Source: Cloacibacillus sp. (GTDB lineage Bacteria; Synergistota; Synergistia; Synergistales; Synergistaceae). Taken from it: a stretch of 64,000 bases of DNA. Below are positions 1 through 64,000 of the stretch, one piece after another. A program made the translations under genes and the position numbers. The stretch spans positions 1 through 64,000 of the forward strand of contig JAVVPF010000003.1 in NCBI GenBank assembly GCA_036655895.1. The letters are read 5' to 3'. Positions within the stretch are counted from its first letter, which is position 1, and the number at the start of each line of letters is the position of its first letter. Under the pieces are notes generated by a model, which made no database searches, was not told the DNA's origin, and was given only the letters and a program-made list of their open reading frames with translations.

Positions 1-58
1 CTAAAGTTGCGCGCAGTTTCGATAGTCCCCCACGTAGATGATCAAAGAATCCAGTCAC
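1..58 (-). CDS. 5' end of a fourth Synerg-CTERM/GLUG surface-protein paralogue (cut by window edge)
   Basis: Read on the minus strand from a GTG at 58-56, the frame gives MTGFFDHLRGGLSKLRATL, which aligns residue by residue with the N-terminus of the paralogue ending its start at 2434 (MAGFFDLVRAGPSKLRETL). The preceding bases (AGAGAGGGAGCGAAAAC) match the ribosome binding site of the two full paralogues. The rest of the gene lies outside the window, so its length and function cannot be seen. By homology it should be an exported, C-terminally anchored surface protein. Identification of the fragment is firm because DNA similarity continues into the untranslated leader. Confidence 0.8.
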   Translation of the reverse strand, partial: MTGFFDHLRGGLSKLRATL

Positions 59-158
59 GTTTTCGCTCCCTCTCTGTAATTGTTTTTGCCGCACATGCGG
101 CCCGTGAAAATAAAAAGAACGTAATAAAGGCGCGCCCTGCGCACCTAATATTTATGTT

Positions 159-187
159 ATTGTAACGCCTCTTATGACAATAAACAA
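159..187 (-). promoter_or_regulatory. promoter of the partial paralogue
   Basis: On the minus strand TTGTTT (187-182) and TACAAT (164-159) are 17 bp apart. The same arrangement sits at the same relative place upstream of the paralogue starting at 4358, and the surrounding A/T-rich bases are also conserved, which supports the call. The remainder of 59-390 holds no gene that I can support. Confidence 0.5.
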
Positions 188-390
188 GAAAATAAAAACA
201 AAATTTTAAAAAAAGTAATAAAAATCCCCAAAAACAACCCGCCACGCCGCCGCAGCTTCACCGTCTCGCGCCAAATAAACGCAGGAACGCCGGCTCGTTT
301 TGCCGCATGACCTGGATAGCAAATCTCCGTCAACGCCTTCACGCGACATCCGGCGCCCCCCCTGCCCCCACATAAGATCATAGCGGAAAG

Positions 391-434
391 ACGAACCGTC
401 CCCCCGCGGAGAAGTTTGCGGGGGGACGGTTCGT
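391..434. terminator. 17-bp perfect GC-rich hairpin after the first full paralogue
   Basis: The arms 391-407 and 418-434 are perfectly complementary (ACGAACCGTCCCCCCGC) with a 10-nt loop. It lies just 3' of the minus-strand gene ending at 467, so terminator is the natural reading. The U-rich tail is better on the plus-strand side (TTATTTTATCG) than on the minus side, so it may act in both directions. A 49-bp stretch (383-431) is repeated exactly at 4567-4615. Confidence 0.6.
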
Positions 435-466
435 TATTTTATCGTTTATTTATTGGCGCCGTTCGT

Positions 467-2434
467 TTACCGCTTGCCTTTCCTTCCGAGCATCGCGGCC
501 GCAGCCAAGGCCAGCATAGCTATGCCTCCCGCTCCGGAAGAACAGCCGGTTCCTGGGTTGTTGAGCCATGGATGTGGGTCCGGGTTGGGCTCCGGCGCGA
601 CTGTGATGTGCGCCTCCACTTCGGCTAGGTAGTAACTTGCGCCATGTGGTACGAAGGCGTAAACCATGACGTCCGCGCTGCCTGTCTTGGTGCCGGTGAC
701 GCGCGCCACAGTTGCGTCGCCGCTTATAGCAAAGTTTTCTATCTTTGCTATATTCTGGGAGACGGCTGTTTGAAGCGCGTAGCTCGCTCTGGGGTAGGTG
801 CGCACCGTAATGTCCGATGAAGTATTTACAACGGCCTTGAGGTCGTAATCGTCAAATAGGATGGTCGTGATTGGGATATTGGCCGCGTCGAAGGAGGCGA
901 CGCCTGGTGACGCAGTCCTATTGTCGTTTTTTCCGACACCGCTTGCAGCCGCGTCGGCGAGCCAGCCGCAGTTGGTAACCGTGGCGGAGAAGCCGTTCTG
1001 CCCCACTACGCCGCCGACCGCCTCGTTGCCATTAACGCTGCCGATCATCACGCTGCTGGTCACAGTGCCGTTGGCAACGATGCTGATGTTATCCCCCACT
1101 GCGTCGACTGCGACGCTGTCGATTATCACGCTGTCGGTCACAGCACCGTTGGGAACTGAGCTGATGTTATTCCCCACTACGCCGCCTACCGACTCGTTGC
1201 CCTTAATGCTGTTAGTCATCACGCTGTTGGTCACAGCGCCGTTGGGAACGATGCTGATCTTATCCCCCACTGCGTCGACTGCGACGCTGTCGGTTATCAC
1301 GCTGTCGGTCACAGCGCCGTTGGGAACTGGGCTGATGTTATTACCCACTACGCCGCCTACGACTCTGCCGCCTGTAACGCTGCCGGCCATCGCGCAGTTG
1401 GTAATTGTGCCGCGGTTCTGGGCCGCCACACCGCCAACGTTAATATAGCCGGTGACGCTGCCGGTCATCGCGCAGTTGGTCACCGTGCCGTTGAAGTTAT
1501 CGCCCGTCACGCCGCCGACGTTAATAGTGCCGGTGACGCTGCCGGTCATCGCGCAGTTGGCCACTGCGCCGCCATTATCACCAGCCACGCCACCTACGGA
1601 AGCCCCGCCCGCTACGCAGCCTGAGAGACGAAGGTTTTTTACCACGCCGGCTCGGCCGATATATCCGAAGAGGCCCTGATGTGATGAATCGCCCGTCTTG
1701 TTGATGTAGAGGCCTGTTATCGCGTGTCCGCCGCCGTTGAAAGTCCCCTTGAAGGGCTTCAGTCGCATTCCTATCGCGGTCCATTCGCGCGCGCTGAGGT
1801 CTATGTCGTTTGAGAGGATTATTGTTTTGTCTTTGAAGTCGTCCGAGCCGGCGTTTACAAGCGCCGCTGCGCCCGCTAGCTGCTGCGCAGTTGTGATGGT
1901 GAAGGTGGTTTTATTCTTGTCGTGCCAGGATATGTCCGCGGAGGCAGCCCAGTTCGTCGTAGGCGCGGGGACGACCTTGACTTTGCAGACCGCGGATAAG
2001 TAGCTTAAGTGTACACTTATAGTTGCGTCGCCCGGCGAGACCGACGTGATATCGCCTGAGGCGTTTACTGTAACGACGTTCCAATGGTCTGACGTCCATG
2101 TCAGCCCTTCGCCGGCCGAGGAGCGCCAAAGTATGGGCCACATTCTCGGATCGTCGCCCGCCGCCGCTGCGAGCCGCATCGTCTGAGCGTCCGAAGGTGT
2201 GACGCCGCTGCTTGCTTCGCGCGCCGCGAAGATCGTCACTTCACTTGGCGTCATCGATAGTATTGAGGCGTCCTGCTCCGCGAAGGAACTCACCATCATA
2301 AACGGAGCAAACGAGATAACGGCGATAAACGCCGCAAGCACAGAAATATTTAATCGTTTACCCTCTCCCTTGTACGCTAAAGTTTCGCGCAGCTTAGACG
2401 GTCCCGCTCGTACAAGATCAAAAAATCCAGCCAT
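467..2434 (-). CDS. Synerg-CTERM surface protein with Ig-like domain and GLUG repeats
   Basis: A 655-residue exported protein. Residues 1-52 are an unusually long signal peptide: a polar N-region (MAGFFDLVRAG) and KRLN precede the hydrophobic segment ISVLAAFIAVISFAPF. Residues from about 60 to 155 look like a bacterial Ig-like (BIG2) domain, ending SAVCKVKVVPAP. From about 165 onward are short repeats of the GLUG type (VGGVxGxN...GTVTNCAMTGSVTG), predicted to fold as a beta solenoid, as in M26-type surface proteins. The end, GCSSGAGGIAMLALAAAAMLGRKGKR-like, is a Gly-Cys motif, hydrophobic helix and basic tail, the Synerg-CTERM sorting signal. An adhesin or surface-layer role is inferred. RBS AGGAAG precedes the ATG. 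There is no obvious promoter in the 94 bp separating it from the next gene upstream, so it is probably co-transcribed with 2529-4358. Confidence 0.85.
   Translation of the reverse strand: MAGFFDLVRAGPSKLRETLAYKGEGKRLNISVLAAFIAVISFAPFMMVSSFAEQDASILSMTPSEVTIFAAREASSGVTPSDAQTMRLAAAAGDDPRMWPILWRSSAGEGLTWTSDHWNVVTVNASGDITSVSPGDATISVHLSYLSAVCKVKVVPAPTTNWAASADISWHDKNKTTFTITTAQQLAGAAALVNAGSDDFKDKTIILSNDIDLSAREWTAIGMRLKPFKGTFNGGGHAITGLYINKTGDSSHQGLFGYIGRAGVVKNLRLSGCVAGGASVGGVAGDNGGAVANCAMTGSVTGTINVGGVTGDNFNGTVTNCAMTGSVTGYINVGGVAAQNRGTITNCAMAGSVTGGRVVGGVVGNNISPVPNGAVTDSVITDSVAVDAVGDKISIVPNGAVTNSVMTNSIKGNESVGGVVGNNISSVPNGAVTDSVIIDSVAVDAVGDNISIVANGTVTSSVMIGSVNGNEAVGGVVGQNGFSATVTNCGWLADAAASGVGKNDNRTASPGVASFDAANIPITTILFDDYDLKAVVNTSSDITVRTYPRASYALQTAVSQNIAKIENFAISGDATVARVTGTKTGSADVMVYAFVPHGASYYLAEVEAHITVAPEPNPDPHPWLNNPGTGCSSGAGGIAMLALAAAAMLGRKGKR
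1025..1366 (-). repeat. 171-bp in-frame tandem duplication within the GLUG region
   Basis: Two adjacent units of 171 bp (about 1025-1195 and 1196-1366) encode nearly the same 57 residues, each containing VPNGAVTDSVI and DSVAVDAVGD. The period is a multiple of three, so copy number can change without breaking the frame. Unit boundaries are arbitrary within the repeat. Confidence 0.75.
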
Positions 2435-2528
2435 GTTTTCGCTTCCTCTCTATATTATTATTTTTTACCGCGCTCGCGGCCTGTGGAAATTTTCGTTTAT
2501 CTATCGTTTTGTTTATTGTGCCGTTCGT

Positions 2529-4358
2529 TTACCGCTTGCCTTTCCTTCCGAGCATCGCGGCCGCCGCCAAAACAAGCATCGCTATGCCTCCCGCTCCGGC
2601 TGAACAGCCGCCTGAGCTGCCGCTTTCCGGCGTTGGCTTTGGATCCGGCGCTGGAGCTGGGGCCGGGTCAGGCTGCGGCGGATCGGGTTTTGGCGGAGCA
2701 GGCTTTGGCGGCTCCGGCAGGACTGTGAGGCGCGCCTGCATCTGGGCTTTGTAGTTTTTTGCGCCCCTTGCGACGATGGCGGAAACCATGACGTCCGCGC
2801 TGCCTATCGTGGCGCCGGTGACGCACGCGGCCGTTACATCGCCGCTTATCGCAAAGTTTTCTATCTTCGCTATATCAGGAAAAACGACCGCTTTAAGTGC
2901 GGCGCTCGCACCTGGGTAGGTGCGCACCGTCATGTCCGATGAAGTATTGACAGCGGCCATGAGGTCGTAGTCGTCAAAGAGGATGGTCGTGACTGGAATG
3001 TTTGCCGCGTCGAAGGAGGTGACTTGAACTGATGCTGGCCTCTTAGGCTCGCCGATTCCATCATTAGCCGCACTGGCAAGCCAGCCGCAGTTGGTCGGCA
3101 TAAAGCCGCCGACGTTGGAACCAATTACGCCGCCGACCTTAGAAGAACCCGTGACGCTGCCGGTCATCGCGCTGTTGCTCACCGTGCCGACGCTGATGCC
3201 AACCACGCCGCCCACCTCAGAAGAACCCGTGACGCTGCCGGTCATCGCGCTGTTGCTCACCGTGCCGAGGTAGTTCCAGGCCACCACGCCGCCAACAATA
3301 TTACCACTGCCAGTGACGCCGCCGGTCATCGCGCAGTTGCGAACAACTGTGCCGAAGTCATCGTTAAAGCCCACCACGCCGCCAACAATATTACCACTGC
3401 CAGTGACGCTGCCGGTCGTCGCGCAGTTGCTCACCGTGCCGCTGGCGTTCCTGCCCACTACTCCGCCGACCTGAGAAGAACCCTTGACACTGCCGGTCAT
3501 CGCGCAGTTAGTCACTGCGCCGACGTTATCACTCGCCACGCCGCCTACGGAAAATCCGCCTGCTACGCAGCCTGAGAGACGGAGGTCCTTTATCGCGCCG
3601 GCTGCATCGATACATCCGAAAAGGCCCTGATTCTTATCCTGAGGGCCCGTCTTGTTGATGTAGAGGCCCGTTATCGCGTGTCCGCCGCCGTCGAAGGCGC
3701 CCTTGAAAAGTTTCGCATCTGTTCCTATCGCGGTCCATTCGCGCGCACTGAGGTCTATGTCGTTTGTGAGGGTTATCGTGTCGCCCGTGAAGTCGTCCGA
3801 GCCGGCGTTTACAAGCACCGCTATGCCCGCGAGCTGCTGCGCTGTTGTGATGGTGAAGGTGGTTTTATTTTTATTGTGCCAGGATATGTCCGCGGCATCG
3901 GCCCAGTTCGTCGTAGGCGCGGGGACGACCTTGACTTTGCAGGCCGCTTGACTGCCGCTGGCAGTGTGCGTCGCGGTGATGTTTGCACCGCCCTGTTTGA
4001 CCGATGTGATGTCGCCTGAGGTGTTTACTGTAACGGAGTTCTTATTGTCTGATTTCCATGTCAGCCCTTCGCCGGCCGGGAAGACCGAAATTGTGAGCCG
4101 CATCGTCTGTGCGTCCCCAGATGTGACGCCGCTGCTTGCCTCGCGCGCCGCGAAGATCGTCACTTCTTTTGGCGTCACCGTAAAGTTTGAGGCGTTCTGC
4201 GCCGCGAAGGAGCGCTTCATCATAAACGGAGCAAACCCGATAACGGCGATAAGCGCCGCAACTGCAAAAATATTCAATCTTTTTGCTCCTCCATTATGCA
4301 CAAAAGTTCTGCATAGCTCCAACGGTCCAGCACGTACTAGATCAAAAAATCCAGCCAT
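2529..4358 (-). CDS. Synerg-CTERM surface protein with Ig-like domain and GLUG repeats (second copy)
   Basis: A 609-residue paralogue of the adjacent gene. The N-terminus (MAGFFDLVRAGPLELCRTF), hydrophobic core (IFAVAALIAVIGFAPFMM), Ig-like region (ending AACKVKVVPAP) and the block from DISWHNKNKTTFTITTAQQLAG to LRLSGCVAGG are close to identical to its neighbour. The GLUG repeats (CAMTGSVKGSSQVGGVVG and variants) are organised differently. A proline-rich linker (PEPPKPAPPKPDPPQPDP) precedes the Synerg-CTERM end (GGCSAGAGGIAMLVLAAAAM then GRKGKR), as expected for a wall- or membrane-spanning spacer. ATG at 4358 follows AGGAAG. It is the first gene after the promoter at 4458-4486 and probably heads a two-gene transcript. 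The exact ligand or function is unknown. Confidence 0.85.
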   Translation of the reverse strand: MAGFFDLVRAGPLELCRTFVHNGGAKRLNIFAVAALIAVIGFAPFMMKRSFAAQNASNFTVTPKEVTIFAAREASSGVTSGDAQTMRLTISVFPAGEGLTWKSDNKNSVTVNTSGDITSVKQGGANITATHTASGSQAACKVKVVPAPTTNWADAADISWHNKNKTTFTITTAQQLAGIAVLVNAGSDDFTGDTITLTNDIDLSAREWTAIGTDAKLFKGAFDGGGHAITGLYINKTGPQDKNQGLFGCIDAAGAIKDLRLSGCVAGGFSVGGVASDNVGAVTNCAMTGSVKGSSQVGGVVGRNASGTVSNCATTGSVTGSGNIVGGVVGFNDDFGTVVRNCAMTGGVTGSGNIVGGVVAWNYLGTVSNSAMTGSVTGSSEVGGVVGISVGTVSNSAMTGSVTGSSKVGGVIGSNVGGFMPTNCGWLASAANDGIGEPKRPASVQVTSFDAANIPVTTILFDDYDLMAAVNTSSDMTVRTYPGASAALKAVVFPDIAKIENFAISGDVTAACVTGATIGSADVMVSAIVARGAKNYKAQMQARLTVLPEPPKPAPPKPDPPQPDPAPAPAPDPKPTPESGSSGGCSAGAGGIAMLVLAAAAMLGRKGKR

Positions 4359-4457
4359 GTTTTCGCTTCCTTTCTATATTATTTTTTACTGTGCTCGCAA
4401 CCTGTGGAATAAAAGAACGGAACAAAAGCGTACCTGGCACGCCTTATATTAATCCTG

Positions 4458-4486
4458 ATTTTAGCGTATTTGTTAATAATATTCAA
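4458..4486 (-). promoter_or_regulatory. promoter of the tandem surface-protein genes
   Basis: On the minus strand TTGAAT (4486-4481) and TAAAAT (4463-4458) are separated by 17 bp, about 100 bp upstream of the ATG at 4358. The layout and flanking A/T-rich sequence are shared with the promoter at 159-187. Nothing else is supported between 4359 and 4577. Confidence 0.55.
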
Positions 4487-4577
4487 GAAATAAAAAATAA
4501 AATTTTAATAAAATCAATAAAAATTATAAAAATTAACCAACCGCAGCCTGGCGGTCAGGCGTTATTGCGGAAAGACG

Positions 4578-4615
4578 AACCGTCCCCCCGCGGAGAAGTT
4601 TGCGGGGGGACGGTT
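4578..4615. terminator. GC-rich hairpin, exact copy of the 391-434 element
   Basis: The arms 4578-4591 and 4602-4615 (AACCGTCCCCCCGC) are perfectly complementary around the same 10-nt loop as at 408-417. The 49 bp 4567-4615 equal 383-431. It lies 3' of lysA and 5' of the surface-gene promoter, so it probably ends lysA transcription. Confidence 0.6.
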
Positions 4616-4629
4616 TATTTCTTTGCTGC

Positions 4630-4654
4630 GGCGCGCCGGCGCGCCGGGGGGGGG
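4630..4654. repeat. 16-bp GC palindrome abutting a run of nine G
   Basis: GGCGCGCCGGCGCGCC (4630-4645) is a perfect palindrome followed directly by G9 (4646-4654), in the gap between lysA and the hairpin. It may be part of the lysA 3' end structure; no function is established. Confidence 0.4.
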
Positions 4655-4687
4655 ATGGCCGCGGCCGGTTGTACGAAATGTGCGCCG

Positions 4688-5911
4688 TTAGAAATTCTGC
4701 ACCAGGCTTTCAAAGGTGTCGGCCGCGCGGATGAGTTTCGTCTCGCCCGATGCTGTGATGAGCACTTCGGCGGGGCGCAGGCGGCAGTTGTAGTTGGAGG
4801 CCATCGAGTAGCCGTAGGCTCCGGCGTTTTCTACCACTATCATGTCTCCTTCGCGCACTTGCCCAAGCGCGGCGTTTTCTGAAAGGATGTCGCCGCTTTC
4901 GCAGATGTTGCCCACTACGACGGCGGTCTCTTTTGAAAACGGCGCGGGCGCTCCCGGGTCTTCTAGGTTTTTTATTATGCGCATTTCATGGCGCGAGCCG
5001 TAGAGCACGGGGCGCATGAGGACGTTGAAACCGATGTCGGTGCCTATGTAGCCTTCGCCGTGGTTTTCTTTCAGCGCGTTTACGGTGCCGAGCAGCAGGC
5101 CGCATTCGGCGCAGATGTAACGGCCCGGCTCGCATTTGAAGTGGACGAATTTGTTGTCGTAGCGTTCTATAAAATCGTCGAGGATTGGAAAGAGTTCGCC
5201 GCGCAGTTTCTCAAGGTCGAGGCGTTTTTCGCCGGGGCTGTAGGGGACGCCGAAGCCGCCGCCGAAGTCTATAAATTCGAGGCCGGGGAAGTTTTGTTCT
5301 ATCATGGCAAGGAGGCTTTTTGCGGCGCGCACGTAGGCGTCCGGCTCAAGAAAGAGCGAGCCTATGTGCTGGTTTATGCCGACGAGCTTCATGTCGTATT
5401 TCGCCAGTATCTCTTTTACTTCACAGCAGAAGGCTGGGTCTACTCCAAATTTCGTTTTGTCTCCGGCCGTTACGACTTTGTCGCAGTGTCCCGCGCCTAT
5501 GCCGGGGTTGAAGCGGATGGCGGCGCGGCCTCCGCGGTTTATGCTGCCGAGCCTTTCAAGCTGGGATACTGAGTCTACGCTGACTAAGATGCCGCGGTCT
5601 ACGCAGTAGCGCAGTTCGTTTGTGGAGACGTTGTTTCCTATGTAGAATATGTCGTCGCCGGAGAAGCCCGCTTTTTCAAGCAGAAATATTTCGCCGGGGG
5701 ACATTGCGTCGGCTGTGATGCCCTCTTCTTTGATTATTTTCAAGAGGTGTATGTTTGAGTTGGCCTTTATTGAAAAACTGGGAACGATGCGGCCGCAGAA
5801 GGCGTCCGCTATCTCTCTGCATCTGCTGCGCAGTATCTCTTCGCTGTAGACGTAGACGGGGGTGCCGTATTCGCTTATTAGGCCGGGGGCCTCTTCTTCT
5901 TTTATGAACAT
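4688..5911 (-). CDS. lysA: diaminopimelate decarboxylase
   Basis: A 407-residue fold-type III PLP enzyme converting meso-diaminopimelate to L-lysine, the last step of lysine synthesis. The PLP lysine is K49 in SFSIKANSN. Further family motifs are NQHIGS, FIDFGGGFGVPYSP, HFKCEPGRYI, NICESGD (catalytic cysteine contributed across the dimer) and VENAGAYGYSMASNYN near the C-terminus. Length is normal. The ATG is preceded by GGGAGGAG at good spacing. It lies 24 bp downstream of the malic enzyme gene on the same strand, so the two are probably one transcript. A related decarboxylase with different substrate is possible but the motif set favours LysA. Confidence 0.9.
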   Translation of the reverse strand: MFIKEEEAPGLISEYGTPVYVYSEEILRSRCREIADAFCGRIVPSFSIKANSNIHLLKIIKEEGITADAMSPGEIFLLEKAGFSGDDIFYIGNNVSTNELRYCVDRGILVSVDSVSQLERLGSINRGGRAAIRFNPGIGAGHCDKVVTAGDKTKFGVDPAFCCEVKEILAKYDMKLVGINQHIGSLFLEPDAYVRAAKSLLAMIEQNFPGLEFIDFGGGFGVPYSPGEKRLDLEKLRGELFPILDDFIERYDNKFVHFKCEPGRYICAECGLLLGTVNALKENHGEGYIGTDIGFNVLMRPVLYGSRHEMRIIKNLEDPGAPAPFSKETAVVVGNICESGDILSENAALGQVREGDMIVVENAGAYGYSMASNYNCRLRPAEVLITASGETKLIRAADTFESLVQNF

Positions 5912-5935
5912 TTTTATTCTCCTCCCTGCGCGGCG

Positions 5936-7114
5936 CTAGAGCCTCGCCGCTTTTGTCGCTTTCGCGGCTGCTGCTACGGCGCGCGCGACGGCGGGAACGA
6001 CGCGTTCATCAAGCGCAGAGGGGATGATGTAATCTTTTGAAAGTTCTGCGTCGGTGACGAGCGCGGCGAGCGCTTCCGAGGCCGCGAGCTTCATCTCTTC
6101 GTTTATCAGTTTCGCGCGCACCGAGAGCGCGCCGCGGAATATGCCGGGGAAGCCGAGGCAGTTGTTGACCTGATTGGGGAAGTCGCTTCTTCCGGTGGCG
6201 ACTACGGCGGCGCCCGCGGCTATCGCTTCGTCGGGGAATATCTCTGGGGTGGGGTTTGCCATTGCGAAGATTATCGGGTCTTTTGCCATGCTTTTTACCA
6301 TGGCGCCTGTGAGCAGGCCAGGGCGGGAGACTCCAAGGAAGGCGTCCGCTCCTTTTATTACGTCGGCAAGCGAGCCGCGTCTTTTCTCAGGGTTTGTGAC
6401 GCGCGACAGTTCTATCTGCGCCTCTGTAAGCCCTTCGGGGAAGCCGCAGCAGAGCGCGCCGCCTTTGTCGCACATGATTATGTTTTTTGCGCCAGCCGAT
6501 AAAAAGTATCTGGCGATGGAGCTTCCGGCGGCACCCGCGCCGTTTATTACGAGCACTGTATCTTCTATTGAGCGTTTTGTGAGCCGCAGCGCGTTTTTGT
6601 AGGCGGCAAGCGCTATCACTGCCGTGCCGTGCTGGTCGTCGTGAAAGACGGGGATATCGAGGAGCTGCTGCAATTTTTTTTCAATTTCAAAGCAGCGCGG
6701 CGCGGAGATGTCTTCTAGGTTGATGCCGCCGAAGGAGACGGCTATTTTTGAGACGACGTTTACAAATTCGTCGATATCCTGCGTGGAGACGGCAAGCGGT
6801 ATGGAGTCGATGCCGGCAAAGCGTTTGAAGAGGCAGCTTTTGCCCTCCATGACCGGCAGCGATGCGGCGGGGCCTATGTCTCCCAGCCCGAGCACGGCGG
6901 AGCCGTCCGTTATGACGGCGACCAGGTTGTTTTTTATTGTGACGTTCCAAAGTTCCTCTGGATCTTTTTCAATGGCACGGCATGGCTCCGCTACGCCCGG
7001 CGTGTAGACGAGCGCCAGGTCCTCCATGCTGTCAATATTTTTCCTGCATTCGACATTGAGTTTGCCCTGCATTTCTTTGTGCATTTTCAATGAACGTGAA
7101 TAGATATCTTCCAT
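5936..7114 (-). CDS. NAD(P)-dependent malic enzyme
   Basis: A 392-residue bacterial malic enzyme catalysing oxidative decarboxylation of malate to pyruvate. It has VYTPGVAEPC near residue 37, LFKRFAGIDSIPL, the metal/substrate motif EDISAPRCFEIE, FHDDQHGTAVI, the nucleotide-binding VINGAGAAGSS and FAMANPTPEI. It is the short form without the phosphotransacetylase-like tail. The longest frame begins at TTG 7117, but ATG 7114 lies 8 nt from GGAGG and is preferred. Cofactor preference (NAD or NADP) cannot be decided by eye. A promoter is visible at 7147-7175 and lysA follows it closely. Confidence 0.9.
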   Translation of the reverse strand: MEDIYSRSLKMHKEMQGKLNVECRKNIDSMEDLALVYTPGVAEPCRAIEKDPEELWNVTIKNNLVAVITDGSAVLGLGDIGPAASLPVMEGKSCLFKRFAGIDSIPLAVSTQDIDEFVNVVSKIAVSFGGINLEDISAPRCFEIEKKLQQLLDIPVFHDDQHGTAVIALAAYKNALRLTKRSIEDTVLVINGAGAAGSSIARYFLSAGAKNIIMCDKGGALCCGFPEGLTEAQIELSRVTNPEKRRGSLADVIKGADAFLGVSRPGLLTGAMVKSMAKDPIIFAMANPTPEIFPDEAIAAGAAVVATGRSDFPNQVNNCLGFPGIFRGALSVRAKLINEEMKLAASEALAALVTDAELSKDYIIPSALDERVVPAVARAVAAAAKATKAARL

Positions 7115-7146
7115 CAATCAAACCTCCGCGAAATTACGATTTAAAA

Positions 7147-7175
7147 AGTTTACCCCCTTATAGGTGTTATTGCAA
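7147..7175 (-). promoter_or_regulatory. promoter for malic enzyme-lysA
   Basis: TTGCAA (7175-7170) and TAAACT (7152-7147) on the minus strand are 17 bp apart, about 33 bp upstream of the start codon. A plus-strand TATAAT at 7199-7204 in the same gap could serve the divergent FmdE-like gene, but its -35 is not convincing. Confidence 0.5.
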
Positions 7176-7245
7176 ATACCAAATCTCTTTTTTACCGTTA
7201 TAATTTAGCTGTTTGTACGTATATATAGGATTTGGAGGGTTTTTT

Positions 7246-7764
7246 ATGACATCCGACAAAAAAGAGCTTTATAATAAATGTATATCTTTTCATGGGCACA
7301 GCTGCGGCGGCCTCATGATCGGCTTTCGCGCCGCGCTCTGCGCTATGGAGCTGCTGGGAATAGAGGAGCCTTCCTGCGACGAGGAGATCGTCTGCATCGC
7401 GGAAAACGACGCCTGCGGCGTAGATGCTGTACAGGCGCTGCTTGGCTGCACCGCCGGCAAGGGAAACCTGATTTTCAGGCTGCGTGGCAAACAGGCTTTC
7501 ACCATCTTCGACCGCAGACAGAACAAATCGTTCCGGCTTGTGTTAAAAGAAAGAGCTTTTGCCTCAAAAGAAGAGAAGCTTCGTTTTATGATGGAGGCTC
7601 CGTCGTCCGAAATATTTGAAGTAAAGACGCCCGCCTTTGAGTGTCCACCGAAGGCAGAAATATATTCCTCTTTTCCCTGCGGCAGCTGCGGCGAAAGAAC
7701 CGCTGAACCGTGGCTGAGAGCAAAAAACGGCAAAATGTTATGCCTGGACTGCTGCAAAAAATAA
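7246..7764 (+). CDS. FmdE-like metal-binding protein with C-terminal zinc-ribbon
   Basis: A 172-residue protein with an FmdE-family core: FHGHSCGGLMIGFRAA near residue 15 and CIAENDACGVDAVQALLGCTAGKGNL in the middle, providing His and Cys ligands. A C-terminal CGSCGE...CLDCC module looks like a zinc ribbon. The family was named from the molybdenum formylmethanofuran dehydrogenase operon of methanogens, but bacterial members occur without those genes, as here, and their role is not established; redox metal binding is a reasonable guess. ATG 7246 is chosen because GGAGG lies 8 nt upstream; the longer frame adds an uncharacteristic MYVYIGFGGFF. It is monocistronic and ends at a terminator. Confidence 0.75.
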   Translation: MTSDKKELYNKCISFHGHSCGGLMIGFRAALCAMELLGIEEPSCDEEIVCIAENDACGVDAVQALLGCTAGKGNLIFRLRGKQAFTIFDRRQNKSFRLVLKERAFASKEEKLRFMMEAPSSEIFEVKTPAFECPPKAEIYSSFPCGSCGERTAEPWLRAKNGKMLCLDCCKK

Positions 7765-7770
7765 ACAAAG

Positions 7771-7809
7771 GCGCGCGGGGCTTTCATTTCAGCAGTACCG
7801 CGCGCTTTT
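7771..7809. terminator. bidirectional terminator between FmdE-like gene and livF
   Basis: GCGCGCGG (7771-7778) pairs with CCGCGCGC (7798-7805), followed by TTTTTGTTTT on the plus strand and preceded by AAACAAAG, which gives U-rich sequence on the minus strand. It sits between convergent genes. Confidence 0.75.
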
Positions 7810-7813
7810 TGTT

Positions 7814-8533
7814 TTACATTCCCATGTAGGCTTTTCTTACTTCGTCTGAGTTCAGCAGTTCCTGCGCGCTTCCTTCGTGGACGACGCGCCCTGTCTGGAG
7901 CACGTAGCCTCGGTCGGCTATTTCCAGCGCTTCCTGTACCATCTGCTCTACGAGCAGGATGGTGACGCCGCGCTTTTTTATCTCGACTACCGTCTCAAAG
8001 ACTTTTTCAACAAGGCTTGGCTGGAGGCCGAGCGAAAGTTCGTCGAGCATGAGCAGCTTGGGGCGCGACATGAGGCCGCGCGCGATGGCGCACATCTGCT
8101 GTTCGCCGCCGCTCATCGTCTCCGCCGTCTGGTCGCAGCGCGATTTTAGTATCGGAAACAGCTCGAACATCTCTTCAAGCCTTTCGGCGTTGGCTTTTTT
8201 GTCGCCACTTGCGAAGGAGCCCAGCTCAAGGTTTTCGCGCACCGTGAGCTTTGAAAAGAGCCTGCGTCCCTCCGGCACGTAGCTCAAGCCGTTTTTTATG
8301 CTTTTGAAGGCGGGGAGGGCTGTGATCTCCCTACCGTCAAAGGTGATGGAGCCGGAGGTGGGGTGCATCAGCCCCGCTATCGCGCGCATGGTGGTGGATT
8401 TTCCCGCGCCGTTTGCGCCAAGTACGGCCACTATCTCTCCTTCGTTTACGTGCAGCGATAGGCCGTGGATGACCGGCACTTGGTCGTATGCGCAGCGGAT
8501 GTTATTTACTTCAAGGATCGCCGCGGCCATCAT
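7814..8533 (-). CDS. livF: branched-chain amino acid ABC transporter, ATP-binding subunit LivF
   Basis: A 239-residue ABC ATPase. It has Walker A GANGAGKST, the Q-loop region, signature MSGGEQQM, Walker B LLMLDELSLGL and the H-loop equivalent in ILLVEQMV, where Q replaces the usual H as is common in LivF. It pairs with LivG on the cytoplasmic face of the LivHM permease. Two adjacent ATGs (8533, 8530) are possible; the gene overlaps the livG stop codon (ATGA-type junction), so translation is coupled. Last gene of the liv operon. Confidence 0.9.
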   Translation of the reverse strand: MMAAAILEVNNIRCAYDQVPVIHGLSLHVNEGEIVAVLGANGAGKSTTMRAIAGLMHPTSGSITFDGREITALPAFKSIKNGLSYVPEGRRLFSKLTVRENLELGSFASGDKKANAERLEEMFELFPILKSRCDQTAETMSGGEQQMCAIARGLMSRPKLLMLDELSLGLQPSLVEKVFETVVEIKKRGVTILLVEQMVQEALEIADRGYVLQTGRVVHEGSAQELLNSDEVRKAYMGM

Positions 8534-9279
8534 TCTCCCTCCTTCCGCTGGTGGAGCCTTTTGCTGTATTTTTCGCCAAAATAGGCGGTGATGACGGTGG
8601 GGTCGTTTACAACTTCGTGCGGCGTGCCTTCCGCGATTTTTTTGCCGCTGGCGAGGACGACTATTTTGTCGGCGATGGGCATTATGGCTTCCATTATGTG
8701 CTCCACCATGAGGATGGTCAGCCCCTCTTCCTTCAGCCTTTTTATGACTGTGACCATGTCTTTGACTTCAGTTGAGGTGAGGCCCGCGACGGCTTCGTCG
8801 AGCAGCAGCAGCTCCGGTTCTGTGGCAAGAGCGCGCGCGACTTCGAGCCGTTTTTTGTTGCCTATCGTAAGACCTCCCGCCGGACGGTCTTTGTTTTCTT
8901 CAAGGAAGCAGAGCGAAAGACAGCGGTTTGCTACGGCCGTCGCCTTTGCGGTGTCTCCTGTGCGCATGTAGGCGCCGACCATGATGTTCTCGAATACGGT
9001 CATTTCTTTTAGCGGACGCACGACCTGGAAGGTGCGCGCCAGCCCCAACCGCGCCATTTTATGCGCGGGAAGGGCCGTCACGTCTTGGTTTTTGAATAGT
9101 ATTTTTCCAGAGGTCGGCAGGTAGAGGCCGGCGACGCAGTTGAAGAGCGTCGTCTTCCCCGCTCCGTTCGGCCCGATAAGGCCGACTATCGTCCCTTTTT
9201 CAACGCTGAAGGAGACGTCGCTGTTGGCTTGCAGCGAGCCGAATTTCATTGTAAGGTCTTTTACCTCTAGCAGCGCCAT
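8530..9279 (-). CDS. livG: branched-chain amino acid ABC transporter, ATP-binding subunit LivG
   Basis: A 249-residue ABC ATPase with Walker A GPNGAGKTT, a LAGLTSTEV segment after Walker B LLLLDEAVAG, and H-loop MVEHIMEAI. The signature region reads GGLTIGNKKRLEVARAL, where the usual LSxGxQ is degenerate, a feature often seen in LivG. It energises LivHM together with LivF. Its ATG overlaps the livM stop by one base (TGATG), with AAGGAG upstream. Confidence 0.9.
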   Translation of the reverse strand: MALLEVKDLTMKFGSLQANSDVSFSVEKGTIVGLIGPNGAGKTTLFNCVAGLYLPTSGKILFKNQDVTALPAHKMARLGLARTFQVVRPLKEMTVFENIMVGAYMRTGDTAKATAVANRCLSLCFLEENKDRPAGGLTIGNKKRLEVARALATEPELLLLDEAVAGLTSTEVKDMVTVIKRLKEEGLTILMVEHIMEAIMPIADKIVVLASGKKIAEGTPHEVVNDPTVITAYFGEKYSKRLHQRKEGE

Positions 9280-10283
9280 CAGCGGTCAGCTCCTTTCTCT
9301 TCCGGGCCGTTCGTTTCGTCGTTCTGTTTTTTCTTTACGAAATAGCCGAGCAGCCCCATGATGCCTTTCGGCTCTTTTATCATGACGACGATGATGATGA
9401 GGCCGAAGATGATGAGGTCCATGCCGGCGCCGAGGAACGAAAGGTAGGCCCTCGTGTATTCCTGCAGCGGAATGAGGACGAGCGCTCCAAGGAACGGCCC
9501 CCAGAAGGTGCCTATGCCACCAAGTATGGTGATGAGCACAAATTTCATGGACATGTCAAGCGACATGACCATCGGCGGGTCTACGCGGTAGTTGTATTGC
9601 GCGAAGAAGGCTCCGCAGAGCGCGGCGAAGGCCGCAGATATTGCCATGGCTCCAAGCTTGACGAAGGTGCTGTTGACGCCGAGCGACTCCGCCGTCTCCT
9701 GTCCCTCGCGCACCGCGAGCAGATAGTAGCCTAAGCGGTGTTTTTCTATCCATCTCACGACGCCGAATACGAGCAGGAAGATGGCGAGGGCCCCAAGGTA
9801 ATAGCCGGTCTTTGTGTTCGACCACGAGAAGTTGAGCCAGCCGTCGGGCAGTATCGGATAGTCCAGCCCAAGCGCTCCGCCGACTGCGTCCCATATCATG
9901 AAGAGCCGGTTGAATATCTCAACGATGGCGAAGGTGGCTATGGCGAAATAGTGCCCCTTGAGCCGGAAGCACGGATAGCTGATAAATATAGAGACGGCGG
10001 CTGCGGCTAGCATCCCAATCGGCGCGCCGTACCACGGCAGTGTGTTGCAGGTGACGACGGCAAGCGCCGCGCCGTATGCGCCTATGCCGAAGAATACGGA
10101 GTGTCCGAAGGAGACCTGGCCGCCGTAGCCGCTGATAATGTTCCACGACTGGGCCATCGCCGCGTAGAGCAGTATCATCGTAGCTACGTGGCCAAAGAAC
10201 GAACCTCCTATGACGCCCGGTATGCAGGGCAGTATCAACGCGGCTATGATGAAGCCGTACCAGAGTTTGTCTTTTTTGCTCAT
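9279..10283 (-). CDS. livM: branched-chain amino acid ABC transporter, permease LivM
   Basis: A 334-residue polytopic membrane protein. Conserved permease text includes AQSWNIISGYGGQVSFGHSVFFGIGAYGAA near residue 45 and ITILGGIGTFWGPFLGALVL near residue 275. The frame is open upstream to 10553, but that extension lies inside livH and has arginine/histidine-rich shadow composition. ATG 10283 (MSKKDKLWYG), 5 nt after the livH stop with GGTGG upstream, is the real start. It forms the transmembrane channel with LivH. Confidence 0.9.
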   Translation of the reverse strand: MSKKDKLWYGFIIAALILPCIPGVIGGSFFGHVATMILLYAAMAQSWNIISGYGGQVSFGHSVFFGIGAYGAALAVVTCNTLPWYGAPIGMLAAAAVSIFISYPCFRLKGHYFAIATFAIVEIFNRLFMIWDAVGGALGLDYPILPDGWLNFSWSNTKTGYYLGALAIFLLVFGVVRWIEKHRLGYYLLAVREGQETAESLGVNSTFVKLGAMAISAAFAALCGAFFAQYNYRVDPPMVMSLDMSMKFVLITILGGIGTFWGPFLGALVLIPLQEYTRAYLSFLGAGMDLIIFGLIIIVVMIKEPKGIMGLLGYFVKKKQNDETNGPEEKGADR

Positions 10284-10288
10284 AGCCG

Positions 10289-11149
10289 TCACCACCCAAA
10301 GAGCCCTTTGGGGCGCACAAGTATTACGAGAAGATAGATGGCGAATACCGCAACGTATTTTAGCACCGCCGCCACGTAGAAGCCGGTGAAGGATTCGACC
10401 AGACCGATGAGGATCGCGGCAAAGAGCGCGCCGGGGATGCTGCCGAAGCCTCCAAGCGCCACTACAACAAAGGCGATGAGGCTGAAGAGGCTGCCGACTT
10501 CGGGATGGACGGCCAAGTAGGTGGTCATGAGACCGCCAGCTATGCCGACGCATGCTCCACCGAGGCCGAAGACGAGCAGGTATATTTTTTCAGTGTCTAT
10601 GCCCATCAGCTCCGCCGCCTCTTTGTCCATCGCCGTCGCCTGTATCGCCCAGCCGAGCCGCGTCTTTTTGATGAGGTAATAGAGCGCGCCTATTATGGCC
10701 AGCGAAAACAGCCCGGTGACGAGCTGCGGTACGGAGACGATTGCGCCTCCTATTTCAAATGTCCTGCCGTCAAGCAGTGTGCCGGAGAGCAGACGGAAGT
10801 TCGGGGAGAAACGGTTCATGCAAAAGTTTTTCAAAAGCATGGAAAGGCCGAAGGTGGCAAGCAGCGGCGCCATCGCAGCTTTTCCGAGGCTTCTTTTTAT
10901 TACCCACTTATAGGTGAGCCCTCCTAATATAAAGAGGAATATGCCGGAGGCTATCCATGTAAAGATTGGGTCCAGCCCAAGCATGAAGCCCATCCAGTAG
11001 CAAATGTACATCGCCACCATGAGAAACTCCCCATGCGCAAAATTGATTACGTCCATTACGCCCCATATCATGCTGAGGCCGGCGGCTACAAGAGCGTAGA
11101 GCAGGCCGCTCAATATGCCGTCGATAAGGACTTGCAGAAAATTGCTCAT
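10289..11149 (-). CDS. livH: branched-chain amino acid ABC transporter, permease LivH
   Basis: A 286-residue polytopic membrane protein of the LivH family, recognisable from LIDGILSGLLYALVAAGLSMIWGVMDVINFAHGEF at the N-terminus (read here in parts) and VVVALGGFGSIPGALFAAILIGLVES near residue 230. It pairs with LivM. ATG 11149 follows AGGAGG by 8 nt. An 84-bp gap separates it from the binding-protein gene upstream. Confidence 0.92.
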   Translation of the reverse strand: MSNFLQVLIDGILSGLLYALVAAGLSMIWGVMDVINFAHGEFLMVAMYICYWMGFMLGLDPIFTWIASGIFLFILGGLTYKWVIKRSLGKAAMAPLLATFGLSMLLKNFCMNRFSPNFRLLSGTLLDGRTFEIGGAIVSVPQLVTGLFSLAIIGALYYLIKKTRLGWAIQATAMDKEAAELMGIDTEKIYLLVFGLGGACVGIAGGLMTTYLAVHPEVGSLFSLIAFVVVALGGFGSIPGALFAAILIGLVESFTGFYVAAVLKYVAVFAIYLLVILVRPKGLFGW

Positions 11150-11233
11150 GCAACGACCTCCTTCAAAAAATGGCGGGGCAGCTTCAGCGCCCCGCCGAGA
11201 GACTGCGTGATACTTTTAGGATGTTATGAAAGG

Positions 11234-12502
11234 TTACTTGCGTTTGTTCCAGGGAACCATCGGCACGATCGGCTCTTTGTCTTTGTATTTGAGCGGGAAG
11301 ACTGTGTTGTAGCTCTGGTTTTCGAGCTGGGTGATTACGGAAAGCGCCTTTACGTTCTGCCCGTCGGGGCCGAATTTGACGGAGCCGCTGAGCGACATGA
11401 CGGACGGGAAGTCCATCGTCTGAAGCACTTTAAGCACTTTTTCAGTGTCGACGGCGCCGGCCTTTTCTATCGCCTGCGCAAGCACCATCAGCATGACGGC
11501 CTCCTGGATGGAGTCGCTGTCAAAGGGCTGATTGCTCTTCGGCGTGTAGTATTTGTCCTGTATCTTTATCGCTTCGGGCATGAATTTTTTTGCAAGCTCC
11601 GGCGAGTAGCCCATGCCGCCCATGAAGAAGTTGCCGTCCGCGCCAAGTTCTTTCTGCACGGCGGGGTTCTGGTATCCGGTGCAGTAGTTGAGGGCTATCT
11701 TCGGCAGCCAGTTTACCTGTTTCATCGTGCGCACCCACAGCGAGTAGTCTCCGCCGAGCGCCGCTCCGAACACTGCGTCTGGATTGGCTGACTTCAGCTT
11801 CTGCACTTCGCTGTTGAGGTTGGTGGCGCCGTTGTTGAAGGGGACGTCGGCTACGACGGTGAGGTTTATCTTTTTAGCCGCCTTGCGCGCCTCGTCTGCC
11901 GCGTGCTTTCCAAATTCCGTGTTTTCGTAGATGAGGCCCAGCGTCTTTATGCCGGCCTTTTTATTTTTGTTCAGGTAGTCGATATAGTCGACGAACTCAA
12001 CGGATTCTATCGCGTCGGTCGGCGCGTGGCGGAAGAAATATTTATATCCGCGTTCCGTGAGGGCGGCGGAGCTTGAACAGCCGCACATGAATATTTTCTT
12101 CGCACGTTCGGCTACCGCGCTTGCGGGCTTCGTAGCGGCGCTGTTGTAGCAGCCGATTATCGCAAAGACTTTTTCCTGATTATAGAGACGCTCGGCCTCC
12201 GATTTCGCGACGTCCGGCTTGCCCTGATGGTCGGCCGGGACTATTTTTATCACATATTTACCGCCGAGCAGTCCTGCGTTTGCGGCAAGCGGCGCTTTTA
12301 TACCGGGATTCTTTGTGTTGATGACCTCAGCCGCAGCTAGCACTGAGTTGACGCAGTTCTGGCCGGAGACGGCGGCGGGGCCTGTCAGCGGGAACAAAGC
12401 GCCGATCTTGATCTCTTCGACGGCGAACGCCGACGAAGAAGCAAGGAGAGCGGTGCAAAGAACCAGCATAACGACGATCATGGTGCGTTTGTTCAGTTTC
12501 AT
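11234..12502 (-). CDS. branched-chain amino acid-type ABC transporter substrate-binding protein
   Basis: A 422-residue periplasmic binding protein of the LivJ/LivK (type I fold) family. A standard signal peptide (MKLNKRTMIVVMLVLCTALL, cleavage after SAFA) precedes the mature start VEEIKIGALFPLTGPAAVSG. LVADHQGKPD-like and ERGYKYFFRHAPTDAI segments are family-typical. The open frame extends upstream to 12553, but ATG 12502 follows AGGGAGGT and restores a proper signal peptide. It captures the amino acid for LivHMGF; at 422 residues it is longer than E. coli LivJ, so the ligand could be another hydrophobic amino acid or amide. It heads the operon and is expressed from the promoter at 12552-12581. 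Confidence 0.9.
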   Translation of the reverse strand: MKLNKRTMIVVMLVLCTALLASSSAFAVEEIKIGALFPLTGPAAVSGQNCVNSVLAAAEVINTKNPGIKAPLAANAGLLGGKYVIKIVPADHQGKPDVAKSEAERLYNQEKVFAIIGCYNSAATKPASAVAERAKKIFMCGCSSSAALTERGYKYFFRHAPTDAIESVEFVDYIDYLNKNKKAGIKTLGLIYENTEFGKHAADEARKAAKKINLTVVADVPFNNGATNLNSEVQKLKSANPDAVFGAALGGDYSLWVRTMKQVNWLPKIALNYCTGYQNPAVQKELGADGNFFMGGMGYSPELAKKFMPEAIKIQDKYYTPKSNQPFDSDSIQEAVMLMVLAQAIEKAGAVDTEKVLKVLQTMDFPSVMSLSGSVKFGPDGQNVKALSVITQLENQSYNTVFPLKYKDKEPIVPMVPWNKRK

Positions 12503-12528
12503 AATTACATCTACCTCCCTTGTTTTTA

Positions 12529-12545
12529 GGAGCCTAAGAGGCTCC
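12529..12545 (-). promoter_or_regulatory. perfect 7-bp inverted repeat at the liv transcription start
   Basis: GGAGCCT-AAG-AGGCTCC (plus-strand reading) begins about 7 nt downstream of the liv -10 box. It would place a tight hairpin at the extreme 5' end of the mRNA, or be a dyad operator over the start point. No poly-U follows, so it is not a terminator. Confidence 0.6.
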
Positions 12546-12551
12546 GTGTTC

Positions 12552-12581
12552 ATTATAAGCCAAATTTTATTTTGCAGTCAA
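12552..12581 (-). promoter_or_regulatory. liv operon promoter
   Basis: TTGACT (12581-12576) and TATAAT (12557-12552) on the minus strand are 18 bp apart. It is divergent from the purine promoter, whose -35 starts 50 bp away. Confidence 0.75.
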
Positions 12582-12631
12582 TTTCTTTATATATACTTTT
12601 CCGACAGCTTATCCCAAAGCCACTATTTATA

Positions 12632-12660
12632 TTGACATTTAATAAGAGCAGCATTATATT
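12632..12660 (+). promoter_or_regulatory. purine operon promoter
   Basis: Consensus -35 TTGACA (12632-12637) and -10 TATATT (12655-12660) with a 17-bp spacer, about 67 bp upstream of the purS ATG. The expected transcript leader is only about 60 nt, too short for a purine riboswitch with expression platform. Confidence 0.8.
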
Positions 12661-12672
12661 CTTAGTATCACA

Positions 12673-12686
12673 GTGGACAATTCCAC
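12673..12686 (+). promoter_or_regulatory. candidate operator just downstream of the pur start point
   Basis: GTGGA-CAAT-TCCAC is a perfect 5-bp-arm dyad starting about 6 bp after the expected +1 of the pur promoter. The position fits a repressor site; no match to the Bacillus PurBox was seen, so the regulator is unknown. Confidence 0.4.
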
Positions 12687-12727
12687 GCATTAAAAACAAA
12701 TAAACATCTCAAGGAGGATGTTATTCT

Positions 12728-12979
12728 ATGATATTTCATGCAGAGGCCGTAATCACACCGCGCGAGGGAGTTCTGGACACTCAGGGCAAGGCCGTTGAAA
12801 AGACGCTTGCACATCTTGGATATAAGGGACTGAACGAAGTGCGCGTGGGGCGCATCGTTACGCTCCAGCTTGAGGCCGAAAGCGCCGACGCGGCCACGGA
12901 GGCCGTGAAGAATATGTGCCAGGACCTTCTGGCGAACGACCTGATTGAGACTTATAAAATTTCGGTGCGGGAAGCATAG
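12728..12979 (+). CDS. purS: phosphoribosylformylglycinamidine synthase subunit PurS
   Basis: An 83-residue PurS, the small scaffold subunit that holds PurQ and PurL together so that ammonia passes to FGAM formation. It starts MIFHAEAVITPREGVLDTQG and has the family LGYKGLNEVRVGRIVTLQLE block. AAGGAGG lies 10 nt before the ATG. First gene of the operon, 2 bp before purQ. Length is typical. Confidence 0.93.
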   Translation: MIFHAEAVITPREGVLDTQGKAVEKTLAHLGYKGLNEVRVGRIVTLQLEAESADAATEAVKNMCQDLLANDLIETYKISVREA

Positions 12980-12981
12980 CG

Positions 12982-13695
12982 ATGAGAACAGCCGTCGTCG
13001 TTTTTCCAGGAAGCAACTGCGACCGCGACGTACAGCGGGCGGTCGCGGAGACGCTGAAAACACCTGTCGATATGGTATGGCATGAGGAGACGGACTTCGC
13101 CTCCGAGCCGGACCTCGTTATCCTCCCCGGCGGATTCTCGTACGGGGATTATCTGCGTTCCGGCGCGATGGCGGCGCGTTCGCCCATCATAGCAGCGGTG
13201 CGCCGCCACGCGGAGGCCGGAAAGCTGCTGCTCGGCATCTGCAACGGCTTTCAGGTGCTTACGGAGACAAAGATGCTGCCGGGCGCTTTGCTGGTGAACA
13301 CTACTACGACCTTCCTCTGCAAAAAATGCTACGTGAGGGTCGAGCAGACGGAAAACCATTTCACCTCCGGCATGAAGAAGGGCGAGATAGCCCAGTACCC
13401 CATCGCGCACCACGAGGGGCTTTATTTCCTGCCGAAGGCGGAGCTTGATGCGCTTGAGGAGGCGGGGCAGGTGGTCTTCCGCTACGCTGACCCGAACACC
13501 GGCGAAGCGGGCGCGGAGTACGCGCCAAACGGCGCTTTGAACGGCATCGCCGGCATCTGTAATAAGGAAGGAAACATTCTGGGGCTTATGCCGCACCCTG
13601 AACGCTCGACGGTATCGCATCTGAACGGCGGAACGGACGGCGCGGCATTCTGGCTTTCTATAGCAGAAGATTTCGCAAAGAGAGGTAGACGTTAA
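12982..13695 (+). CDS. purQ: phosphoribosylformylglycinamidine synthase subunit PurQ (glutaminase)
   Basis: A 237-residue class I glutamine amidotransferase that supplies ammonia from glutamine for FGAR amination. The nucleophile is C87 in GICNGFQVL, the oxyanion region is ILPGGFSYGDYLRSG, and the catalytic His/Glu sit in LMPHPERS near the C-terminus. Its TAA overlaps the purL ATG by one base (TAATG), indicating coupling and subunit stoichiometry. Confidence 0.93.
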   Translation: MRTAVVVFPGSNCDRDVQRAVAETLKTPVDMVWHEETDFASEPDLVILPGGFSYGDYLRSGAMAARSPIIAAVRRHAEAGKLLLGICNGFQVLTETKMLPGALLVNTTTTFLCKKCYVRVEQTENHFTSGMKKGEIAQYPIAHHEGLYFLPKAELDALEEAGQVVFRYADPNTGEAGAEYAPNGALNGIAGICNKEGNILGLMPHPERSTVSHLNGGTDGAAFWLSIAEDFAKRGRR

Positions 13696-15845
13696 TGGAT
13701 TTCCGCAAGGTTGGACTCTCGGAATCAGAATACAAGAGGATCATAGAACTGCTCGGACGCGAGCCGAACGCTCTCGAACTGGAGCTTATCGGCGTAATGT
13801 GGTCCGAGCATTGCAGTTATAAATCTACGCGCCCGCTTTTGCGCACTTTCCCGTCAAAGGGGAAGTATGTGCTGCAAGGACAGGGCGAGAACGCCGGCGT
13901 GGTGGATATGGGTGAGGGCTGGGGCTTCGCCTTTAAGGTGGAAAGCCACAACCACCCCTCCGCGGTGGCTCCGTTTCAGGGCGCCGCGACCGGCGTGGGC
14001 GGCATCATCCGCGACATTATAGCGATGGGCGCGCGTCCTACCGTCTCTATGGACGGCCTTTTCTTCGGCGACGCGTCGCTTCGCAAGACAAAGAATCTGG
14101 CAAAGGGCATCGTTGAGGGCATCGGCGCTTACGGCAACGCGGTGGGCGTGCCCATCCTCGGCGGAAAAACTTTTTATTCTCCCTGCTACAACGACAATCC
14201 GCTTGTGAACGCGTTCAGCGCGGGCTTCGTGCGGCTAGACAAGATGGCGAGTTCGCAGACGGCGAAGCCGGGCGATTTCGCGGTGCTGCTTGGCTCAAAG
14301 ACGGGCCGCGACGGAATCGCGGGCGCCTCTTTCGCCTCGCGCGAGCTTGACGAGGATTCAAAGGCCAGCAAGCCTCAGATACAGATAGGCGACCCGTTTG
14401 AAGAAAAGCTGCTTATTGAGTGCTGCATCGACCTGCTTGAAAAGAACCTCATCGCCTCTATGCAGGACATGGGAGCGGCGGGCATTCTTTCATCGTCTAG
14501 CGAGATTGCGCACAAGAGCGGCTGCGGCATCGACATAGAGGTAGAAAAGATACCGCTACGCGAAGCTGACATGCTCCCGTGGGAAATTTTCCTTTCGGAG
14601 TCGCAGGAAAGAATGCTGCTCGTCGTCGAAGAGCCTCAGCTGGAGGCGGTATTCGCGCTCGCAAAACACTACGGCCTTGACTGCGCCGTGGTCGGCACTA
14701 TGACGGACAGCAGACGTTACCGCGTCTACAAAAACGGAAATCTCGAAGCGGAGCTGCCTACCTCTATCCTTGGCGACACGCCGGAGAAGATATGGCCCGC
14801 GGCCGAGCCAAAGGATATGCCCGCCCGTCAGGCGATAGACCCCGCCTCTTTAAAATGCACGGACGCGGCGGCAGACCTGCTTGAGATGCTTTCCTGCCCC
14901 AACGGACATAAAAAAGACGCTATATGGGAGCAGTATGATTCCATGGTGCAGCTCCACACGATAGCCGGCCCCGGCGAACCCGCGGCGATAACGGAGGTGC
15001 CGGAAACGCGCCGCGCCTGCGTGCTTACGATGGAGGCCGAGCCGTACAAGTGCTGGACGGACCCGTACACTGGAGCGGCGGAGGCTATGGCGCTTTCGCT
15101 TCGCGGCCTGTGGCTCACGGGCGCAGAGACGCTGGGCATGACGAACTGCCTGAATTTCGCCTCTCCCGAAGACCCTGAGAAGTTCTACGAATTAAAGGAA
15201 TGTCTGCGCGGACTTGCGGAGACCTGCGGCGCTCTTGACTGCCCCGTAGTCTCCGGCAACGTCAGCCTTTACAACGAGACCGCGACCGACCGCATCTTCC
15301 CCACTCCGCTCGTTGTGACGGCTGGGCTTGTGGTGGACCGCGACAAAGTTGTCCGCGCCGGCCGCGCACAACCGGGCGACGCCGTATATCTCGTGGGCAA
15401 AGCGGAAGGGTCGCTCGGCGGCTCGCGCTATCAGCAGTACAAAGACGGCAGGCCGCTTGGCGTCACCGTCGCCACAGACTTTGAGGCTGAAAAGGCTTTC
15501 CGAAAGGCGGCGCTTGACGTGGCGCACCGCCAGCTTGCGCGTTCTGGACGCGTAGTGGCGGGCGGCGGCCTCGTTACCGCTCTTGCAAACGAAGCGGTAG
15601 CGTCCGATACAGGCATGGAGATAACGCTTCCCGTTGGAACGCGCGTGGAAAAAACGCTTTTCTCAGAGGGCGGAGCGCGCGCGGTCTATTCCGTGGCGCC
15701 CGAGCGCGCGGCGGAGTTTGAAGCGGCGTGGGCCGGTTTTCCGTGCGTGAAGGCGGGCACTGCCGGCGGCGATAAATTTACGTGGCGCGAGGTTCTCTCT
15801 CTGCCGCTTGAAGAGCTTAAGAAAGCATTTACGGAGGAAAAATAA
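13695..15845 (+). CDS. purL: phosphoribosylformylglycinamidine synthase subunit PurL (small type)
   Basis: A 716-residue small PurL, the ATP-dependent synthetase that converts FGAR to FGAM using ammonia from PurQ. It begins MDFRKVGLSESEYKRIIELL and carries WSEHCSYKSTRPLL, VESHNHPSAVAPFQGAATGVGG (phosphate and Mg binding), QDMGAAGI and PVVSGNVSLYNET. Length matches the PurSQL-type enzyme rather than the fused E. coli form. Confidence 0.95.
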   Translation: MDFRKVGLSESEYKRIIELLGREPNALELELIGVMWSEHCSYKSTRPLLRTFPSKGKYVLQGQGENAGVVDMGEGWGFAFKVESHNHPSAVAPFQGAATGVGGIIRDIIAMGARPTVSMDGLFFGDASLRKTKNLAKGIVEGIGAYGNAVGVPILGGKTFYSPCYNDNPLVNAFSAGFVRLDKMASSQTAKPGDFAVLLGSKTGRDGIAGASFASRELDEDSKASKPQIQIGDPFEEKLLIECCIDLLEKNLIASMQDMGAAGILSSSSEIAHKSGCGIDIEVEKIPLREADMLPWEIFLSESQERMLLVVEEPQLEAVFALAKHYGLDCAVVGTMTDSRRYRVYKNGNLEAELPTSILGDTPEKIWPAAEPKDMPARQAIDPASLKCTDAAADLLEMLSCPNGHKKDAIWEQYDSMVQLHTIAGPGEPAAITEVPETRRACVLTMEAEPYKCWTDPYTGAAEAMALSLRGLWLTGAETLGMTNCLNFASPEDPEKFYELKECLRGLAETCGALDCPVVSGNVSLYNETATDRIFPTPLVVTAGLVVDRDKVVRAGRAQPGDAVYLVGKAEGSLGGSRYQQYKDGRPLGVTVATDFEAEKAFRKAALDVAHRQLARSGRVVAGGGLVTALANEAVASDTGMEITLPVGTRVEKTLFSEGGARAVYSVAPERAAEFEAAWAGFPCVKAGTAGGDKFTWREVLSLPLEELKKAFTEEK

Positions 15846-15850
15846 ATAAT

Positions 15851-17224
15851 ATGTGCGGAATTTTCGGAGCGTACAGCCAAAGCGGCAATGCCGTATTGGA
15901 AGACATATATCTCGGACTTTGCGCTCTGCAGCACAGAGGCCAGCTATCGGCGGGCGTCGCGTGGACGGATAAAGGCTCCGTACACATCAAAAAGGGCCTT
16001 GGACTTGTTCACGAGGCGCTCTCCCAGAGCGAGCTGGCAAAGATAGAGGCGCACACTGCGATAGGACATGTGCGCTACGCGACGACCGGAGGCACGAGGC
16101 CCGAGAACTGCCAGCCGCTTGGCGCAAATTACGCGCAGGGGCCGATAGCGATCGCGCATAACGGAAATCTTACGAACGCGGCGGCTCTTTCCAGCTATCT
16201 TGCAAACCGCGGCGCTATTTTCCAGACTTCGTGCGACACGGAGACTATCATTCAGCTGATGGCCCATCAGCCGGCGACGGTGCAGCTTGAAGCGCTGGAG
16301 ACGGCCCTTGGCAAGTTGCAGGGAGCCTACAGCCTCGCCGTTCTGCTTGAAGACTGCCTTATCGCGGCGCGCGACCCCTACGGGTTTCGTCCGCTCGTCC
16401 TTGGACGGCGCGGAGACGATTATTTCGTCTCCTCCGAGTCGTGCGCGCTGGATATGATAGGCGCGGAGCTTGTGCGCGACGTGGAGCCGGGCGAGGTGCT
16501 GGTGATCGACAGGCGCGGCATCATCTCGCGCAAGATGAAAAAACAGGCGCAGCGTCACCGCAAATGCGCCTTTGAATATGTCTATTTCGCGCGGCCGGAC
16601 AGCGTCATCGACGGCAGGTCTGTATATAAGGCAAGAAAGAATCTGGGCGCCTGTCTCGGCCATTGCTTGGACTGCCAAAAAGACGCGGTCGTCACGGGGA
16701 TGCCGGACAGCGGCACGCTCGCGGCGCTGGGCCTCGCGGAGGAAGCCGGCATGGAGTTTGAGGCCGGCGTCGTGCGCAACAGATATGTCGGGCGCACCTT
16801 CATTCAGCCGACGCAGCGCGTGCGCGACGCGGGCGTGAAGATAAAGCTGAACCCTCAGCCCGGCATTTTCGAGGGCAAAGAGGCGGTGCTGGTGGACGAT
16901 TCCCTTGTTCGCGGAACGACGGCCGGCCGCATCGTTTCGATGATACGCGACAGCGGAGCGAGCAAGGTGCACATGAAGATAGCCTCTCCGCCCGTGCGTT
17001 TTCCCTGTTATTACGGGATAGACACGCCGAGCTCGGAGGAGCTTGTCGCGGCTCAGATGGAGATACCGGAGCTCTGCCGCAAGATAGACGCGGACTCGCT
17101 GGAATATATAAGCTGCGAGGAGCTTTGCCGCGCTATAGGACTTCCGCGCGACGAACTGTGTACAGCATGTTTTGACGGCGATTATGTGGACGAAAATCAG
17201 GACGGCGATCTGCTCGAAGTATAG
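15851..17224 (+). CDS. purF: amidophosphoribosyltransferase (catalytically complete copy)
   Basis: A 457-residue Ntn-type PurF, catalysing the first committed step: PRPP plus glutamine to 5-phosphoribosylamine. The glutaminase site is intact: C2 nucleophile (MCGIFGAY), R75 (GHVRYATTGG), N104-G105 oxyanion hole (IAHNGNLTN) and D129 (QTSCDTE). The PRTase loop is AVLVDDSLVRGTTAG and MPDSGTLAALG. Four cysteines at the positions that hold the Bacillus-type 4Fe-4S cluster are present (KCAFEYVY, FPCYYGID, LCTACF). The only oddity is Leu32 in HRGQLSAG where an acidic residue is usual. GGAGG precedes the ATG; purL ends 5 bp upstream. Confidence 0.93.
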   Translation: MCGIFGAYSQSGNAVLEDIYLGLCALQHRGQLSAGVAWTDKGSVHIKKGLGLVHEALSQSELAKIEAHTAIGHVRYATTGGTRPENCQPLGANYAQGPIAIAHNGNLTNAAALSSYLANRGAIFQTSCDTETIIQLMAHQPATVQLEALETALGKLQGAYSLAVLLEDCLIAARDPYGFRPLVLGRRGDDYFVSSESCALDMIGAELVRDVEPGEVLVIDRRGIISRKMKKQAQRHRKCAFEYVYFARPDSVIDGRSVYKARKNLGACLGHCLDCQKDAVVTGMPDSGTLAALGLAEEAGMEFEAGVVRNRYVGRTFIQPTQRVRDAGVKIKLNPQPGIFEGKEAVLVDDSLVRGTTAGRIVSMIRDSGASKVHMKIASPPVRFPCYYGIDTPSSEELVAAQMEIPELCRKIDADSLEYISCEELCRAIGLPRDELCTACFDGDYVDENQDGDLLEV

Positions 17225-17304
17225 GCTCGCGTAATAAAATATTTTATTGATGCTGTGTATAAGGTAAAAAAATATAAAAATCTAAATTGCGGAGGCGCAT
17301 TGAA

Positions 17305-18018
17305 ATGGAACTGACAAAAAAGGATTTCATCTACGAAGGCAAGGCAAAGAGGCTCTACACGACGGAGGACGCAAATTACGTTATCGTCGAATACAAGGAC
17401 AGCTTCACCGCTTTTAACGGCCTCAAAAAGGCGACTATGAGCGGCAAGGGCGTCCTCAACAACAACATTTCGTCAAAGCTTTTCACGATGCTCGCTGAAA
17501 ACGGCGTTGAATCGCATTTTGTAAAAAGGCTCAACGAAACAGACCAGCTTGTGAAGCGCGTCAACATCGTGCCGCTTGAGGTGATCGTGCGCAATATCAC
17601 GACCGGCTCGCTCTGCAAGCGTCTGGGCGTCGCTGAGGGCATGACGCTGCCGCGCCCGCTCTTTGAGATGTGCTACAAGGACGACGAGCTTGGCGATCCG
17701 TTCATCATCGAAGACCACGCCCTGCTCTTCGGCTGGGCGACAAAGGAAGAGCTGGACAAGATCAAAGACATCTCCCTTAAGGTGAACGCCATCCTCAAGG
17801 ATTACTTTGAGAAGCTGGGCGTCGTGCTTGTGGACTTCAAGCTTGAGTTCGGCAAGGATATGCAGGGCAATCTTATACTCGCCGACGAAATCTCCCCCGA
17901 CACCTGCCGTTTCTGGGACAAGTCTACAGGCGACCATCTTGACAAGGACCGCTTCCGCAAGGACCTCGGCGATGTGCTCGGCGCATACGAAGAGATCTGG
18001 AAGAGAATTTCAGCTTAG
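17305..18018 (+). CDS. purC: phosphoribosylaminoimidazole-succinocarboxamide synthase
   Basis: A 237-residue SAICAR synthetase joining aspartate to CAIR with ATP. Motifs are FIYEGKAKRLY, YKDSFTAFNGLKK, FVKRLNETDQLVKRVNIVPLEVIVRN and LADEISPDTCRFWD. The frame opens at TTG 17287, but ATG 17305 lies 9 nt after GGAGG and gives the standard N-terminus. The 80-bp gap from purF (17225-17304) is A/T-rich and contains a perfect 16-bp palindrome AATAAAATATTTTATT at 17233-17248; no convincing internal promoter was found. Confidence 0.93.
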   Translation: MELTKKDFIYEGKAKRLYTTEDANYVIVEYKDSFTAFNGLKKATMSGKGVLNNNISSKLFTMLAENGVESHFVKRLNETDQLVKRVNIVPLEVIVRNITTGSLCKRLGVAEGMTLPRPLFEMCYKDDELGDPFIIEDHALLFGWATKEELDKIKDISLKVNAILKDYFEKLGVVLVDFKLEFGKDMQGNLILADEISPDTCRFWDKSTGDHLDKDRFRKDLGDVLGAYEEIWKRISA

Positions 18019-18024
18019 CCTGAT

Positions 18025-19392
18025 ATGAGCGGAATTTTCGGCGCGTACAGCGCAAAGGGAAAGCCCGTACTCGAGGAGGTCTATCTCGGCCTCTACGCCT
18101 TGCAGCACCGCGGGCAGGAATCCGCCGGCATCGCGTGGACGGAAGACGGACGCGTCGCCTCGGCGCACGGGGTGGGCCTCCTTCACAACGCGATAGACCA
18201 GCAGAAGCTTGCGGACGAAAAGGCCTCCTGCGCGATAGGGCACGTCCGCTGTGTGCCGCTTGAAAGCTCCCAGCTCCAGAACGTGCTGCCTATATGCGCC
18301 AACTACGCGCGCGGCCCTGTCGCCATCGCGCACGACGGCCTTGTGACGAACCTTGCGGAGCTTACGGAGCAGCTTGAACAGCGCGGCGCTATTTTCCAGT
18401 CTTCGACGAACTCGGAGGCGGTGCTGCACCTTATGGCGCAGCGTTCGCACATGCAGCCGGTGGACGCGCTCGTGGACTCGCTCAAAAGGCTCGAAGGCTC
18501 TTATGCTATAGCAGTGCTGCTTGAAGACGCCTTCGTCGCGGCGCGCGACCCGTACGGCTTCAAGCCTCTGGTGCTCGGTGAGCGCGACGGCGTCTATTAC
18601 GCCGCCTCGGAATCCTGCGCGCTCGACATAGTAGGCGCGAAGCTCTTGCGCGACGTGGAGCCGGGCGAGATCGTCGTAATCAACTCAAAGGGGCTGACAA
18701 GCCTCCGCGTGAGGCAGGAAAAATGCGGGCGCTGTATGCACTGCTCGTTTGAGTACGTCTACACCGCGCGCCCCGACAGCATCATCGACGGACGTTCCGT
18801 CTACGAAACGAGAAAAGAGATGGGACGCAGGCTTGCTCTCAAGTCCCCGTGCGGCGACGCCGACCTTGTGGCGGGAATGCCGGACAGCGGAACTATATCA
18901 GCGATAGGCTACGCGCACGCGGCGCGCACGCCCTTTGAAATGGGCGTCGTCCGCAACCGCTACGTCGGACGCACCTTCATCCAGCCAACGCAGAAGGTGC
19001 GCGAGCTGGGCGTGAAAATAAAATTGAACCCGATAGAAGAGGTCTTCAACGGCAAGAAGGCGGTCATCGTCGACGACTCGATCGTGCGCGGCACTACGGC
19101 GGAACGCGTCGTGGCGATGATAAGAAACTGCGGCGCGGCGGAGGTCCACCTTCGCATCGCCTCCCCGCCCGTTCTGCACCCCTGCCGCTACGGCATCGAC
19201 ACGCGAAAGCAGGAGACTTTAGCCGCCGTCCGCATGACGCTTGATGAACTGTGCCGGAAGGTAGGCGCGGACTCTCTGGACTATCTTACAGAGGAGGACC
19301 TCACTGAATCCATAGGCCTCCCCGCCGACAAACTGTGTACCGCCTGCTTTTCAGGCAAATACCTCGAAGACGACAAACAGGAGAAATGCTAA
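18025..19392 (+). CDS. PurF paralogue lacking the glutaminase active site
   Basis: A 455-residue protein colinear with the purF product encoded upstream, with no gap over the first 140 residues. The glutaminase residues are lost: nucleophile C2 is Ser (MSGIFGAY), YATTG after R75 is CVPLE, N104 of the oxyanion hole is Asp (IAHDGLV) and D129 is Asn (STNSE). The PRTase half is intact: MPDSGTISAIG, VVRNRYVGRTFIQPTQK and AVIVDDSIVRGTTAE. Iron-sulfur cysteines are also kept (MHCSFEYVY, HPCRYGID, LCTACF), with extra cysteines in KCGRCMHC. It could be an ammonia-dependent PRTase, a regulatory partner in mixed PurF oligomers, or an enzyme for another amine. No Shine-Dalgarno is visible, so translation probably depends on purC, whose stop is 6 bp upstream. 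Confidence 0.85.
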   Translation: MSGIFGAYSAKGKPVLEEVYLGLYALQHRGQESAGIAWTEDGRVASAHGVGLLHNAIDQQKLADEKASCAIGHVRCVPLESSQLQNVLPICANYARGPVAIAHDGLVTNLAELTEQLEQRGAIFQSSTNSEAVLHLMAQRSHMQPVDALVDSLKRLEGSYAIAVLLEDAFVAARDPYGFKPLVLGERDGVYYAASESCALDIVGAKLLRDVEPGEIVVINSKGLTSLRVRQEKCGRCMHCSFEYVYTARPDSIIDGRSVYETRKEMGRRLALKSPCGDADLVAGMPDSGTISAIGYAHAARTPFEMGVVRNRYVGRTFIQPTQKVRELGVKIKLNPIEEVFNGKKAVIVDDSIVRGTTAERVVAMIRNCGAAEVHLRIASPPVLHPCRYGIDTRKQETLAAVRMTLDELCRKVGADSLDYLTEEDLTESIGLPADKLCTACFSGKYLEDDKQEKC

Positions 19393-20406
19393 ATGAGCAA
19401 GCTCAGCTATGAGAAATCTGGAGTAAGCATATCGGGCGGAGACGCCTGGGTGGAGACTATCAAAAAACTTCTCGCAAAGCATCCTAAAGATCCAAACTGC
19501 GTGGGCGGCGTGGGCGGCTTCGCGGGGCTTTACAGCATAGGCGGAGGCCAGTGCCTCGCCGCGTGCTGCGACGGCGTCGGCACAAAACTGGAGCTGGCGA
19601 AGGCGGCGGGGCTTTACCGCGGCCTCGGACAGGACCTTGTAGCCATGAACGTGAACGACCTCGTGACGGTCGGCGCGCGCCCGCTCTTTTTCCTCGATTA
19701 CGCCGCGTGCGGCAAGCTGGACGAATCGATGCTGGCTCAGGTCGTTGAGGGCGTCATCGACGCCTGCGACGAAAGCCTCTGCGCACTGCTTGGCGGCGAG
19801 ACGGCCGAGATGCCCGGCGTTTACGGCGCCGACGGCTTTGACCTGGCCGGTTTCTCAGTAGGCATAGTCGACTGCGATAAGATAATCGACGGAAGTTCCA
19901 TTCAGGAGGGCGACCTCATCGTGGGCCTTCCCAGCTCCGGCGTACACAGCAACGGATTCAGCCTCGTGCGCAGCGCTCTGGGCGCGGAGGGGCTGAACGT
20001 GCCTCTTGATGCGATCCCGGAAGGCTGGAACGAGAGCGTAGGCGAGGCGGCAATGCGCCCGACGAAGCTCTACGTCAAGGCAGCGCTTGCGGCCATAAAG
20101 ACCGGCGTTGTGCACGGCATGGCGCACATCACCGGCGGCGGCATGTACGGCAACGTCATCCGCGTCATCCCGAAGCACCTTGATATTCTTGTAGATTTCA
20201 AATCATGGGAGCGCCCGAAGATTTTCGACCTCATCCAGAGCGCTGGCATTGACGAAGAAGAGATGCGCAAGGTATTCAACCTCGGCATCGGCTACGTCTT
20301 CATAGTAGCGCCCAAAGAGCTTGCAGCGCTGGAATCGGCGCTTTGCGAGCTTGGCGAAAAGCCCGTCGTAATAGGCGAGGTCATAAAATGTACCAACCGC
20401 GCATAG
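19393..20406 (+). CDS. purM: phosphoribosylformylglycinamidine cyclo-ligase
   Basis: A 337-residue AIR synthetase closing the imidazole ring of FGAM with ATP. Characteristic stretches are LSYEKSGVSISGGDAWVETI, CCDGVGTKLELA, MNVNDLVTVGARPLFFLDY, GGETAEMPGVY, DLIVGLPSSGVHSNGFSLVR and MAHITGGGMYGNVIRVIP. The ATG directly follows the upstream stop codon and has AGGAG before it. Its last 19 bases overlap the next gene. Confidence 0.94.
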   Translation: MSKLSYEKSGVSISGGDAWVETIKKLLAKHPKDPNCVGGVGGFAGLYSIGGGQCLAACCDGVGTKLELAKAAGLYRGLGQDLVAMNVNDLVTVGARPLFFLDYAACGKLDESMLAQVVEGVIDACDESLCALLGGETAEMPGVYGADGFDLAGFSVGIVDCDKIIDGSSIQEGDLIVGLPSSGVHSNGFSLVRSALGAEGLNVPLDAIPEGWNESVGEAAMRPTKLYVKAALAAIKTGVVHGMAHITGGGMYGNVIRVIPKHLDILVDFKSWERPKIFDLIQSAGIDEEEMRKVFNLGIGYVFIVAPKELAALESALCELGEKPVVIGEVIKCTNRA

Positions 20407-22526
20407 CGATACTGATCTCAGGCACCGGCACGAACATGGAGGAGCTTTTAAGGGCCTCCATCACAAAAGAGCTGCCGGCGCAGGTATCGTTCGTGGGAAG
20501 CGACAATCTTGAAGCAAAAGGGCTGATGAAGGCGGCCGCTCTTGGCGCCTCCACGCGCGTCTTCTTCTATAAGCGCGACGGGCGGAGCTGCGCGGAAGAG
20601 GCTCTTGCCGCCGCAATCGAAGAGACGCATACGGACTGGATAGTGCTCGCCGGCTTCATGCGCATACTTTCACCCGAATTTGTACGGCGTTTCGCGCACC
20701 GCATCATAAACATCCACCCGGCGCTGCTGCCCGCCTTTCCCGGCGCGCACGGCATACGCGACGCATGGGAGGCCGGCGTGGCTGAAACCGGAGTGACTGT
20801 CCACATAGTGGACGAAGAAGTTGACCATGGGCCGATTTTGGCGCAGCAGAGCGTGCGGCGCGAAGCAGACGACACGATAGAGACGCTTGAGGCAAAGATA
20901 CACGCCGTGGAGCATAAAATATATAAACTCGCGCTGAAAGAGTTCCTTGAAAATCATCCGGTAGAGATAGATCAATGGGAGGCTGACAAAGTGAAAAAGA
21001 TGGAGACGAGAAAGGCGCTTATATCCGTATGGGATAAGACTGGCGTACTCGAACTTGCGCGCGGGCTTGCCGCGCACGGATATGAGATTGTATCCAGCTC
21101 CGGCACCGCGAAACACCTTGAAGAGGGCGGCGTCAAGGTAACGGAAGTAGTTGACATGACGGGACTGCCCGCCATTTTGGGAGGCCGCGTAAAGACGCTG
21201 CATCCGACCATAATGGGCGGAATACTGGCAAGACGCGGCGTAGCTCAGGACGACGAGGACCGCGAGAAGTTCAACATTCCGCTCATCGACGTCGTAGTCT
21301 GCACGCTCTACCCCTTTGAAGAGACCGCGAAAAGCGGCGCCGACCTCGACCATCTCATTGAAAAAATAGACATAGGCGGAGTGTCGCTCATCCGCGCCGG
21401 AGCAAAGAACTACTACAACGTAGCCGTTATAACGGACATAGACGACTACGGCCGCGTGCTCGACGAGCTTGAAAAAAAGCAGGAATTTACGCTTGAGTTC
21501 AAGCAGGAGCTTGCGCTCAAAGCCTTCCGCAAAACGGCCTCCTACGACGCCGTAATCTATCGCGGCCTCTGCAAAGAGGTTGGCGCGGAGGACGAAGTTG
21601 AAGCCTACAAGGTGCTGCCGCTTGAAATGAAGCAGAAGCTCCGCTACGGCGAAAACCCCCACCAGAAGGCGGCCCTTTTTATGCCCCCGCTTGAAGAAAG
21701 CCCGTTTGAACAGCTCTCCGGCAAGGAACTTTCCTACAACAATCTGCTCGACCTCGACACGCTGCTGCGCGGCTGCTCCGTTTTCCAGGACGCCTGCGCC
21801 TGCACGATAGTAAAACATACGACGCCCTGCGGCACGGCAATGGGAGCTTCGCCCATCGAAGCCTTCAAAAAGGCGCTCGCCTGCGACCCTGTCTCCGCGT
21901 TCGGCGGCATCATCGGTATGACGCGCAAGGTGGACCTCGAAACTGCAAAAACGATAACGGAGACCTTCTTTGAGATCCTGGCCGCGCCTGAATTTGAAGA
22001 GGGCGTAGTCGATTACCTGAAAGAAAAGAAGCCTAACCTCCGCGTGCTGAAGCTAAAGGCCGGATACGCGCCGAAACTCCAGCTCATCGGCAACCGCTGC
22101 GGCTATCTCGCGCAGGAGGACAAACTTCCCGCGCTGCCGACGCAGCAGGACGGCAAATGGCACGGCACACCGCGCCCCGAGCTCTGGGACGACATCATCT
22201 TCGCATGGAAGACGGCCGCCATCACAAAGAGCAACGCAATAGTGCTGGTCAAAGACGGAGCCGCGGTTGGCATTGGCGGCGGCTTCACAAACCGCGTAGA
22301 CGCCGCGGAATACGCGATGAAGCAGGCGGGAGATAAGGCCCGCGGTTCGGTGCTCGCCTCCGACGCCTTCTTCCCCTTCGCGGACTCGGTAGAGCTTGCG
22401 GCAAAGGCCGGAGTCACAGCCGTCATAGAACCGGGCGGCTCCATCCGCGACGACGAGGTGATACAGAAGGCCGAAGAACTTGGCCTGAGCCTCTTTATCG
22501 GCGGCACGCGCACCTTCCGCCACTAG
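20388..22526 (+). CDS. fused PurN-PurH: GAR formyltransferase plus AICAR formyltransferase/IMP cyclohydrolase
   Basis: A 712-residue fusion of two enzymes that normally are separate. Residues 1 to about 195 are PurN: ISGTGTNMEELL, MRILSPEFV, NIHPALLPAFPGAHG (N108, H110) and D146 in VDEEVDHGPI. Residues from about 202 to 712 are PurH: ALISVWDKTGVLELARGL, SSGTAKHLEEGG, RYGENPHQKAA, IVKHTTPCG with the AICAR transformylase Lys-His pair, and GGSIRDDEVI. A 20-residue linker joins them without a stop. GGGAGG at 20977-20982 followed by in-frame GTG 20991 and ATG 21000 could still start a separate PurH. Start ATG 20388 is chosen over the longer frame because it gives the standard PurN N-terminus and has AGGCGAGG upstream. 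Confidence 0.88.
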   Translation: MYQPRIAILISGTGTNMEELLRASITKELPAQVSFVGSDNLEAKGLMKAAALGASTRVFFYKRDGRSCAEEALAAAIEETHTDWIVLAGFMRILSPEFVRRFAHRIINIHPALLPAFPGAHGIRDAWEAGVAETGVTVHIVDEEVDHGPILAQQSVRREADDTIETLEAKIHAVEHKIYKLALKEFLENHPVEIDQWEADKVKKMETRKALISVWDKTGVLELARGLAAHGYEIVSSSGTAKHLEEGGVKVTEVVDMTGLPAILGGRVKTLHPTIMGGILARRGVAQDDEDREKFNIPLIDVVVCTLYPFEETAKSGADLDHLIEKIDIGGVSLIRAGAKNYYNVAVITDIDDYGRVLDELEKKQEFTLEFKQELALKAFRKTASYDAVIYRGLCKEVGAEDEVEAYKVLPLEMKQKLRYGENPHQKAALFMPPLEESPFEQLSGKELSYNNLLDLDTLLRGCSVFQDACACTIVKHTTPCGTAMGASPIEAFKKALACDPVSAFGGIIGMTRKVDLETAKTITETFFEILAAPEFEEGVVDYLKEKKPNLRVLKLKAGYAPKLQLIGNRCGYLAQEDKLPALPTQQDGKWHGTPRPELWDDIIFAWKTAAITKSNAIVLVKDGAAVGIGGGFTNRVDAAEYAMKQAGDKARGSVLASDAFFPFADSVELAAKAGVTAVIEPGGSIRDDEVIQKAEELGLSLFIGGTRTFRH

Positions 22527-22535
22527 GAGACTATA

Positions 22536-23822
22536 ATGAAAGTAATGGTACTTGGGGGCGGCGGCCGCGAGCACGCGGTCGTCCACGCCCTTTCAAAGTC
22601 AAAGATAACCTCCGAACTGCACTGCTGCCCCGGCAACCCCGGCATAGCGAAGCTTGCGCAGTGCCATGAGGGCGACATCTGCCGCCCAGAAGCGATGACT
22701 GCGCTTTGCGCGTCGCTTGGCATAGAGCTTGTCTTTGTCGGCCCGGAAGCGCCGCTTGTGGCCGGCACGGCCGACGCCCTGCGCGAGGCGGGCATTCCCG
22801 TCATGGGCCCCGGCGCGTCGGGCGCGAGGCTTGAAGGCAGCAAAGCCTTCTCAAAGAGCTTCATGAGAAAACACGGCATCCCGACGTCGGACTTCGACCT
22901 CTGCACAAACATCGCGGAGTGCGAGACGGCGCTGAAAAAACGCAGCGCTCCGTTCGTGGTGAAGGCTGACGGCCTCGCCGCGGGAAAGGGCGCCTTCCTG
23001 CCCGAAAGCTATGAAGAGGCCGTCGCCGTCTGCCGAATGATGCTTGATGAGCAGAAGCTCGGAACTGCCGGCAACCTCATAGTGGTGGAAGACTACGTTC
23101 CCGGCATGGAAATGACGGTGCTTGCCTTAACAGACGGCAAAACGGTTAGGATACTGCCGTCAAGCCAGGACCACAAGCGCGCGAACGACGGCGACAAGGG
23201 AAACAACACAGGCGGCATGGGCGCTTACTCGCCGGTGCCGTGGGTGGACGACGCCTTCATGAAAAAGGTGACAGACGAAGTACTGACGCCCACCGTAAAC
23301 GGATTGAACAGCGACGGCATACCATTTCGCGGCGTCATCTACGCGGGCATAATGATAGAACCAAGCGGAGCGCTTTCCGTGCTTGAATACAACGTGCGCT
23401 TGGGCGACCCTGAAACTCAGGTGGTGCTTCCCGCCTTCGGAGGAGACTTCGGAGAGGCGGTGCTCGCCTGCGCAAGCGGCGAGCTTGAAAAGGCCGAGTG
23501 GCCGGGCGCGGCGCGCGTTGCGCTGGGCGTAGTCATGGCCTCCGGCGGCTACCCCGATACATTTGAAAAGGGCTACGTCATAACCGGCGCGGACGAAGCG
23601 GACGAAAAAGATGAAAATACTTTCGTCTATCACGCGGGCACGAAGCTCAACGAGAAGGGCGAGCTTGTGACGAACGGAGGCCGCGTACTTACGGTAGTCG
23701 GCATCGCGGACGACCTCGCCGCCGCGAAAAAGCTGGCCTACGCGCGCGCCGAACGGATAAAATTCAAAGACGAACATCACAGAAACGACATCGGCGACAA
23801 ATCGCTGAAAATGGAGGCGTAA
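22536..23822 (+). CDS. purD: phosphoribosylamine-glycine ligase
   Basis: A 428-residue ATP-grasp GAR synthetase, coupling glycine to phosphoribosylamine. It has the N-terminal MKVMVLGGGGREHAVVHAL, MGPGASGARLEGSKAFSK, FVVKADGLAAGKGAF (ATP-grasp lysine) and QDHKRANDGDKGNNTGGMGAY, YNVRLGDPETQVVLP. It directly uses the unstable product of PurF, which fits its place in the operon. It starts 9 bp after the fused purNH gene. Confidence 0.95.
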   Translation: MKVMVLGGGGREHAVVHALSKSKITSELHCCPGNPGIAKLAQCHEGDICRPEAMTALCASLGIELVFVGPEAPLVAGTADALREAGIPVMGPGASGARLEGSKAFSKSFMRKHGIPTSDFDLCTNIAECETALKKRSAPFVVKADGLAAGKGAFLPESYEEAVAVCRMMLDEQKLGTAGNLIVVEDYVPGMEMTVLALTDGKTVRILPSSQDHKRANDGDKGNNTGGMGAYSPVPWVDDAFMKKVTDEVLTPTVNGLNSDGIPFRGVIYAGIMIEPSGALSVLEYNVRLGDPETQVVLPAFGGDFGEAVLACASGELEKAEWPGAARVALGVVMASGGYPDTFEKGYVITGADEADEKDENTFVYHAGTKLNEKGELVTNGGRVLTVVGIADDLAAAKKLAYARAERIKFKDEHHRNDIGDKSLKMEA

Positions 23823-23825
23823 ACT

Positions 23826-24344
23826 ATGGCATCACCAAAGATCGGCATCATCATGGGCTCCGCGTCGGACATCCCCGTCGTTGAAAAGGGTACCCCGGTG
23901 CTGGATACGCTTGAAATAGAATACGAAGTGGCTATCGCCTCGGCGCACCGCACCCCCTCGGACGTGGAAAACTACGCGAAGGGCGCGCGCGCGCGCGGGA
24001 TAAAGGCGCTCATAGCGGTGGCCGGCCTTTCGGCCGCGCTTCCCGGCGTAGTGGCGGCCGCCACCACGCTTCCCGTCATAGGCGTGCCAGTCAAGGGCGG
24101 CGCCATGGACGGCATGGACGCTCTGCTTTCAATAGCGCAGATGCCTCCCGGAGTGCCCGCAGCCTCCGTCGGCCTGAACGGAGCGAAAAACGCCTGCCTG
24201 ATGGCGGCGCGCATTGTAGCGGCCTGCGACGACGAGCTGACGCAAAAGCTTGAAGCCTACGCGCAAAAAGAGGCGCGCAAGGTGCGCGAAAGCCGCGAAA
24301 AGCTGGACAAACTTCCCGCAGCACCCGAAGAAGCCTACAAATAA
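23826..24344 (+). CDS. purE: PurE-family carboxyaminoimidazole enzyme of uncertain class
   Basis: A 172-residue PurE with IIMGSASDIPVV and ASAHRTPSD (H41), which acts on AIR or N5-CAIR to give CAIR. The loop that in class I enzymes reads GGAAHLPG is GLSAALPG here, so the histidine is replaced by A71, and no purK is in the operon. SAHRTP favours class I (N5-CAIR mutase, which needs PurK); the missing His and absent purK favour a CO2-using enzyme like class II. The assignment is therefore left open. Last gene of the operon, ending before a strong terminator. Confidence 0.85.
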   Translation: MASPKIGIIMGSASDIPVVEKGTPVLDTLEIEYEVAIASAHRTPSDVENYAKGARARGIKALIAVAGLSAALPGVVAAATTLPVIGVPVKGGAMDGMDALLSIAQMPPGVPAASVGLNGAKNACLMAARIVAACDDELTQKLEAYAQKEARKVRESREKLDKLPAAPEEAYK

Positions 24345-24362
24345 CTATTACTGACGCTTTAC

Positions 24363-24401
24363 AAGCAAGGGCCGCCGATTAAATCGGCGGCCCTTGCTTT
24401 T
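24363..24401. terminator. strong terminator of the purine operon
   Basis: AAGCAAGGGCCGCCGATT (24363-24380) and its perfect complement (24382-24399) form an 18-bp dyad, followed by TT and a T-rich stretch. It lies between purE and the convergent LysR gene and can serve both. Confidence 0.85.
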
Positions 24402-24418
24402 GCTCGAATAATATATTT

Positions 24419-25351
24419 TTATAAATGCTTTTCGGCGCCCGTGGTCTTATTTTGCTTTTGGCTGTTGAGATAAGCGATATGTTTTTGAAGCACGCCGTTG
24501 AAAATTTCAAGACACGGCTCGGAACTCATTTTCGGACATCTGTGCGTCAGCTTGTAATATACGATGTCCGGCGGAGACTCACAGAGCGTTTGAAATACCG
24601 CGTTCGGCGTTTCGCGCGCAAACTGGTTTACGGCGGACTCCGGTATGATGCACCACTGACCGGGACGGCGCATAAGCGAGGTGACAATTTTTACGCAGTC
24701 CACCCTTACTTTCAGCGATTTCAGCGGGTCCCATACATGGTCGTGCCAGAGGCGATAGACGCCGCTCCACTCAATGTAAAATTCCATGCTCTGGTCGAGC
24801 GCAGAGGCGTTTATCTGCAAAGCCGGAGCCTCTCCGGGATGCGGGATGCGCGCCACCGTGACGCCCTCGCTGTAGATAGGCTCTATCTGGACATATCTTG
24901 TGTTTCTTTCGTGGATGGTGATGGCGACGTCCAGCTCACGGCTCTCCACCGCCTGGTACATCTGGTCGGAGGGGTCAGTCTGTATCTTCAAATGAACGGG
25001 CGGCTTATGAGCCAGCAGCTCGCGGTAGACCGGCGGCAAAAGACGGCAGTTCACGCTCTCCGAGCCTCCTACCGTGAGGGAGTAGCCGCTCCCCGGGCTG
25101 CGCGCGTTTGCTATCTCGCGGCTCACCTCCTGCCATTTCAAGGCCAACGGAAGAAAGCTCTCCCCTGCCGGCGTCAGGCAGACAGATTTCATGCCTTTTT
25201 GACGGTCGACCAGTATCATCTCCATCTCATTTTCAAGCTCGCTCAGGTTGTAGCTGATGGTGGACTGAGTCACATTGAGCAGCTCCGCCGCTTTGCCAAG
25301 AGTCCGCGACATGGCGACGGCAAGAAACGTTTCGATCCCCTTCTCGTGCAT
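24419..25351 (-). CDS. LysR-family transcriptional regulator
   Basis: A 310-residue LTTR. An N-terminal helix-turn-helix (residues about 3-60; MSRTLGKAAELLNVTQSTISYNLSELE) is followed by a periplasmic-binding-like effector domain starting near YSLTVGGSESVNCRLLP. The ATG at 25351 has GAGGTGAT upstream; the GTG at 25360 is an alternative. A TATAAT at 25463-25458 may be its -10. It lies downstream of, and in the same direction as, the flavin dehydrogenase genes but beyond a strong hairpin, so it is likely transcribed separately. Control of the adjacent amino-acid oxidation genes is inferred from position only. Confidence 0.85.
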   Translation of the reverse strand: MHEKGIETFLAVAMSRTLGKAAELLNVTQSTISYNLSELENEMEMILVDRQKGMKSVCLTPAGESFLPLALKWQEVSREIANARSPGSGYSLTVGGSESVNCRLLPPVYRELLAHKPPVHLKIQTDPSDQMYQAVESRELDVAITIHERNTRYVQIEPIYSEGVTVARIPHPGEAPALQINASALDQSMEFYIEWSGVYRLWHDHVWDPLKSLKVRVDCVKIVTSLMRRPGQWCIIPESAVNQFARETPNAVFQTLCESPPDIVYYKLTHRCPKMSSEPCLEIFNGVLQKHIAYLNSQKQNKTTGAEKHL

Positions 25352-25484
25352 CCTTATCACCTCACTGAAAATGACTGCTGTTGCAAGGATGTTGATTTTT
25401 TCAAAAACCGCAAAAAAAATGACGACCCCAAATTTTGTGATGATTTGTTTTCAGTATATTATAACCGAGAGTAAAGAATTAAAC

Positions 25485-25520
25485 ACCACACTGGCGGCTC
25501 TTATGAGCCGCCAGTGTGGT
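25485..25520. terminator. 16-bp perfect hairpin ending the dehydrogenase operon
   Basis: ACCACACTGGCGGCTC (25485-25500) pairs with GAGCCGCCAGTGTGGT (25505-25520) around TTAT. Minus-strand sequence after it is GTGTTTAATTCTTT, moderately U-rich. It separates the dehydrogenase genes from the LysR gene. Confidence 0.75.
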
Positions 25521-25542
25521 TTCTGAAAGGGTAGTCTGCCGA

Positions 25543-26691
25543 TTAGATAAAGGCAGGTTCGAAGAATAGGTCGTTTTCTGCGAATCTTGAAAGGCGGAAA
25601 CGATGCAGGTCGACGAATGGCTTTTCGCCCATAAGCAGCTCCTTGCATATCCTACCGCCCGAAGGGCCGAACTGGAGGCCGTGACCGCTCCAGCCGCAGT
25701 TTATAAGCAGCCCTTCTACCGGCGTCCAGTCTATTATCGCGTTGTGGTCTGGCGTGTTGTCGTAGGGGCCTGACCACTGGCGCACGACGCGGACGTCGGA
25801 GAGCGCAGGGATGCGCTTTAAGACGCTTTTCGTGACGCCTTCGAGGAATTTCGCGCTGTTGCCGCATTCATAGGTGTGAGGCTCGCCCTGGTCGTCGCGT
25901 CCAAACATGAAGGTGCCGTTCGGGCACTGTTTGAAGTAGGCGCCGTCGTCGAGGCAGAGCACCATCGGACACTCAAAGACCTCGACAGGCTCCGTTATAA
26001 GTATGTTGTGGCGTTCGGGATAAACGGGGACTTCAACGCCGACCGTATTGCAGAGATCGTTCGTATAGGCTCCGACGCAGAGAAGGACTTTCGGCGCGAA
26101 CCATTGTTCGCCGCTTTCCGTCTCCACTCCCTTTATTTTGCCCTCCTCTGCAAGCAGCCTATTTACTCTCGTATAGGTCTTTATGTCGGCTCCAAGTCTT
26201 TTTGCCGCGTGCCCGTAGGCGAGCGTCAACGTCTGGGGGTTGATGTGCCCGTCGTCCTGACAGAAGGCGGCGCCGATGATGCCGTCAAGGTTCAGGTAGG
26301 GCCAGCGCGCGTGTATCTCGGGCGGCGTCATCATGACGGAGGGGATGTCAAGGCTCTGCTGGAGCGCTACGTTCTTTCGCAGCTGTTCGAGGCTCTCTTG
26401 TGAATAGGCTACCCACATATACCCCCACTGCGTGAACTCTAGCTTCATTCCCGTATCTAGTTCCTCTTCAAGCGTCGGGAATATTTCAAGGTTGTATTTC
26501 GCCATGCGAAGGTTCGTTTCCGTCCCGAAATGCTGGCGAAGCCCCGCCGCGCTGCGTCCCGACTGTCCAGAGCCTAGATATTCCTTTTCAAAGAGTACGG
26601 TCTTCACTCCCGCTTTCGCAAGTTCGTAGGCCGTAGAAGCACCGTGTACTCCGCCTCCGACGATTATCACATCCGCTGTTTTATCAGTCAT
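25543..26691 (-). CDS. DAO-family FAD-dependent amino acid dehydrogenase subunit
   Basis: A 382-residue D-amino-acid-oxidase-fold flavoprotein, related to sarcosine oxidase beta, HcnC/OoxB and D-hydroxyproline dehydrogenase. The FAD fold is at the N-terminus (ADVIIVGGGVHGASTAYELAKAG), followed by LGSGQSGRSAAGLRQHFGTE; the C-terminal LLINCGWSGHGLQFGPSGGRI closes the FAD site. It would oxidise the C-N bond of a small amino or imino acid and pass electrons to the iron-sulfur/FAD partners encoded upstream. ATG 26691 follows AGGAGGTGG by 6 nt and comes 1 bp after the preceding stop. Substrate cannot be told from sequence. Confidence 0.85.
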   Translation of the reverse strand: MTDKTADVIIVGGGVHGASTAYELAKAGVKTVLFEKEYLGSGQSGRSAAGLRQHFGTETNLRMAKYNLEIFPTLEEELDTGMKLEFTQWGYMWVAYSQESLEQLRKNVALQQSLDIPSVMMTPPEIHARWPYLNLDGIIGAAFCQDDGHINPQTLTLAYGHAAKRLGADIKTYTRVNRLLAEEGKIKGVETESGEQWFAPKVLLCVGAYTNDLCNTVGVEVPVYPERHNILITEPVEVFECPMVLCLDDGAYFKQCPNGTFMFGRDDQGEPHTYECGNSAKFLEGVTKSVLKRIPALSDVRVVRQWSGPYDNTPDHNAIIDWTPVEGLLINCGWSGHGLQFGPSGGRICKELLMGEKPFVDLHRFRLSRFAENDLFFEPAFI

Positions 26692-26692
26692 T

Positions 26693-26974
26693 TTATTCCA
26701 CCTCCTGATCGCCGCCGTCGGCAAGCAAATGAGCCTTTATCGGCTTTACCGGAGGACGAATGACGCCAGAGCGTATCTCTGACATGGGTTTTCCGGTGGC
26801 GCGCGCAAGCTCCCTCATGATGATGTCCCGGCAGCCGCGTCCCTGACAGGGGCCCATCCCTACGCGCAGGATACGTTTTAACTCGTCAAATTCGGTGTAG
26901 CCCGCCGCGATCCATTTTCTTATTTCGTCTATTTCTATTTCTTCACAACGGCAAATAACATTGGCTTTTGCCAT
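26693..26974 (-). CDS. BFD-like [2Fe-2S] protein
   Basis: A 93-residue bacterioferritin-associated-ferredoxin-like domain. The four cysteines are arranged as VICRCEEIE (two) and GPCQGRGCRD (two), the usual BFD pattern. In HcnB/OoxA-type enzymes this domain is commonly fused to a flavoprotein; here it is a free polypeptide between the catalytic subunit and the ferredoxin. It probably carries electrons within the complex. The start is 1 bp after the ferredoxin stop. Confidence 0.85.
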   Translation of the reverse strand: MAKANVICRCEEIEIDEIRKWIAAGYTEFDELKRILRVGMGPCQGRGCRDIIMRELARATGKPMSEIRSGVIRPPVKPIKAHLLADGGDQEVE

Positions 26975-26975
26975 A

Positions 26976-27500
26976 TCAGCACACCACCTTTATGGCGCGG
27001 ATATCATCCGCAAGCGCCTTTGGAATGACTACGCTCACTACGTAGGTCCTGTCTTTCGACGGCTCTGTTACCGCTATCACCTCGCCGCACGCGGCCTCTT
27101 TGCCTGTGCGGTCGAGACATTTTACAAGCGCGCCCTTTTGGGGCAGCGGGATAAGTTCGTATGGCAGTTTAATGACGGCCTTGTCGTCGCTGTAGGTAAG
27201 GTCTATAACAAAACAGGCAAGCCCGGGGCATCTTGAAACGCAGATGCCGCAGCCGGTGCATTTTTCGTAATCTATTTCAGGAGTGTCGTTTATATCCGCA
27301 AAGGGCAGCACCGCGCCCGTAGGGCAGCTTGTGTAGCAGGGGTTGCAGGGGATGCGCTTCGGACATTCTATTACCGCGTATCCGCCTTTTTTCTTCTCCC
27401 ACGCCTCTTTGGGCGGCAGTACGGCGCCCGTCGAGTGCTCTACTAATATTCCGCTGTTGAATAATTTTTCTTTATCAAGGCAGTTGCATGAGCAGCCCAT
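26976..27500 (-). CDS. two-cluster 4Fe-4S ferredoxin-type protein
   Basis: A 174-residue protein with two cysteine clusters: CPKRIPCNPCYTSCP near residue 46 and CTGCGICVSRCPGLAC near residue 82, consistent with two 4Fe-4S centres. A C-terminal beta-rich part (about 110-174) has no recognised motif. The N-terminal MGCSCNC adds cysteines. It is part of the five-gene dehydrogenase cluster and likely links the flavin subunits or passes electrons to another acceptor. Confidence 0.85.
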   Translation of the reverse strand: MGCSCNCLDKEKLFNSGILVEHSTGAVLPPKEAWEKKKGGYAVIECPKRIPCNPCYTSCPTGAVLPFADINDTPEIDYEKCTGCGICVSRCPGLACFVIDLTYSDDKAVIKLPYELIPLPQKGALVKCLDRTGKEAACGEVIAVTEPSKDRTYVVSVVIPKALADDIRAIKVVC

Positions 27501-27503
27501 CTT

Positions 27504-28604
27504 TTACGCCTCCCATCCGCTGACAAGCACCTGGCCGATGCCGGCCAGTATTTTTTCTCCGACTTCGCCCGCGCGGAGATGATCAAGCCTCGTCCAGTAT
27601 TCGTCAAATTTTTTAGCGTCCGTTTTAAGCCCGAGCGCCGCCGCCGCGGAATGGCCCGCGATCCGCCCCTCAACCATCGCGGCGGAAGCCTCTTCTATGC
27701 CGGAGGCGTCTCCCGCGACCCACATATCGGGGCAGCTTGTGCGCATGGTTTTGTCGCGGAAGGGAACGTATCCGCAAAGCTGCGGCACGAACTGCATTTT
27801 GCATCCGGCCTGCCAGAAAAGCTCCGTTGTAGGCGTAAGCCCGACGGCCATGCAGATGATGTCGCAGTCTACCTTGACGGGCTCGCCTATTAGCTGGAAT
27901 TTGTCGTCCAGCTCCTGTATGACGGCGCCGTCAAGCACCTTGTCTCCCGTAGCCTCAACGACAGTGTGTCTCAGGAGGATGGGAATGCCGAGACGCCGTA
28001 TCTTCGCCGCGTGCACCCAGTAGCCGCCGATCTTAGGCATCGCCTCGACGACGGCCGCGACCTCGACTCCGGCCTGCGCCAGCTGATAGCTGACTATAAG
28101 ACCGATGTTTCCAGCGCCTACCATTATCACCTTTTTGCCCGGCACGACTCCGTAGACGTTCATAAGGGTCTGAACTGCACCGGCTCCGTATACTCCGGGA
28201 AGGTCGTTGTTTGTGAAGGGTATCATTCTTTCCTGAGCGCCGGTCGCCATGACCGCCTTTTTAGCTTTTATCCGGTAATATTCGTCTTCGCCCTTCATCA
28301 CGGTAAAGACGCCGTCTTCCGGGTAGTAGCCTGTCACCGTTGAATTGCAGCGTATATCCACTTTGTCGCCGAGCGATTTTATCTCGTCAAGAAGGATCTC
28401 CGCTATCTTATAGCCGCGCGTTCCCGCGTACTCGTCGCGCGAGCCGAAAAATTTATGCGTCTGTTTTACAAGCTGGCCGCCCGGGTGGAGGTCGCTTTCA
28501 ATCACCGTAACGTTGGCGCCAGCGCCGGCCGCTTCCGCCGCGGCGCAAAGTCCAGCGGCTCCGCCGCCTATCACCAGAAGGTCTGTCTCAAAAGTTTTTT
28601 TCAT
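27504..28604 (-). CDS. FAD/NAD(P)-binding oxidoreductase subunit (HcnB/OoxA-like)
   Basis: A 366-residue pyridine-nucleotide-disulfide-type flavoprotein. The FAD site is TDLLVIGGGAAGLCAAAEAAGAG at the N-terminus; a second dinucleotide fold is KKVIMVGAGNIGLIVSYQL near residue 160; MWVAGDASGIEEASAAMVEGRIAG near the C-terminus is the conserved closing motif. It matches the middle subunit of HcnABC/proline-dehydrogenase-like complexes. ATG 28604 is 7 nt after GAGGGGG and preferred over ATG 28610, which is too close to it. Confidence 0.85.
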   Translation of the reverse strand: MKKTFETDLLVIGGGAAGLCAAAEAAGAGANVTVIESDLHPGGQLVKQTHKFFGSRDEYAGTRGYKIAEILLDEIKSLGDKVDIRCNSTVTGYYPEDGVFTVMKGEDEYYRIKAKKAVMATGAQERMIPFTNNDLPGVYGAGAVQTLMNVYGVVPGKKVIMVGAGNIGLIVSYQLAQAGVEVAAVVEAMPKIGGYWVHAAKIRRLGIPILLRHTVVEATGDKVLDGAVIQELDDKFQLIGEPVKVDCDIICMAVGLTPTTELFWQAGCKMQFVPQLCGYVPFRDKTMRTSCPDMWVAGDASGIEEASAAMVEGRIAGHSAAAALGLKTDAKKFDEYWTRLDHLRAGEVGEKILAGIGQVLVSGWEA

Positions 28605-28617
28605 CGTCATGCCCCCT

Positions 28618-28938
28618 CTAGCACTCTTCCATGGGGACGCGCCCCTTGTCTTTCTGCGTCTCGACCTTCATGCCGGCGGCAAGAGGCGTGACGCAGGTGC
28701 GTACATTTGGCACTCCGTCCACCACCATAAAGCAAGAGCTGCATTTGCCGATAGCGCAGAAAAAGCCCCTCGTTCTTTTCATCTCCGGCGTCACTCGATA
28801 GATATGGACTCCGTTTGCGTGAAGCGCCATAGCTATAGGCTCGCCCTCAAACCCTTTGAGCTCGCGTCCGTCGAAGGTAAAGGCGATCTCGCGGCCGTGT
28901 TCGTACTCCAGTATCGGGTGTCTGCTGATAAGTTCCAT
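28618..28938 (-). CDS. [2Fe-2S] subunit (HcnA-like)
   Basis: A 106-residue ferredoxin-fold subunit. Cysteines fall in FFCAIGKCSSCFMVVDG and RTCVTPL, the plant-type 2Fe-2S spacing seen in HcnA and the gamma subunits of dye-linked proline dehydrogenases. GGGAGGGAGAG precedes the ATG. First gene of the five-gene dehydrogenase set, behind the promoter at 29057-29085. Confidence 0.88.
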   Translation of the reverse strand: MELISRHPILEYEHGREIAFTFDGRELKGFEGEPIAMALHANGVHIYRVTPEMKRTRGFFCAIGKCSSCFMVVDGVPNVRTCVTPLAAGMKVETQKDKGRVPMEEC

Positions 28939-28991
28939 GACCTCTCTCCCTCCCTGAATTTCGGTTAAAACAACAATAAAATAAAACTAAA

Positions 28992-29020
28992 ATGATATTT
29001 AAACATTAATATAATATCAT
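28992..29020. promoter_or_regulatory. dyad in the leader of the dehydrogenase operon
   Basis: ATGATAT (28992-28998) and ATATCAT (29014-29020) form a 7-bp inverted repeat in an A/T-rich region between the promoter and the first gene. It could be a regulator site; this is positional inference only. Confidence 0.3.
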
Positions 29021-29056
29021 GCTTTATATTTTTTAAAAATTGAAAGTTACGGCTAT

Positions 29057-29085
29057 ATAATATCGATGTATTGGGCATTTAACAA
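29057..29085 (-). promoter_or_regulatory. promoter of the amino-acid dehydrogenase operon
   Basis: TTGTTA (29085-29080) and TATTAT (29062-29057) on the minus strand are 17 bp apart, giving a leader of roughly 110 nt. The rest of the 28939-29185 gap is A/T-rich and has no gene that I can support. Confidence 0.5.
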
Positions 29086-29185
29086 AACCATGGTAAATTA
29101 TATTAGCTATATTATTAAATATTGGAAGTTAAGTTTATTTATTGTGGTGTCACGTTTTTCTTCCGCGGATACTCGCCTGTTTTTT

Positions 29186-29935
29186 CTACATGCGGTACGC
29201 CACGCCGGAATATTCCGTTGGGTTCAGCGCGCTTTCAAAATGCCTTATCATCGTTATAAAATCAAACACCGGCAGCCCCGTGTGGCGGTGGACGGCCGCA
29301 GAGAACGGCGGCAGGTCGCTGCATTCAAGCTGTATAGCCGCGACGTCCGGGTGTTCGGCAAGCATCAGGTCGCAGACCTCAAGTATCTCGCGCTCAACGA
29401 CGTCGGTATCCATCGTTCCCTTTTCGCCAAGCACCGACGAGCTAAATTCGGGCTTTTCCTCCATGCCGTAGAGCACAACCGGCATTTCTTTCGTGATGCC
29501 TACGTTGAGCAGATGCCGCTCCGTCATGACAGAGGCGTTCGCCGAGATGATGCCGACCTTTTTGCCGCGTTTCAGCGTGCGGAGAACGAAGGGCACCTGA
29601 AGCATACTCGACATAAATACTGGAATATCAACGGCGTCGGCTATCTCCTGCTGAAAGAGCGCCATAAAGCCGCAGGCGCCAGTTATCGCGCGCACCCCTT
29701 CGGCCTCCAGCTTTTGCGCGCCCTCTACAAACGGGGCGAGCAGCGACGGGTCGCGCTGATTCAAAAGGCGGTCGATAGAGGCGCCGCGCACCTCGTGGTA
29801 GCGGACGGGAAACGGAAAGGTGGTGGCGTTGCCGACATTCCCGGGCACGCACGGATAGGCCGCGTCTAAAATAAGTATGCCGACCGCCTCTCCGTCCCAT
29901 GAGCGCGATTTTGATTTGATTTTGTATAAAGGCAA
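29186..29935 (-). CDS. aspartate/glutamate/hydantoin racemase-family protein
   Basis: A 249-residue protein of the Asp/Glu racemase superfamily, with the two catalytic-position cysteines C88 (ITGACGFMAL) and C205 (IQLECSDLPPF) in the two half-sites. GILILDAAYPCVPGNVGNATTFPFPV is typical of a subgroup annotated only as aspartate/glutamate racemase family. The start is a TTG at 29935 behind AAGGGGGAAG; no in-frame ATG exists nearby. With the flavin dehydrogenase it could convert an L-amino acid to the enantiomer that the DAO-type subunit oxidises; this is inference. Confidence 0.8.
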   Translation of the reverse strand: MPLYKIKSKSRSWDGEAVGILILDAAYPCVPGNVGNATTFPFPVRYHEVRGASIDRLLNQRDPSLLAPFVEGAQKLEAEGVRAITGACGFMALFQQEIADAVDIPVFMSSMLQVPFVLRTLKRGKKVGIISANASVMTERHLLNVGITKEMPVVLYGMEEKPEFSSSVLGEKGTMDTDVVEREILEVCDLMLAEHPDVAAIQLECSDLPPFSAAVHRHTGLPVFDFITMIRHFESALNPTEYSGVAYRM

Positions 29936-30046
29936 CTTCTCTTCCCCCTTATGAAAGATAAATAGAGAAAATATGTTTCCGCGTATGCTCTAAGTCAGAA
30001 GAGACAGAGCGCGCGCCCCGTCTCTTCCAGAAATGACAAAATATAT

Positions 30047-30145
30047 TTATTTCTTGTTGCTCTCCGCGTTCATTGTGCGTATGATGGCCCAGATGAAACA
30101 CCCAAAGCCTATACCTATGCAAACAATCATATTAAGTATCCACAT
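30047..30145 (-). CDS. MetS-like small subunit of an SLC6/NSS transporter
   Basis: A 32-residue protein, too small for ordinary gene calling. It has one hydrophobic helix (MIVCIGIGFGCFIWAIIRTM) and a short polar tail ending in ESNKK. It lies directly downstream of the SLC6-type transporter gene, 31 bp away, with AGGAG upstream of its ATG. This is the arrangement of the MetP-MetS methionine/alanine transporter of Corynebacterium, where the small subunit is needed for transport, and annotated MetS-family small proteins look like this. Assignment rests on size, context and hydrophobic pattern. Confidence 0.75.
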   Translation of the reverse strand: MWILNMIVCIGIGFGCFIWAIIRTMNAESNKK

Positions 30146-30176
30146 TATTCAGCACTCTCCTTTCACAGCCGGAAGA

Positions 30177-31670
30177 TCAGTCTAGTTTGTTGGAATGGAT
30201 GAGGCGTTTTGAGATGAATGGATTGAGCAGGCGGCAGACCATCGCGAGCAGCAGCCATTCCATGACCATTGCGCCAGGCGTGTACTGATACTTCGTGATG
30301 GGCCAGAACTTGAACCATTCGCCCGGATACCACGAGGCCGCGTCCCACATCCACCAGCCCCACACGAAGGCAAATTCAAACGGGAAGAATTTGATGCAGC
30401 TCCACATCCACCTTACATGTATGTCGGAGCACGGAGCTATATCTTCGTTCCAAAGTTTGCCGACGCCGTATTTGATCGAGGCGAGCGAATAAATGAGCCC
30501 GACGACGAGCAGCGCGACACCCCAGACCATGTCCTGATTTTCAAAGACCCTGTTGTCGAGCGCCGAGAATGAACCGACGAACATGAAGAATACCGTAACG
30601 CAGAGCGTAGCCTTCACGCGCGAGAAGCCCATGTCGATAAGGTTGCGCGTACCGGTCTCAAGCATCGCGATGACGGAGGAAAGGGCGGCTGAGAAAAGCG
30701 CCAGGAAGAAGAGCACGGCCATGATGAAACCGCCTGAGGTGTGCGCAAAGAGGTTCGTCAGGTGGACGAAGGTGAGGCCGTTTGCGCCGGACTTCATTAC
30801 CGCCATAGGGTCGGGGGCGAGCGCAAAGACCGCCGGCAGCACGACCATGCCTGCCAGCATCGCCGCCACCATGTCTCCAAAGGTGACAGTAAACGCGTTC
30901 AGTTCGATGTCTTCATCTTTCGCGGCATAGACGAAGTAAACGTGGAACATGCCCCAGCCTGCCCCGGAGGACCAGGCCGCCTGAGTAAAGGCCGCGAGCC
31001 ACACCCTCGGATTGAGGAAATCCTTCGGGTCCACATGATACATGTACTCAAAACCCTTCCACGCGCCCGGAAGCATCAAAACGCGGACAAGAAGGATGGC
31101 AAGCAGGATGAAAACCGCCGGTATCATTATCTTGTTCGCGGTCTCAATGCCGCCCTGTATCCCGCGGAAGATGATGAGCGCGGAGATGATGACAGCTACG
31201 ATGAACCAGGCCCACGCTTCGAAGGCGGGAGGCGAGGTTGCGAAGCCTTTAAAAAACTCCGTTGCGAAATCCGTGCCGCCGGTTCTTACGACGTCGAGGA
31301 ACCCGGTGAAGATGAGCGCAAGATATTTCATGACCCATCCGAGAACGACTACGTAATAGCAGCCAAGCATGATGCAGACCATCGCGCAGAAAGCGCCGAC
31401 CCACGCGAACTTTGGGCCTAGAAGCGCTTTAAAGGCTCCGGCGTTTGCCATCCTGGTTTTTTTACCGAATACGGATTCAGCGCAGATAAGCGGAACAGCC
31501 CAAATAAACAGCGCAAGAAAACAGATAAGTATAAAAGCCCCGCCGTTGTTTGAGGCGACCTCACGCGGGAATCTCCAAATATTTCCAGTACCTACGGCCA
31601 TACCAAGTATGGTGCACAAAAGCCCCCACCGGCTGGAGAATTGCTCTCCGCCCTTTTTAATTTCCGCCAT
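30177..31670 (-). CDS. sodium-dependent amino acid symporter (SLC6/NSS family)
   Basis: A 497-residue polytopic membrane protein. TM1 has the unwound substrate/Na+ region GMAVGTGNIWRFPREVASNNGGAF; TM6 has the AAFTQAAWSSGAGWGMFHVYFVYA equivalent; about 11-12 helices are visible. The N-terminal FSSRWGLL is the usual NSS lead-in. It imports an amino acid with Na+; the neighbouring MetS-like subunit and the oxidation genes suggest a neutral amino acid that is then racemised or oxidised. ATG 31670 follows GCGGGG by 7-8 nt. It has a long leader (about 180 nt) from the promoter at 31854-31881. Confidence 0.9.
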   Translation of the reverse strand: MAEIKKGGEQFSSRWGLLCTILGMAVGTGNIWRFPREVASNNGGAFILICFLALFIWAVPLICAESVFGKKTRMANAGAFKALLGPKFAWVGAFCAMVCIMLGCYYVVVLGWVMKYLALIFTGFLDVVRTGGTDFATEFFKGFATSPPAFEAWAWFIVAVIISALIIFRGIQGGIETANKIMIPAVFILLAILLVRVLMLPGAWKGFEYMYHVDPKDFLNPRVWLAAFTQAAWSSGAGWGMFHVYFVYAAKDEDIELNAFTVTFGDMVAAMLAGMVVLPAVFALAPDPMAVMKSGANGLTFVHLTNLFAHTSGGFIMAVLFFLALFSAALSSVIAMLETGTRNLIDMGFSRVKATLCVTVFFMFVGSFSALDNRVFENQDMVWGVALLVVGLIYSLASIKYGVGKLWNEDIAPCSDIHVRWMWSCIKFFPFEFAFVWGWWMWDAASWYPGEWFKFWPITKYQYTPGAMVMEWLLLAMVCRLLNPFISKRLIHSNKLD

Positions 31671-31750
31671 GTGTATACCCCGCTTTCCTTTTTAAAGATT
31701 TTTTAGCGCAAAAAAACAACATCCAGGCCATTAAGCCGCACTCCGTCATA

Positions 31751-31772
31751 CCTCTTTGCATTTCCAAAGAGG
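31751..31772 (-). promoter_or_regulatory. hairpin in the long 5' leader of the SLC6-type transporter gene
   Basis: CCTCTTTG (31751-31758) and CAAAGAGG (31765-31772) form a perfect 8-bp stem with a 6-nt loop. It lies in the middle of a GC-richer, potentially structured part of the leader (31690-31800). I could not match it to a known riboswitch. Confidence 0.4.
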
Positions 31773-31853
31773 CTCTTCTCCTTTCCAACGTGGATCGGCG
31801 AAACACATATTGTTGAAATAAATTAAAAATGAATAATTTAAACTGACTTTTTT

Positions 31854-31881
31854 AGTTTACCATTTTTTATATTTATGTCAA
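31854..31881 (-). promoter_or_regulatory. promoter of the SLC6-type transporter gene
   Basis: TTGACA (31881-31876) and TAAACT (31859-31854) on the minus strand with a 16-bp spacer. The upstream region 31882-32058 is A/T-rich, without a supported gene. Confidence 0.6.
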
Positions 31882-32058
31882 TAATTAAGTATAATAGATT
31901 ATTCTAAAGTAATTGTTAAAATATTAAGATGTATTATGGTCCGAAGCGCGAAAAAACTAGCTGTAGCGCGAATAAATTTAAATTTTAGTTCATACATATC
32001 AAATAGTTCGATATTATTTATTAAAAATTTTCAATTATGGTTTGGAGAATTGTTTGTG

Positions 32059-32110
32059 AAAAAATTTTTGCCGGCTCTTCATCTTCTCAACAGATGAAAA
32101 ACCGGCAAAA
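32059..32110 (-). terminator. terminator of the 33.9-32.2 kb gene pair
   Basis: On the minus strand TTTTGCCGG...TTCATC pairs with GATGAA...CCGGCAAAA (plus-strand arms 32066-32083 and 32093-32110), followed by a U-rich run (A-run 32059-32064 on the plus strand). Confidence 0.8.
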
Positions 32111-32164
32111 TTATCGAAAATAAAGCTATTAAATATTTAATTTTTATATATTAGCAAGCGCTCA

Positions 32165-33184
32165 TCATTTGACTATAGGTTTTTTATTTTGGAGCTCAAT
32201 CTCAGATTCTAGCCGCAGCAGCTCGTTGATGGAATCTAAATCCAAGTTTTTTAATATCTCGTTGCGGTTTTTTATTCCTATCTCGTTTCGCGTCATTCCG
32301 GGATTTTTTTCAAGCTGCGTAAAGGCGGAGACCTTCCTGTCGTCGTGGAAGACGTCAAAATCGACGAAGCGTTTTCCTTTTTCGTTGTACTCGAGGCCCA
32401 TCGCAAGTTTTTTTATCGTCTCCACGTCAAGCGGCGTGTAGAGCTTCAGCATATAGACCGGTATTGTGCGCCGCGTAAGCGCCTGTTCGCGCTCCCACTT
32501 TTCCTCCAGTATCATGCCTATCTGCATCCCCTGCGTCACCGTGAGCAGCCGCTGGCGATGGAGGTCAAAGAGGCCGTCCGAATCGCAGATCTTTATTTCG
32601 ATGTCGTTCCAATCCGGCGTCCCGAGCGCGTCACCGAGATATTCTATCCCGTGGACGGAGAGAAACTGCACCAGCGCGCCCTTCGACCTGGAATGTATCA
32701 GGAGCGCGCGCGGGTGGATGTCATCTATGGATATCGTTTTAGCAAGCGACTTCTGCGTGAAATATATTATCGAGGAGGTGCCGGGAAGGTTCGGAAGAAA
32801 GACCGGATCGCGGTCGATTATCTCTCCTCCAAGGTCGCGGTGTATGGCCTCCACGCCGCGCTCTACGTCCCCCAAAAGGCGCATCATAAGATACCCCGGC
32901 AGCAGCGCTACGTCCCGCACTCCCTCCGTCATGCGGCTGTTGATTATCGTTGCAAGAAAAAGTTCGATGGGGTTCTCGGATACGTATGTTTCGTGGATGG
33001 TTCCGTTTTCCGCGGGCGCGGTCAAAAAAACAAGGCGCCGGGTCGGCCCGTATCTTCGCAGCGCGCTTTCTGGGTCAAACGAGACGAGCGTGCCCCACGC
33101 CGCAAGTTTGTGCCTCATCTCCTGCGTACCTGAGGAAAGTTTGAGAGCTATGCTTTCCGGTCCCGTCCTTATCAGCGATATCAT
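32165..33184 (-). CDS. unrecognised 339-residue protein
   Basis: I do not recognise this family. It has no signal peptide or membrane segment. The N-terminal half (MISLIRTGPESIALKLSSG to about residue 155) is alpha/beta-like; a middle part contains LLIHSRSKGALVQFLSVHGIEYLGDALG and RRQRLLTVTQGMQIGM-like text; the C-terminus is charged (RNEIGIKNRNEILKNLDLDSINELLRLESEIE). GGAGG lies 9 nt before the ATG. It is 26 bp downstream of the metallophosphoesterase gene and ends at a terminator, so the two probably act together. Base use resembles the neighbours, so there is no sign of recent transfer. Confidence 0.75.
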   Translation of the reverse strand: MISLIRTGPESIALKLSSGTQEMRHKLAAWGTLVSFDPESALRRYGPTRRLVFLTAPAENGTIHETYVSENPIELFLATIINSRMTEGVRDVALLPGYLMMRLLGDVERGVEAIHRDLGGEIIDRDPVFLPNLPGTSSIIYFTQKSLAKTISIDDIHPRALLIHSRSKGALVQFLSVHGIEYLGDALGTPDWNDIEIKICDSDGLFDLHRQRLLTVTQGMQIGMILEEKWEREQALTRRTIPVYMLKLYTPLDVETIKKLAMGLEYNEKGKRFVDFDVFHDDRKVSAFTQLEKNPGMTRNEIGIKNRNEILKNLDLDSINELLRLESEIELQNKKPIVK

Positions 33185-33210
33185 TGCTCCATGCCTCCTT
33201 TTGGGATCTC

Positions 33211-33888
33211 TTAAAGATTTACTCTTTTCCGCTGGAGCCTCGCGTTGTCCGTGCCTGGCGGATAAGGTATAGCCGTCACTTCACCTGTGTGGATGTGGAT
33301 CAGATACATAGACTGGATGCCGTTCAAAAACATTTTTCCGTCCGGGGCGGCGCTTGATGTATGCTGTAGGTCGTGGCCGAACAGGTTGTACTGGGCCGGC
33401 GCGGTTGCCACGTCATGAAAGGTGTGCCCGGCCCTAAAGGTGAAATCGCCGATTGAAAAACTGCCCGGCGACGTCCACACCTGCACAGAGCTGTCGTGGT
33501 GCGCCGAAAGCAGCGTCGGCGCGTCGTCATGGTTGCCGGTGACAAGGATGGCGCCGTAATCTTCATCTGCGAAAACGGAGAAAAATTCTTTTATTTTTTT
33601 CTTGTAAAGGTCAAGCATTCCACGGCGCGTTTCTAGTTTGATGTTGTCTACAAAATCTCCGGTGTGCACTATCCATGCTGGGTTCAGCCGGCGCAGCGCG
33701 CGTTTGAGGTATGGATAAATAGTTGACGGAGTGTCGGAGATGTGGAGCACCATATCTTTTGCATCGATGCACGGAGGGTTGAGGCCGAACCAGATGCCGA
33801 GATCGTCAAAGTTTCTGATTATTGGGCAGTCTCGTATCTCCTGCAAGGTGGGTTTTGGTATGTTCGGTGGTATCCTTTGTGTCGCCAT
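33211..33888 (-). CDS. calcineurin-like metallophosphoesterase with a changed first metal motif
   Basis: A 225-residue protein with the order of metallophosphoesterase motifs: LHISDTP (D52), HTGDFVDN (D78), VTGNHDD (N119, H120) and AGHTFHD (H155). The first motif, normally D-x-H, is D-T-P here, so a His metal ligand is missing unless supplied elsewhere. The N-terminal 45 residues (MATQRIPPNIPKPTLQEI) are an extra lead. Substrate unknown. It is the first gene of a pair with the unrecognised 339-residue protein, suggesting a shared job. Confidence 0.75.
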   Translation of the reverse strand: MATQRIPPNIPKPTLQEIRDCPIIRNFDDLGIWFGLNPPCIDAKDMVLHISDTPSTIYPYLKRALRRLNPAWIVHTGDFVDNIKLETRRGMLDLYKKKIKEFFSVFADEDYGAILVTGNHDDAPTLLSAHHDSSVQVWTSPGSFSIGDFTFRAGHTFHDVATAPAQYNLFGHDLQHTSSAAPDGKMFLNGIQSMYLIHIHTGEVTAIPYPPGTDNARLQRKRVNL

Positions 33889-33957
33889 CCTATCGCCCCT
33901 TTCGTCTCAAAAAGAGACCCGAATACGGGCTTACTTAAATAAGGCAGGCAAACCCGT

Positions 33958-34545
33958 TTATTTTATTTTTTTGAGGCTGCGGCAGTCGTAGACAAAGGCC
34001 GGCGGTATGTTCATCATCACGAAACGGGTCTTGACGTCGTGGAATATTTTCGTGAAGGCGCCCTTCATGTGCAGCGAATATTGAAAGGCGACGAAATTGC
34101 CGTCGCTGGCGAGCGTCGATGAGATGCCGTCAAGCACCGCCTCGGTCACCTCGCGCGGAAGGACGGTGTAAGGCAGGCTTGAAACTATGAGGTCCACCTT
34201 TTCTATGCCCTCCTGCGCCAGTACGTTGGGCAGGCGCGTCGCGTCGTCGTATATGTCAAGGCCGGTCTCGCTGCGGAGGCAGCGGCGCAGCTCGTCCTCT
34301 ATCTCAAAGGCGAAGAGCCTTGTGTGCGGATTCATCTGATCCATTATGGCGCGCGTCATCACGCCCGTTCCCGCTCCAAACTCCGCCACCGTCCGCACGC
34401 GGCTCCAGTCGACATTACAGAGCATAGATGCCGCCAACTGAGGCGAGCTTGGAGTTACGCTTCCTATTGTGCGCGGTTCTGTTACAAATTTTTTTATAAA
34501 AAGCACTTTCTCTTTGATTTTATTTTCAACCTGTTCCAAGAGCAA
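33958..34545 (-). CDS. SAM-dependent methyltransferase, PmtA/rRNA-adenine-dimethylase-like
   Basis: A class I methyltransferase of about 195 residues. KKFVTEPRTIGSVTPSSPQLA is the lead-in seen in phospholipid (phosphatidylethanolamine) N-methyltransferases of the PmtA type; the SAM site is VAEFGAGTGVMTRAI; motif IV reads LIVSSLPYTVLP. Membrane-lipid methylation is the best guess, but this group is often only called methyltransferase. The start is unclear: GGAGG at 34552-34556 points to TTG 34545 or TTG 34539; the open frame extends to TTG 34557, which overlaps the Shine-Dalgarno. Confidence 0.7.
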   Translation of the reverse strand: MLLEQVENKIKEKVLFIKKFVTEPRTIGSVTPSSPQLAASMLCNVDWSRVRTVAEFGAGTGVMTRAIMDQMNPHTRLFAFEIEDELRRCLRSETGLDIYDDATRLPNVLAQEGIEKVDLIVSSLPYTVLPREVTEAVLDGISSTLASDGNFVAFQYSLHMKGAFTKIFHDVKTRFVMMNIPPAFVYDCRSLKKIK

Positions 34546-34619
34546 GACAACCTCCAAACTCGAGCATCTTCATAATAAATTAGCAGTAAATCTATAATTT
34601 GTACAGGCGTAGATGCACT

Positions 34620-35540
34620 TTATTGCGCAAAAACGCTAAGATATTTATCTCCGCGGTCGGGCTGCACAGTCACCACCGCAGAACCTTTCGGAAGCAGTTT
34701 TGCCGCCTCTATTGCGGCGTGGACGTTGGCTCCCGCGGAAATGCCGCTGAAAAGCCCCTCTTCGGCAGCAAGCCACTTGGCCGCCTCGATCGCCTCGTCG
34801 TCCGTTACCGTGACAAACCGCGTTATCTCGTCCATAGCGAGGTTCTTTGGGACGAAGTTCGCGCCGATGCCCTGTATCTTGTGCGGCCCAAAGCGCCCTT
34901 CGGTGACGAGCGGGCTTGACGCGGGTTCGACCGCTATGACCTCCATCTCTGGAAATTCTTTGCGCATCGCGCGTGCAAGCCCCGTGATGGTGCCGCCCGT
35001 GCCAAACGAGGCTACGAGCGCCGCCGGCTTCACTCCATCAGGGAGCTGCGCCAGTATTTCTGGGCCTGTGGTCAGCTCGTGCGCCATCGGGTTGCCGGGG
35101 TTTGAAAACTGGTCGAGCATTATAGCGTTTGGGTCGTCGGCAAGTATTTTCTGCGCCGCAGCTATAGCGCCCGCCATCCCCTCCGCCGCCGGCGTGAGAA
35201 AGAGCTCCGCGCCGAAGGCTGCGAGCACCGCTCTGCGTTCCTTTGACATAGATTCCGGCATCGTCAGTATGACGCGAAGGGAAAGCGCGCGGCCCAGCAT
35301 CGCAAGCCCTATGCCGGTGTTGCCGCTGGTCGGCTCCACGATGACGCTCTCGTCGCGCAAAAGGCCCTTCTCCTGAGCATCTTTAAGCATCCCCCACGCG
35401 GCGCGGTCTTTTATCGAGCCGCCGGGGTTTGAACCTTCAAGCTTTATCCACACCTCTGCGCCGCCGGTATCTTTTTTTAATTTGTAAAGCGGCGTGCCGC
35501 CTATAAGTTCCATTATTTCCAAATCGTCTATGTTCTTCAT
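34620..35540 (-). CDS. cysK: cysteine synthase A (O-acetylserine sulfhydrylase)
   Basis: A 306-residue fold-type II PLP enzyme making cysteine from O-acetylserine and sulfide. K44 in SNPGGSIKDRAAW binds PLP; EPTSGNTGIGLAM is the substrate-binding loop, SFGTGGTITG the phosphate-binding loop, and GIGANFVPKNL and GISAGANVHAA are family-typical. ATG 35540 (MKNIDDLEIM) follows GGGAGAG; the longer open frame to 35594 lacks a start context. A TATAAT on the minus strand at 35651-35646 could be its -10. Substrate could also be O-phosphoserine or another O-acyl serine. Confidence 0.88.
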   Translation of the reverse strand: MKNIDDLEIMELIGGTPLYKLKKDTGGAEVWIKLEGSNPGGSIKDRAAWGMLKDAQEKGLLRDESVIVEPTSGNTGIGLAMLGRALSLRVILTMPESMSKERRAVLAAFGAELFLTPAAEGMAGAIAAAQKILADDPNAIMLDQFSNPGNPMAHELTTGPEILAQLPDGVKPAALVASFGTGGTITGLARAMRKEFPEMEVIAVEPASSPLVTEGRFGPHKIQGIGANFVPKNLAMDEITRFVTVTDDEAIEAAKWLAAEEGLFSGISAGANVHAAIEAAKLLPKGSAVVTVQPDRGDKYLSVFAQ

Positions 35541-35690
35541 AAAATATCTCTCCCGTCCGTAATAAGACGCACAAAAAGCCGTCCCCGCCGTCACGCCGCG
35601 CCTTTCATCAAAATAGCGGCCTTTTCAAGCGGATGATAATGAGTTATTATAGCGCGTCTCAATATGATTGAACTGCGTCAAATGTAGAAC

Positions 35691-35719
35691 TTGCGAAATA
35701 ATTTACGTGAGGCTACAAT
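35691..35719 (+). promoter_or_regulatory. promoter of the HutG-like gene
   Basis: TTGCGA (35691-35696) and TACAAT (35714-35719) with a 17-bp spacer, 37 bp before the ATG. Confidence 0.6.
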
Positions 35720-35756
35720 CATCTGAATTGTTATTGAACGTTGGAGGAACATCTTT

Positions 35757-36740
35757 ATGGAATGCAAAGCAAAATACAGACTCAACAAAGCCGACAGAGA
35801 TCTATTTTACAGCAGGAACGACCCCAAGGACAGGCGGCTCGGCGAGCTCATAGAACGCGCGTCGCTGCGCGACGTGAAGCAGGATACCGTCGTCATTCTC
35901 GGAGTGCCCGAAGACCGCGGCGTCACGGCAAATAAAGGGCGCGCCGGAGCGGCCGCAGGCCCTGACGACATCCGCCGCAGGCTCTACAGGCTGACGCCCG
36001 GTTTTTCAATGGATTTTGAAAAGCTGGCGGTCATAGACGCGGGTAACCTTGACACGGAGGGGCTTTCGCTTGAGGCGGTCCACGAGGCGGAGACGGCGGC
36101 GGTGGCCGACATCGTTTCGCGCGGCGGCGTGCCGATAGTGCTGGGCGGCGGGCACGACCTCACCTACCCCGGAGTGGCCGGGCTTGTGCGCGGCGCGAAG
36201 ATAGAACGCGACGGCATGGGGCTTATAAACGTCGACGCGCACCTTGACGTGCGCAGCGACGAAAACGGCATCAACAGCGGCACCTCTTTCTACCGCGCGC
36301 TGACGCAGCTGCCGGACGGCGCGCTTCAGGGGCACGCCTTTGTGGAATTTGGGATACAGGAGCAGTACAACTCGCCCTATTATTATCATTGGGTGCTGGA
36401 GCAGGGCGGACACGTCGTCACGCTTCGCGAAGTCTCAGAGCGCGTCATGGAATTCTTTTTACAGGCGTTGTCCGCCGCGGGGCAAAACAACCGCGCGGTC
36501 GCGGTGTCGCTTGATATAGACGCCGTGCGCAGCACGGAGGCGCCGGGGGCTTCTGCGAGCAACCCAAGCGGCCTCAAAGCGCCGGAGCTGGATAAAATAG
36601 CCTATCTTGCCGGGCGCAGCGTCAAGGTGCGCTATCTTGATATAATGGAGGTCTCTCCGCCGCTTGACGAGGACCACAGAACGGCGGCGCTTGCGGCGTC
36701 CGCCATATTCTCATTTTTCAGAGGTCTGTGCGAGCGGTAA
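35757..36740 (+). CDS. ureohydrolase-family enzyme, probably formimidoylglutamase (HutG-like)
   Basis: A 327-residue arginase-fold hydrolase. Manganese ligands are seen in VLGGGHDLTYP, INVDAHLDVRS and VSLDIDAVRS. The family includes arginase, agmatinase and formimidoylglutamase. The text VTANKGRAGAAAGPDDIRRRLYRL and the nearby HutD-family gene favour HutG, which cleaves N-formimidoyl-glutamate to glutamate and formamide in histidine breakdown. Other hut genes are not in the window, so agmatinase-like activity is not excluded. GGAGG lies 9 nt before the ATG. Its last 23 bases overlap the convergent gene ending at 36718. Confidence 0.75.
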   Translation: MECKAKYRLNKADRDLFYSRNDPKDRRLGELIERASLRDVKQDTVVILGVPEDRGVTANKGRAGAAAGPDDIRRRLYRLTPGFSMDFEKLAVIDAGNLDTEGLSLEAVHEAETAAVADIVSRGGVPIVLGGGHDLTYPGVAGLVRGAKIERDGMGLINVDAHLDVRSDENGINSGTSFYRALTQLPDGALQGHAFVEFGIQEQYNSPYYYHWVLEQGGHVVTLREVSERVMEFFLQALSAAGQNNRAVAVSLDIDAVRSTEAPGASASNPSGLKAPELDKIAYLAGRSVKVRYLDIMEVSPPLDEDHRTAALAASAIFSFFRGLCER

Positions 36741-37356
36741 AGGCGGCCGATATAATGTCCGCAAGCCGCTCCCGCCGCGCCAGGCGGAATTTTCCGCAGG
36801 AGGCGCCTTCTTCGGCAGCCGAAAAACCTGCCCAGTGAGGCAGAGGGTTCTCACGGCCCGCTTCTATAGCGGGAGGCGACGCGAGCTCGCCGCGAAACCT
36901 TTCGCAGCCGGCAAGCGCTTCATTGAGCGAAGAAAGCGGCTCTCCTGCGCCCTCTTTCCAGAAAAGAAGGCCGCCGTAAGATTTCCATTGATTGACAAGC
37001 CCCAGCTCCAAAAACGACGGCGCGGCGCGAAAGAGCGGCAGGCGCAGCTCTTTCTCAAAGAGCCCGACGCAGTCTCCCACGGAGAAAGCGCCGCGCTCCA
37101 AGAAACCGTTCGCGCATCTGCTTACGGCGCGAATAGTTTCTTCAGCAAGCGGCAGCCTGAACCCGACGAAGGCAAGCCCGTCGCCCTTGAAGGCCGGCTC
37201 GCGGTAAAAGGCCTCTACGCCAATCTCGCATGCGTGAAAATTTTCCAGCATCGCAGAGAGCGCGCGCGTTGTGCCGCCGCGCTCCAGAACGACGCAGCTT
37301 TCCCAGCGCGAGCCTTCCGCGAACTGGAGTTTTATGACTGGCGCGCCGCTATTCAT
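36718..37356 (-). CDS. unrecognised 212-residue protein translated after HutD
   Basis: I cannot assign this to a family. It begins MNSGAPVIKLQFAEGSRWES and has no signal peptide or membrane span; cysteines and aromatic residues are scattered (FHACEIGVEAFYREP, LGLVNQWKSYGGLLFWKEGAGEP). The ATG lies inside the last codons of the HutD gene (8-bp overlap), implying coupled translation. The open frame reaches 37416, but that part overlaps HutD and is not convincing. Its 3' end overlaps the HutG-like gene by 23 bp in opposite orientation. Context suggests a role near histidine or one-carbon amide metabolism. Confidence 0.65.
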   Translation of the reverse strand: MNSGAPVIKLQFAEGSRWESCVVLERGGTTRALSAMLENFHACEIGVEAFYREPAFKGDGLAFVGFRLPLAEETIRAVSRCANGFLERGAFSVGDCVGLFEKELRLPLFRAAPSFLELGLVNQWKSYGGLLFWKEGAGEPLSSLNEALAGCERFRGELASPPAIEAGRENPLPHWAGFSAAEEGASCGKFRLARRERLADIISAAFTARTDL

Positions 37357-38002
37357 CCCATACGACGTCCACGCCTTCGGGCACGACCCACACTGAGGCG
37401 GAGACCGCCGGAACATCCATGACGGCAGGGCTTATTGTGAGGAATATCTCGCCGCAGTTGTTCGGCGTGTACGACATCAGGAAAAAATCACCTGCGTCAA
37501 GCGTTTCGTTATAGGCGCTATCCGGCGCGTCCAGCGCTATTTTCAGATCGTCCGTCACCGCGTATATCCCGCGCCAGCAAAGAGGGCTTTGCGAGAACCG
37601 GAGCATGACGCTGTTTCCACCGGCGGGCACAGGGGCCATAGAGCCGGCGTATCCCTCTGTCGTCATCAGGTTGAAGTCCACGCAGCGCCCCTTTGAGTTT
37701 GTGAGCCATTCGCCCTCAAACTCCGCGACATCTGTCAGCGGCTTCATTTTTTTCGGCGCAGTCGACTCGTGCGTCAGCTCTATGCCGCCGTCAAGCAGCA
37801 TCAAATGACGGTGCACGCCGGGAAGCGCGGTAAAGGTCGATTCCTCTTCCTCGACTATCGCGGAGCTTATGCGCCAGCCGAATTTACGCGAGGCGTAGTC
37901 CGCGCCCTCCGGCCAGATGGCAAGCTGCGTCGTGACGCCGCCGCTCCATTTTTTTGCCTCAAGCTCCGATTTCCTGACGACTTTAACTGTAATCGCGCAC
38001 AT
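37349..38002 (-). CDS. HutD/Ves-family cupin protein
   Basis: A 217-residue HutD-family protein. Family text is KKWSGGVTTQLAIWPEGADY, FGWRISSAIVEEEESTFTALPGVHRHLMLLDGGIELTHE. HutD sits in histidine utilisation loci of other bacteria and is thought to bind formylglutamate or limit pathway flux; it has no proven catalysis. The ATG directly abuts the DUF523 gene stop. It is part of a three-gene minus-strand set (DUF523, HutD, unknown). Confidence 0.85.
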   Translation of the reverse strand: MCAITVKVVRKSELEAKKWSGGVTTQLAIWPEGADYASRKFGWRISSAIVEEEESTFTALPGVHRHLMLLDGGIELTHESTAPKKMKPLTDVAEFEGEWLTNSKGRCVDFNLMTTEGYAGSMAPVPAGGNSVMLRFSQSPLCWRGIYAVTDDLKIALDAPDSAYNETLDAGDFFLMSYTPNNCGEIFLTISPAVMDVPAVSASVWVVPEGVDVVWDE

Positions 38003-38437
38003 TTATAGCCCCTCCAAATCAGAAATATTTTCCTCGCTGAAAACTTTTATCCCGTTTTCCATCAAGAGCTTCGCCGTCACTCCGGCCCCTTTGATTTTGT
38101 TACCGCTGAAGGTTCCGTCGTAGATAACAGACGAACCGCACGAAGGGCTTCGCTCCTTCAGCACCGCGTGCGCGCAGCTAAGCAGCCGCGCCAGTTTCAG
38201 CGCCTCACGCGCGCCCAGCTCAAAGGCCTTTGTGTTGTCCGCGCCGCTTTTTTCATATACGCGGCCATCGCGTATCTCATCCGGGTTTCGCGGCGTAGGC
38301 AGGCCGCCGAGCTGTTCCGGGCAGACTGGGATGAGCGTGTGGCGTAAAGAGAGCGCGGCGACGCGCTCGTTGAGGCATCCGCCTCCGCAGTAGCGGCAGT
38401 TCAGCCCAAGCAGGCAGGCGCTTACTAGAATTTTCAT
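38003..38437 (-). CDS. DUF523/TudS-type protein
   Basis: A 144-residue DUF523 protein, recognised by SACLLGLNCRYCGGGC, PVCPEQLGGLPTPRNPDEI, KERSPSCGSSVIYDGTFSG and GAGVTAKLLMENGIKVFSEE. Members related to TudS desulfurate thiouracil with a 4Fe-4S cluster held by three cysteines; C8, C39 and C100 occupy the matching places here. Whether this one is a desulfurase cannot be said from sequence. GGAGG lies 8 nt before the ATG. Confidence 0.85.
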   Translation of the reverse strand: MKILVSACLLGLNCRYCGGGCLNERVAALSLRHTLIPVCPEQLGGLPTPRNPDEIRDGRVYEKSGADNTKAFELGAREALKLARLLSCAHAVLKERSPSCGSSVIYDGTFSGNKIKGAGVTAKLLMENGIKVFSEENISDLEGL

Positions 38438-38494
38438 GTACGATTCCTCCGAAGCTATGTTTTACGGGCGCAAAGCGCCGCATAGCTGTAAAAT

Positions 38495-38522
38495 TTTAAC
38501 TGTTACGCATATATGTTATACT
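38495..38522 (+). promoter_or_regulatory. promoter of the DUF308 membrane protein gene
   Basis: TTTAAC (38495-38500) and TATACT (38517-38522) with a 16-bp spacer, about 57 bp before the ATG. Confidence 0.45.
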
Positions 38523-38578
38523 TAATCCTATCAAAATCAAATAGGTAGATTTGATTGAGAATGCGGGAGGAAAAGAAT

Positions 38579-39139
38579 ATGTTATTTACGAAAAAGTTTA
38601 GCACGGAAACGCTGAAGAAGAGTAAAAAACGTTTTTACTGGGTTGGCGGGATAATGTTCGTCATAGGCACGCTCTCGCTTGCGATGCCCCTTCTTGCCTC
38701 TTTTGCCGTTGAGACGCTCTGCGGTTTTCTGCTGCTGGCTGTGGCGGCCGGCAACGCCTTCGGCGCATGGTCCGCTGTGCGCGGCGGCGGCAGCCCGTGG
38801 CAGCAAGCTTTCATGGCGGTCATATCATTTGCGGCAAGCGTCATATTCCTGACGCACCCGCTCGCCGGCATAATGACTTTGAGCCTTATGCTCTCCGCCT
38901 ATTTCGTGCTTGACGGCATAGCGAAGATCGCCGAATATGTGCGGCTTCGCCCCATCAACGGTTCACTGTGGATACTTGTCTCCGGGATTTTGAGCATCGT
39001 GCTGGCCGTCATGATGTGGCGCAATTTCTTTACGGGAGCCTCTATGATAGGGATAATCCTTGGCATCAATTTCATATTCAGCGGCGTCAGCCTGATAGTT
39101 CTTGGACGCGGATGCTCTGAGGCGGCAAAGAAACTGTAG
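38579..39139 (+). CDS. DUF308/HdeD-family membrane protein
   Basis: A 186-residue integral membrane protein with six predicted helices (for example WVGGIMFVIGTLSLAMPLLA, LCGFLLLAVAAGNAFGAW, MTLSLMLSAYFVLDGIAKI, SMIGIILGINFIFSGVSLIV) and a basic N-terminus (LFTKKFSTETLKKSKKRF). HdeD of E. coli is linked with acid resistance; the biochemical role of the family is unknown. ATG 38579 has GGGAGG 8 nt upstream; the longer frame starts inside the Shine-Dalgarno region. Confidence 0.82.
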   Translation: MLFTKKFSTETLKKSKKRFYWVGGIMFVIGTLSLAMPLLASFAVETLCGFLLLAVAAGNAFGAWSAVRGGGSPWQQAFMAVISFAASVIFLTHPLAGIMTLSLMLSAYFVLDGIAKIAEYVRLRPINGSLWILVSGILSIVLAVMMWRNFFTGASMIGIILGINFIFSGVSLIVLGRGCSEAAKKL

Positions 39140-39164
39140 CGCGCCGTAAAAACAAATAAAGGCA

Positions 39165-39201
39165 AAAAGACGGCCTCTCGCTCTTTGAGGGGCCGTCTTT
39201 T
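39165..39201. terminator. bidirectional terminator between DUF308 gene and trpB
   Basis: AAAAGACGGCC (39165-39175) pairs perfectly with GGCCGTCTTTT (39191-39201). A/T runs flank both sides and the genes are convergent. Confidence 0.8.
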
Positions 39202-39210
39202 GCATTTCGG

Positions 39211-40416
39211 TCATTTTATTATTCCAAGTTTTTCGATGGTCTCCATATCTTTGTCGCCTCGGCCAGAGAGGTTGACCAGCACGATATCATCTTTGTTCAT
39301 CTCTTTTGCAAGGCGCAGAGCGCCGGCCAGAGCGTGCGAGCTTTCAAGCGCAGGGATTATGCCTTCCGTGCGGCAGAGGAGGCGGAAGGCGGCAAGCGCG
39401 TCGTCGTCTGAGGCGCAGATGTATTCCGCGCGTCCGCTTTCTTTAAGCGCCGCATGCGCGGGGCCAACAGAGGGATAATCAAGCCCGGCCGAGATGGAAT
39501 AGACCTCAGCCGGCTCTCCCGCGTCGTCGGTGAGCACGTAGCTTTTGAACCCATGCAGCACGCCCGGCTTGCCCATCGTGAGGCTGGCCGCGTGGTTGCC
39601 ATAGGTGAGGCCGCGCCCGGAAGGCTCGACCCCGACGAGGCGCACCTCTTCGTCTTTTATGAAGGCGGTGAAGGCGCCTATCGCGTTGCTGCCGCCTCCG
39701 ACGCAGGCGACTACCGCGTCGGGCAGACGGCCTTCGCGTTCTAGTATCTGCGCGCGCGCCTCGTCCCCTATGATGCGCTGGAAATCCTGCACCATTTCGG
39801 GATAGGGATAGGGCCCGACCGCGGAACCCAGAAGGTAAAAGACTGAGGTGTCAGCGCAGAGCGCGCCAAGCGCCGCGTCAACGGCCTCTTTGAGAGTCCT
39901 CTGCCCCTCCTGCACGGAGACGACCGTAGCGCCAAGCGCCCTCATGCGCAGCACGTTCGGCGCCTGACGCTCCACGTCCACCGCGCCCATGTATATGTCG
40001 CACTCCATGCCCATGAGCGCCGCTACCGTGGCCGCCGCCACTCCGTGCATTCCGGCGCCCGTCTCGGCGATGACCTTTGTCTTGCCCATTCTCTTTGCAA
40101 GAAGTATCTGTCCGATGCAGTTGTTTATTTTATGCGCTCCTGTGTGGTTCAGATCTTCGCGTTTCAGGAAGATGCGCGCGCCGCCGTTTTTCGCTGTGAT
40201 GTTTTTGCATTCCGTAAGAGCGGAGGGGCGTCCCACATATTCTTTGAGCAGCCGCAGATATTCCTTTTTAAATTCCGGGTCGGCCTTGCATTCGGCGTAT
40301 TCCTTTGCCATCTCTTCAAGTATCGGCGTCAGCTGTTCTGGCACATAGGAGCCTCCGAAGCCGCCGTAATACGCGCCGTTTGGAAAACCCGCCGTCATGT
40401 CGTTTGTCTGTTTCAT
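39211..40416 (-). CDS. trpB: tryptophan synthase beta chain
   Basis: A 401-residue TrpB1-type PLP enzyme, condensing indole with serine. It starts GAYYGGFGGSYVPEQLTPIL; K96 in REDLNHTGAHKINN binds PLP; AETGAGMHGVA, VGGGSNAIGAFTAF and LSGRGDKD are conserved. No trpA or other trp gene is adjacent and a terminator follows, so it is a single-gene unit. Transcription reads through an attenuator with a Trp-rich leader peptide. GGAGG precedes the ATG. Without TrpA it might serve mainly to use free indole, but trpA may be elsewhere in the genome. Confidence 0.93.
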   Translation of the reverse strand: MKQTNDMTAGFPNGAYYGGFGGSYVPEQLTPILEEMAKEYAECKADPEFKKEYLRLLKEYVGRPSALTECKNITAKNGGARIFLKREDLNHTGAHKINNCIGQILLAKRMGKTKVIAETGAGMHGVAAATVAALMGMECDIYMGAVDVERQAPNVLRMRALGATVVSVQEGQRTLKEAVDAALGALCADTSVFYLLGSAVGPYPYPEMVQDFQRIIGDEARAQILEREGRLPDAVVACVGGGSNAIGAFTAFIKDEEVRLVGVEPSGRGLTYGNHAASLTMGKPGVLHGFKSYVLTDDAGEPAEVYSISAGLDYPSVGPAHAALKESGRAEYICASDDDALAAFRLLCRTEGIIPALESSHALAGALRLAKEMNKDDIVLVNLSGRGDKDMETIEKLGIIK

Positions 40417-40471
40417 AATAAAATTCCTCCTGTTCTAGTCTCAGCTTGTCTTTTCTGTGATACAAAGATAC

Positions 40472-40505
40472 AAAAAACGGAAGAGGCAAGTTCCATCCTC
40501 TTCCG
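40472..40505 (-). terminator. second terminator hairpin of the trp leader
   Basis: On the minus strand CGGAAGAGG pairs perfectly with CCTCTTCCG around a 10-nt loop (plus-strand arms 40478-40486 and 40497-40505), followed by six U. It lies between the first attenuator hairpin and trpB. Confidence 0.8.
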
Positions 40506-40506
40506 C

Positions 40507-40544
40507 AAAAAATAAAGAGGCCCGAATGAACCCACTCGGACCTC
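40507..40544 (-). terminator. first terminator (attenuator) hairpin of the trp leader
   Basis: Minus-strand GAGGTCCGA and TCGGGCCTC form a 9-bp stem with one G-U pair (plus-strand arms 40517-40525 and 40536-40544), followed by UUUAUUUUUU. Upstream, GGUGG(C)GCAGC, which contains the Trp codons, can pair with GCUGCCCGCC, giving the 1:2 structure expected of ribosome-controlled attenuation. Confidence 0.75.
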
Positions 40545-40573
40545 GTAAAAGCACGGGCAACCGGCGGGCAGCT

Positions 40574-40633
40574 TTAGAGGCTGCGCCACCAACCAAATCT
40601 ATTTGAAGTCGTTACGTAATCAAGTTTTCTCAT
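40574..40633 (-). CDS. trpL: trp leader peptide with tandem Trp codons
   Basis: A 19-residue reading frame, MRKLDYVTTSNRFGWWRSL, with two adjacent TGG codons (40591-40586) ten or so bases before the stop. It stands directly upstream of two terminator hairpins and trpB, so stalling at Trp codons can control the hairpins. There is no Shine-Dalgarno and the predicted transcription start falls on or within 1-2 nt of the A of the ATG, so the leader mRNA may be leaderless. Confidence 0.8.
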   Translation of the reverse strand: MRKLDYVTTSNRFGWWRSL

Positions 40634-40640
40634 AGGAGCA

Positions 40641-40668
40641 AGAATACCACAAATTTCTCAGTTGTCAA
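40641..40668 (-). promoter_or_regulatory. trpB promoter
   Basis: TTGACA (40668-40663) and TATTCT (40646-40641) on the minus strand with a 16-bp spacer. The 12-bp palindrome GCCGCATGCGGC (40677-40688) lies immediately upstream and may be a site for a regulator or part of the rlmB 3' end. Confidence 0.65.
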
Positions 40669-40725
40669 ATAGGCGCGCCGCATGCGGCCTCTGCGCCTTC
40701 GCGCGTAAAGAGCGGCGCTTTGATT

Positions 40726-41571
40726 TTATCTTTTGCTTCTGGCCCATTCAAACATAGCGAGGCTTGCCGCAACGGAGGCGTTCAGCGAGCCCGCGCCGCC
40801 TTCGCGCATCGGGATGAAGCGAATGTCGTCGCAGGCCTTCGTTACGGCCGTGCCTAGGCCCTCGCCCTCCGCGCCCACTACAATGACGCTGCGCGGCGGC
40901 AGGTCTTCTTTGAAGAGCGTTTCGCGCCCCTCCATGGCAAGCCCCGTCACCCAGAAGCCGGCCTCCTGCAAAGAGGCTATCGTCTGCGAGACGTTGCCGG
41001 TCTTCACCAGCGGCAGCCTCAGCGCCGCGCCCGCGCTTGTTTTTACGACCGTGCCGGTGGGCAGGCATCCGCCGCGTTTTGGTATCATGACGGCCGACGC
41101 GCCGGCTGCTTCGGCGCTTCTTATGACGGCGCCCAGATTATGCGGGTCCTGCAAATGGTCGCAGAGCAAAAGGAGCACGGGGGCGGGAGCCGCCGGAAGC
41201 TCCGCGATAAATTCATCCGTCTCCCAGACCTTCATCTGCGCGGTGTAGGCGGCTACGCCCTGATGGTTTTCTCCGTTTGTGAGGCGGTCGAGCGCCACAG
41301 TCTCAACGTTTTGGAAGACTATGCCCGCCGCGCGGCAAAGCTCCGATATTTTTGCCCAGATGTGAGGCTGGACGTTTTTTGCAAGCAGCACCTTCATGCA
41401 GCGCTCCGGGTTTTCCTCCAAAAGCGCGATGACGGGGTTTCTCCCCCAGCAGATGTCCTCCGACGGTGCCCTATCGCCTTCCGTCTCCGGCGCGCGTCTG
41501 TTTCTGTTGTCTCTTTGGCCTCTTGAATAATCTCTTGTATCTCTTTTATCTTTCTCTCTTGGCATCGCCAT
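40726..41571 (-). CDS. rlmB: TrmH/SpoU-family rRNA 2'-O-ribose methyltransferase
   Basis: A 281-residue SPOUT methyltransferase. The charged N-terminus (MAMPREKDKRDTRDYSRGQRD) is followed by an RNA-binding domain (CWGRNPVIALLEENP) and the knotted domain: LCDHLQDPHNLGAVIRSAEAAG, IVVGAEGEGL and IPMREGGAGSLNASVAASLAMFEW. This matches RlmB-type methylation of 23S rRNA G2251, though other SpoU targets are possible. The ATG has GGAGG 9 nt upstream and overlaps the uvrA 3' end by 26 bp. Confidence 0.82.
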   Translation of the reverse strand: MAMPREKDKRDTRDYSRGQRDNRNRRAPETEGDRAPSEDICWGRNPVIALLEENPERCMKVLLAKNVQPHIWAKISELCRAAGIVFQNVETVALDRLTNGENHQGVAAYTAQMKVWETDEFIAELPAAPAPVLLLLCDHLQDPHNLGAVIRSAEAAGASAVMIPKRGGCLPTGTVVKTSAGAALRLPLVKTGNVSQTIASLQEAGFWVTGLAMEGRETLFKEDLPPRSVIVVGAEGEGLGTAVTKACDDIRFIPMREGGAGSLNASVAASLAMFEWARSKR

Positions 41572-44303
41572 TTTTCATCTCCTCCAAAAATTCTGACAGA
41601 TAGAGCGAGGTAGGGCCGTTTGCCCGCGCCACCTCTTCGGGCGTTCCTTTCGCGATGAGCCTGCCGCCGCCGCGCCCGCCCTCGGGGCCCAAATCCAGTA
41701 TGTAGTCGGACGAGGCCAGCACGTCAAGGTTGTGTTCGATGGCGAGCACCGAATTTCCCTGATCCACAAGCTTGTGCAGCAGTTTCAGCAGCTTCTTTAC
41801 GTCTGTATAGTGCAGCCCGGTCGTCGGTTCGTCAAGCAGGTAAAGCGTATTGCCGCGGAATTTCTTGCTCAACTCCGTCGCCAGCTTCACGCGCTGCGCC
41901 TCGCCGCCGGAGAGCGTAGGGGCTGGCTGCCCCAGCCTTATGTACCCAAGGCCCGATTCCTGGAGCACCTTCAGTTTGTTTGCAATGCGCGGGATGCCGC
42001 CGAAATGCTCGATGGCCTCGTCAACTGAGAGGTCCAGCACGTCCGCTATCGAAAGCCCCTTGTAGCGCACCTCCAGCGTCTCCCTGTTGTAGCGCTGCCC
42101 CTTGCAGACGTCGCACTTTACGTAGACGTCCGGCAGAAAGAGCATTGAGACCTTGAGCACGCCGTCGCCGCCGCAGGATTCGCAGCGTCCGCCTTTGACG
42201 TTGAAGCTGAAACGTCCCGGCTGATAGCCGCGCAGTTTTGATTCCGGCAGCTGCGCGTAGAACTCACGTATAGGCGTGAAGACCCCCGTGTAGGTGGCGG
42301 GGTTTGAGCGCGGCGTGCGCCCGATGGGGCTTTGGTCTACGAGCACGATGTTGCGCAGCGATTCGTAGCCTGTGATGCCATCGCATCTGCCGCAGCGCTC
42401 GCGGAAATCTTTGTCGAACTTTCCGCGCAGCCCCTTGTAAAGCACCTCATATAGAAATGTGCTCTTGCCGGAGCCGGAGACGCCGGAGAGCGAGGCAAAG
42501 ACGCCAAGCGGTATGTCTATGTTCATTTTTTTAAGGTTGTTCTCACGCGCGCCGCGAACGCTTATGAGGCCGGCGGGCTTTCTGCGCTCCGGGCCGGGGC
42601 GCCATATCCCGTCCGCCTCGCCGCGCAGGTAGAGCGCGGTGCTTGAGTTTCCGCGCATTATCTCCTCCGCGCTGCCGTTTGCGACAAGCTCGCCGCCGTG
42701 CTCTCCGGCCTCCGGGCCAAGCTCTACAATGTGGTCCGCCGCCGCCATCGTGTCGCGGTCGTGCTCTACGACTAGCACGGAGTTTCCAAGGTCGCGTATG
42801 GCCTTCAGCGTGTCAAGCAGCCGGTTCGTATCGCGCGGGTGCAGCCCGATGGTCGGCTCGTCCAGCACGTAGAGGACGCCGGTGAGCTGAGAACCTATCT
42901 GCGACGCAAGCCGAATGCGCTGGCTCTCGCCGCCTGAGAGCGTGTCCGCGCGGCGCGAAAGGCTCAGATAGCCCGCGCCGACGTCGTTTAGGAACGAAAG
43001 GCGCTTTTTTATCTCAACGAGCGCGATGCCGACTATCTTCCTCTCGCGTTCGCCCAAGTGCAGCTCTTCAAGCACACAGAGGTGTTCGTCTATGGACATC
43101 TCCGTCAGGTCCGCTATGTTGTATTTTCCAAGCGTCACGGCGAGAGCGACCGGCTTCAGCCTTTTGCCTTTGCAGGTGGCGCAGGTGTCCTCGACAAGAT
43201 AGCGCACAAGCTCGTCCTTCACCATCTCGGATTCAGTCTCTTTATAGCGCTTGTCGAGCCACGGCATGAGGCCGATGTATTTTCCGTTATACTCCCAGTC
43301 GCCGTTTTTATCTGTGAAGACAAGTTCCAGCTGTTCTTCGGAGCCGTAAAGCAGCTCCTGCTGTATCTCCTTCGCAAGCTCGCGGAAGGGGCGGCTCAGA
43401 TCCCAGCCCTTTTTCTCCGCAAGCTTCTCCGCCTTGACGAGCATATATTTCATGCTTTTCCACGGGATGAAGCCGCCTTCGCCTATCGGAAGCTCCGGGT
43501 TGACCGCAAGCTCCTCTGAAAAATGCGAATGGAAGCCAAGCCCCGCGCAGTCCGGGCAGGCGCCGTCCGGCGCGTTGAACGAAAAAAGTCTGGGCTCGAT
43601 GTCAGGCAGGCTTATTTCGCAGACGGGGCAGACATATTTTTCGGTGAGCTCCCTGTCGGCCTCGCCCTCCGTTGCAAGCAGAATGAAGCCGTCCGAAAGT
43701 TTCAGCGCCATCTCGATGGCCTCGCTTAAGCGCGAACGGTTTTCCTCTTTGACCCGCATTCTGTCGATGAGACATTCTATAGTGTGGCGTTTTTTCTTGT
43801 CCAGCTCCACCGCCTCTTCAAGCCAGTAGAGTGCGCCGTCGATGCGCGCGCGCATATAGCCCTGCTGGTGCAGCTTCAGCAGCAGGTTTCTGTATTCGCC
43901 CTTTTTAGCCTTTACGACGGGTGAGAATATTTCAAGCGGCTTGCCGGCGTAATCTTTGAAAATTATGTCTATTATCTCATCGACGCTGTAGCGGTGCACC
44001 TCGCGGCCGCACTTTGGGCAGTGCGGCGTTCCAGCGCGTCCGAACAAGAGGCGCAGATAGTCGTATATCTCCGTCACCGTCCCCACCGTCGAGCGCGGGT
44101 TGTGGTTTGAGCCTTTTTGTTCTATAGAAATGGCTGGAGAGAGCCCCGTGATGTCGTCTACGTCGGGCTTGTCCGATATTCCAAGAAACTGCCTCGCGTA
44201 TGAGGAGAGCGACTCAACGTAACGCCGCTGGCCCTCCGCGTAGATGGTGTCGAAGGCAAGCGACGACTTGCCAGAGCCGGAGGGCCCCGTGACGACTACC
44301 AGT

Positions 44304-46358
<2,055 letters not shown>

Positions 46359-46408
46359 TTGCGCCTTTCTATTGTTTTAAATGTTTTTTAAATTTATTCA
46401 GCAGACAA

Positions 46409-46437
46409 ATTGTAGCATACTTACAGGCTGCTTAACA
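46409..46437 (-). promoter_or_regulatory. promoter of uvrB-uvrA-rlmB
   Basis: TGTTAA (46437-46432) and TACAAT (46414-46409) on the minus strand, 17 bp apart, with a TG two bases upstream of the -10. No LexA box of the E. coli or Bacillus type was seen. Confidence 0.45.
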
Positions 46438-46470
46438 CAGTAAATATATTCTAAACCGATAGAGCCGCGT

Positions 46471-46501
46471 GAAAATCGAGCCGCCCTTCTCAGAGCGGCT
46501 C
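46471..46501 (-). terminator. terminator after ftsH
   Basis: GAGCCGC (46478-46484) and GCGGCTC (46495-46501) form the stem; on the minus strand UUUUC follows. Confidence 0.7.
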
Positions 46502-46508
46502 GGCTTTG

Positions 46509-48515
46509 TTATTTCTTTTCGTCCATTGGCGCGTTCATGTTTCTGTCGACCAACTCTTCTATGTCCGGCGCTTCGTTCAGAACCGCCTTGGAATCAGGCT
46601 CGCCCTCCTCCGGTTCTTTGTCTTTTTTATCTTCCGCGTCCGGCTCCTTGTCCTTTTCAGGCTTGGCCGCCTCCGCGCTGTTTTCCTGCGGCGCTGCGTG
46701 TTCCTTCTTCGGGTAGCCCAGAAGTTCGTCGAGCTCGTCGCCTTCGAGTATCTCTTTTTCAAGCAGCAGCTTCGTTATCAGCTCAAGACGCTCGCGGTTT
46801 TCCGTAAGTATCTCGTGCGCCTTGTTCATGCTGCCGTCGACCAGAGCGCGGATCTCAACATCTATCATGTGCGCTATCTCTTCGCTGTAGTTGCGGTCGT
46901 CCACGATGTCATGCCCGAGGAATACTTCGTGCTGCTTTCTGCCGAGCGTGACTAGGCCGAGCTTGTCGCTCATGCCGAACTGCGTCACCATCTGACGCGC
47001 TATCTGAGTGGCGCGTTCAAGGTCGTTCGACGCGCCCGTCGTCACGTCGCCGAAGCATATTTTCTCCGCGACGCGGCCGCCGAGCAGCACGCATATTTTA
47101 TCGGAGAGCTCCTGACGCGAGACGAGGAACCTGTCCTCCTCCGGCAGTTGGAGCGTGTAGCCGAGCGCCATATGTCCGCGCGGTATTATAGAGATCTTGT
47201 GCACCGGGTCGCTGCCCTTTATCTTGGCGGCCACCAGCGCGTGCCCAGCTTCGTGGTAGGCGATTATCTCGCGTTCCTTTTTGCTGATTATGCGGCTTTT
47301 GCGCTCCGGGCCCGCCATGACGCGGTCTATCGCCTCTTCAAATTCCGGCATCCCCAGCATCTCTTTGTCGCGGCGCGCGGAAAGAAGCGCCGCTTCGTTC
47401 ACGAGGTTCGCAATGTCCGCGCCGACAAATCCGGGCGTGCGGCGCGCGATGACGTCAAGGTCGACGCCGGGCTCTATCTTCATATCTTTAAGGTGGACTT
47501 TCAGGATGTCGCGGCGTCCGTTCACGTCGGGACGGTCTACTACGACCTGACGGTCGAAGCGGCCCGGGCGCAGCAGCGCCGGGTCAAGGATGTCGGGTCT
47601 GTTCGTCGCGGCTATCAGTATGATGCCGGCGCCCGCCTCAAAGCCGTCCATCTCGACAAGAAGCTGGTTCAGCGTCTGTTCGCGTTCGTCGTGTCCGCCG
47701 CCGAGCCCAGCTCCGCGATGGCGTCCTACCGCGTCTATTTCGTCTATGAAGATGATGCAGGGCTGATATTTCCTCGCCTGCTCAAATAGGTCGCGCACGC
47801 GGGCGGCACCCACGCCGACAAACATTTCAACAAAATCGGAGCCGCTGATGCTGAAGAACGGCACGTCCGCCTCGCCCGCCACTGCGCGCGAAAGCAGCGT
47901 TTTTCCCGTTCCGGGCGCGCCCAGCAGCAGTACGCCGCGCGGCACCTTCGCGCCGAGCTTTGTGAACTTGGCCGGGTCTTTAAGGAACTGCACGACCTCC
48001 ACAAGCTCCTCTTTGGATTCGTCGCAGCCGGCGACGTCCGCGAAGGTGACCTTTGGACGGTTGTCAAGGAACAGCTTCGCCTTGCTCTTCGCAAAGCCCA
48101 TCACCTTGCTGCCGCCGCCCTGCATGTTGTATATGAAGTATATCCAGACGCCAATGAGAAGCAGCGTCGGAAGCAGCGACGTCAGAAGCGCCGTAAGCCA
48201 TGAGTTCTTCGGCGGAGGCACTATCTCCACCTCGACGCCCTTTTCCGCGACAGTCTGCGGCAGAGTCGCCGCGTCCAGTATATAGGTCGTGAACTCCTTG
48301 CCGGATTTCAGCGTTCCCGTAAGCTGTTCGTGATCTATCTTCACCTTTGTGACATTGCCGGAGTTTACCTCCTTCATAAAGGTGCTGTAGGGCATCACGT
48401 CGCTCTGTGTTGATTTTTTATTCGAGCTGTCGGGGCCGAGAAATACATTGACAAGGCTGACGACAAGCACGATGAGGACAATGTACATCCCCACGTTTTT
48501 AGATATCTTCTTCAA
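46509..48515 (-). CDS. ftsH: ATP-dependent zinc metalloprotease FtsH
   Basis: A 668-residue membrane-anchored AAA protease that degrades membrane and short-lived soluble proteins. Two helices flank the periplasmic domain (about 9-26 and 107-129). Walker A is GAPGTGKT (199-206), Walker [30 protein letters not shown], and zinc site HEAGH (421-425). The last ~70 residues are a strongly charged, low-complexity tail ([20 protein letters not shown]), unusual in length. It follows hpt on the same strand. Confidence 0.95.
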
Positions 48516-48596
48516 ATTTTCAATCCTCGCTTTCTATCTTCTTAAAAATCTCCGCTCTGACTCTTGCGCCGATAGTGGTGATCCGTTTCGTTTATT

Positions 48597-49133
48597 TTAT
48601 TCCGCCGGTTCGGCGATGTGCACCGCCTTAAGCTGACGAAAATCTCCGTTGTAATCCAGCCCGTATCCTATGACAAATTCGTCTGGTATGGTAAATCCTG
48701 TATATTTCACCTCGACCGGCTGGGTGCGGCGCTCGACCTTGTCAAGCAGTACGCATATCTCCAGCGACTCTGGACTTCTTTCTTTGAGCAGCTTGCTCAT
48801 GTAGGAGAGCGAAAGCCCCGTGTCAAGGATGTCTTCAACGATTATAACGTGCTTTCCCTGTATATCCGTGTTCAGGTCCTTCTGTATCTTTACGACTCCG
48901 CTGCTCTTCGTCGAAGCGCCGTAGGAGGAGATCGCAAGGAAATCCAGCTGGACGTCGACTTCAGGGCCTATCTCGCGCACAAGGTCCGCGAAAAAGACCA
49001 CCGCGCCCTTCAAAACGCAGACGCATATCACTCTCTTGCCCGCGTAGTCCCTGCGGATACGTTCGCCGAGTTCTTTTACCTTTTCCCTCAGCTTTTCTTC
49101 GGAAATCAAAACTCTTCCTATTCTATATTCCAA
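48597..49133 (-). CDS. hpt: hypoxanthine phosphoribosyltransferase
   Basis: A 178-residue purine-salvage PRTase. The PRPP motif is HVIIVEDILDTGLSLSYM; LKGAVVFFADLVREI and FVIGYGLDYNGDFRQL are family-typical. The open frame reaches 49316, overlapping tilS, but TTG 49133 (MEYRIGRVLISEEKL) has GGGAG 9 nt upstream and gives the normal length. The tilS-hpt-ftsH order is widely conserved in bacteria. Confidence 0.9.
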   Translation of the reverse strand: MEYRIGRVLISEEKLREKVKELGERIRRDYAGKRVICVCVLKGAVVFFADLVREIGPEVDVQLDFLAISSYGASTKSSGVVKIQKDLNTDIQGKHVIIVEDILDTGLSLSYMSKLLKERSPESLEICVLLDKVERRTQPVEVKYTGFTIPDEFVIGYGLDYNGDFRQLKAVHIAEPAE

Positions 49134-49200
49134 AACGACGCACTCCCTTTGCGTTATTTTTTCAGACTGCAAACAATGTAAAATAATATCATATTTAGCA

Positions 49201-50232
49201 TTATCTCGCCCACCATGGGAGCGATAAATCGCAGGTATTTTTGCCAGTTTTTTTATTTTTTTCAATATCCGCGCGATGGAGCCATCCCATAGCCCGCGCG
49301 GAGTAACATATTTCAATATCCTTCGCCCACTGGAAACGCCAAAAGCCGCCGGCGCGTATGAGGCCCACTAAATTTTCCGTCCGCGCGCGCGAAAGAGTCG
49401 GAAGCGAAAGCGCCGCTCCCTGAACGCGCAGCATCTCAGAAAGAGCGAGGTCCGAAAGCGCGGCAAACTCGCGCACCTTCCACGCGGCGACGGCGGGCGG
49501 CATATCGACGCGGATCTGCGCTATCCGTTCGCGCGCCGCGCTCTCTTTTTCCGCGGCCTCCGCTTCGGCCTGCCTCGCAAGCCCCAGCATCACGCCCTCA
49601 AAGCCGCCGTTCATGTTCTCCTTTATCCACGGGATAAGGATGTTCCGAACTTTATTGCGCATGTAATCCGACTGGTCGTTCGTATAATCGTCGCGCCACG
49701 CGACTTTGTTTTCCGAAAGCAGCGCCCGCAGCTCGGCGCGAGTAAAATCTATCACGGGGCGCACGACGCAGCCGCGCCGTTCCGGTATGCCGCGAAGCCC
49801 GGCAAGCCCCGTTCCGCGCGCGAGGTTTATTAGCTGCGTCTCAACGACGTCGTCCGCATTGTGCCCCACCGCGATGAACGAAAGGCCGCGGCTTTTCGCC
49901 GTCTCTTGAAAATGTTCGTAGCGCGCCCTGCGCCCCGCCATCTCAAAGGACTCTCCGCGAAGCGCGCAGGCGTGCACGTCCACCACCTTTACGGCATACT
50001 CCACGCCCCATCCAGCGCAGAGCTCGCGTGTAAAAGAGGCGTCCTCGTGCGACGCTCCCTCTCTGGTGCAGTGGTCAAGGTGCGCAGCAACTACGCGCCC
50101 CTTGAAAAATTGCTTCATAAGCCACAGCATGGCTACGGAATCTCCGCCGCCCGAGAGCGCGCAGACTATGCCGGGAGCCGCCTCCCAGCCCTGACGCCGC
50201 GCCGCTTTAAGGAATTTAGCGCGAAGGTCCAT
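49201..50232 (-). CDS. tilS: tRNA(Ile)-lysidine synthetase
   Basis: A 343-residue N-type ATP pyrophosphatase that converts C34 of the AUA-reading tRNA-Ile to lysidine, an essential step. The PP-loop is ALSGGGDSVAM (S27 to S32); AAHLDHCTREGASHEDASF and AVGHNADDVVETQLINLARGTGLAGLRG are diagnostic. It overlaps nth by 17 bp. Confidence 0.92.
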   Translation of the reverse strand: MDLRAKFLKAARRQGWEAAPGIVCALSGGGDSVAMLWLMKQFFKGRVVAAHLDHCTREGASHEDASFTRELCAGWGVEYAVKVVDVHACALRGESFEMAGRRARYEHFQETAKSRGLSFIAVGHNADDVVETQLINLARGTGLAGLRGIPERRGCVVRPVIDFTRAELRALLSENKVAWRDDYTNDQSDYMRNKVRNILIPWIKENMNGGFEGVMLGLARQAEAEAAEKESAARERIAQIRVDMPPAVAAWKVREFAALSDLALSEMLRVQGAALSLPTLSRARTENLVGLIRAGGFWRFQWAKDIEICYSARAMGWLHRADIEKNKKTGKNTCDLSLPWWAR

Positions 50233-50914
50233 CGTCCTCTTTGGCCTGCGCTTCGCCGAACTGACAGTACTTACGGAGCGAACAGCGCGCGCAGTCCGGT
50301 TTTCTCGCGCTGCATATACCGCGGCCGTGCTCCAAAAAATTCAAATGGCTGCCGCGGAAACGGTCGGCTGGAAGCTCCGCTTCAAGCTTCGCCTGTATCT
50401 TGTCCGGCGCGTTCTTTTCATCAGCCCAGCCAAACCTTTTGCTGAGCCTCGTTATATGAGTGTCTACCGGAAAACCGGCCATCCCCAGGTCGAAACACTC
50501 CACGATAGCGGAGGTCTTCGGCCCCACTCCGGGCAGCGAGGTAAGGTACTCCCTCACCTGCGGCTGAGTCCACCCGCGCAGCTCCTTCAGGGAATACTCG
50601 CCAAAACGCCGCTTCACGGCGGCAAGTATCTGCTGTATGTGAGGCGGCTTCGACTGGCTCATGCCGGCAATGCGGAGCACCTCTTTCAGCTCGTCAAGGT
50701 CCGCCGCCGCGACCTCCTCCCACGAGGAGTAGCGGCTCTTCATGTTCGCAAAGGCCTTGTCGCGCAGCTTGTCGTTGGTATTCTGCGAGAGTATCGTCAG
50801 AATGAGGTCGTCAAGCGGCTCCTCGAAATAAAAATCCGAAGGCGGGCGCTTTTCGTTGCCGTAAAGCGCCTCCAACTCGTCTAAGATCTCCTTCGCGCAC
50901 CGTATCTCGGCCAT
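50216..50914 (-). CDS. endonuclease III-family DNA glycosylase
   Basis: A 232-residue HhH-GPD protein of the Nth type, excising oxidised pyrimidines. The hairpin LPGVGPKTSAIVE holds the catalytic K133, and D151 lies in FPVDTHITRL. A 4Fe-4S loop follows: C-x6-C-x2-C-x5-C (CSARKPDCARCSLRKYC). The extended N-terminus and GFPVDTHI variation could mean a specialised member of the family. ATG overlaps the preceding stop by one base (TAATG). Confidence 0.85.
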   Translation of the reverse strand: MAEIRCAKEILDELEALYGNEKRPPSDFYFEEPLDDLILTILSQNTNDKLRDKAFANMKSRYSSWEEVAAADLDELKEVLRIAGMSQSKPPHIQQILAAVKRRFGEYSLKELRGWTQPQVREYLTSLPGVGPKTSAIVECFDLGMAGFPVDTHITRLSKRFGWADEKNAPDKIQAKLEAELPADRFRGSHLNFLEHGRGICSARKPDCARCSLRKYCQFGEAQAKEDDGPSR

Positions 50915-53484
50915 TACTTGCCAGCCTCGTCCTCTGCCGGCGCAGCGCCCTCTTTTTTAACGGAGGCGGGCCTTTTGGCGCTCTGTTTTCTCTTTTTCGG
51001 CGGGTCAACCCTGTCGCTCATCTCTTTTTTATAGCGGAACGAACGCTCGACCCAGCCTTCAAGCGCGGCCATGACGCGGCCGTGAATGCTTTTTTTGGGA
51101 TAGAGGCCGTCCTTGTCGGGGACGCCCGCCGGAACTCCGGTCAGTATCTCTATGCCCTCGTCTATCGTGGCAACGCTCCATATATGGAACTTGCCCTTCT
51201 TCACGGCGTCCGCCACCTCGTGGCAGAGCATCAGATGCTGCTCGTTCTGCACCGGTATCATCACGCCCTGTTTGCCGGTAAGCCCGCGCGCCTTGCAGTA
51301 GCGGAAGAAGCCCTCTATTTTTTCGTTGACGCCGCCTATCGGCTGTATGCGTCCCATCTGGTCAACGGAGCCGGTGACGGCTATAGCCTGATTGACAGGG
51401 GCCTCCGCGATGGCCGAAAGCAGACAGTAAAGCTCTGTAGAAGAGGCGCTGTCGCCCTCGATGCCGCCGTATATCTGCTCAAAAGCTATCCTTGCGCTTA
51501 TCGAGATAGGATATTTTTTGGCGTACATCTTGCCCATATAGCTTGAAAGCGTCATAAGCCCCTTGTTGTGTATCGGGCCTGTCATGCTAGCCTCGCGTTC
51601 AATATTTATCACGCCGTCGTTTCCCATAAAGACGTTGGCCGTGATGCGCACCGGCGAGCCAAACGAATGGTCTATCAGCTGCGACACGGTGAGGCCGTTT
51701 ATCTGCCCTACGGCCGTCCCCTCCGTCTCTATCTTGATGACGCCGTTTTTATACTCTTCAAGCACCTTCTCCTCCCACATGTCGGAGCGGAAAAGCTTTT
51801 CATAAAGCGCGCGCTGCACGTGGTCAATGCCTACGAACCGTTTGTTCTCCGCCTTCGCGAAGACCGTAGACTCCACAAGAAGCTCCGTGATACGGTCGAG
51901 CTGCGTCGAAAGTTTGTTGCGGTCGTCCGCTAGGCGTGAGGCCCATTCCACGACCTCCCCCACAGCCGCCGCCGTGAAATTGACATGACCCTCAGTCTCA
52001 GCGAAGCCCGCCACGAACTGCGCCAGCTGGAACTCGGACTGCGGCGTCCTCGGCATCTCGGAATCAAACTCAGCCTTTATCTTAAAGACCTTCTGGAACT
52101 CCGGGTCATAGAGATTGAGCAGATAATAGAGGTACGGAGTGCCGACGATGACGACCTTCATATCTATAGGGATAGGCTCCGGACGCAGCGACGAGACTGG
52201 GATATAGCCCAGCTGCTCGCCGAGGTTCTCTATCGAAAGCTCGCGGTAGCGCATGACGCGCTTTAGGACGTCCCACGACATGAACTGGCGCAGCAGCTCG
52301 TCCGCGTCAAGCAGCAGAAAGCCGCCGCCCGCCCTGTGCATAGAGCCGGGCGTTATGCGCCTGAAATCGGTGTAGAGATTGCCCTGCTTATTTTCGTAAT
52401 CCACCTTGCCAACAAGGTTGTAATAGATAGGGTTCGTCTCATAAATGACTGGCGCGCCGCCCTTGGGGTCGTTTGAAACGAAGGCGTTCACCTCATACCG
52501 TGAGAAATCCACCTCCGCCGCGTCGTCGCGCACCGAAGCCAAGAAAATGTTGAAATTCGCCGTTATATCGTCGGAAAAAGAGTCAAGCCAGCGGCCAAGC
52601 TTTTCGTTCGGCTGATACTTCGCGCGCAGCTCGGTAAGTGTCGGAGTGATGGCCGCTCGGCATATCTGCCCTTCAAGCTCTTTTATCTTCTCTTTGAGGT
52701 CCTTTTCGCTCTCGCGTATCTGGCGGAGCTTCTCCAGCGTCTTCTGCGAGATCTCCTCGGATATTTTCTGAAGACGCTCCTGTTCAGCCTCGGGCAGTTT
52801 TTCAAACTCTTCCTGCTGCATCTCACGCTTTACGGGCGGCAGCTCCTTAGGCTCACAGGCGCCGTCGGCATCAGCCTCGCCGCCCTCACAGCCCTCGTGC
52901 TCCGGCTCCGGCAGCGGAGGCGCCATGATAAGAGGCAGATTCACAAAGCCCTGCGGCGTGCGCTTGATGGCGAAATCTCTTGACTCCGCCCATTTGCGCA
53001 GATCCTCCATCACGGAGTTGACCTCCTCCTGGAAGCCCTTCACAAGCTGCGCCTTGTTATCTTCAAATTCGTTGTTGTCAAAAGCCTTTGAAAGCGCCGT
53101 CTTCAGATCCTCAACGGCGTCCTCCGCGTCCTTTGAAAGCTCGCGGCCCTTGCCGGCCGGCAAGTTTATGGCAAGCGGCACGCCCGGGTCGGAAAAATTA
53201 TAGACATATACCCAGTCGTCCGGCGCAGGCATCTTGGCCGCCGCAGTCTTCAGCTCTTCCATCGCGTACGCAGTGCGCCCGCACCCCGGCTCGCCTACAA
53301 TAAAAATATTGTATCCCTTGCTCTGCACAGAGAGGCCGAAATTAACGGAGCGAACGGCGCGTTCCTGCCCGACAAGCCCCGCCAGCTTTTCAAGCCCCTT
53401 CGTGGTCTTGAATCCAAGCGCCTCAAGGTCGGCTGAACGCCGTACCTGCTCGGCGGTAAGTTTTTTATCTTTAATGAGAGACAT
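50914..53484 (-). CDS. Lon-like ATP-dependent protease (AAA_32/LonB type)
   Basis: An 856-residue protein with an N-terminal AAA-like domain (Walker A VGEPGCGRTAY), an acidic and coiled-coil insertion (about 185-305, EEFEKLPEAEQERLQKISEEIS) and a C-terminal Lon protease domain with Ser679 in GDSAS and Lys722 in GVNEKIEG. This is the YcbZ-like family, whose ATPase part differs from classical Lon. The C-terminal tail is rich in K and A (PPKKRKQSAKRPASVKK). ATG 53484 follows AGGAGG by 5 nt; the open frame extends to 53559. Confidence 0.9.
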   Translation of the reverse strand: MSLIKDKKLTAEQVRRSADLEALGFKTTKGLEKLAGLVGQERAVRSVNFGLSVQSKGYNIFIVGEPGCGRTAYAMEELKTAAAKMPAPDDWVYVYNFSDPGVPLAINLPAGKGRELSKDAEDAVEDLKTALSKAFDNNEFEDNKAQLVKGFQEEVNSVMEDLRKWAESRDFAIKRTPQGFVNLPLIMAPPLPEPEHEGCEGGEADADGACEPKELPPVKREMQQEEFEKLPEAEQERLQKISEEISQKTLEKLRQIRESEKDLKEKIKELEGQICRAAITPTLTELRAKYQPNEKLGRWLDSFSDDITANFNIFLASVRDDAAEVDFSRYEVNAFVSNDPKGGAPVIYETNPIYYNLVGKVDYENKQGNLYTDFRRITPGSMHRAGGGFLLLDADELLRQFMSWDVLKRVMRYRELSIENLGEQLGYIPVSSLRPEPIPIDMKVVIVGTPYLYYLLNLYDPEFQKVFKIKAEFDSEMPRTPQSEFQLAQFVAGFAETEGHVNFTAAAVGEVVEWASRLADDRNKLSTQLDRITELLVESTVFAKAENKRFVGIDHVQRALYEKLFRSDMWEEKVLEEYKNGVIKIETEGTAVGQINGLTVSQLIDHSFGSPVRITANVFMGNDGVINIEREASMTGPIHNKGLMTLSSYMGKMYAKKYPISISARIAFEQIYGGIEGDSASSTELYCLLSAIAEAPVNQAIAVTGSVDQMGRIQPIGGVNEKIEGFFRYCKARGLTGKQGVMIPVQNEQHLMLCHEVADAVKKGKFHIWSVATIDEGIEILTGVPAGVPDKDGLYPKKSIHGRVMAALEGWVERSFRYKKEMSDRVDPPKKRKQSAKRPASVKKEGAAPAEDEAGK

Positions 53485-53565
53485 CTGTTCCTCCTGCATC
53501 CTAATCAAATTTATCAGAATGACCAGTTCGTGGCGTTCGGAAACGTTAAGAATAGTCAAAAATAA

Positions 53566-53594
53566 ATTATAACATATATTGAAAATATTTTGTA
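53566..53594 (-). promoter_or_regulatory. promoter for lonB-nth-tilS
   Basis: TACAAA (53594-53589) and TATAAT (53571-53566) on the minus strand with a 17-bp spacer. The -10 is perfect, the -35 weak. Confidence 0.4.
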
Positions 53595-53689
53595 TAAATT
53601 TTAAGGCGCGTCAGAAGAGAAATTGACAAAAAATTATCAGGCCGCACGGACAACGGCAAGAGGCGTCGGACAAAAAAAGAACGCCTCAT

Positions 53690-53725
53690 GCCGCCGCCGC
53701 GTTCTATGCGGGAGCCGGCGGCGGC
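53690..53725. repeat. 10-bp GC dyad in the gap between lonB and the third surface gene
   Basis: GCCGCCGCCG (53690-53699) and CGGCGGCGGC (53716-53725) are perfectly complementary. The gap 53595-53810 holds this, the terminator-like hairpin at 53738-53779 and a small dyad (AGGCGT/ACGCCT, about 53661-53686), but no gene. Confidence 0.45.
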
Positions 53726-53737
53726 GTATTTGATTTT

Positions 53738-53779
53738 AAAGCGCCCCCCGCGCGCTGCTCTGCGGGGAGACGCTTTTTT
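53738..53779. terminator. terminator-like hairpin after the third surface gene
   Basis: AAAGCG...CCCCGC (53738-53751) and GCGGGG...CGCTTT (53762-53776) form an interrupted stem; TTTTTT is on the plus-strand side and UUUAAAAUC on the minus side. It resembles the hairpins after the other surface-protein genes in composition but not exact sequence. Confidence 0.5.
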
Positions 53780-53810
53780 CTTTTATCGTTGGCTTGGGGC
53801 TATTGTTTAT

Positions 53811-55589
53811 TTACCGCTTTATTTTCCTTGCGCGCATCGCAGCCGCCGCCAAAGCCAGCATCGCAAGGCCCCCGGCTCCGGCTGAACAGCCGTTTGAGCT
53901 GCCTCTTTCAGGCGCGGGCGCGGGCGGCGTCGGCGGGTCTATGGACGGTTCCGGCGGGTCTATGGGCGGCTCCGACGGCCCGGGCCGAACGGTAAGACGC
54001 GCCGTCACCTCGGCGTTGTAGTTTTTTGCTCCATTTGCGACGAGGGCGGATATTTTGACGTCCGCGCTGCCTGCACTTGTGCCGGTGACCCGCGCCGTCA
54101 TTACGTCGCCGCTTCTCTCAAAGGCTCCTATCGTTGCTATATCGGGTGAGACGACCGCGCTCAGTTCGGCGCTTGTGCCTGGGCAGATGCGCACCGTCAC
54201 GCTCGCTGTGGTCTTTACAGCGGCCTTGAGGTCGTAATTATCCAGCAGAAGGGTCGTAACGGGAGTGTCGGCAGCGGTGAAGGAGACGACGTTATATGAT
54301 TCGCCATCATTCTCTTCTCCGCAAGCAGGCAGACCAGTTTGGTCGAGCCAGCCGCAATTTATCAGCTTGCCATTGCTCTTGCCAGCCACGCCGCCGACAA
54401 CACTAGGGTCACCAATGACGCTGCCGACGACGCTGCCGGTCATCGCACTGTTGGCAACAGTGTCGACGTTGCCGCTGTTATGGCCTACCACTCCGCCGGC
54501 GCGATGGCCGCCGGCGACGCTGCCATTCATCGCGCAGTTGGTAACCGTTCCCGTGCCGCCGTTATAACCCACTACGCCGCCGGTAGCCCCCTGGTCGTAG
54601 GCTCCTTGTTGTTGGAAGACGCTGCCGTCGTCGGTAACGCTGCCGGTCATCGAGCAGTTGGTAACGGTGCCTGCATCATTATAGCTCGTCACACCGCCGA
54701 CATATTCTTTGGTGCAGGTAACGGTGCCGGTCATCGAACAGTTGGTGATCTTCGCGCCGAGTTCGCTCTGCCCAACCACGCCGCCGACTAAACTCTCGCT
54801 GGCGACGCAGCCTGAAAGACGAAGGTTTTTTACCACGGCGGAGCTTCTGATAATTGCGAAGAGACCCTCACGATCAGATTTATCCTTGATATAGAGGCCC
54901 GTTACCGCGTGTCCGCCGCCGTCGAAAATCCCCTTGAAGCGCTTATTATCATCGGCTATGCCTATCGCGGTCCATTCGCGCGCGCTGAGGTCTATGTCCT
55001 TCGAGAGGGTTATCGTGTCGCCCTTGAAGTCGTCCGAGCCGGAGTTTACAAGCGCGGCCACGCCCGCGAACTGCTCCGCCGTCGTGATGGTGAAGGCGGT
55101 TTTATTCTCATCGTACCATGATATATCCGCGGAGGCGGCCCAGTTTTCCGTAGGCGCGGCGACGACCTTGACTTTGCAGGTCGCTAAGAGGTCGCCTGAT
55201 TCTACGGTTATGGTTGCTGCGCCCGGCGCAATCGCCGTGATGTCGCCTGATTTTACTGCAACGATATTATTGTTAGATGATTCCCATTTCAGTTCTTCGC
55301 CCTTGGGAAAGGCCGTCACTGTCAGCCGCATCGTCTGGGCATCCGCAGATATGACAACGCCGTTTGCTTTGCGCTCCGCGAAGATCGTCACTTCACTGGG
55401 CGCCACCACAAATTTGGGGGCGTTCTGCGCCGCGAAAGAACGCATCATTATAAACGGGGTAAACGAGATGGCGGCAATAAGCGCCGCAAGCACAAAAATA
55501 TTTAGTCGTTTGCCACCCCCCATATTATGCGCTAAAGCTGCGGGCGCCTTTGATAACTTTGACTGTGCGCTCCTGATGTATTCGCTCAT
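53811..55589 (-). CDS. Synerg-CTERM surface protein with Ig-like domain and GLUG repeats (third copy)
   Basis: A 592-residue paralogue of the two proteins at the left of the window. It begins MSEYIRSAQSKLSKAPAALA, which keeps the KLxxAxAxLAHNMGGGKRLN pattern but differs at the first residues, then has the hydrophobic core IFVLAALIAAISFTPFIM. Ig-like (about 60-150) and GLUG repeats (CSMTGTVTCTKEYVGGVTSYN, CAMNGSVAGGHRAGGVVGHN) follow, then a PPEPSIDPPTPPAPAPE linker and the Synerg-CTERM end with RARKIKR. The frame is open to TTG 55730, but ATG 55589 has GGAGGG 7-8 nt upstream and the promoter at 55678-55706 lies inside the longer version. Confidence 0.85.
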   Translation of the reverse strand: MSEYIRSAQSKLSKAPAALAHNMGGGKRLNIFVLAALIAAISFTPFIMMRSFAAQNAPKFVVAPSEVTIFAERKANGVVISADAQTMRLTVTAFPKGEELKWESSNNNIVAVKSGDITAIAPGAATITVESGDLLATCKVKVVAAPTENWAASADISWYDENKTAFTITTAEQFAGVAALVNSGSDDFKGDTITLSKDIDLSAREWTAIGIADDNKRFKGIFDGGGHAVTGLYIKDKSDREGLFAIIRSSAVVKNLRLSGCVASESLVGGVVGQSELGAKITNCSMTGTVTCTKEYVGGVTSYNDAGTVTNCSMTGSVTDDGSVFQQQGAYDQGATGGVVGYNGGTGTVTNCAMNGSVAGGHRAGGVVGHNSGNVDTVANSAMTGSVVGSVIGDPSVVGGVAGKSNGKLINCGWLDQTGLPACGEENDGESYNVVSFTAADTPVTTLLLDNYDLKAAVKTTASVTVRICPGTSAELSAVVSPDIATIGAFERSGDVMTARVTGTSAGSADVKISALVANGAKNYNAEVTARLTVRPGPSEPPIDPPEPSIDPPTPPAPAPERGSSNGCSAGAGGLAMLALAAAAMRARKIKR

Positions 55590-55677
55590 CGTTTTCCCTC
55601 CGATCTCTTGAATGTTCATGATTTCAAAACCCAATGCACGCAGCGCCGCCGCGCGCCTGCGTATTTTAGATGAGAAG

Positions 55678-55706
55678 ATTGTAGTGTATTTCAGGAAAAT
55701 GCACAA
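55678..55706 (-). promoter_or_regulatory. promoter of the third surface-protein gene
   Basis: TTGTGC (55706-55701) and TACAAT (55683-55678) on the minus strand with a 17-bp spacer, giving a leader of about 80 nt. Confidence 0.5.
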
Positions 55707-55869
55707 CAAAAAACGCAAATAAAAAGGCAAAGCGCTGGACTCAGCTTAAAATCTTTACGAAAAGAGGCGCACCCGCCGACCCTGACGTAACCGCCATCCA
55801 CCCAGCCCAAAATAAACCCCTCATTCCGGCTCTCTGACCGCCGCACAAAATCATTGCGTCAAAACGAAA

Positions 55870-55901
55870 CGTCCCCCCCACGTATTTCTCTGCGAGGGGA
55901 C
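55870..55901. repeat. degenerate copy of the surface-gene hairpin
   Basis: CGTCCCC (55870-55876) pairs with GGGGACG (55895-55901), with a short inner CG/CG match. The flanks (AAAACGAAACGTCCCCCC) resemble the 391-434 and 4578-4615 elements. It lies upstream of the third surface gene rather than after it. Confidence 0.45.
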
Positions 55902-56052
55902 GCCTTATCTATCTTATCAGTTGTTCACTGCTATAGTTTTCTTCCGCACTAAAATTAAAAAATCACGAACACATATAAAAACGCCCTCGCGTTACACGCG
56001 CTTAGCGCTGCAAGGATAAGGCTGGGCCTAGAAAACCTGAAATAAAATCTAT

Positions 56053-56091
56053 TTAGTACCCGGCATCAACAAATATGGCAAGATTTCCCAT
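56053..56091 (-). pseudogene. promoter-driven micro-ORF, possibly the fossil start of a NYN-type gene
   Basis: A 12-residue frame, MGNLAIFVDAGY, follows a good Shine-Dalgarno (TGAGGAG, 8 nt before the ATG) and then stops. The peptide looks like the first strand of a NYN/LabA-type nuclease domain, in which an Asp follows a hydrophobic strand, so it may be the remnant of a lost gene. It could also be a real micro-peptide. A strong promoter and a hairpin leader stand upstream. The stretch 55910-56052 shows no continuation of the protein in any frame. Confidence 0.45.
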
Positions 56092-56105
56092 AATCATCAC
56101 TCCTC

Positions 56106-56145
56106 AAAAAAAGAGGGAAGGAATTGCCTAAAGCAACTGCTTCCC
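56106..56145 (-). terminator. leader terminator immediately before the micro-ORF Shine-Dalgarno
   Basis: On the minus strand GGGAAG-C-AGTTGC pairs with GCAATT-C-CTTCCC (plus-strand arms 56133-56145 and 56115-56127), followed by UC and seven U. A second small hairpin, GGCATC/GATGCC (56159-56175), lies upstream in the same leader. The poly-U runs straight into the Shine-Dalgarno, the geometry of a transcription attenuator. Confidence 0.65.
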
Positions 56146-56197
56146 CCATAGTATTAGTGGCATCTTTGGGATGCCGATAGAACTTCGTAGTGAACTT

Positions 56198-56225
56198 ATT
56201 TTATATAAATTTTAGTAAGTGTCAA
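56198..56225 (-). promoter_or_regulatory. promoter of the hairpin leader and micro-ORF
   Basis: TTGACA (56225-56220) and TAAAAT (56203-56198) on the minus strand with a 16-bp spacer. The transcript would start about 56190 and enter the hairpin leader. Confidence 0.6.
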
Positions 56226-56270
56226 CAGTGTTATCGGTCTGCGATAATGTCGGCGATGATCGCGCGGTAC

Positions 56271-56297
56271 AAAAAAAGACAGAGCTTGCGCTCTGCC
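56271..56297 (-). terminator. terminator after the cold-shock gene
   Basis: On the minus strand GGCAGAGC pairs with GCTCTGTC around GCAA, followed by seven U (plus-strand 56278-56297 with A-run 56271-56277). Confidence 0.85.
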
Positions 56298-56346
56298 TTT
56301 ATAGTCGATTTCTTTTATAATTTAAAATATAAAGAAATACAGCGGG

Positions 56347-56550
56347 TTATATTTTCTCGACGTCAGAAGCCTGGGGGCCCTTGCTTCCCTGGGTGATCTC
56401 GAAGCTGACCTTCTGACCCTCATCGAGTGTCTTGAAGCCGTCTCCCTGGATCGCGCTGAAGTGCACGAAGACGTCATTACCCTCGTCTGTAGTGATAAAT
56501 CCGTAACCCTTCGTCGCGTTGAACCATTTTACTGTACCGTTGCTTTTCAA
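56347..56550 (-). CDS. CspA-family cold-shock protein
   Basis: A 67-residue cold-shock domain protein, an RNA chaperone. RNP1 is KGYGFI and RNP2 is VFVHF; the protein begins [20 protein letters not shown]. The start is TTG 56550 with GGAGG 7 nt upstream; the in-frame extension to 56565 lies over the Shine-Dalgarno. The leader from the promoter is only about 45 nt, shorter than that of cold-induced csp genes, so it may be a constitutive member. Confidence 0.92.
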
Positions 56551-56601
56551 AGTGTTGCCTCCCAACAGGAAATTATTGTCATCGCTTTTGACGACTACAT
56601 A

Positions 56602-56630
56602 ACCTTATACTTTAATGGTGGTCTTGTCAA
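56602..56630 (-). promoter_or_regulatory. cold-shock gene promoter
   Basis: TTGACA (56630-56625) and TAAGGT (56607-56602) on the minus strand with a 17-bp spacer. Confidence 0.6.
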
Positions 56631-56811
56631 GGTGATTTACTCAATTTTCAGCTAAATTTATGATATATCTTGAAATGAAATTTTATTATCGCTCTCCTCT
56701 TTCAGCAATTAACTAAACTGTGACGCAGGCGCAGGAATCTTTTACGTTTAAGCATATTCCCTTTGAGAAAATCCGTAAAAACTATATTTTGTAAATTAGC
56801 GTTATAGGCTA

Positions 56812-56840
56812 TTGTCTGATAATAATTGATGTATTATAAT
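56812..56840 (+). promoter_or_regulatory. clpB promoter
   Basis: TTGTCT (56812-56817) and TATAAT (56835-56840) with a 17-bp spacer, 54 bp before the start codon. No CIRCE or CtsR-type repeat is visible beside it. Confidence 0.65.
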
Positions 56841-56894
56841 ATCACCGTTATGTCAGTAATGGTTAAAACAATTTCCTCGGGAGGGGATATCAAG

Positions 56895-59528
56895 ATGGAT
56901 ATGAATAAACTTACCCAAAAATCACAGGAAGCCTTTTATGAAGCGCAAAATATCGCCGTTCGCCACGGCCATCAGGAGGTGGACGCGGAAAATCTTGCGC
57001 TCGCTCTGATCGTTCAGGAAAACGGCCTTATCCCGCGCCTGCTGGACAAGATGGGGATACAGGTGGCGAATCTGACCGCCGCTATTGAAAATGAGCTGAA
57101 CAAAAAGCCGCGCGTCTCTGGCGCGGGGCAGGAGAGCGGAAAAATTTACGTTTCGCAGCGCCTATCAAAGATATTGGTCAAGGCGGAGGACGAGGCGAAC
57201 GGACTGAAGGACGATTATATCTCGGTCGAGCATCTTTTTCTCGCTTTGCTTTATGAGACGAAGGGAACGCCGCTAGGGAAGGTCTTTGAGACTTTCGGCA
57301 TTACGGCGGACAAGTTCCTAAAGACGCTCTCTGAGGTGCGCGGCAATCAGCGCGTGACGAGCGACAATCCTGAGGAAAAGTACGACGCGCTTGAAAAATA
57401 TGGGCGCGACCTCGTTAAGGCGGCGCGCGACAATAAGCTTGACCCCGTTATCGGCCGCGACGAGGAGATCCGCCGCACCGTCCGTATCCTGAGCCGCAAG
57501 ACCAAGAACAACCCCGTGCTTATAGGCGAGCCCGGCGTCGGCAAGACGGCTATCGCGGAGGGGCTTGCTATGCGCATCATGCGCGGCGACGTGCCGGAGA
57601 ATTTAAAGGACCACATTATTTTCGCGCTGGACATGGGTTCGCTGATTGCGGGCGCGAAGTTCCGCGGCGAGTTCGAGGAACGGCTCAAAGCTGTGCTGGA
57701 TGAGGTGAAGAAGAGCGACGGACGCATCATCCTATTTATAGACGAGCTGCACACTATTGTCGGCGCGGGCAAGACGGACGGCGCGATGGACGCCGGCAAT
57801 ATGCTAAAGCCGCTTCTTGCGCGGGGCGAGCTGCACTGTATCGGCGCTACGACGCTTGAGGAGTACCGCCAGTATATTGAAAAGGACGCGGCTCTTGAAA
57901 GGCGTTTCCAGCCGGTGATCGTCGACCCGCCGAGCGTTGAGGACACCATCTCTATTCTGCGCGGGCTGAAGGAGCGTTTCCAGGTCCATCACGGGGTGCG
58001 CATCAAAGACAGCGCGCTTGTGGCGGCCTCTGTGCTGTCGAACCGTTATATATCAGACAGGTTCCTGCCGGACAAGGCTATCGACCTTATAGACGAAGCC
58101 TGCGCCATGATCCGCACAGATATAGATTCTCTCCCGGCGGAGCTTGACACTGTGAACCGCCGCGTGATGCAGTTGGAGATAGAGGAGGCGGCGCTGAAGC
58201 TCGAAAAGGACAAGGGCAGCCGCGAGAGGCTGGACCTTCTGCGCAAGGAGCTTGCGGACGAAAAGGAAAAGGCGAACACTCTGCGCGCGCAGTATGACGT
58301 TGAGAAGGAAAATATTACAAAGATACGCTCTATGCGCGAGGAGATAGAAAACGTCCGCCGTCAGGTGGACGAGGCGGAGCGCCATTACGACCTGAACCTC
58401 GCCGCTCAGCTGCGCTACGGCACGCTGAACAAGCTTGAGGAGGATCTCAAAATAGAGGAACAAAACCTGGAGGGCATAGAAGATACCGGCCCGAAGCTGC
58501 TGCGCGAAGAGGTTACGGAGGACGAGATAGCCGAGATAGTTGCTAAATGGACGGGGATACCCGTTACGCGGCTCATCGAGGGCGAGCGCGAAAAACTGCT
58601 GCATCTGGACAGCATACTTCACGAGCGCGTGGTGGGACAGAACGAGGCGGTCACGCTTGTGGCGGACGCGGTGCTGCGCGCGCGCTCCGGCATAAAAGAC
58701 CCGAAGCGCCCTATTGGCTCTTTCATTTTCCTTGGCCCGACGGGGGTCGGCAAGACGGAGCTTGCGCGCGCCCTGGCCGAGGCACTCTTTGACTCTGAGG
58801 ACAATATGGTGCGCATAGACATGTCCGAATACATGGAGAAGCACACAGTGTCACGACTGGTCGGCGCGCCTCCCGGATATATCGGATATGAGGAGGGCGG
58901 ACAGCTCACCGAGGCGGTGCGCAGACACCCCTATTCGGTGGTGCTTTTTGACGAGATAGAAAAGGCTCACCCCGACGTCTTCAACATCATGCTCCAAATA
59001 CTGGACGACGGGCGCGTCACCGACAGTCACGGGCGGCTTGTCAGTTTTAAAAATACTGTGATAATCATGACCAGCAACATCGGCGCACAGGTGCTGATAG
59101 ACGGCATGGACGAGCGCGGCGAGCTGTCTGAGGGCGCGGTGGGCGACGTGATGGCGCTGATGCGCACAAAGTTCCGTCCTGAGTTCTTAAACCGCGTGGA
59201 CGAGATGATCTGCTTCAAGCCGCTGACGCTCGCCGACATCCGCGAGATCGTGCGCCTCATCCTGCGGCAGCTTGAACTGCGCCTGCACGAACGAAATATC
59301 ACGCTGGAACTGACGGACGCGGCGCTTGATATATGTGCGCGCAACGGCTACGACCCCATCTACGGCGCGCGCCCGCTGAAACGCTACGTGCAGAAGGCGC
59401 TCGAGACGGACATCGCAAGGGCCATCATAGCGGGAGATATACGCGACGGAGGCACTATCCGCGTGGTGGATAAGGACGACCATATAGAGATGCATTTCCA
59501 CAATCCGGAGCCAGCGGCAAAAGAATAA
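56895..59528 (+). CDS. clpB: ATP-dependent chaperone ClpB
   Basis: An 877-residue AAA+ disaggregase that works with DnaK. The N-domain ([26 protein letters not shown]) is followed by NBD1 with Walker [11 protein letters not shown], Walker [10 protein letters not shown], the long coiled-coil middle domain (about 400-525) and NBD2 with [10 protein letters not shown] and [16 protein letters not shown]. Arg fingers and [13 protein letters not shown] near the end are standard. ATG 56895 follows GAGGGG by 8 nt; the open frame starts at TTG 56826. Confidence 0.95.
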
Positions 59529-59543
59529 CGGCCCGAAATAAGC

Positions 59544-59580
59544 TATAATATGATTAGCCGGGCGCGTAATACCCGGCTAA
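59544..59580 (+). promoter_or_regulatory. -10 box and CIRCE-shaped inverted repeat upstream of htpG
   Basis: TATAAT (59544-59549) is followed by TTAGCCGGG-N9-CCCGGCTAA (59554-59562, spacer 59563-59571, 59572-59580). Arm length, 9-bp spacer and the outer TTAGC/GCTAA equal those of the HrcA operator CIRCE (TTAGCACTC-N9-GAGTGCTAA), with different inner bases. The repeat would cover the transcription start. No U-run follows, so it is a poor terminator for clpB. No good -35 was found. Confidence 0.5.
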
Positions 59581-59646
59581 TTGATTGTAACAACGCAAAA
59601 TAAAAAATACGGCGCGCACGCGCCAGCAGAACCGGGAGGATTTTCT

Positions 59647-61530
59647 ATGGCTGAAAAAATGGAATTTCAAAGCGAAGCGAAACAAGTTCTGGAGTTGATG
59701 ATCAACTCCGTATACTCGAACCCCGATATATTTGTCAGAGAGCTGGTCTCCAACGCCTCCGACGCAATAGACAAGCTGCGCATCGAGAGCCTGAGCAACC
59801 CAGAGCTTGCGGAGTTTGCGAAGAACGGCCGCGTCGACATCACTATCGACAAGAAGGCGGGCACGCTCACCTTTGCGGACAACGGAATAGGAATGGACCG
59901 CGACGACCTCGTGTCGTATCTCGGCACTATCGCCCGCAGCGGCACGGGAGAGTTCATACGTGCTATGCAGGAGGCGAAGAACGGCATAAACAGCGACCTC
60001 ATCGGGCAGTTCGGCGTGGGCTTCTACTCCAGCTTCATCGCGGCAGACAAAGTCACCGTTGAGACGCTGAAAGCCGGCTCCGACAAGAGCTGGAAGTGGG
60101 AGTCGACCGGCGACGGCACTTATAGCATAGACGCGGGCGACAGAAAGAGCTGCGGAAGCTCTATAACGCTGCACATGAAGGCAAGCGCCGCCTCCATGGA
60201 CGAACACGACATCACGAAGGATTATCTCTCCGAGTGGACGCTGCGCAGCATCATCAAGGAATATTCCGACTTCGTCATCTATCCTATATATGTGGAGGAG
60301 ACAGCTGAAGAGAAGAAGGAAGATCATAAAGAAGAACCGGTCAACTCGATGAAGGCGCTCTGGACGCGCCCGCAGAACGACATCAGCGACGAAGAGTTCA
60401 ACGACTTCTACCGCCATATCTCCCACGACTGGGAGAACCCGATGAAGCACATCTACTACAAGGCCGAGGGCGCAAGCGAATTTCGCTCGCTGCTTTTCAT
60501 CCCGTCCCACCCGCCGATGGATCTCTTCTATCAGGACGGCAGACACGGCGTGCAGCTCTACATCCGCCGCGTGTTCATAATGAACGACTGCAAGGATCTC
60601 ATCCCCGAGTATCTGCGCTTCATCAAGGGCGTGGTGGACTCTGAGGACCTTTCGCTGAACGTCTCGCGCGAGATGCTTCAGCAGGACCGCCAGACGGCCC
60701 AGATAAAGAGCAGCCTCACCAAAAAGGTGCTGGACACCCTGCGCCAGATGCGGAAGGATATGCCGGAGGATTACAATAAATTCTGGCAGGCCTTCGGAGT
60801 GGCGCTCAAAGAGGGGATAATCTCCGACCTGCGCCACCGCGAGGAGATCATGAAGCTCTGCATCTTCAACACCTCAAACGAAGACAAGACCTCTCTTGAG
60901 GACTACGTCATCAACATGCCCGCCGGGCAGGACAAGATATACTATCTGGCCGGCTCTTCGCTGAAGAACCTGCTCAACTCGCCGAAGCTGGAGGCCTTTA
61001 AGAAAAAGGGCATCACTGTGCTGCTTATGGGCGACCCCGTGGACGAGATATGGGTCAACAACGCGAGAAAGTTCGATAAATACGACTTCGTCTCCGCGGC
61101 GGCCGAAAACCTGATGCTGCCGGAGGGCGAAACGAAAGAGACGACAGACTCCGATGTGGAAAAAAGCGGCCTTGCGAAGAAACTGAAAGAGGCGCTTGGG
61201 AACCTCGTCGAAGAGGTCAAGGTCTCCGACCGTCTCGTGGACTCGCCGGTCTGCTTCGTGCAGAAGGGCGAGGAGATATCTCCGCAGATGAGGAACTTCT
61301 TCAAGTCGATGGGACAGGAAGTGCCCGAAGAAAAGCGCGTGATGGAAATAAACCCGGAGAACCCGCTCATCAAAAAGATAGCAGAAGCCGCTGAAAAACC
61401 GGACTTCAAAGCCGAAGAATGGTCGAACGTGCTGATGGGCCTAGCCTCGATAGCCGACGGAGAACCAGTGGCCGACGGCAAGAAGTTCACGCAGCTGCTG
61501 ACCAAACTGCTGGATAAGAGCGAGCAGTAA
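59647..61530 (+). CDS. htpG: molecular chaperone HtpG (Hsp90)
   Basis: A 627-residue Hsp90. The ATP-binding domain has ELVSNASDAIDKLR, FADNGIGM, GTIARSGTGEF and IGQFGVGFYSSF; the middle domain has GVQLYIRRVFIMND and SLNVSREMLQQDR. ATG 59647 follows GGGAGGA and gives the standard N-terminus; the frame opens at TTG 59581 without support. A CIRCE-shaped repeat precedes it, and clpB lies just upstream in the same direction. Confidence 0.95.
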   Translation: MAEKMEFQSEAKQVLELMINSVYSNPDIFVRELVSNASDAIDKLRIESLSNPELAEFAKNGRVDITIDKKAGTLTFADNGIGMDRDDLVSYLGTIARSGTGEFIRAMQEAKNGINSDLIGQFGVGFYSSFIAADKVTVETLKAGSDKSWKWESTGDGTYSIDAGDRKSCGSSITLHMKASAASMDEHDITKDYLSEWTLRSIIKEYSDFVIYPIYVEETAEEKKEDHKEEPVNSMKALWTRPQNDISDEEFNDFYRHISHDWENPMKHIYYKAEGASEFRSLLFIPSHPPMDLFYQDGRHGVQLYIRRVFIMNDCKDLIPEYLRFIKGVVDSEDLSLNVSREMLQQDRQTAQIKSSLTKKVLDTLRQMRKDMPEDYNKFWQAFGVALKEGIISDLRHREEIMKLCIFNTSNEDKTSLEDYVINMPAGQDKIYYLAGSSLKNLLNSPKLEAFKKKGITVLLMGDPVDEIWVNNARKFDKYDFVSAAAENLMLPEGETKETTDSDVEKSGLAKKLKEALGNLVEEVKVSDRLVDSPVCFVQKGEEISPQMRNFFKSMGQEVPEEKRVMEINPENPLIKKIAEAAEKPDFKAEEWSNVLMGLASIADGEPVADGKKFTQLLTKLLDKSEQ

Positions 61531-61547
61531 GCTGTAAAACTGATATT

Positions 61548-61594
61548 AAAAGTCCCGGAGGTCTGCAACAGACCTTCGGGACTTTTGTATTTTT
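61548..61594. terminator. terminator after htpG
   Basis: An 18-bp stem with one G-U pair (61548-61565 with 61569-61586) and loop CAA, followed by GTATTTTT. It also stands after the convergent DUF501 gene. Confidence 0.85.
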
Positions 61595-61614
61595 AATGTG
61601 CGGCGGGGCCGGTG

Positions 61615-62229
61615 TTACGCGGTTTCCGCGTGAGCGCGCATGCATTCCCCGCGCTCGCATTCGAGGGGGCCTATGGCCTCTGCAAGCCACGCTTTGGCGG
61701 GGTGTTCGCCTGTGCCAAGCCATGTGGCGGTGTGGAGATGGAGGCATTTTGCGCCGCATAGCGCCTCTTTCCAGTTTATGCCGCCAACGCCTGTATCGGT
61801 GAGCACCGACAGTATGGCGTTTCCTTTCTTTTGCGCGGCCTCGCGCTGCTGCGGCGTCAGAAGCGACATTCTAAGAGCGGCGTAGGCATGGTGCATCGCA
61901 CGCGCCGCCTCCGGCGCGTCGGCAAAGATTTTTTCAAGTTCTGATATTTTCTGCGCCGATTCAAGGCCGCCGCACCTGCGGTTCAGGTAAGGGCAGGTGA
62001 GCCAGAAGATGGTGGGAAACGGACTGCCGTCACGCGAGAGCGGAGACGACACTATCACTTGCGGCGCTCCGTGGGAGCACCTGCGCGCCACCCAAAGCAC
62101 CTCCGCCGCGTCCGTCTTTCTTCCGCGCCGCTGTATTTTTAAAAGTTCGAGGTCTGAGTCGGTGAGGACGCTCCAAAAGGCCGGAGGAGAAAACTCTTCC
62201 GGCCTTTCCTGCGCGTTTTCGCGTTTCAA
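61615..62229 (-). CDS. DUF501-family protein
   Basis: A 204-residue protein of the DUF501 family. Typical stretches are PFPTIFWLTCPYLNRR, ISELEKIF, GVGGINWKEALCGAKCLHLHTATWLGTGEHP. No function is known for the family; the conserved Cys and His pattern suggests metal binding. The start is TTG 62229, immediately after the S1-protein stop, and no in-frame ATG is near. Weak GGAAAG precedes it, so it is probably translated by coupling. Confidence 0.8.
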   Translation of the reverse strand: MKRENAQERPEEFSPPAFWSVLTDSDLELLKIQRRGRKTDAAEVLWVARRCSHGAPQVIVSSPLSRDGSPFPTIFWLTCPYLNRRCGGLESAQKISELEKIFADAPEAARAMHHAYAALRMSLLTPQQREAAQKKGNAILSVLTDTGVGGINWKEALCGAKCLHLHTATWLGTGEHPAKAWLAEAIGPLECERGECMRAHAETA

Positions 62230-62230
62230 T

Positions 62231-62653
62231 TTATTTCTTTCCGGCGGCGCTGTTGCCTGTACGGCGCTTCGTACCGCGCGGGTCTTTGCATTTGCTGTTC
62301 AGGTCGGCGATCTTTTCGTCGCTGAACTTCATAAAGTTGGTCAGCTTCTTTTCGAAATCTTCCTCGCGGTGAACAGGCGGGCGGACCTCTTTCATTTGCA
62401 GAGCCTTAACTGAAAGGTCTATGCGGCCTTTGTCGTCTATCTTGATGACTTTGGCCGTGATCTTTTTGCCCTGCTCGAGCACGTCTTCTACCTTTTTTAC
62501 ATAATTATGCGACAGTTCGGAAATATGAACCATTGCCTTCTGGCCTGATTCAAGCCTTATAAACGCGCCGTATGGCGCTACATGTTCAACTGTTCCGCTC
62601 ACTGTTTCGCCCACGCTAACCATGGGCGCCGCCGCAGCTGCCTTCTCTGCCAT
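62231..62653 (-). CDS. S1-domain RNA-binding protein
   Basis: A 140-residue protein with one S1 domain (about 13-85: VSVGETVSGTVEHVAPYGAFIRLESGQKAMVHISELS) and a basic C-terminal tail (SKCKDPRGTKRRTGNSAAGKK). It resembles YugI/CvfD-type regulators that bind RNA or the ribosome. GGAGGT precedes the ATG. It overlaps no gene and is followed by DUF501. Confidence 0.88.
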   Translation of the reverse strand: MAEKAAAAAPMVSVGETVSGTVEHVAPYGAFIRLESGQKAMVHISELSHNYVKKVEDVLEQGKKITAKVIKIDDKGRIDLSVKALQMKEVRPPVHREEDFEKKLTNFMKFSDEKIADLNSKCKDPRGTKRRTGNSAAGKK

Positions 62654-62771
62654 CTGTGGTTTCTGACCTCCAAAAAGTGTTTAGAAAGACTATTATTATC
62701 TTTCACGCCTCAAAAGGCTGTAAATTATATTTTACCATAAATAAATCATTTGGTAATCTGAGGAAATAGCG

Positions 62772-63134
62772 TTATTTCAAAGCTCTTTGTATAGCCTCGT
62801 CTACCCTCTCGGACTGGAACGGCTTGATGAAGAAGTCCGACGCTCCGGCGCGGATAGCTTCGATGACCTGATTCTGCTGGCTCATCGTGCTTACCATGAC
62901 TATTTTCGCCTTAGGGTGTTCGGCTTTGATGGCTTTCATCGCCTCTATGCCGTCCATTTCGGGCATGGAGATGTCCAGCGTGACGACGTCAGGGAGGAGT
63001 TCGTTGTACATCCTGACCGCCTCTTTGCCGTTTTCAGCCTCGCCTATTACATCGTATCCGTCTCTTATGAGCATATCTTTCAGTATCACGCGCATATGTG
63101 TGGAATCTTCCGCTATCAGTATCGTTGCCTTCAT
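62772..63134 (-). CDS. CheY-like single-domain response regulator
   Basis: A 120-residue receiver domain. The acidic pocket is ED (9-10), the phosphorylated Asp is D54 in VTLDISMPEMDG, the switch Thr/Ser is in VMVSTMSQQ (82-83), and K104 lies in FFIKPF. No output domain is present, so it is CheY-like, likely controlling motility or a phosphorelay. GGGAG precedes the ATG. It lies 31 bp downstream of codY. Confidence 0.9.
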   Translation of the reverse strand: MKATILIAEDSTHMRVILKDMLIRDGYDVIGEAENGKEAVRMYNELLPDVVTLDISMPEMDGIEAMKAIKAEHPKAKIVMVSTMSQQNQVIEAIRAGASDFFIKPFQSERVDEAIQRALK

Positions 63135-63165
63135 CTCTGACGCTCCCTTCGCAGTTGTATGTCGG

Positions 63166-63999
63166 CTATTTCGAGGTTATCCCAAGCTCTTCGAGGAAGA
63201 GGGGGCTGAGCACTTTTATGTACGTCCCTTTCATTCCAAGGCTTCTGCTCTCTATTATACCAGCGCTGCCAAGTTTTCTAAGCGCATTTACGATGACGCT
63301 TCTCGTCACCCCTACGCGGTCTGCTACTTTGCTTGCGACGACTACGCCTTCGGGGCCGCCAAGGTCTTCTATGATGTGGCGGACGGACTCGACTTCGGAG
63401 TATGAGAGCGCGCGCATCGCCATCTGGACCACAAGGCGCTCGCGGCCTCTTTCTTCTATAGACTTGCCTCTGTCGTTTAGTATCTCAAGGCCGACGACCG
63501 TTGAAAGATATTCGGCGAGCACAAGGTCGCGCGTGTCGAACTGACAGCCGAAGCGCGCGAGTATGAGCGTGCCGAGGCGTTCGCCAGCGCCGTTGATGGG
63601 GACGATGAGCACGTGCTTGTTTGAGTAAGCGCAGGGCTGGTCTGCGTAGGCGCAGAGCCCGTGGTCTGTGTGGTTGAGTATAGATTCGTGGAACTGGTTG
63701 ACTTTTTCGACGTAGGGCGACGGCATGGCTCCGTTTATCAATATCTCCGCCATTATCGGGCAGTCGTATTCGCTGATCCACGCGTATCCGAGGATGCGGC
63801 CCTCACGGTTGATTACGTAGACGTTGGCCGCGGAGAGATCTGACATAAGACGCGCGAGCTTCGGATAATCGGGCGTGCCGCGGTCTTTGCGCGCCTGCAG
63901 CACGCGGCTGACTACGCGTGTTTTTTCGAGCAGGTCCTGCATTGCGGACTGGTTGATTATTTTCGGGCGATTTTCGATAAGTTCCTTTGGTGTATCCAT
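63166..63999 (-). CDS. codY: GTP- and branched-chain amino acid-sensing regulator CodY
   Basis: A 277-residue CodY. The N-terminal GAF domain (about 20-170) includes VIVPINGAGERLGTLILARF and LVLAEYLSTVVGLEIL; the winged helix-turn-helix (about 222-265) has ASKVADRVGVTRSVIVNALRKLGSAGIIESRSLGMKGTYIKVL. Residue 20 aligns with residue 1 of Bacillus CodY, so there is a 19-residue N-terminal extension or the true start is downstream. Only one base of the window lies upstream, so the promoter cannot be seen. Its ligand sensing fits the nearby LIV transporter genes, though no CodY box was found there by eye. Confidence 0.88.
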   Translation of the reverse strand: MDTPKELIENRPKIINQSAMQDLLEKTRVVSRVLQARKDRGTPDYPKLARLMSDLSAANVYVINREGRILGYAWISEYDCPIMAEILINGAMPSPYVEKVNQFHESILNHTDHGLCAYADQPCAYSNKHVLIVPINGAGERLGTLILARFGCQFDTRDLVLAEYLSTVVGLEILNDRGKSIEERGRERLVVQMAMRALSYSEVESVRHIIEDLGGPEGVVVASKVADRVGVTRSVIVNALRKLGSAGIIESRSLGMKGTYIKVLSPLFLEELGITSK

Positions 64000-64000
64000 A

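Follow-up and report, generated by a model that had tools for sequence, protein, structure and literature searches.

A second PurF without a glutaminase nucleophile in the purine operon of Synergistaceae, and the case for free ammonia as its substrate

Textbook purine synthesis begins with glutamine. The purine operon of a Cloacibacillus genome encodes two copies of PurF, and the second has lost the catalytic cysteine of its glutaminase half. What would such a protein do in this operon? The locus lies in a window of 64,000 nucleotides (the whole stretch of DNA that was analysed; contig JAVVPF010000003.1), in which the operon purS-purQ-purL-purF1-purC-purF2-purM-purNH-purD-purE occupies positions 12,728-24,344. 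All features of this operon are on the forward strand.

The operon opens with purS (12,728-12,979; TIGR00302 match at 12,734-12,973), purQ (12,982-13,695; TIGR01737 above cut-off, catalytic GICNGFQ intact) and purL (13,695-15,845; identified from its ORF and synteny). The partner copy purF1 (15,851-17,224) encodes 457 amino acids, and its glutaminase site is complete (C2, R75, T78, N104, D129). purC (17,308-18,018) is directly 5' of purF2 (18,025-19,392; 455 amino acids), its stop lying 6 nt before the purF2 ATG, and the purM ATG (19,393-20,406) immediately follows the purF2 stop. purN and purH form a single fused open frame (20,343-22,526), with separate matches in some relatives, and purD (22,536-23,822) and purE (23,826-24,344) complete the operon. 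No clear Shine-Dalgarno was found in the region 5' of purF2. A hidden upstream start that would restore a cysteine was considered and excluded, since the purF2 frame opens (18,019) just two codons before the ATG.

The glutaminase site and the PRTase half of PurF2

PurF2 is 56% identical to PurF1 over about 450 amino acids. By its TIGR01134 score (446.8 bits against a cut-off of 350), its PRTase motifs (PDSGT, NRYVGRTFI, VDDSIVRGTT) and its Fe-S cysteines, it is a PurF. It fails the criteria for a glutamine-dependent PurF (EC 2.4.2.14), having no Cys nucleophile and both the Thr and the Asn of the pocket replaced. It should be noted, as a warning for annotation, that those PurF2 proteins that were run against the curated model score like normal glutamine PurFs.

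The N-terminal glutaminase half (about residues 1-232) reads as inactivated, and the PRTase half as intact. At the Met-Ser-Gly start (18,025-18,033), catalytic Cys2 has become Ser. The former glutamine loop, RYATTGG in PurF1, is now R75-CVPLE-S81 (18,247-18,267). HDGL (residues 103-106; 18,331-18,342) stands in place of HNGN, changing glutamine-site Asn104 to Asp, and TNS (residues 128-130; 18,406-18,414) stands in place of CDT, changing Asp129 to Asn. Three of these changes are invariant across the PurF2 clade: Ser at position 2, Pro in place of Thr78 and Asp in place of Asn104. Position 129 is Asn in 9/16 copies and Asp in the other 7/16. Y76C is seen only in the window and in genus g5; Tyr is kept in most PurF2 relatives. 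Pocket residues Arg75 and Gly105 are retained in the window; among PurF2 copies Gly105 is kept, and Arg75 is kept in most.

In the PRTase half, the flexible loop RNRYVGRTFIQ (residues 310-320; 18,952-18,984), the PRPP-binding motif VDDSIVRGTT (residues 349-358; 19,069-19,098) and the motifs RNRYVGRTFIQP and PDSGT are all intact, and the four B. subtilis-type Fe-S cysteines (CSFEY, HPC, CTAC) are present. All PurF2 share P394R, a change at a PRTase position that is otherwise conserved. Counting only positions where 30 single-copy PurFs of Synergistota reach at least 95% conservation, PurF2 is changed at 14/85 in the glutaminase half versus 3/80 in the PRTase half (Fisher p = 0.009); the altered positions include C2, T78, G80, N104, N106 and D129. 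With the nucleophile, the threonine and the oxyanion-side asparagine gone, the glutaminase half is catalytically dead, a conclusion drawn from sequence alone. An AlphaFold model with a mean pLDDT of 80, dropping in the flexible loop of the PRTase (309-333), fits a folded two-domain protein but leaves the mechanism undecided.

The initial annotation had placed the two copies in register over their first ~140 residues, had listed C2S, YATTG to CVPLE, N104D and D129N in the second, had reported PRTase loops and four Fe-S cysteines as remaining, and had put the gene between purC and purM without its own Shine-Dalgarno. All of these claims held. Its statement that every key glutaminase residue was lost held only in part, given the retained R75 and Gly105 and the variable position 129.

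Conservation, selection and descent

A search of 188 genomes of the phylum found PurF2 in 22, belonging to 10 genera and every one within the window's family (Synergistaceae). All 22 orthologues start Met-Ser-Gly and have open frames, one copy being truncated by a contig end. Wherever the locus is whole, the gene order is purL-purF1-purC-purF2-purM, except in one genome (G004) that lacks purF1. Pairwise dN/dS between near relatives, taken over the whole gene, is 0.03-0.08 for PurF2 and 0.03-0.09 for both copies together, with similar values in the glutaminase and PRTase halves of both copies. Open and conserved orthologues, changes specific to one half and low dN/dS together show, at the level of sequence, that PurF2 is being kept as a protein and that what it has lost is specifically the hydrolysis of glutamine. 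Its glutaminase half is conserved as strongly as that of PurF1, which points to some role beyond scaffolding. The initial annotation had held that PurF2 is not simply decaying, which these data bear out. It had also asked whether the pair is conserved across Synergistota under purifying selection, which is the case within one family, and had named frame-breaking changes in relatives as grounds for refutation; none were found among the 22 PurF2 genes.

In a phylogenetic tree, the PurF2 sequences group as one clade (100/100) and the partner PurF1 proteins as another (100/100), with the single PurF of one relative (G017) as the sister of PurF2 (95/84). We considered whether the two copies arose by a direct duplication in the pair lineage and set this aside: the AU test mildly disfavours a clade uniting PurF1 with PurF2 (p = 0.034). 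The duplication therefore probably predates the pair lineage, or one copy was transferred. The choice between these remains unresolved.

A separate observation concerns position 32, right after HRGQ, which is Leu in 16/16 aligned paired PurF1s and Glu in 30/30 single-copy PurFs. This derived E32L change may hint at co-adaptation, but its meaning is not interpretable.

Relatives without a glutaminase-competent PurF and the free-ammonia reading

Several relatives lack a PurF with a competent glutaminase. In G004 (96% complete), purS-Q-L-C-F2-M-N-H-D-E lie on one contig and purF1 is absent between purL and purC. The AT-rich gap there (~470 bp) holds no purF1 remnant by blastx against all PurFs (best E 4.3), and no PurF besides PurF2 was detected anywhere in the genome. 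G017 (65% complete) has one PurF only, with Cys2 changed to Gly together with N104D, in a purC-purL-purF-purM-purN-purH operon. This operon (L042, 1-6,265) contains purL with neither purS nor purQ adjoining; neither gene was found elsewhere in G017, where gaps could hide both. In G167, PurF1 is also C2S and carries R75K and Y76H, such that neither copy has a nucleophile. All three are draft genomes of many contigs each. If these organisms make purines, they must form phosphoribosylamine without a canonical PurF glutaminase, an inference from sequence alone. Purine uptake cannot be excluded. In two further genomes of one genus (G006 and G024), the only PurF is a distant Cys-less PurF-like protein beginning MGGFFG, encoded inside the purine operon. 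We did not accept the PurF1 proteins of G023 and G003 as dead; their loops look degenerate (RHVTEGE, with T78 kept, and RYDSSAN, with Ser at 78), but C2, R75, N104 and D129 are kept.

We consider it likely (probability roughly 0.7) that PurF2 functions as a PRPP amidotransferase with free ammonia, not glutamine, as its substrate. Catalysis with ammonia is inferred, as there are no activity data. In this reading, the dead Ntn glutaminase half would be retained as a folded, selected structural half, and the PRTase half would convert PRPP and ammonia to phosphoribosylamine, which we infer from its intact motifs, purifying selection and the stand-alone relatives. Most genomes would run PurF2 alongside a glutamine-using PurF1 from the same operon, and the two copies may cover different nitrogen states through substrate supply, not transcription. 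Each phosphoribosylamine built from ammonia would spare the ATP otherwise spent making glutamine, and the glutamine route would have been lost entirely in some lineages. Since Synergistota are amino-acid fermenters (PMC12366334), ammonia is plausibly plentiful, although this too is inference.

The strongest support for the free-ammonia reading is natural gene loss, namely PurF2 alone in G004, together with G017 and G167. In addition, replacing Cys1 of E. coli PurF by Ala or Ser removes the use of glutamine but leaves that of ammonia (Mei and Zalkin 1989, as cited in PMC3261824). Several points count against it. Wild-type PurF uses ammonia poorly at neutral pH; PurF2 would therefore need a better Km for ammonia, and no change conferring one was identified. 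Furthermore, most genomes hold both copies, which is compatible with a heteromer too. The strong conservation of the glutaminase half, the draft state of G004, G017 and G167 and the possibility of purine uptake also weigh against it. The initial annotation had left three roles possible for PurF2. A free-ammonia PRTase is clearly favoured among them on the evidence of G004, G017, G167 and the other glutaminase losses described below, its activity being inferred; a regulatory subunit of a mixed tetramer is still possible in genomes with both copies, and nothing points to a PRTase using another amine.

Loss of glutaminase residues is not confined to PurF. Within genus g5, PurQ has Ser (G004) or Ala (G023) in place of its catalytic Cys, and GuaA has Gly in both genomes. 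The catalytic Cys of PyrG is Ser in G004 and Gly in G017. (The genus g5 changes are at L034 and L044 for purQ, L235/L234 for guaA and L229 for pyrG.) GuaA and/or PyrG are intact in about 30 other genomes of the family. Other glutaminase losses occur in 4/5 genomes that are fully glutaminase-deficient for PurF (G004, G017, G006 and G024, the last two with the other PurF-like family; G167 is the exception) versus 1/32 (Fisher p = 0.0004). This table was built post hoc and the genomes are not independent (G006 and G024 share a genus), so we regard the result as an indication from about three lineages and not as a proper probability.

A missing glutamine synthetase was rejected as the driver, as a match is present in nearly every genome of the family, G004 and G023 included. 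The large subunit of carbamoyl-phosphate synthetase was not found in G004, G023, G017 or G167 (weak matches only in the last two), and therefore offers no test of an ammonia form. Changes were also seen in other proteins. The CTP synthase PyrG at L301 (G001) has lost its class I glutaminase triad, with Cys to Gly and His to Leu, and PyrG at L302/L303 (G006, G024) has the triad His changed to Gln (QFQPE). GlmS of G023 (L256) and G004 (L254) keeps its Cys and shows RG to RT/RK and W to C/Y in the glutaminase half, which is perhaps beginning to degenerate.

The loss of PurQ, GuaA and PyrG catalytic residues in several lineages suggests that free ammonia replaced glutamine more widely. A bolder reading, which could as easily prove wrong as right, makes PurF2 the first visible step of a Synergistaceae-wide switch from glutamine to free ammonia in nucleotide synthesis. 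We are equally undecided on its second part, that the lineages of genus g5, G017, g2 and g7 repeatedly lost the glutaminase sites of PurF, PurQ, GuaA and PyrG while the synthase halves persisted. If true, the parallel losses would demonstrate that anaerobes can draw their nucleotide nitrogen from free ammonia in place of glutamine.

Alternative explanations and known systems

The best-surviving alternative is that PurF2 has no independent role and is a non-hydrolysing subunit of a mixed PurF1/PurF2 tetramer, where it tunes allostery or takes ammonia released by PurF1 subunits. Several observations favour it: in every pair genome whose locus is whole, purF1 and purF2 share one operon and keep their order, their 56% identity points to compatible interfaces, E32L (16/16 paired PurF1s, 0/30 single-copy PurFs) hints at co-adaptation, and crenarchaea likewise retain PurF pairs (PMC3261824). 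However, PurF2 occurs without PurF1 in G004, and in G017 the dead sister form is the only one. The conserved PRTase catalytic loops of PurF2 would be unneeded by a purely regulatory subunit, and in known PurF structures the ammonia channel lies within one chain. We therefore regard this explanation as unlikely overall, while a mixed tetramer remains possible, and is not excluded, in genomes holding both copies.

That PurF2 is a PRTase whose acceptor is a new amine, feeding a side pathway, is very unlikely. The emptied glutamine pocket could accept another amine, and P394R would fit a changed PRTase half. However, purF2 is always within the purine operon, its PRTase residues are otherwise PurF-like, and in G004 PurF2 must provide phosphoribosylamine if the pathway functions at all. 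Even less likely is that Ser2 acts as an Ntn nucleophile that still hydrolyses glutamine or another amide. Some Ntn hydrolases do use Ser, Ser2 is invariant, and R75 is kept in most copies. Against this, replacement extends to the Thr, the oxyanion-side Asn and, in many copies, the Asp, the sister PurF of G017 has Gly at position 2, and E. coli PurF with Ser has no detectable glutamine activity (PMC3261824). Finally, although the changes cluster in one active site, a decaying duplicate or pseudogene is rejected and all but excluded by the open frames in 22 genomes of 10 genera, the low dN/dS, the kept Fe-S and PRTase residues and the retention of PurF2 where PurF1 is lost.

The free-ammonia reading can be set against known systems. 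PurF2 resembles canonical PurF (B. subtilis 1GPH/1AO0, E. coli 1ECC; TIGR01134) in full-length homology and PRTase motifs, and B. subtilis PurF in its four Fe-S cysteines. It differs from canonical PurF in having no glutaminase nucleophile, in T78P and N104D and in having no propeptide. Its nucleophile change is that of the E. coli laboratory mutants in which Ser or Ala replaces Cys1 (Mei and Zalkin 1989, as cited in PMC3261824), but unlike a single engineered change the remodelling of the PurF2 pocket is natural, far wider and conserved. A parallel in function is animal carbamoyl-phosphate synthetase I, which is ammonia-dependent and keeps an inactivated glutaminase domain; it is an unrelated class I amidotransferase with a different reaction.

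The MGGFFG PurF-like family of Clostridia also lacks Cys2, as well as the NG pocket. Unlike PurF2, it has ~30% identity, an altered PRTase loop (KYTPSWLRSF) and a score of 181 bits against the cut-off of 350. Members occur at L120, L179-L184, L053 and L054, with full-length matches at L204-L209; no other PurF was found in G006, G024 and G158-G161, whereas the protein often accompanies a canonical PurF, as in several Clostridia.

The closest precedent is crenarchaeal PurF' (Brown et al. 2011, PMC3261824), a second PurF without the N-terminal Cys, which is Ala or Val in many. The same paper describes a second PurF with Ser in this position in Methanocorpusculum labreanum (Mlab_0150). Its authors considered, without testing it, that PurF' might be a PRPP amidotransferase dependent on ammonia. 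The literature searched contained no mention of PurF2 in Synergistota. Like PurF', PurF2 is a second PurF lacking the N-terminal Cys and clustered with purine genes. Unlike PurF', it is bacterial and nests among Synergistaceae PurFs, and we lean towards a separate origin for this reason, although the tree contained no archaeal sequences. A further difference is that some Synergistaceae lineages have lost the glutaminase-competent copy, with losses reaching PurQ, GuaA and PyrG. What is new relative to PurF' is the existence of bacterial lineages in which the dead-glutaminase form alone remains. If the free-ammonia reading is true, PurF2, which lacks a glutaminase and stands by itself in some genomes, would represent a natural PurF dependent on ammonia, and the stand-alone protein would make the 2011 question on archaeal PurF' directly testable.

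Follow-up and report, generated by a model that had tools for sequence, protein, structure and literature searches.

The attenuator region lies on the minus strand (40668-40472) of the window, the whole stretch of 64,000 nucleotides from a Cloacibacillus sp. contig analyzed here, upstream of a solitary trpB gene. Its best explanation, with high confidence, is ribosome-mediated transcription attenuation of a trpB for indole salvage, and comparison among relatives makes Trp attenuation as such very highly probable. The leader, its Trp codons and the hairpins recur before orthologous trpB genes in ~50 genomes, and judged by this recurrence the predicted attenuator is above chance. The pairings between successive arms suggest a chain that would be 1:2/3:4/5:6 in the off state and 2:3/4:5 in the on state.

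The trpB gene and its leader

The trpB gene (39211..40416, minus strand) encodes a tryptophan synthase beta chain of 401 aa. It is preceded by the Shine-Dalgarno sequence AGGAGG (40426..40431, minus strand) and followed by a terminator-like hairpin (39162..39181, minus strand). The rlmB gene is located upstream on the same strand, and the trpB gene constitutes a single-gene unit because the downstream ORF is convergent. The protein scored 588 bits against the NCBIfam equivalog TIGR00263 (cut-off 392) and 167 bits against the TrpB2-type TIGR01415 (cut-off 519), and thus it is of the TrpB1 type. The closest named record is "Synergistaceae bacterium" with 84% identity. The LBCA Res6 set for stand-alone TrpB consists of E, E, T, S, A and M at six positions (PMC11917138). 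In the alignment to 5ey5, from which these positions were read and which fits the published numbering with an offset of 2, the window TrpB has E48, L54, S65, S198, F290 and K291, or 2/6, and does not carry this signature. Beside trpB are a weakly matching Ves-like protein (37349-38002, minus strand), a 144-aa protein with no match (38003-38437, minus strand) and an HdeD-like protein below the cut-off (38555-39139, plus strand).

The window's assembly is 2.9 Mb in size and 99% complete. TrpA, TrpC and TrpF had no match in it, in searches that were positive in 14/14 control genomes, and the gene was rightly predicted to be solitary. No match to tnaA (tryptophanase) was found in the assembly either. 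TrpB produces Trp from indole and serine. Based on this chemistry, and because trpA, trpC, trpF and tnaA are undetected in the genome, the window trpB probably salvages imported indole to make Trp.

The leader peptide ORF (MRKLDYVTTSNRFGWWRSL) consists of 19 codons and TAA on the minus strand, from the ATG at 40633 to the stop codon at 40574 (40574..40633). The adjacent regulatory Trp codons, TGG TGG, are codons 15 and 16 (40586..40591). Both are inside arm 1 (40580..40594), which forms the 1:2 duplex of -21.7 kcal/mol with arm 2 (40552..40572). Pairing tests and stepwise folding indicated that arm 2 is the partner of arm 1 or, in the antiterminator, of arm 3 (40530..40547). Terminator 1 (3:4) with its U tract spans 40507..40544, and its stem (40544-40517) has 12 pairs. 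Terminator 2 (5:6) with its U run spans 40472..40506, and its stem (40506-40477) has 10 pairs and a loop of 10. All these elements are on the minus strand. Folding of the 201-nt segment gives -64.5 kcal/mol, with z -2.85 relative to shuffled sequences. The original prediction had described a 19-residue leader with adjacent Trp codons, a 1:2 pairing that takes in these codons and two successive terminator hairpins before trpB, and all of them are found; it had given neither the strand, the antiterminator sequence, the cross-complementarity of the terminators nor a reason for two terminators.

In stepwise folding with a ribosome at either Trp codon, the 2:3 hairpin (-20.4 kcal/mol) is complete at nucleotide 105, ahead of arm 4. 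With the ribosome on the stop codon, 2:3 reaches only -9.0 kcal/mol, and without a ribosome 1:2 and both terminators are formed. These folds follow the textbook attenuator. In the full-length RNA, the two terminators give the lowest folding energy even when a stalled ribosome is included, and thus antitermination must be kinetic.

Pairing between successive arms

The duplex energy of native arms was compared with that of arms permuted between 24 lineage groups, in which each arm's own strength cancels. Native arms were favored in 1:2 (z -8.1), 2:3 (z -6.6), 3:4 (z -11.6) and 5:6 (z -14.6). The 4:5 pairing, between the 3' arm of terminator 1 with its U tract and the 5' arm of terminator 2, showed -14.6 kcal/mol for native and -12.2 kcal/mol for permuted arms (z -5.6, 0/20000). 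This value is for non-overlapping arms; when overlap was allowed in closely spaced terminators (self-pairing in L130), z was -5.8. Controls of equal extents gave z -1.7 for 3:6, -0.7 for 4:6 and -0.8 for 3:5, and the 2:5 pairing gave z +1.5. Lineage-specific 4:5 matching is seen, for example, in L084 (CUCUUUUGUUU/AAACGAAAGAG), L092 (GCCUUUUUUAGUC/GACUGAGAGGGGC) and L136 (GCGGCCCUU/AAGGGCCGU). The pairing z-scores and stepwise folding fit a ribosome-mediated attenuator, with an antiterminator and a terminator that exclude each other and a protector pairing over the Trp codons.

The 4:5 complementarity could be incidental, arising from the G-rich 5' arm and the C-rich 3' arm plus U tract of any terminator, in which case the Trp attenuator holds and terminator 2 is a plain fail-safe or a remnant of a duplicated terminator. 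Permuted 4:5 arms do pair already at -12.2 kcal/mol, and with the stems alone, leaving out the U tract, z is -2.9 for 4:5 and -2.1 for 3:6; much of the 4:5 excess sits in the U tract. Five leaders in one subclade (L087-L091) have terminator 1 only and manage without terminator 2. Nevertheless, a strong unconditional terminator 2 would silence trpB. A duplication predicts 3:6 to be equal to 4:5, but 4:5 exceeds 3:6 (difference z -3.6), which speaks against a simple duplication of terminators 1 and 2. The 4:5 signal also persists within family f1 alone (z -4.2), outside f1 (z -3.7) and without the five strongest groups (z -3.6). Incidental complementarity is thus considered rather unlikely, and a functional 4:5 coupling in the clade is moderately favored.

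In the window itself the 4:5 pairing is weak. The arm 4 segment CCUCUUU (40514..40520, minus strand) is complementary to the arm 5 segment GAAGAGG (40497..40503, minus strand), a part of terminator 2, over 7 bp with -8.8 kcal/mol. As many as 20 of 23 mismatched partners pair equally well or better, and the residual is just -0.8 once arm strength is corrected. Functional coupling in the window's own genome is therefore proposed tentatively, at somewhat below an even chance.

Distribution and start mode in Synergistales

TrpB was searched in 53 genomes of the family and 183 genomes of the order. Two kinds of trpB are present among them, the trp-operon type adjoining trpA and the solitary type. 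In the tree, 48 solitary-type TrpB sequences from Synergistales are in one clade with the support of 100/100. All 48 have a leader with WW to WWWW, encoded by a short ORF ~100-400 nt upstream of trpB; L138 and L149, with WWW/WWWW leaders, are among these clade members. The original prediction had named, as evidence against itself, relatives that keep the hairpins while lacking the Trp codons, and none of the 48 Synergistales clade members lacks these codons. The order-wide conservation of Trp codons together with hairpins supports the predicted attenuation by a Trp-codon leader. A stand-alone trpB unit with such a leader had been called unusual; it is the norm in Synergistales.

The trp-operon TrpB clade has no Trp leader, with the sole exception of L144 (G084), where a TrpB of this clade has a WWW leader and two terminators, by either leader transfer or independent gain. 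Its members L143, L145, L146, L147 and L151 have no leader, and other coding sequence is apparently upstream. Two of them, L145 and L147 (G073 and G072), have two equally oriented trpB copies separated by ~2 kb, and no Trp leader was found there. TrpB of the Burkholderiales MAG Nc350_bin219 (L002) is inside the Synergistota solitary clade with 74% identity and has no leader, which represents either transfer or a mis-binned contig. Short trpA fragments (G009:C12:137119-137386) are observed in a genome with solitary trpB, apparently after decay of the trp operon with indole salvage kept. In the sampled relatives, the genes flanking solitary trpB have no relation to Trp or lack a Pfam match.

Two successive terminators were called by script in 42/50 leaders, and both are visible by eye in L117, L138 and L149. 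The call of the second is weak in L124 and L127. Among the leaders, the peptide N-terminus shows free variation, whereas the WW to WWWW stretch is retained, as is the complementarity of arm 2 to the Trp codons. This pattern opposes an incidental WW peptide, and with it the possibility that regulation is not ribosome-mediated. A riboswitch or a T-box would be the other form of that possibility, and in Clostridia/Fusibacter, which belong to the closest lineages outside the Synergistota solitary TrpB clade, trpB is in fact immediately preceded by a T-box (RF00230; L004, 3619-3862; L008, 3647-3891). Related trpB genes thus carry different Trp sensors, the T-box there and the leader in Synergistota. 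Rfam covariance models, however, gave 0 matches at E<=1 in positions 30000-50000 of the window, by which a T-box or other Rfam family was rejected, and no match at the gathering threshold in the tested leader-bearing relatives. Regulation other than by the ribosome is very improbable.

The window promoter (40641..40668, minus strand) consists of TTGACA (40668-40663), a spacer of 16 nt and the extended -10 TGG-TATTCT (40646-40641), and matches the consensus at 10/12 positions. The promoter scan of the region found 3 promoter-like sites, compared with 0.2 in shuffles. The extended -10 is common to the window leader and its relatives. The end of the -10 is 7 nt from the leader ATG at 40633, and no clear Shine-Dalgarno sequence was seen before this ATG. 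It is likely that the window leader is leaderless, with transcription starting on or beside the ATG. The distance from the end of the -10 hexamer to an in-frame ATG is 6-7 nt in 20/50 leaders, of which 17 carry a perfect TTGACA, and this comparison supports the start position that the original prediction had read from the -10 box. The remaining 30/50 leaders, 3 of them with a perfect TTGACA, have a Shine-Dalgarno sequence and a spacing of 23-60 nt. By chance, an in-frame ATG within a 5-8 nt window is estimated for ~2-3% of leaders. Mapped on the TrpB tree, the predicted start mode shows at least 7-8 changes; its calls for L086, L095, L097 and L129 are less certain.

Transcription could instead start farther upstream or read through from rlmB, which is on the same strand, with ribosomes loading at an unrecognised site, and the closest relatives (e.g., L083, L084 and L087) do have a Shine-Dalgarno sequence with 29-37 nt spacing. 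Such an origin is improbable given the consensus TTGACA and an extended -10 placed exactly 7 nt from an ATG that has no clear Shine-Dalgarno sequence, as well as the recurrence of the 6-7 nt spacing across repeated changes on the tree. Genome-wide, leaderless-type promoters show no excess in the window's genome (10 hits at 5-8 nt and 11 at 11-14 nt).

Proposed mechanism and related systems

In the proposed mechanism, transcription would begin at or beside the leader ATG, and the ribosome would load on the leaderless end. When charged tRNA-Trp is scarce, which we infer to be the physiological signal, the ribosome would stall at the two Trp codons and hide arm 1. Arms 2 and 3 would then pair before arm 4 is made, and terminator 1 would not form. 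Arm 4, left free, may bind arm 5 and impede terminator 2, so that trpB would be transcribed. With abundant Trp, the ribosome would reach the stop codon and cover part of arm 2, and terminator 1 would form; a polymerase slipping past it would meet terminator 2, with arm 5 free in this state. Without translation, 1:2 would form and both terminators would act. The leaders without terminator 2 (L087-L091) would be plain four-segment attenuators. It is about an even possibility that these leaders represent an order-wide class in Synergistota, where a single stalled ribosome acts on two terminators through a chain (formation of 2:3 releases arm 4, and arm 4 then disarms terminator 2) and multiplies repression, with repeated switching between leaderless and Shine-Dalgarno starts while the switch itself is unchanged.

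The trp attenuator of E. coli and Salmonella likewise has a Trp-codon leader, the 1:2 pairing, the 2:3 antiterminator and the 3:4 terminator. It has one terminator, a multi-gene operon and a Shine-Dalgarno-led leader, whereas the window leader has two terminators, one gene and an apparently leaderless start. The his leader of E. coli and Salmonella shares the six-segment chain of alternative hairpins set by the ribosome, AB/CD/EF versus BC/DE, with uridines after EF only (PMC10989985; see also PMC1183508). As in that leader, a second alternative pairing that would exclude the last terminator, 4:5, is found clade-wide (z -5.6), although it is weak in the window alone. The last hairpin is not the sole intrinsic terminator, as U tracts follow both 3:4 and 5:6; the equivalent of CD is itself a terminator, and the amino acid and the gene differ. 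The Synergistales trpB leader would work like a his-type leader, but is not one.

Leaderless Trp leaders are already known. That of trpL in Sinorhizobium meliloti has an attenuator, but it controls trpE(G) in Alphaproteobacteria with one terminator described (PMC7298713). Streptomyces lividans trpL1 (PMC8079986) and actinobacterial trp attenuators (PMC1262725) are similar in the WWW leader, the leaderless start and the monocistronic target (trpE), and differ in targeting trpE and trpS and in having two hairpins with one U-rich stretch. Two control points per leader are also seen in the Salmonella mgtCBR tandem attenuators (PMC3641672), which use two ORFs and two signals with no intrinsic terminators, and in the tandem terminators of the rimP leader (PMC2965389), for which control by an amino-acid leader peptide is not described. 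The trpB motif (PMC11109978) and the clostridial trpB T-box are leader RNAs with a terminator before trpB, but they are from Firmicutes/Fusobacteria, have other architecture and respond to tRNA or an unknown ligand. A search of the openly accessible literature found no description of a trpB leader element in Synergistota, of coupled terminators or of start-mode switching. The principle, ribosome-mediated Trp attenuation, is known; what is new, as read from the sequences, is the phylum, the target gene, the putative coupling of terminators and the apparent switching of the start mode.

These observations extend classical Trp leader-peptide attenuation to Synergistota, on a lone trpB rather than on a trp operon. 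The lone trpB presumably recycles environmental indole, and thus the regulation would have gone along with the salvage enzyme. The ~50 leaders offer natural variants of a putative coupled two-terminator attenuator. They also allow a comparison, among natural sequences, of leaderless and Shine-Dalgarno starts on the same leader peptide, which bears on the timing of attenuation when the ribosome loads at the first nucleotide of the nascent RNA.
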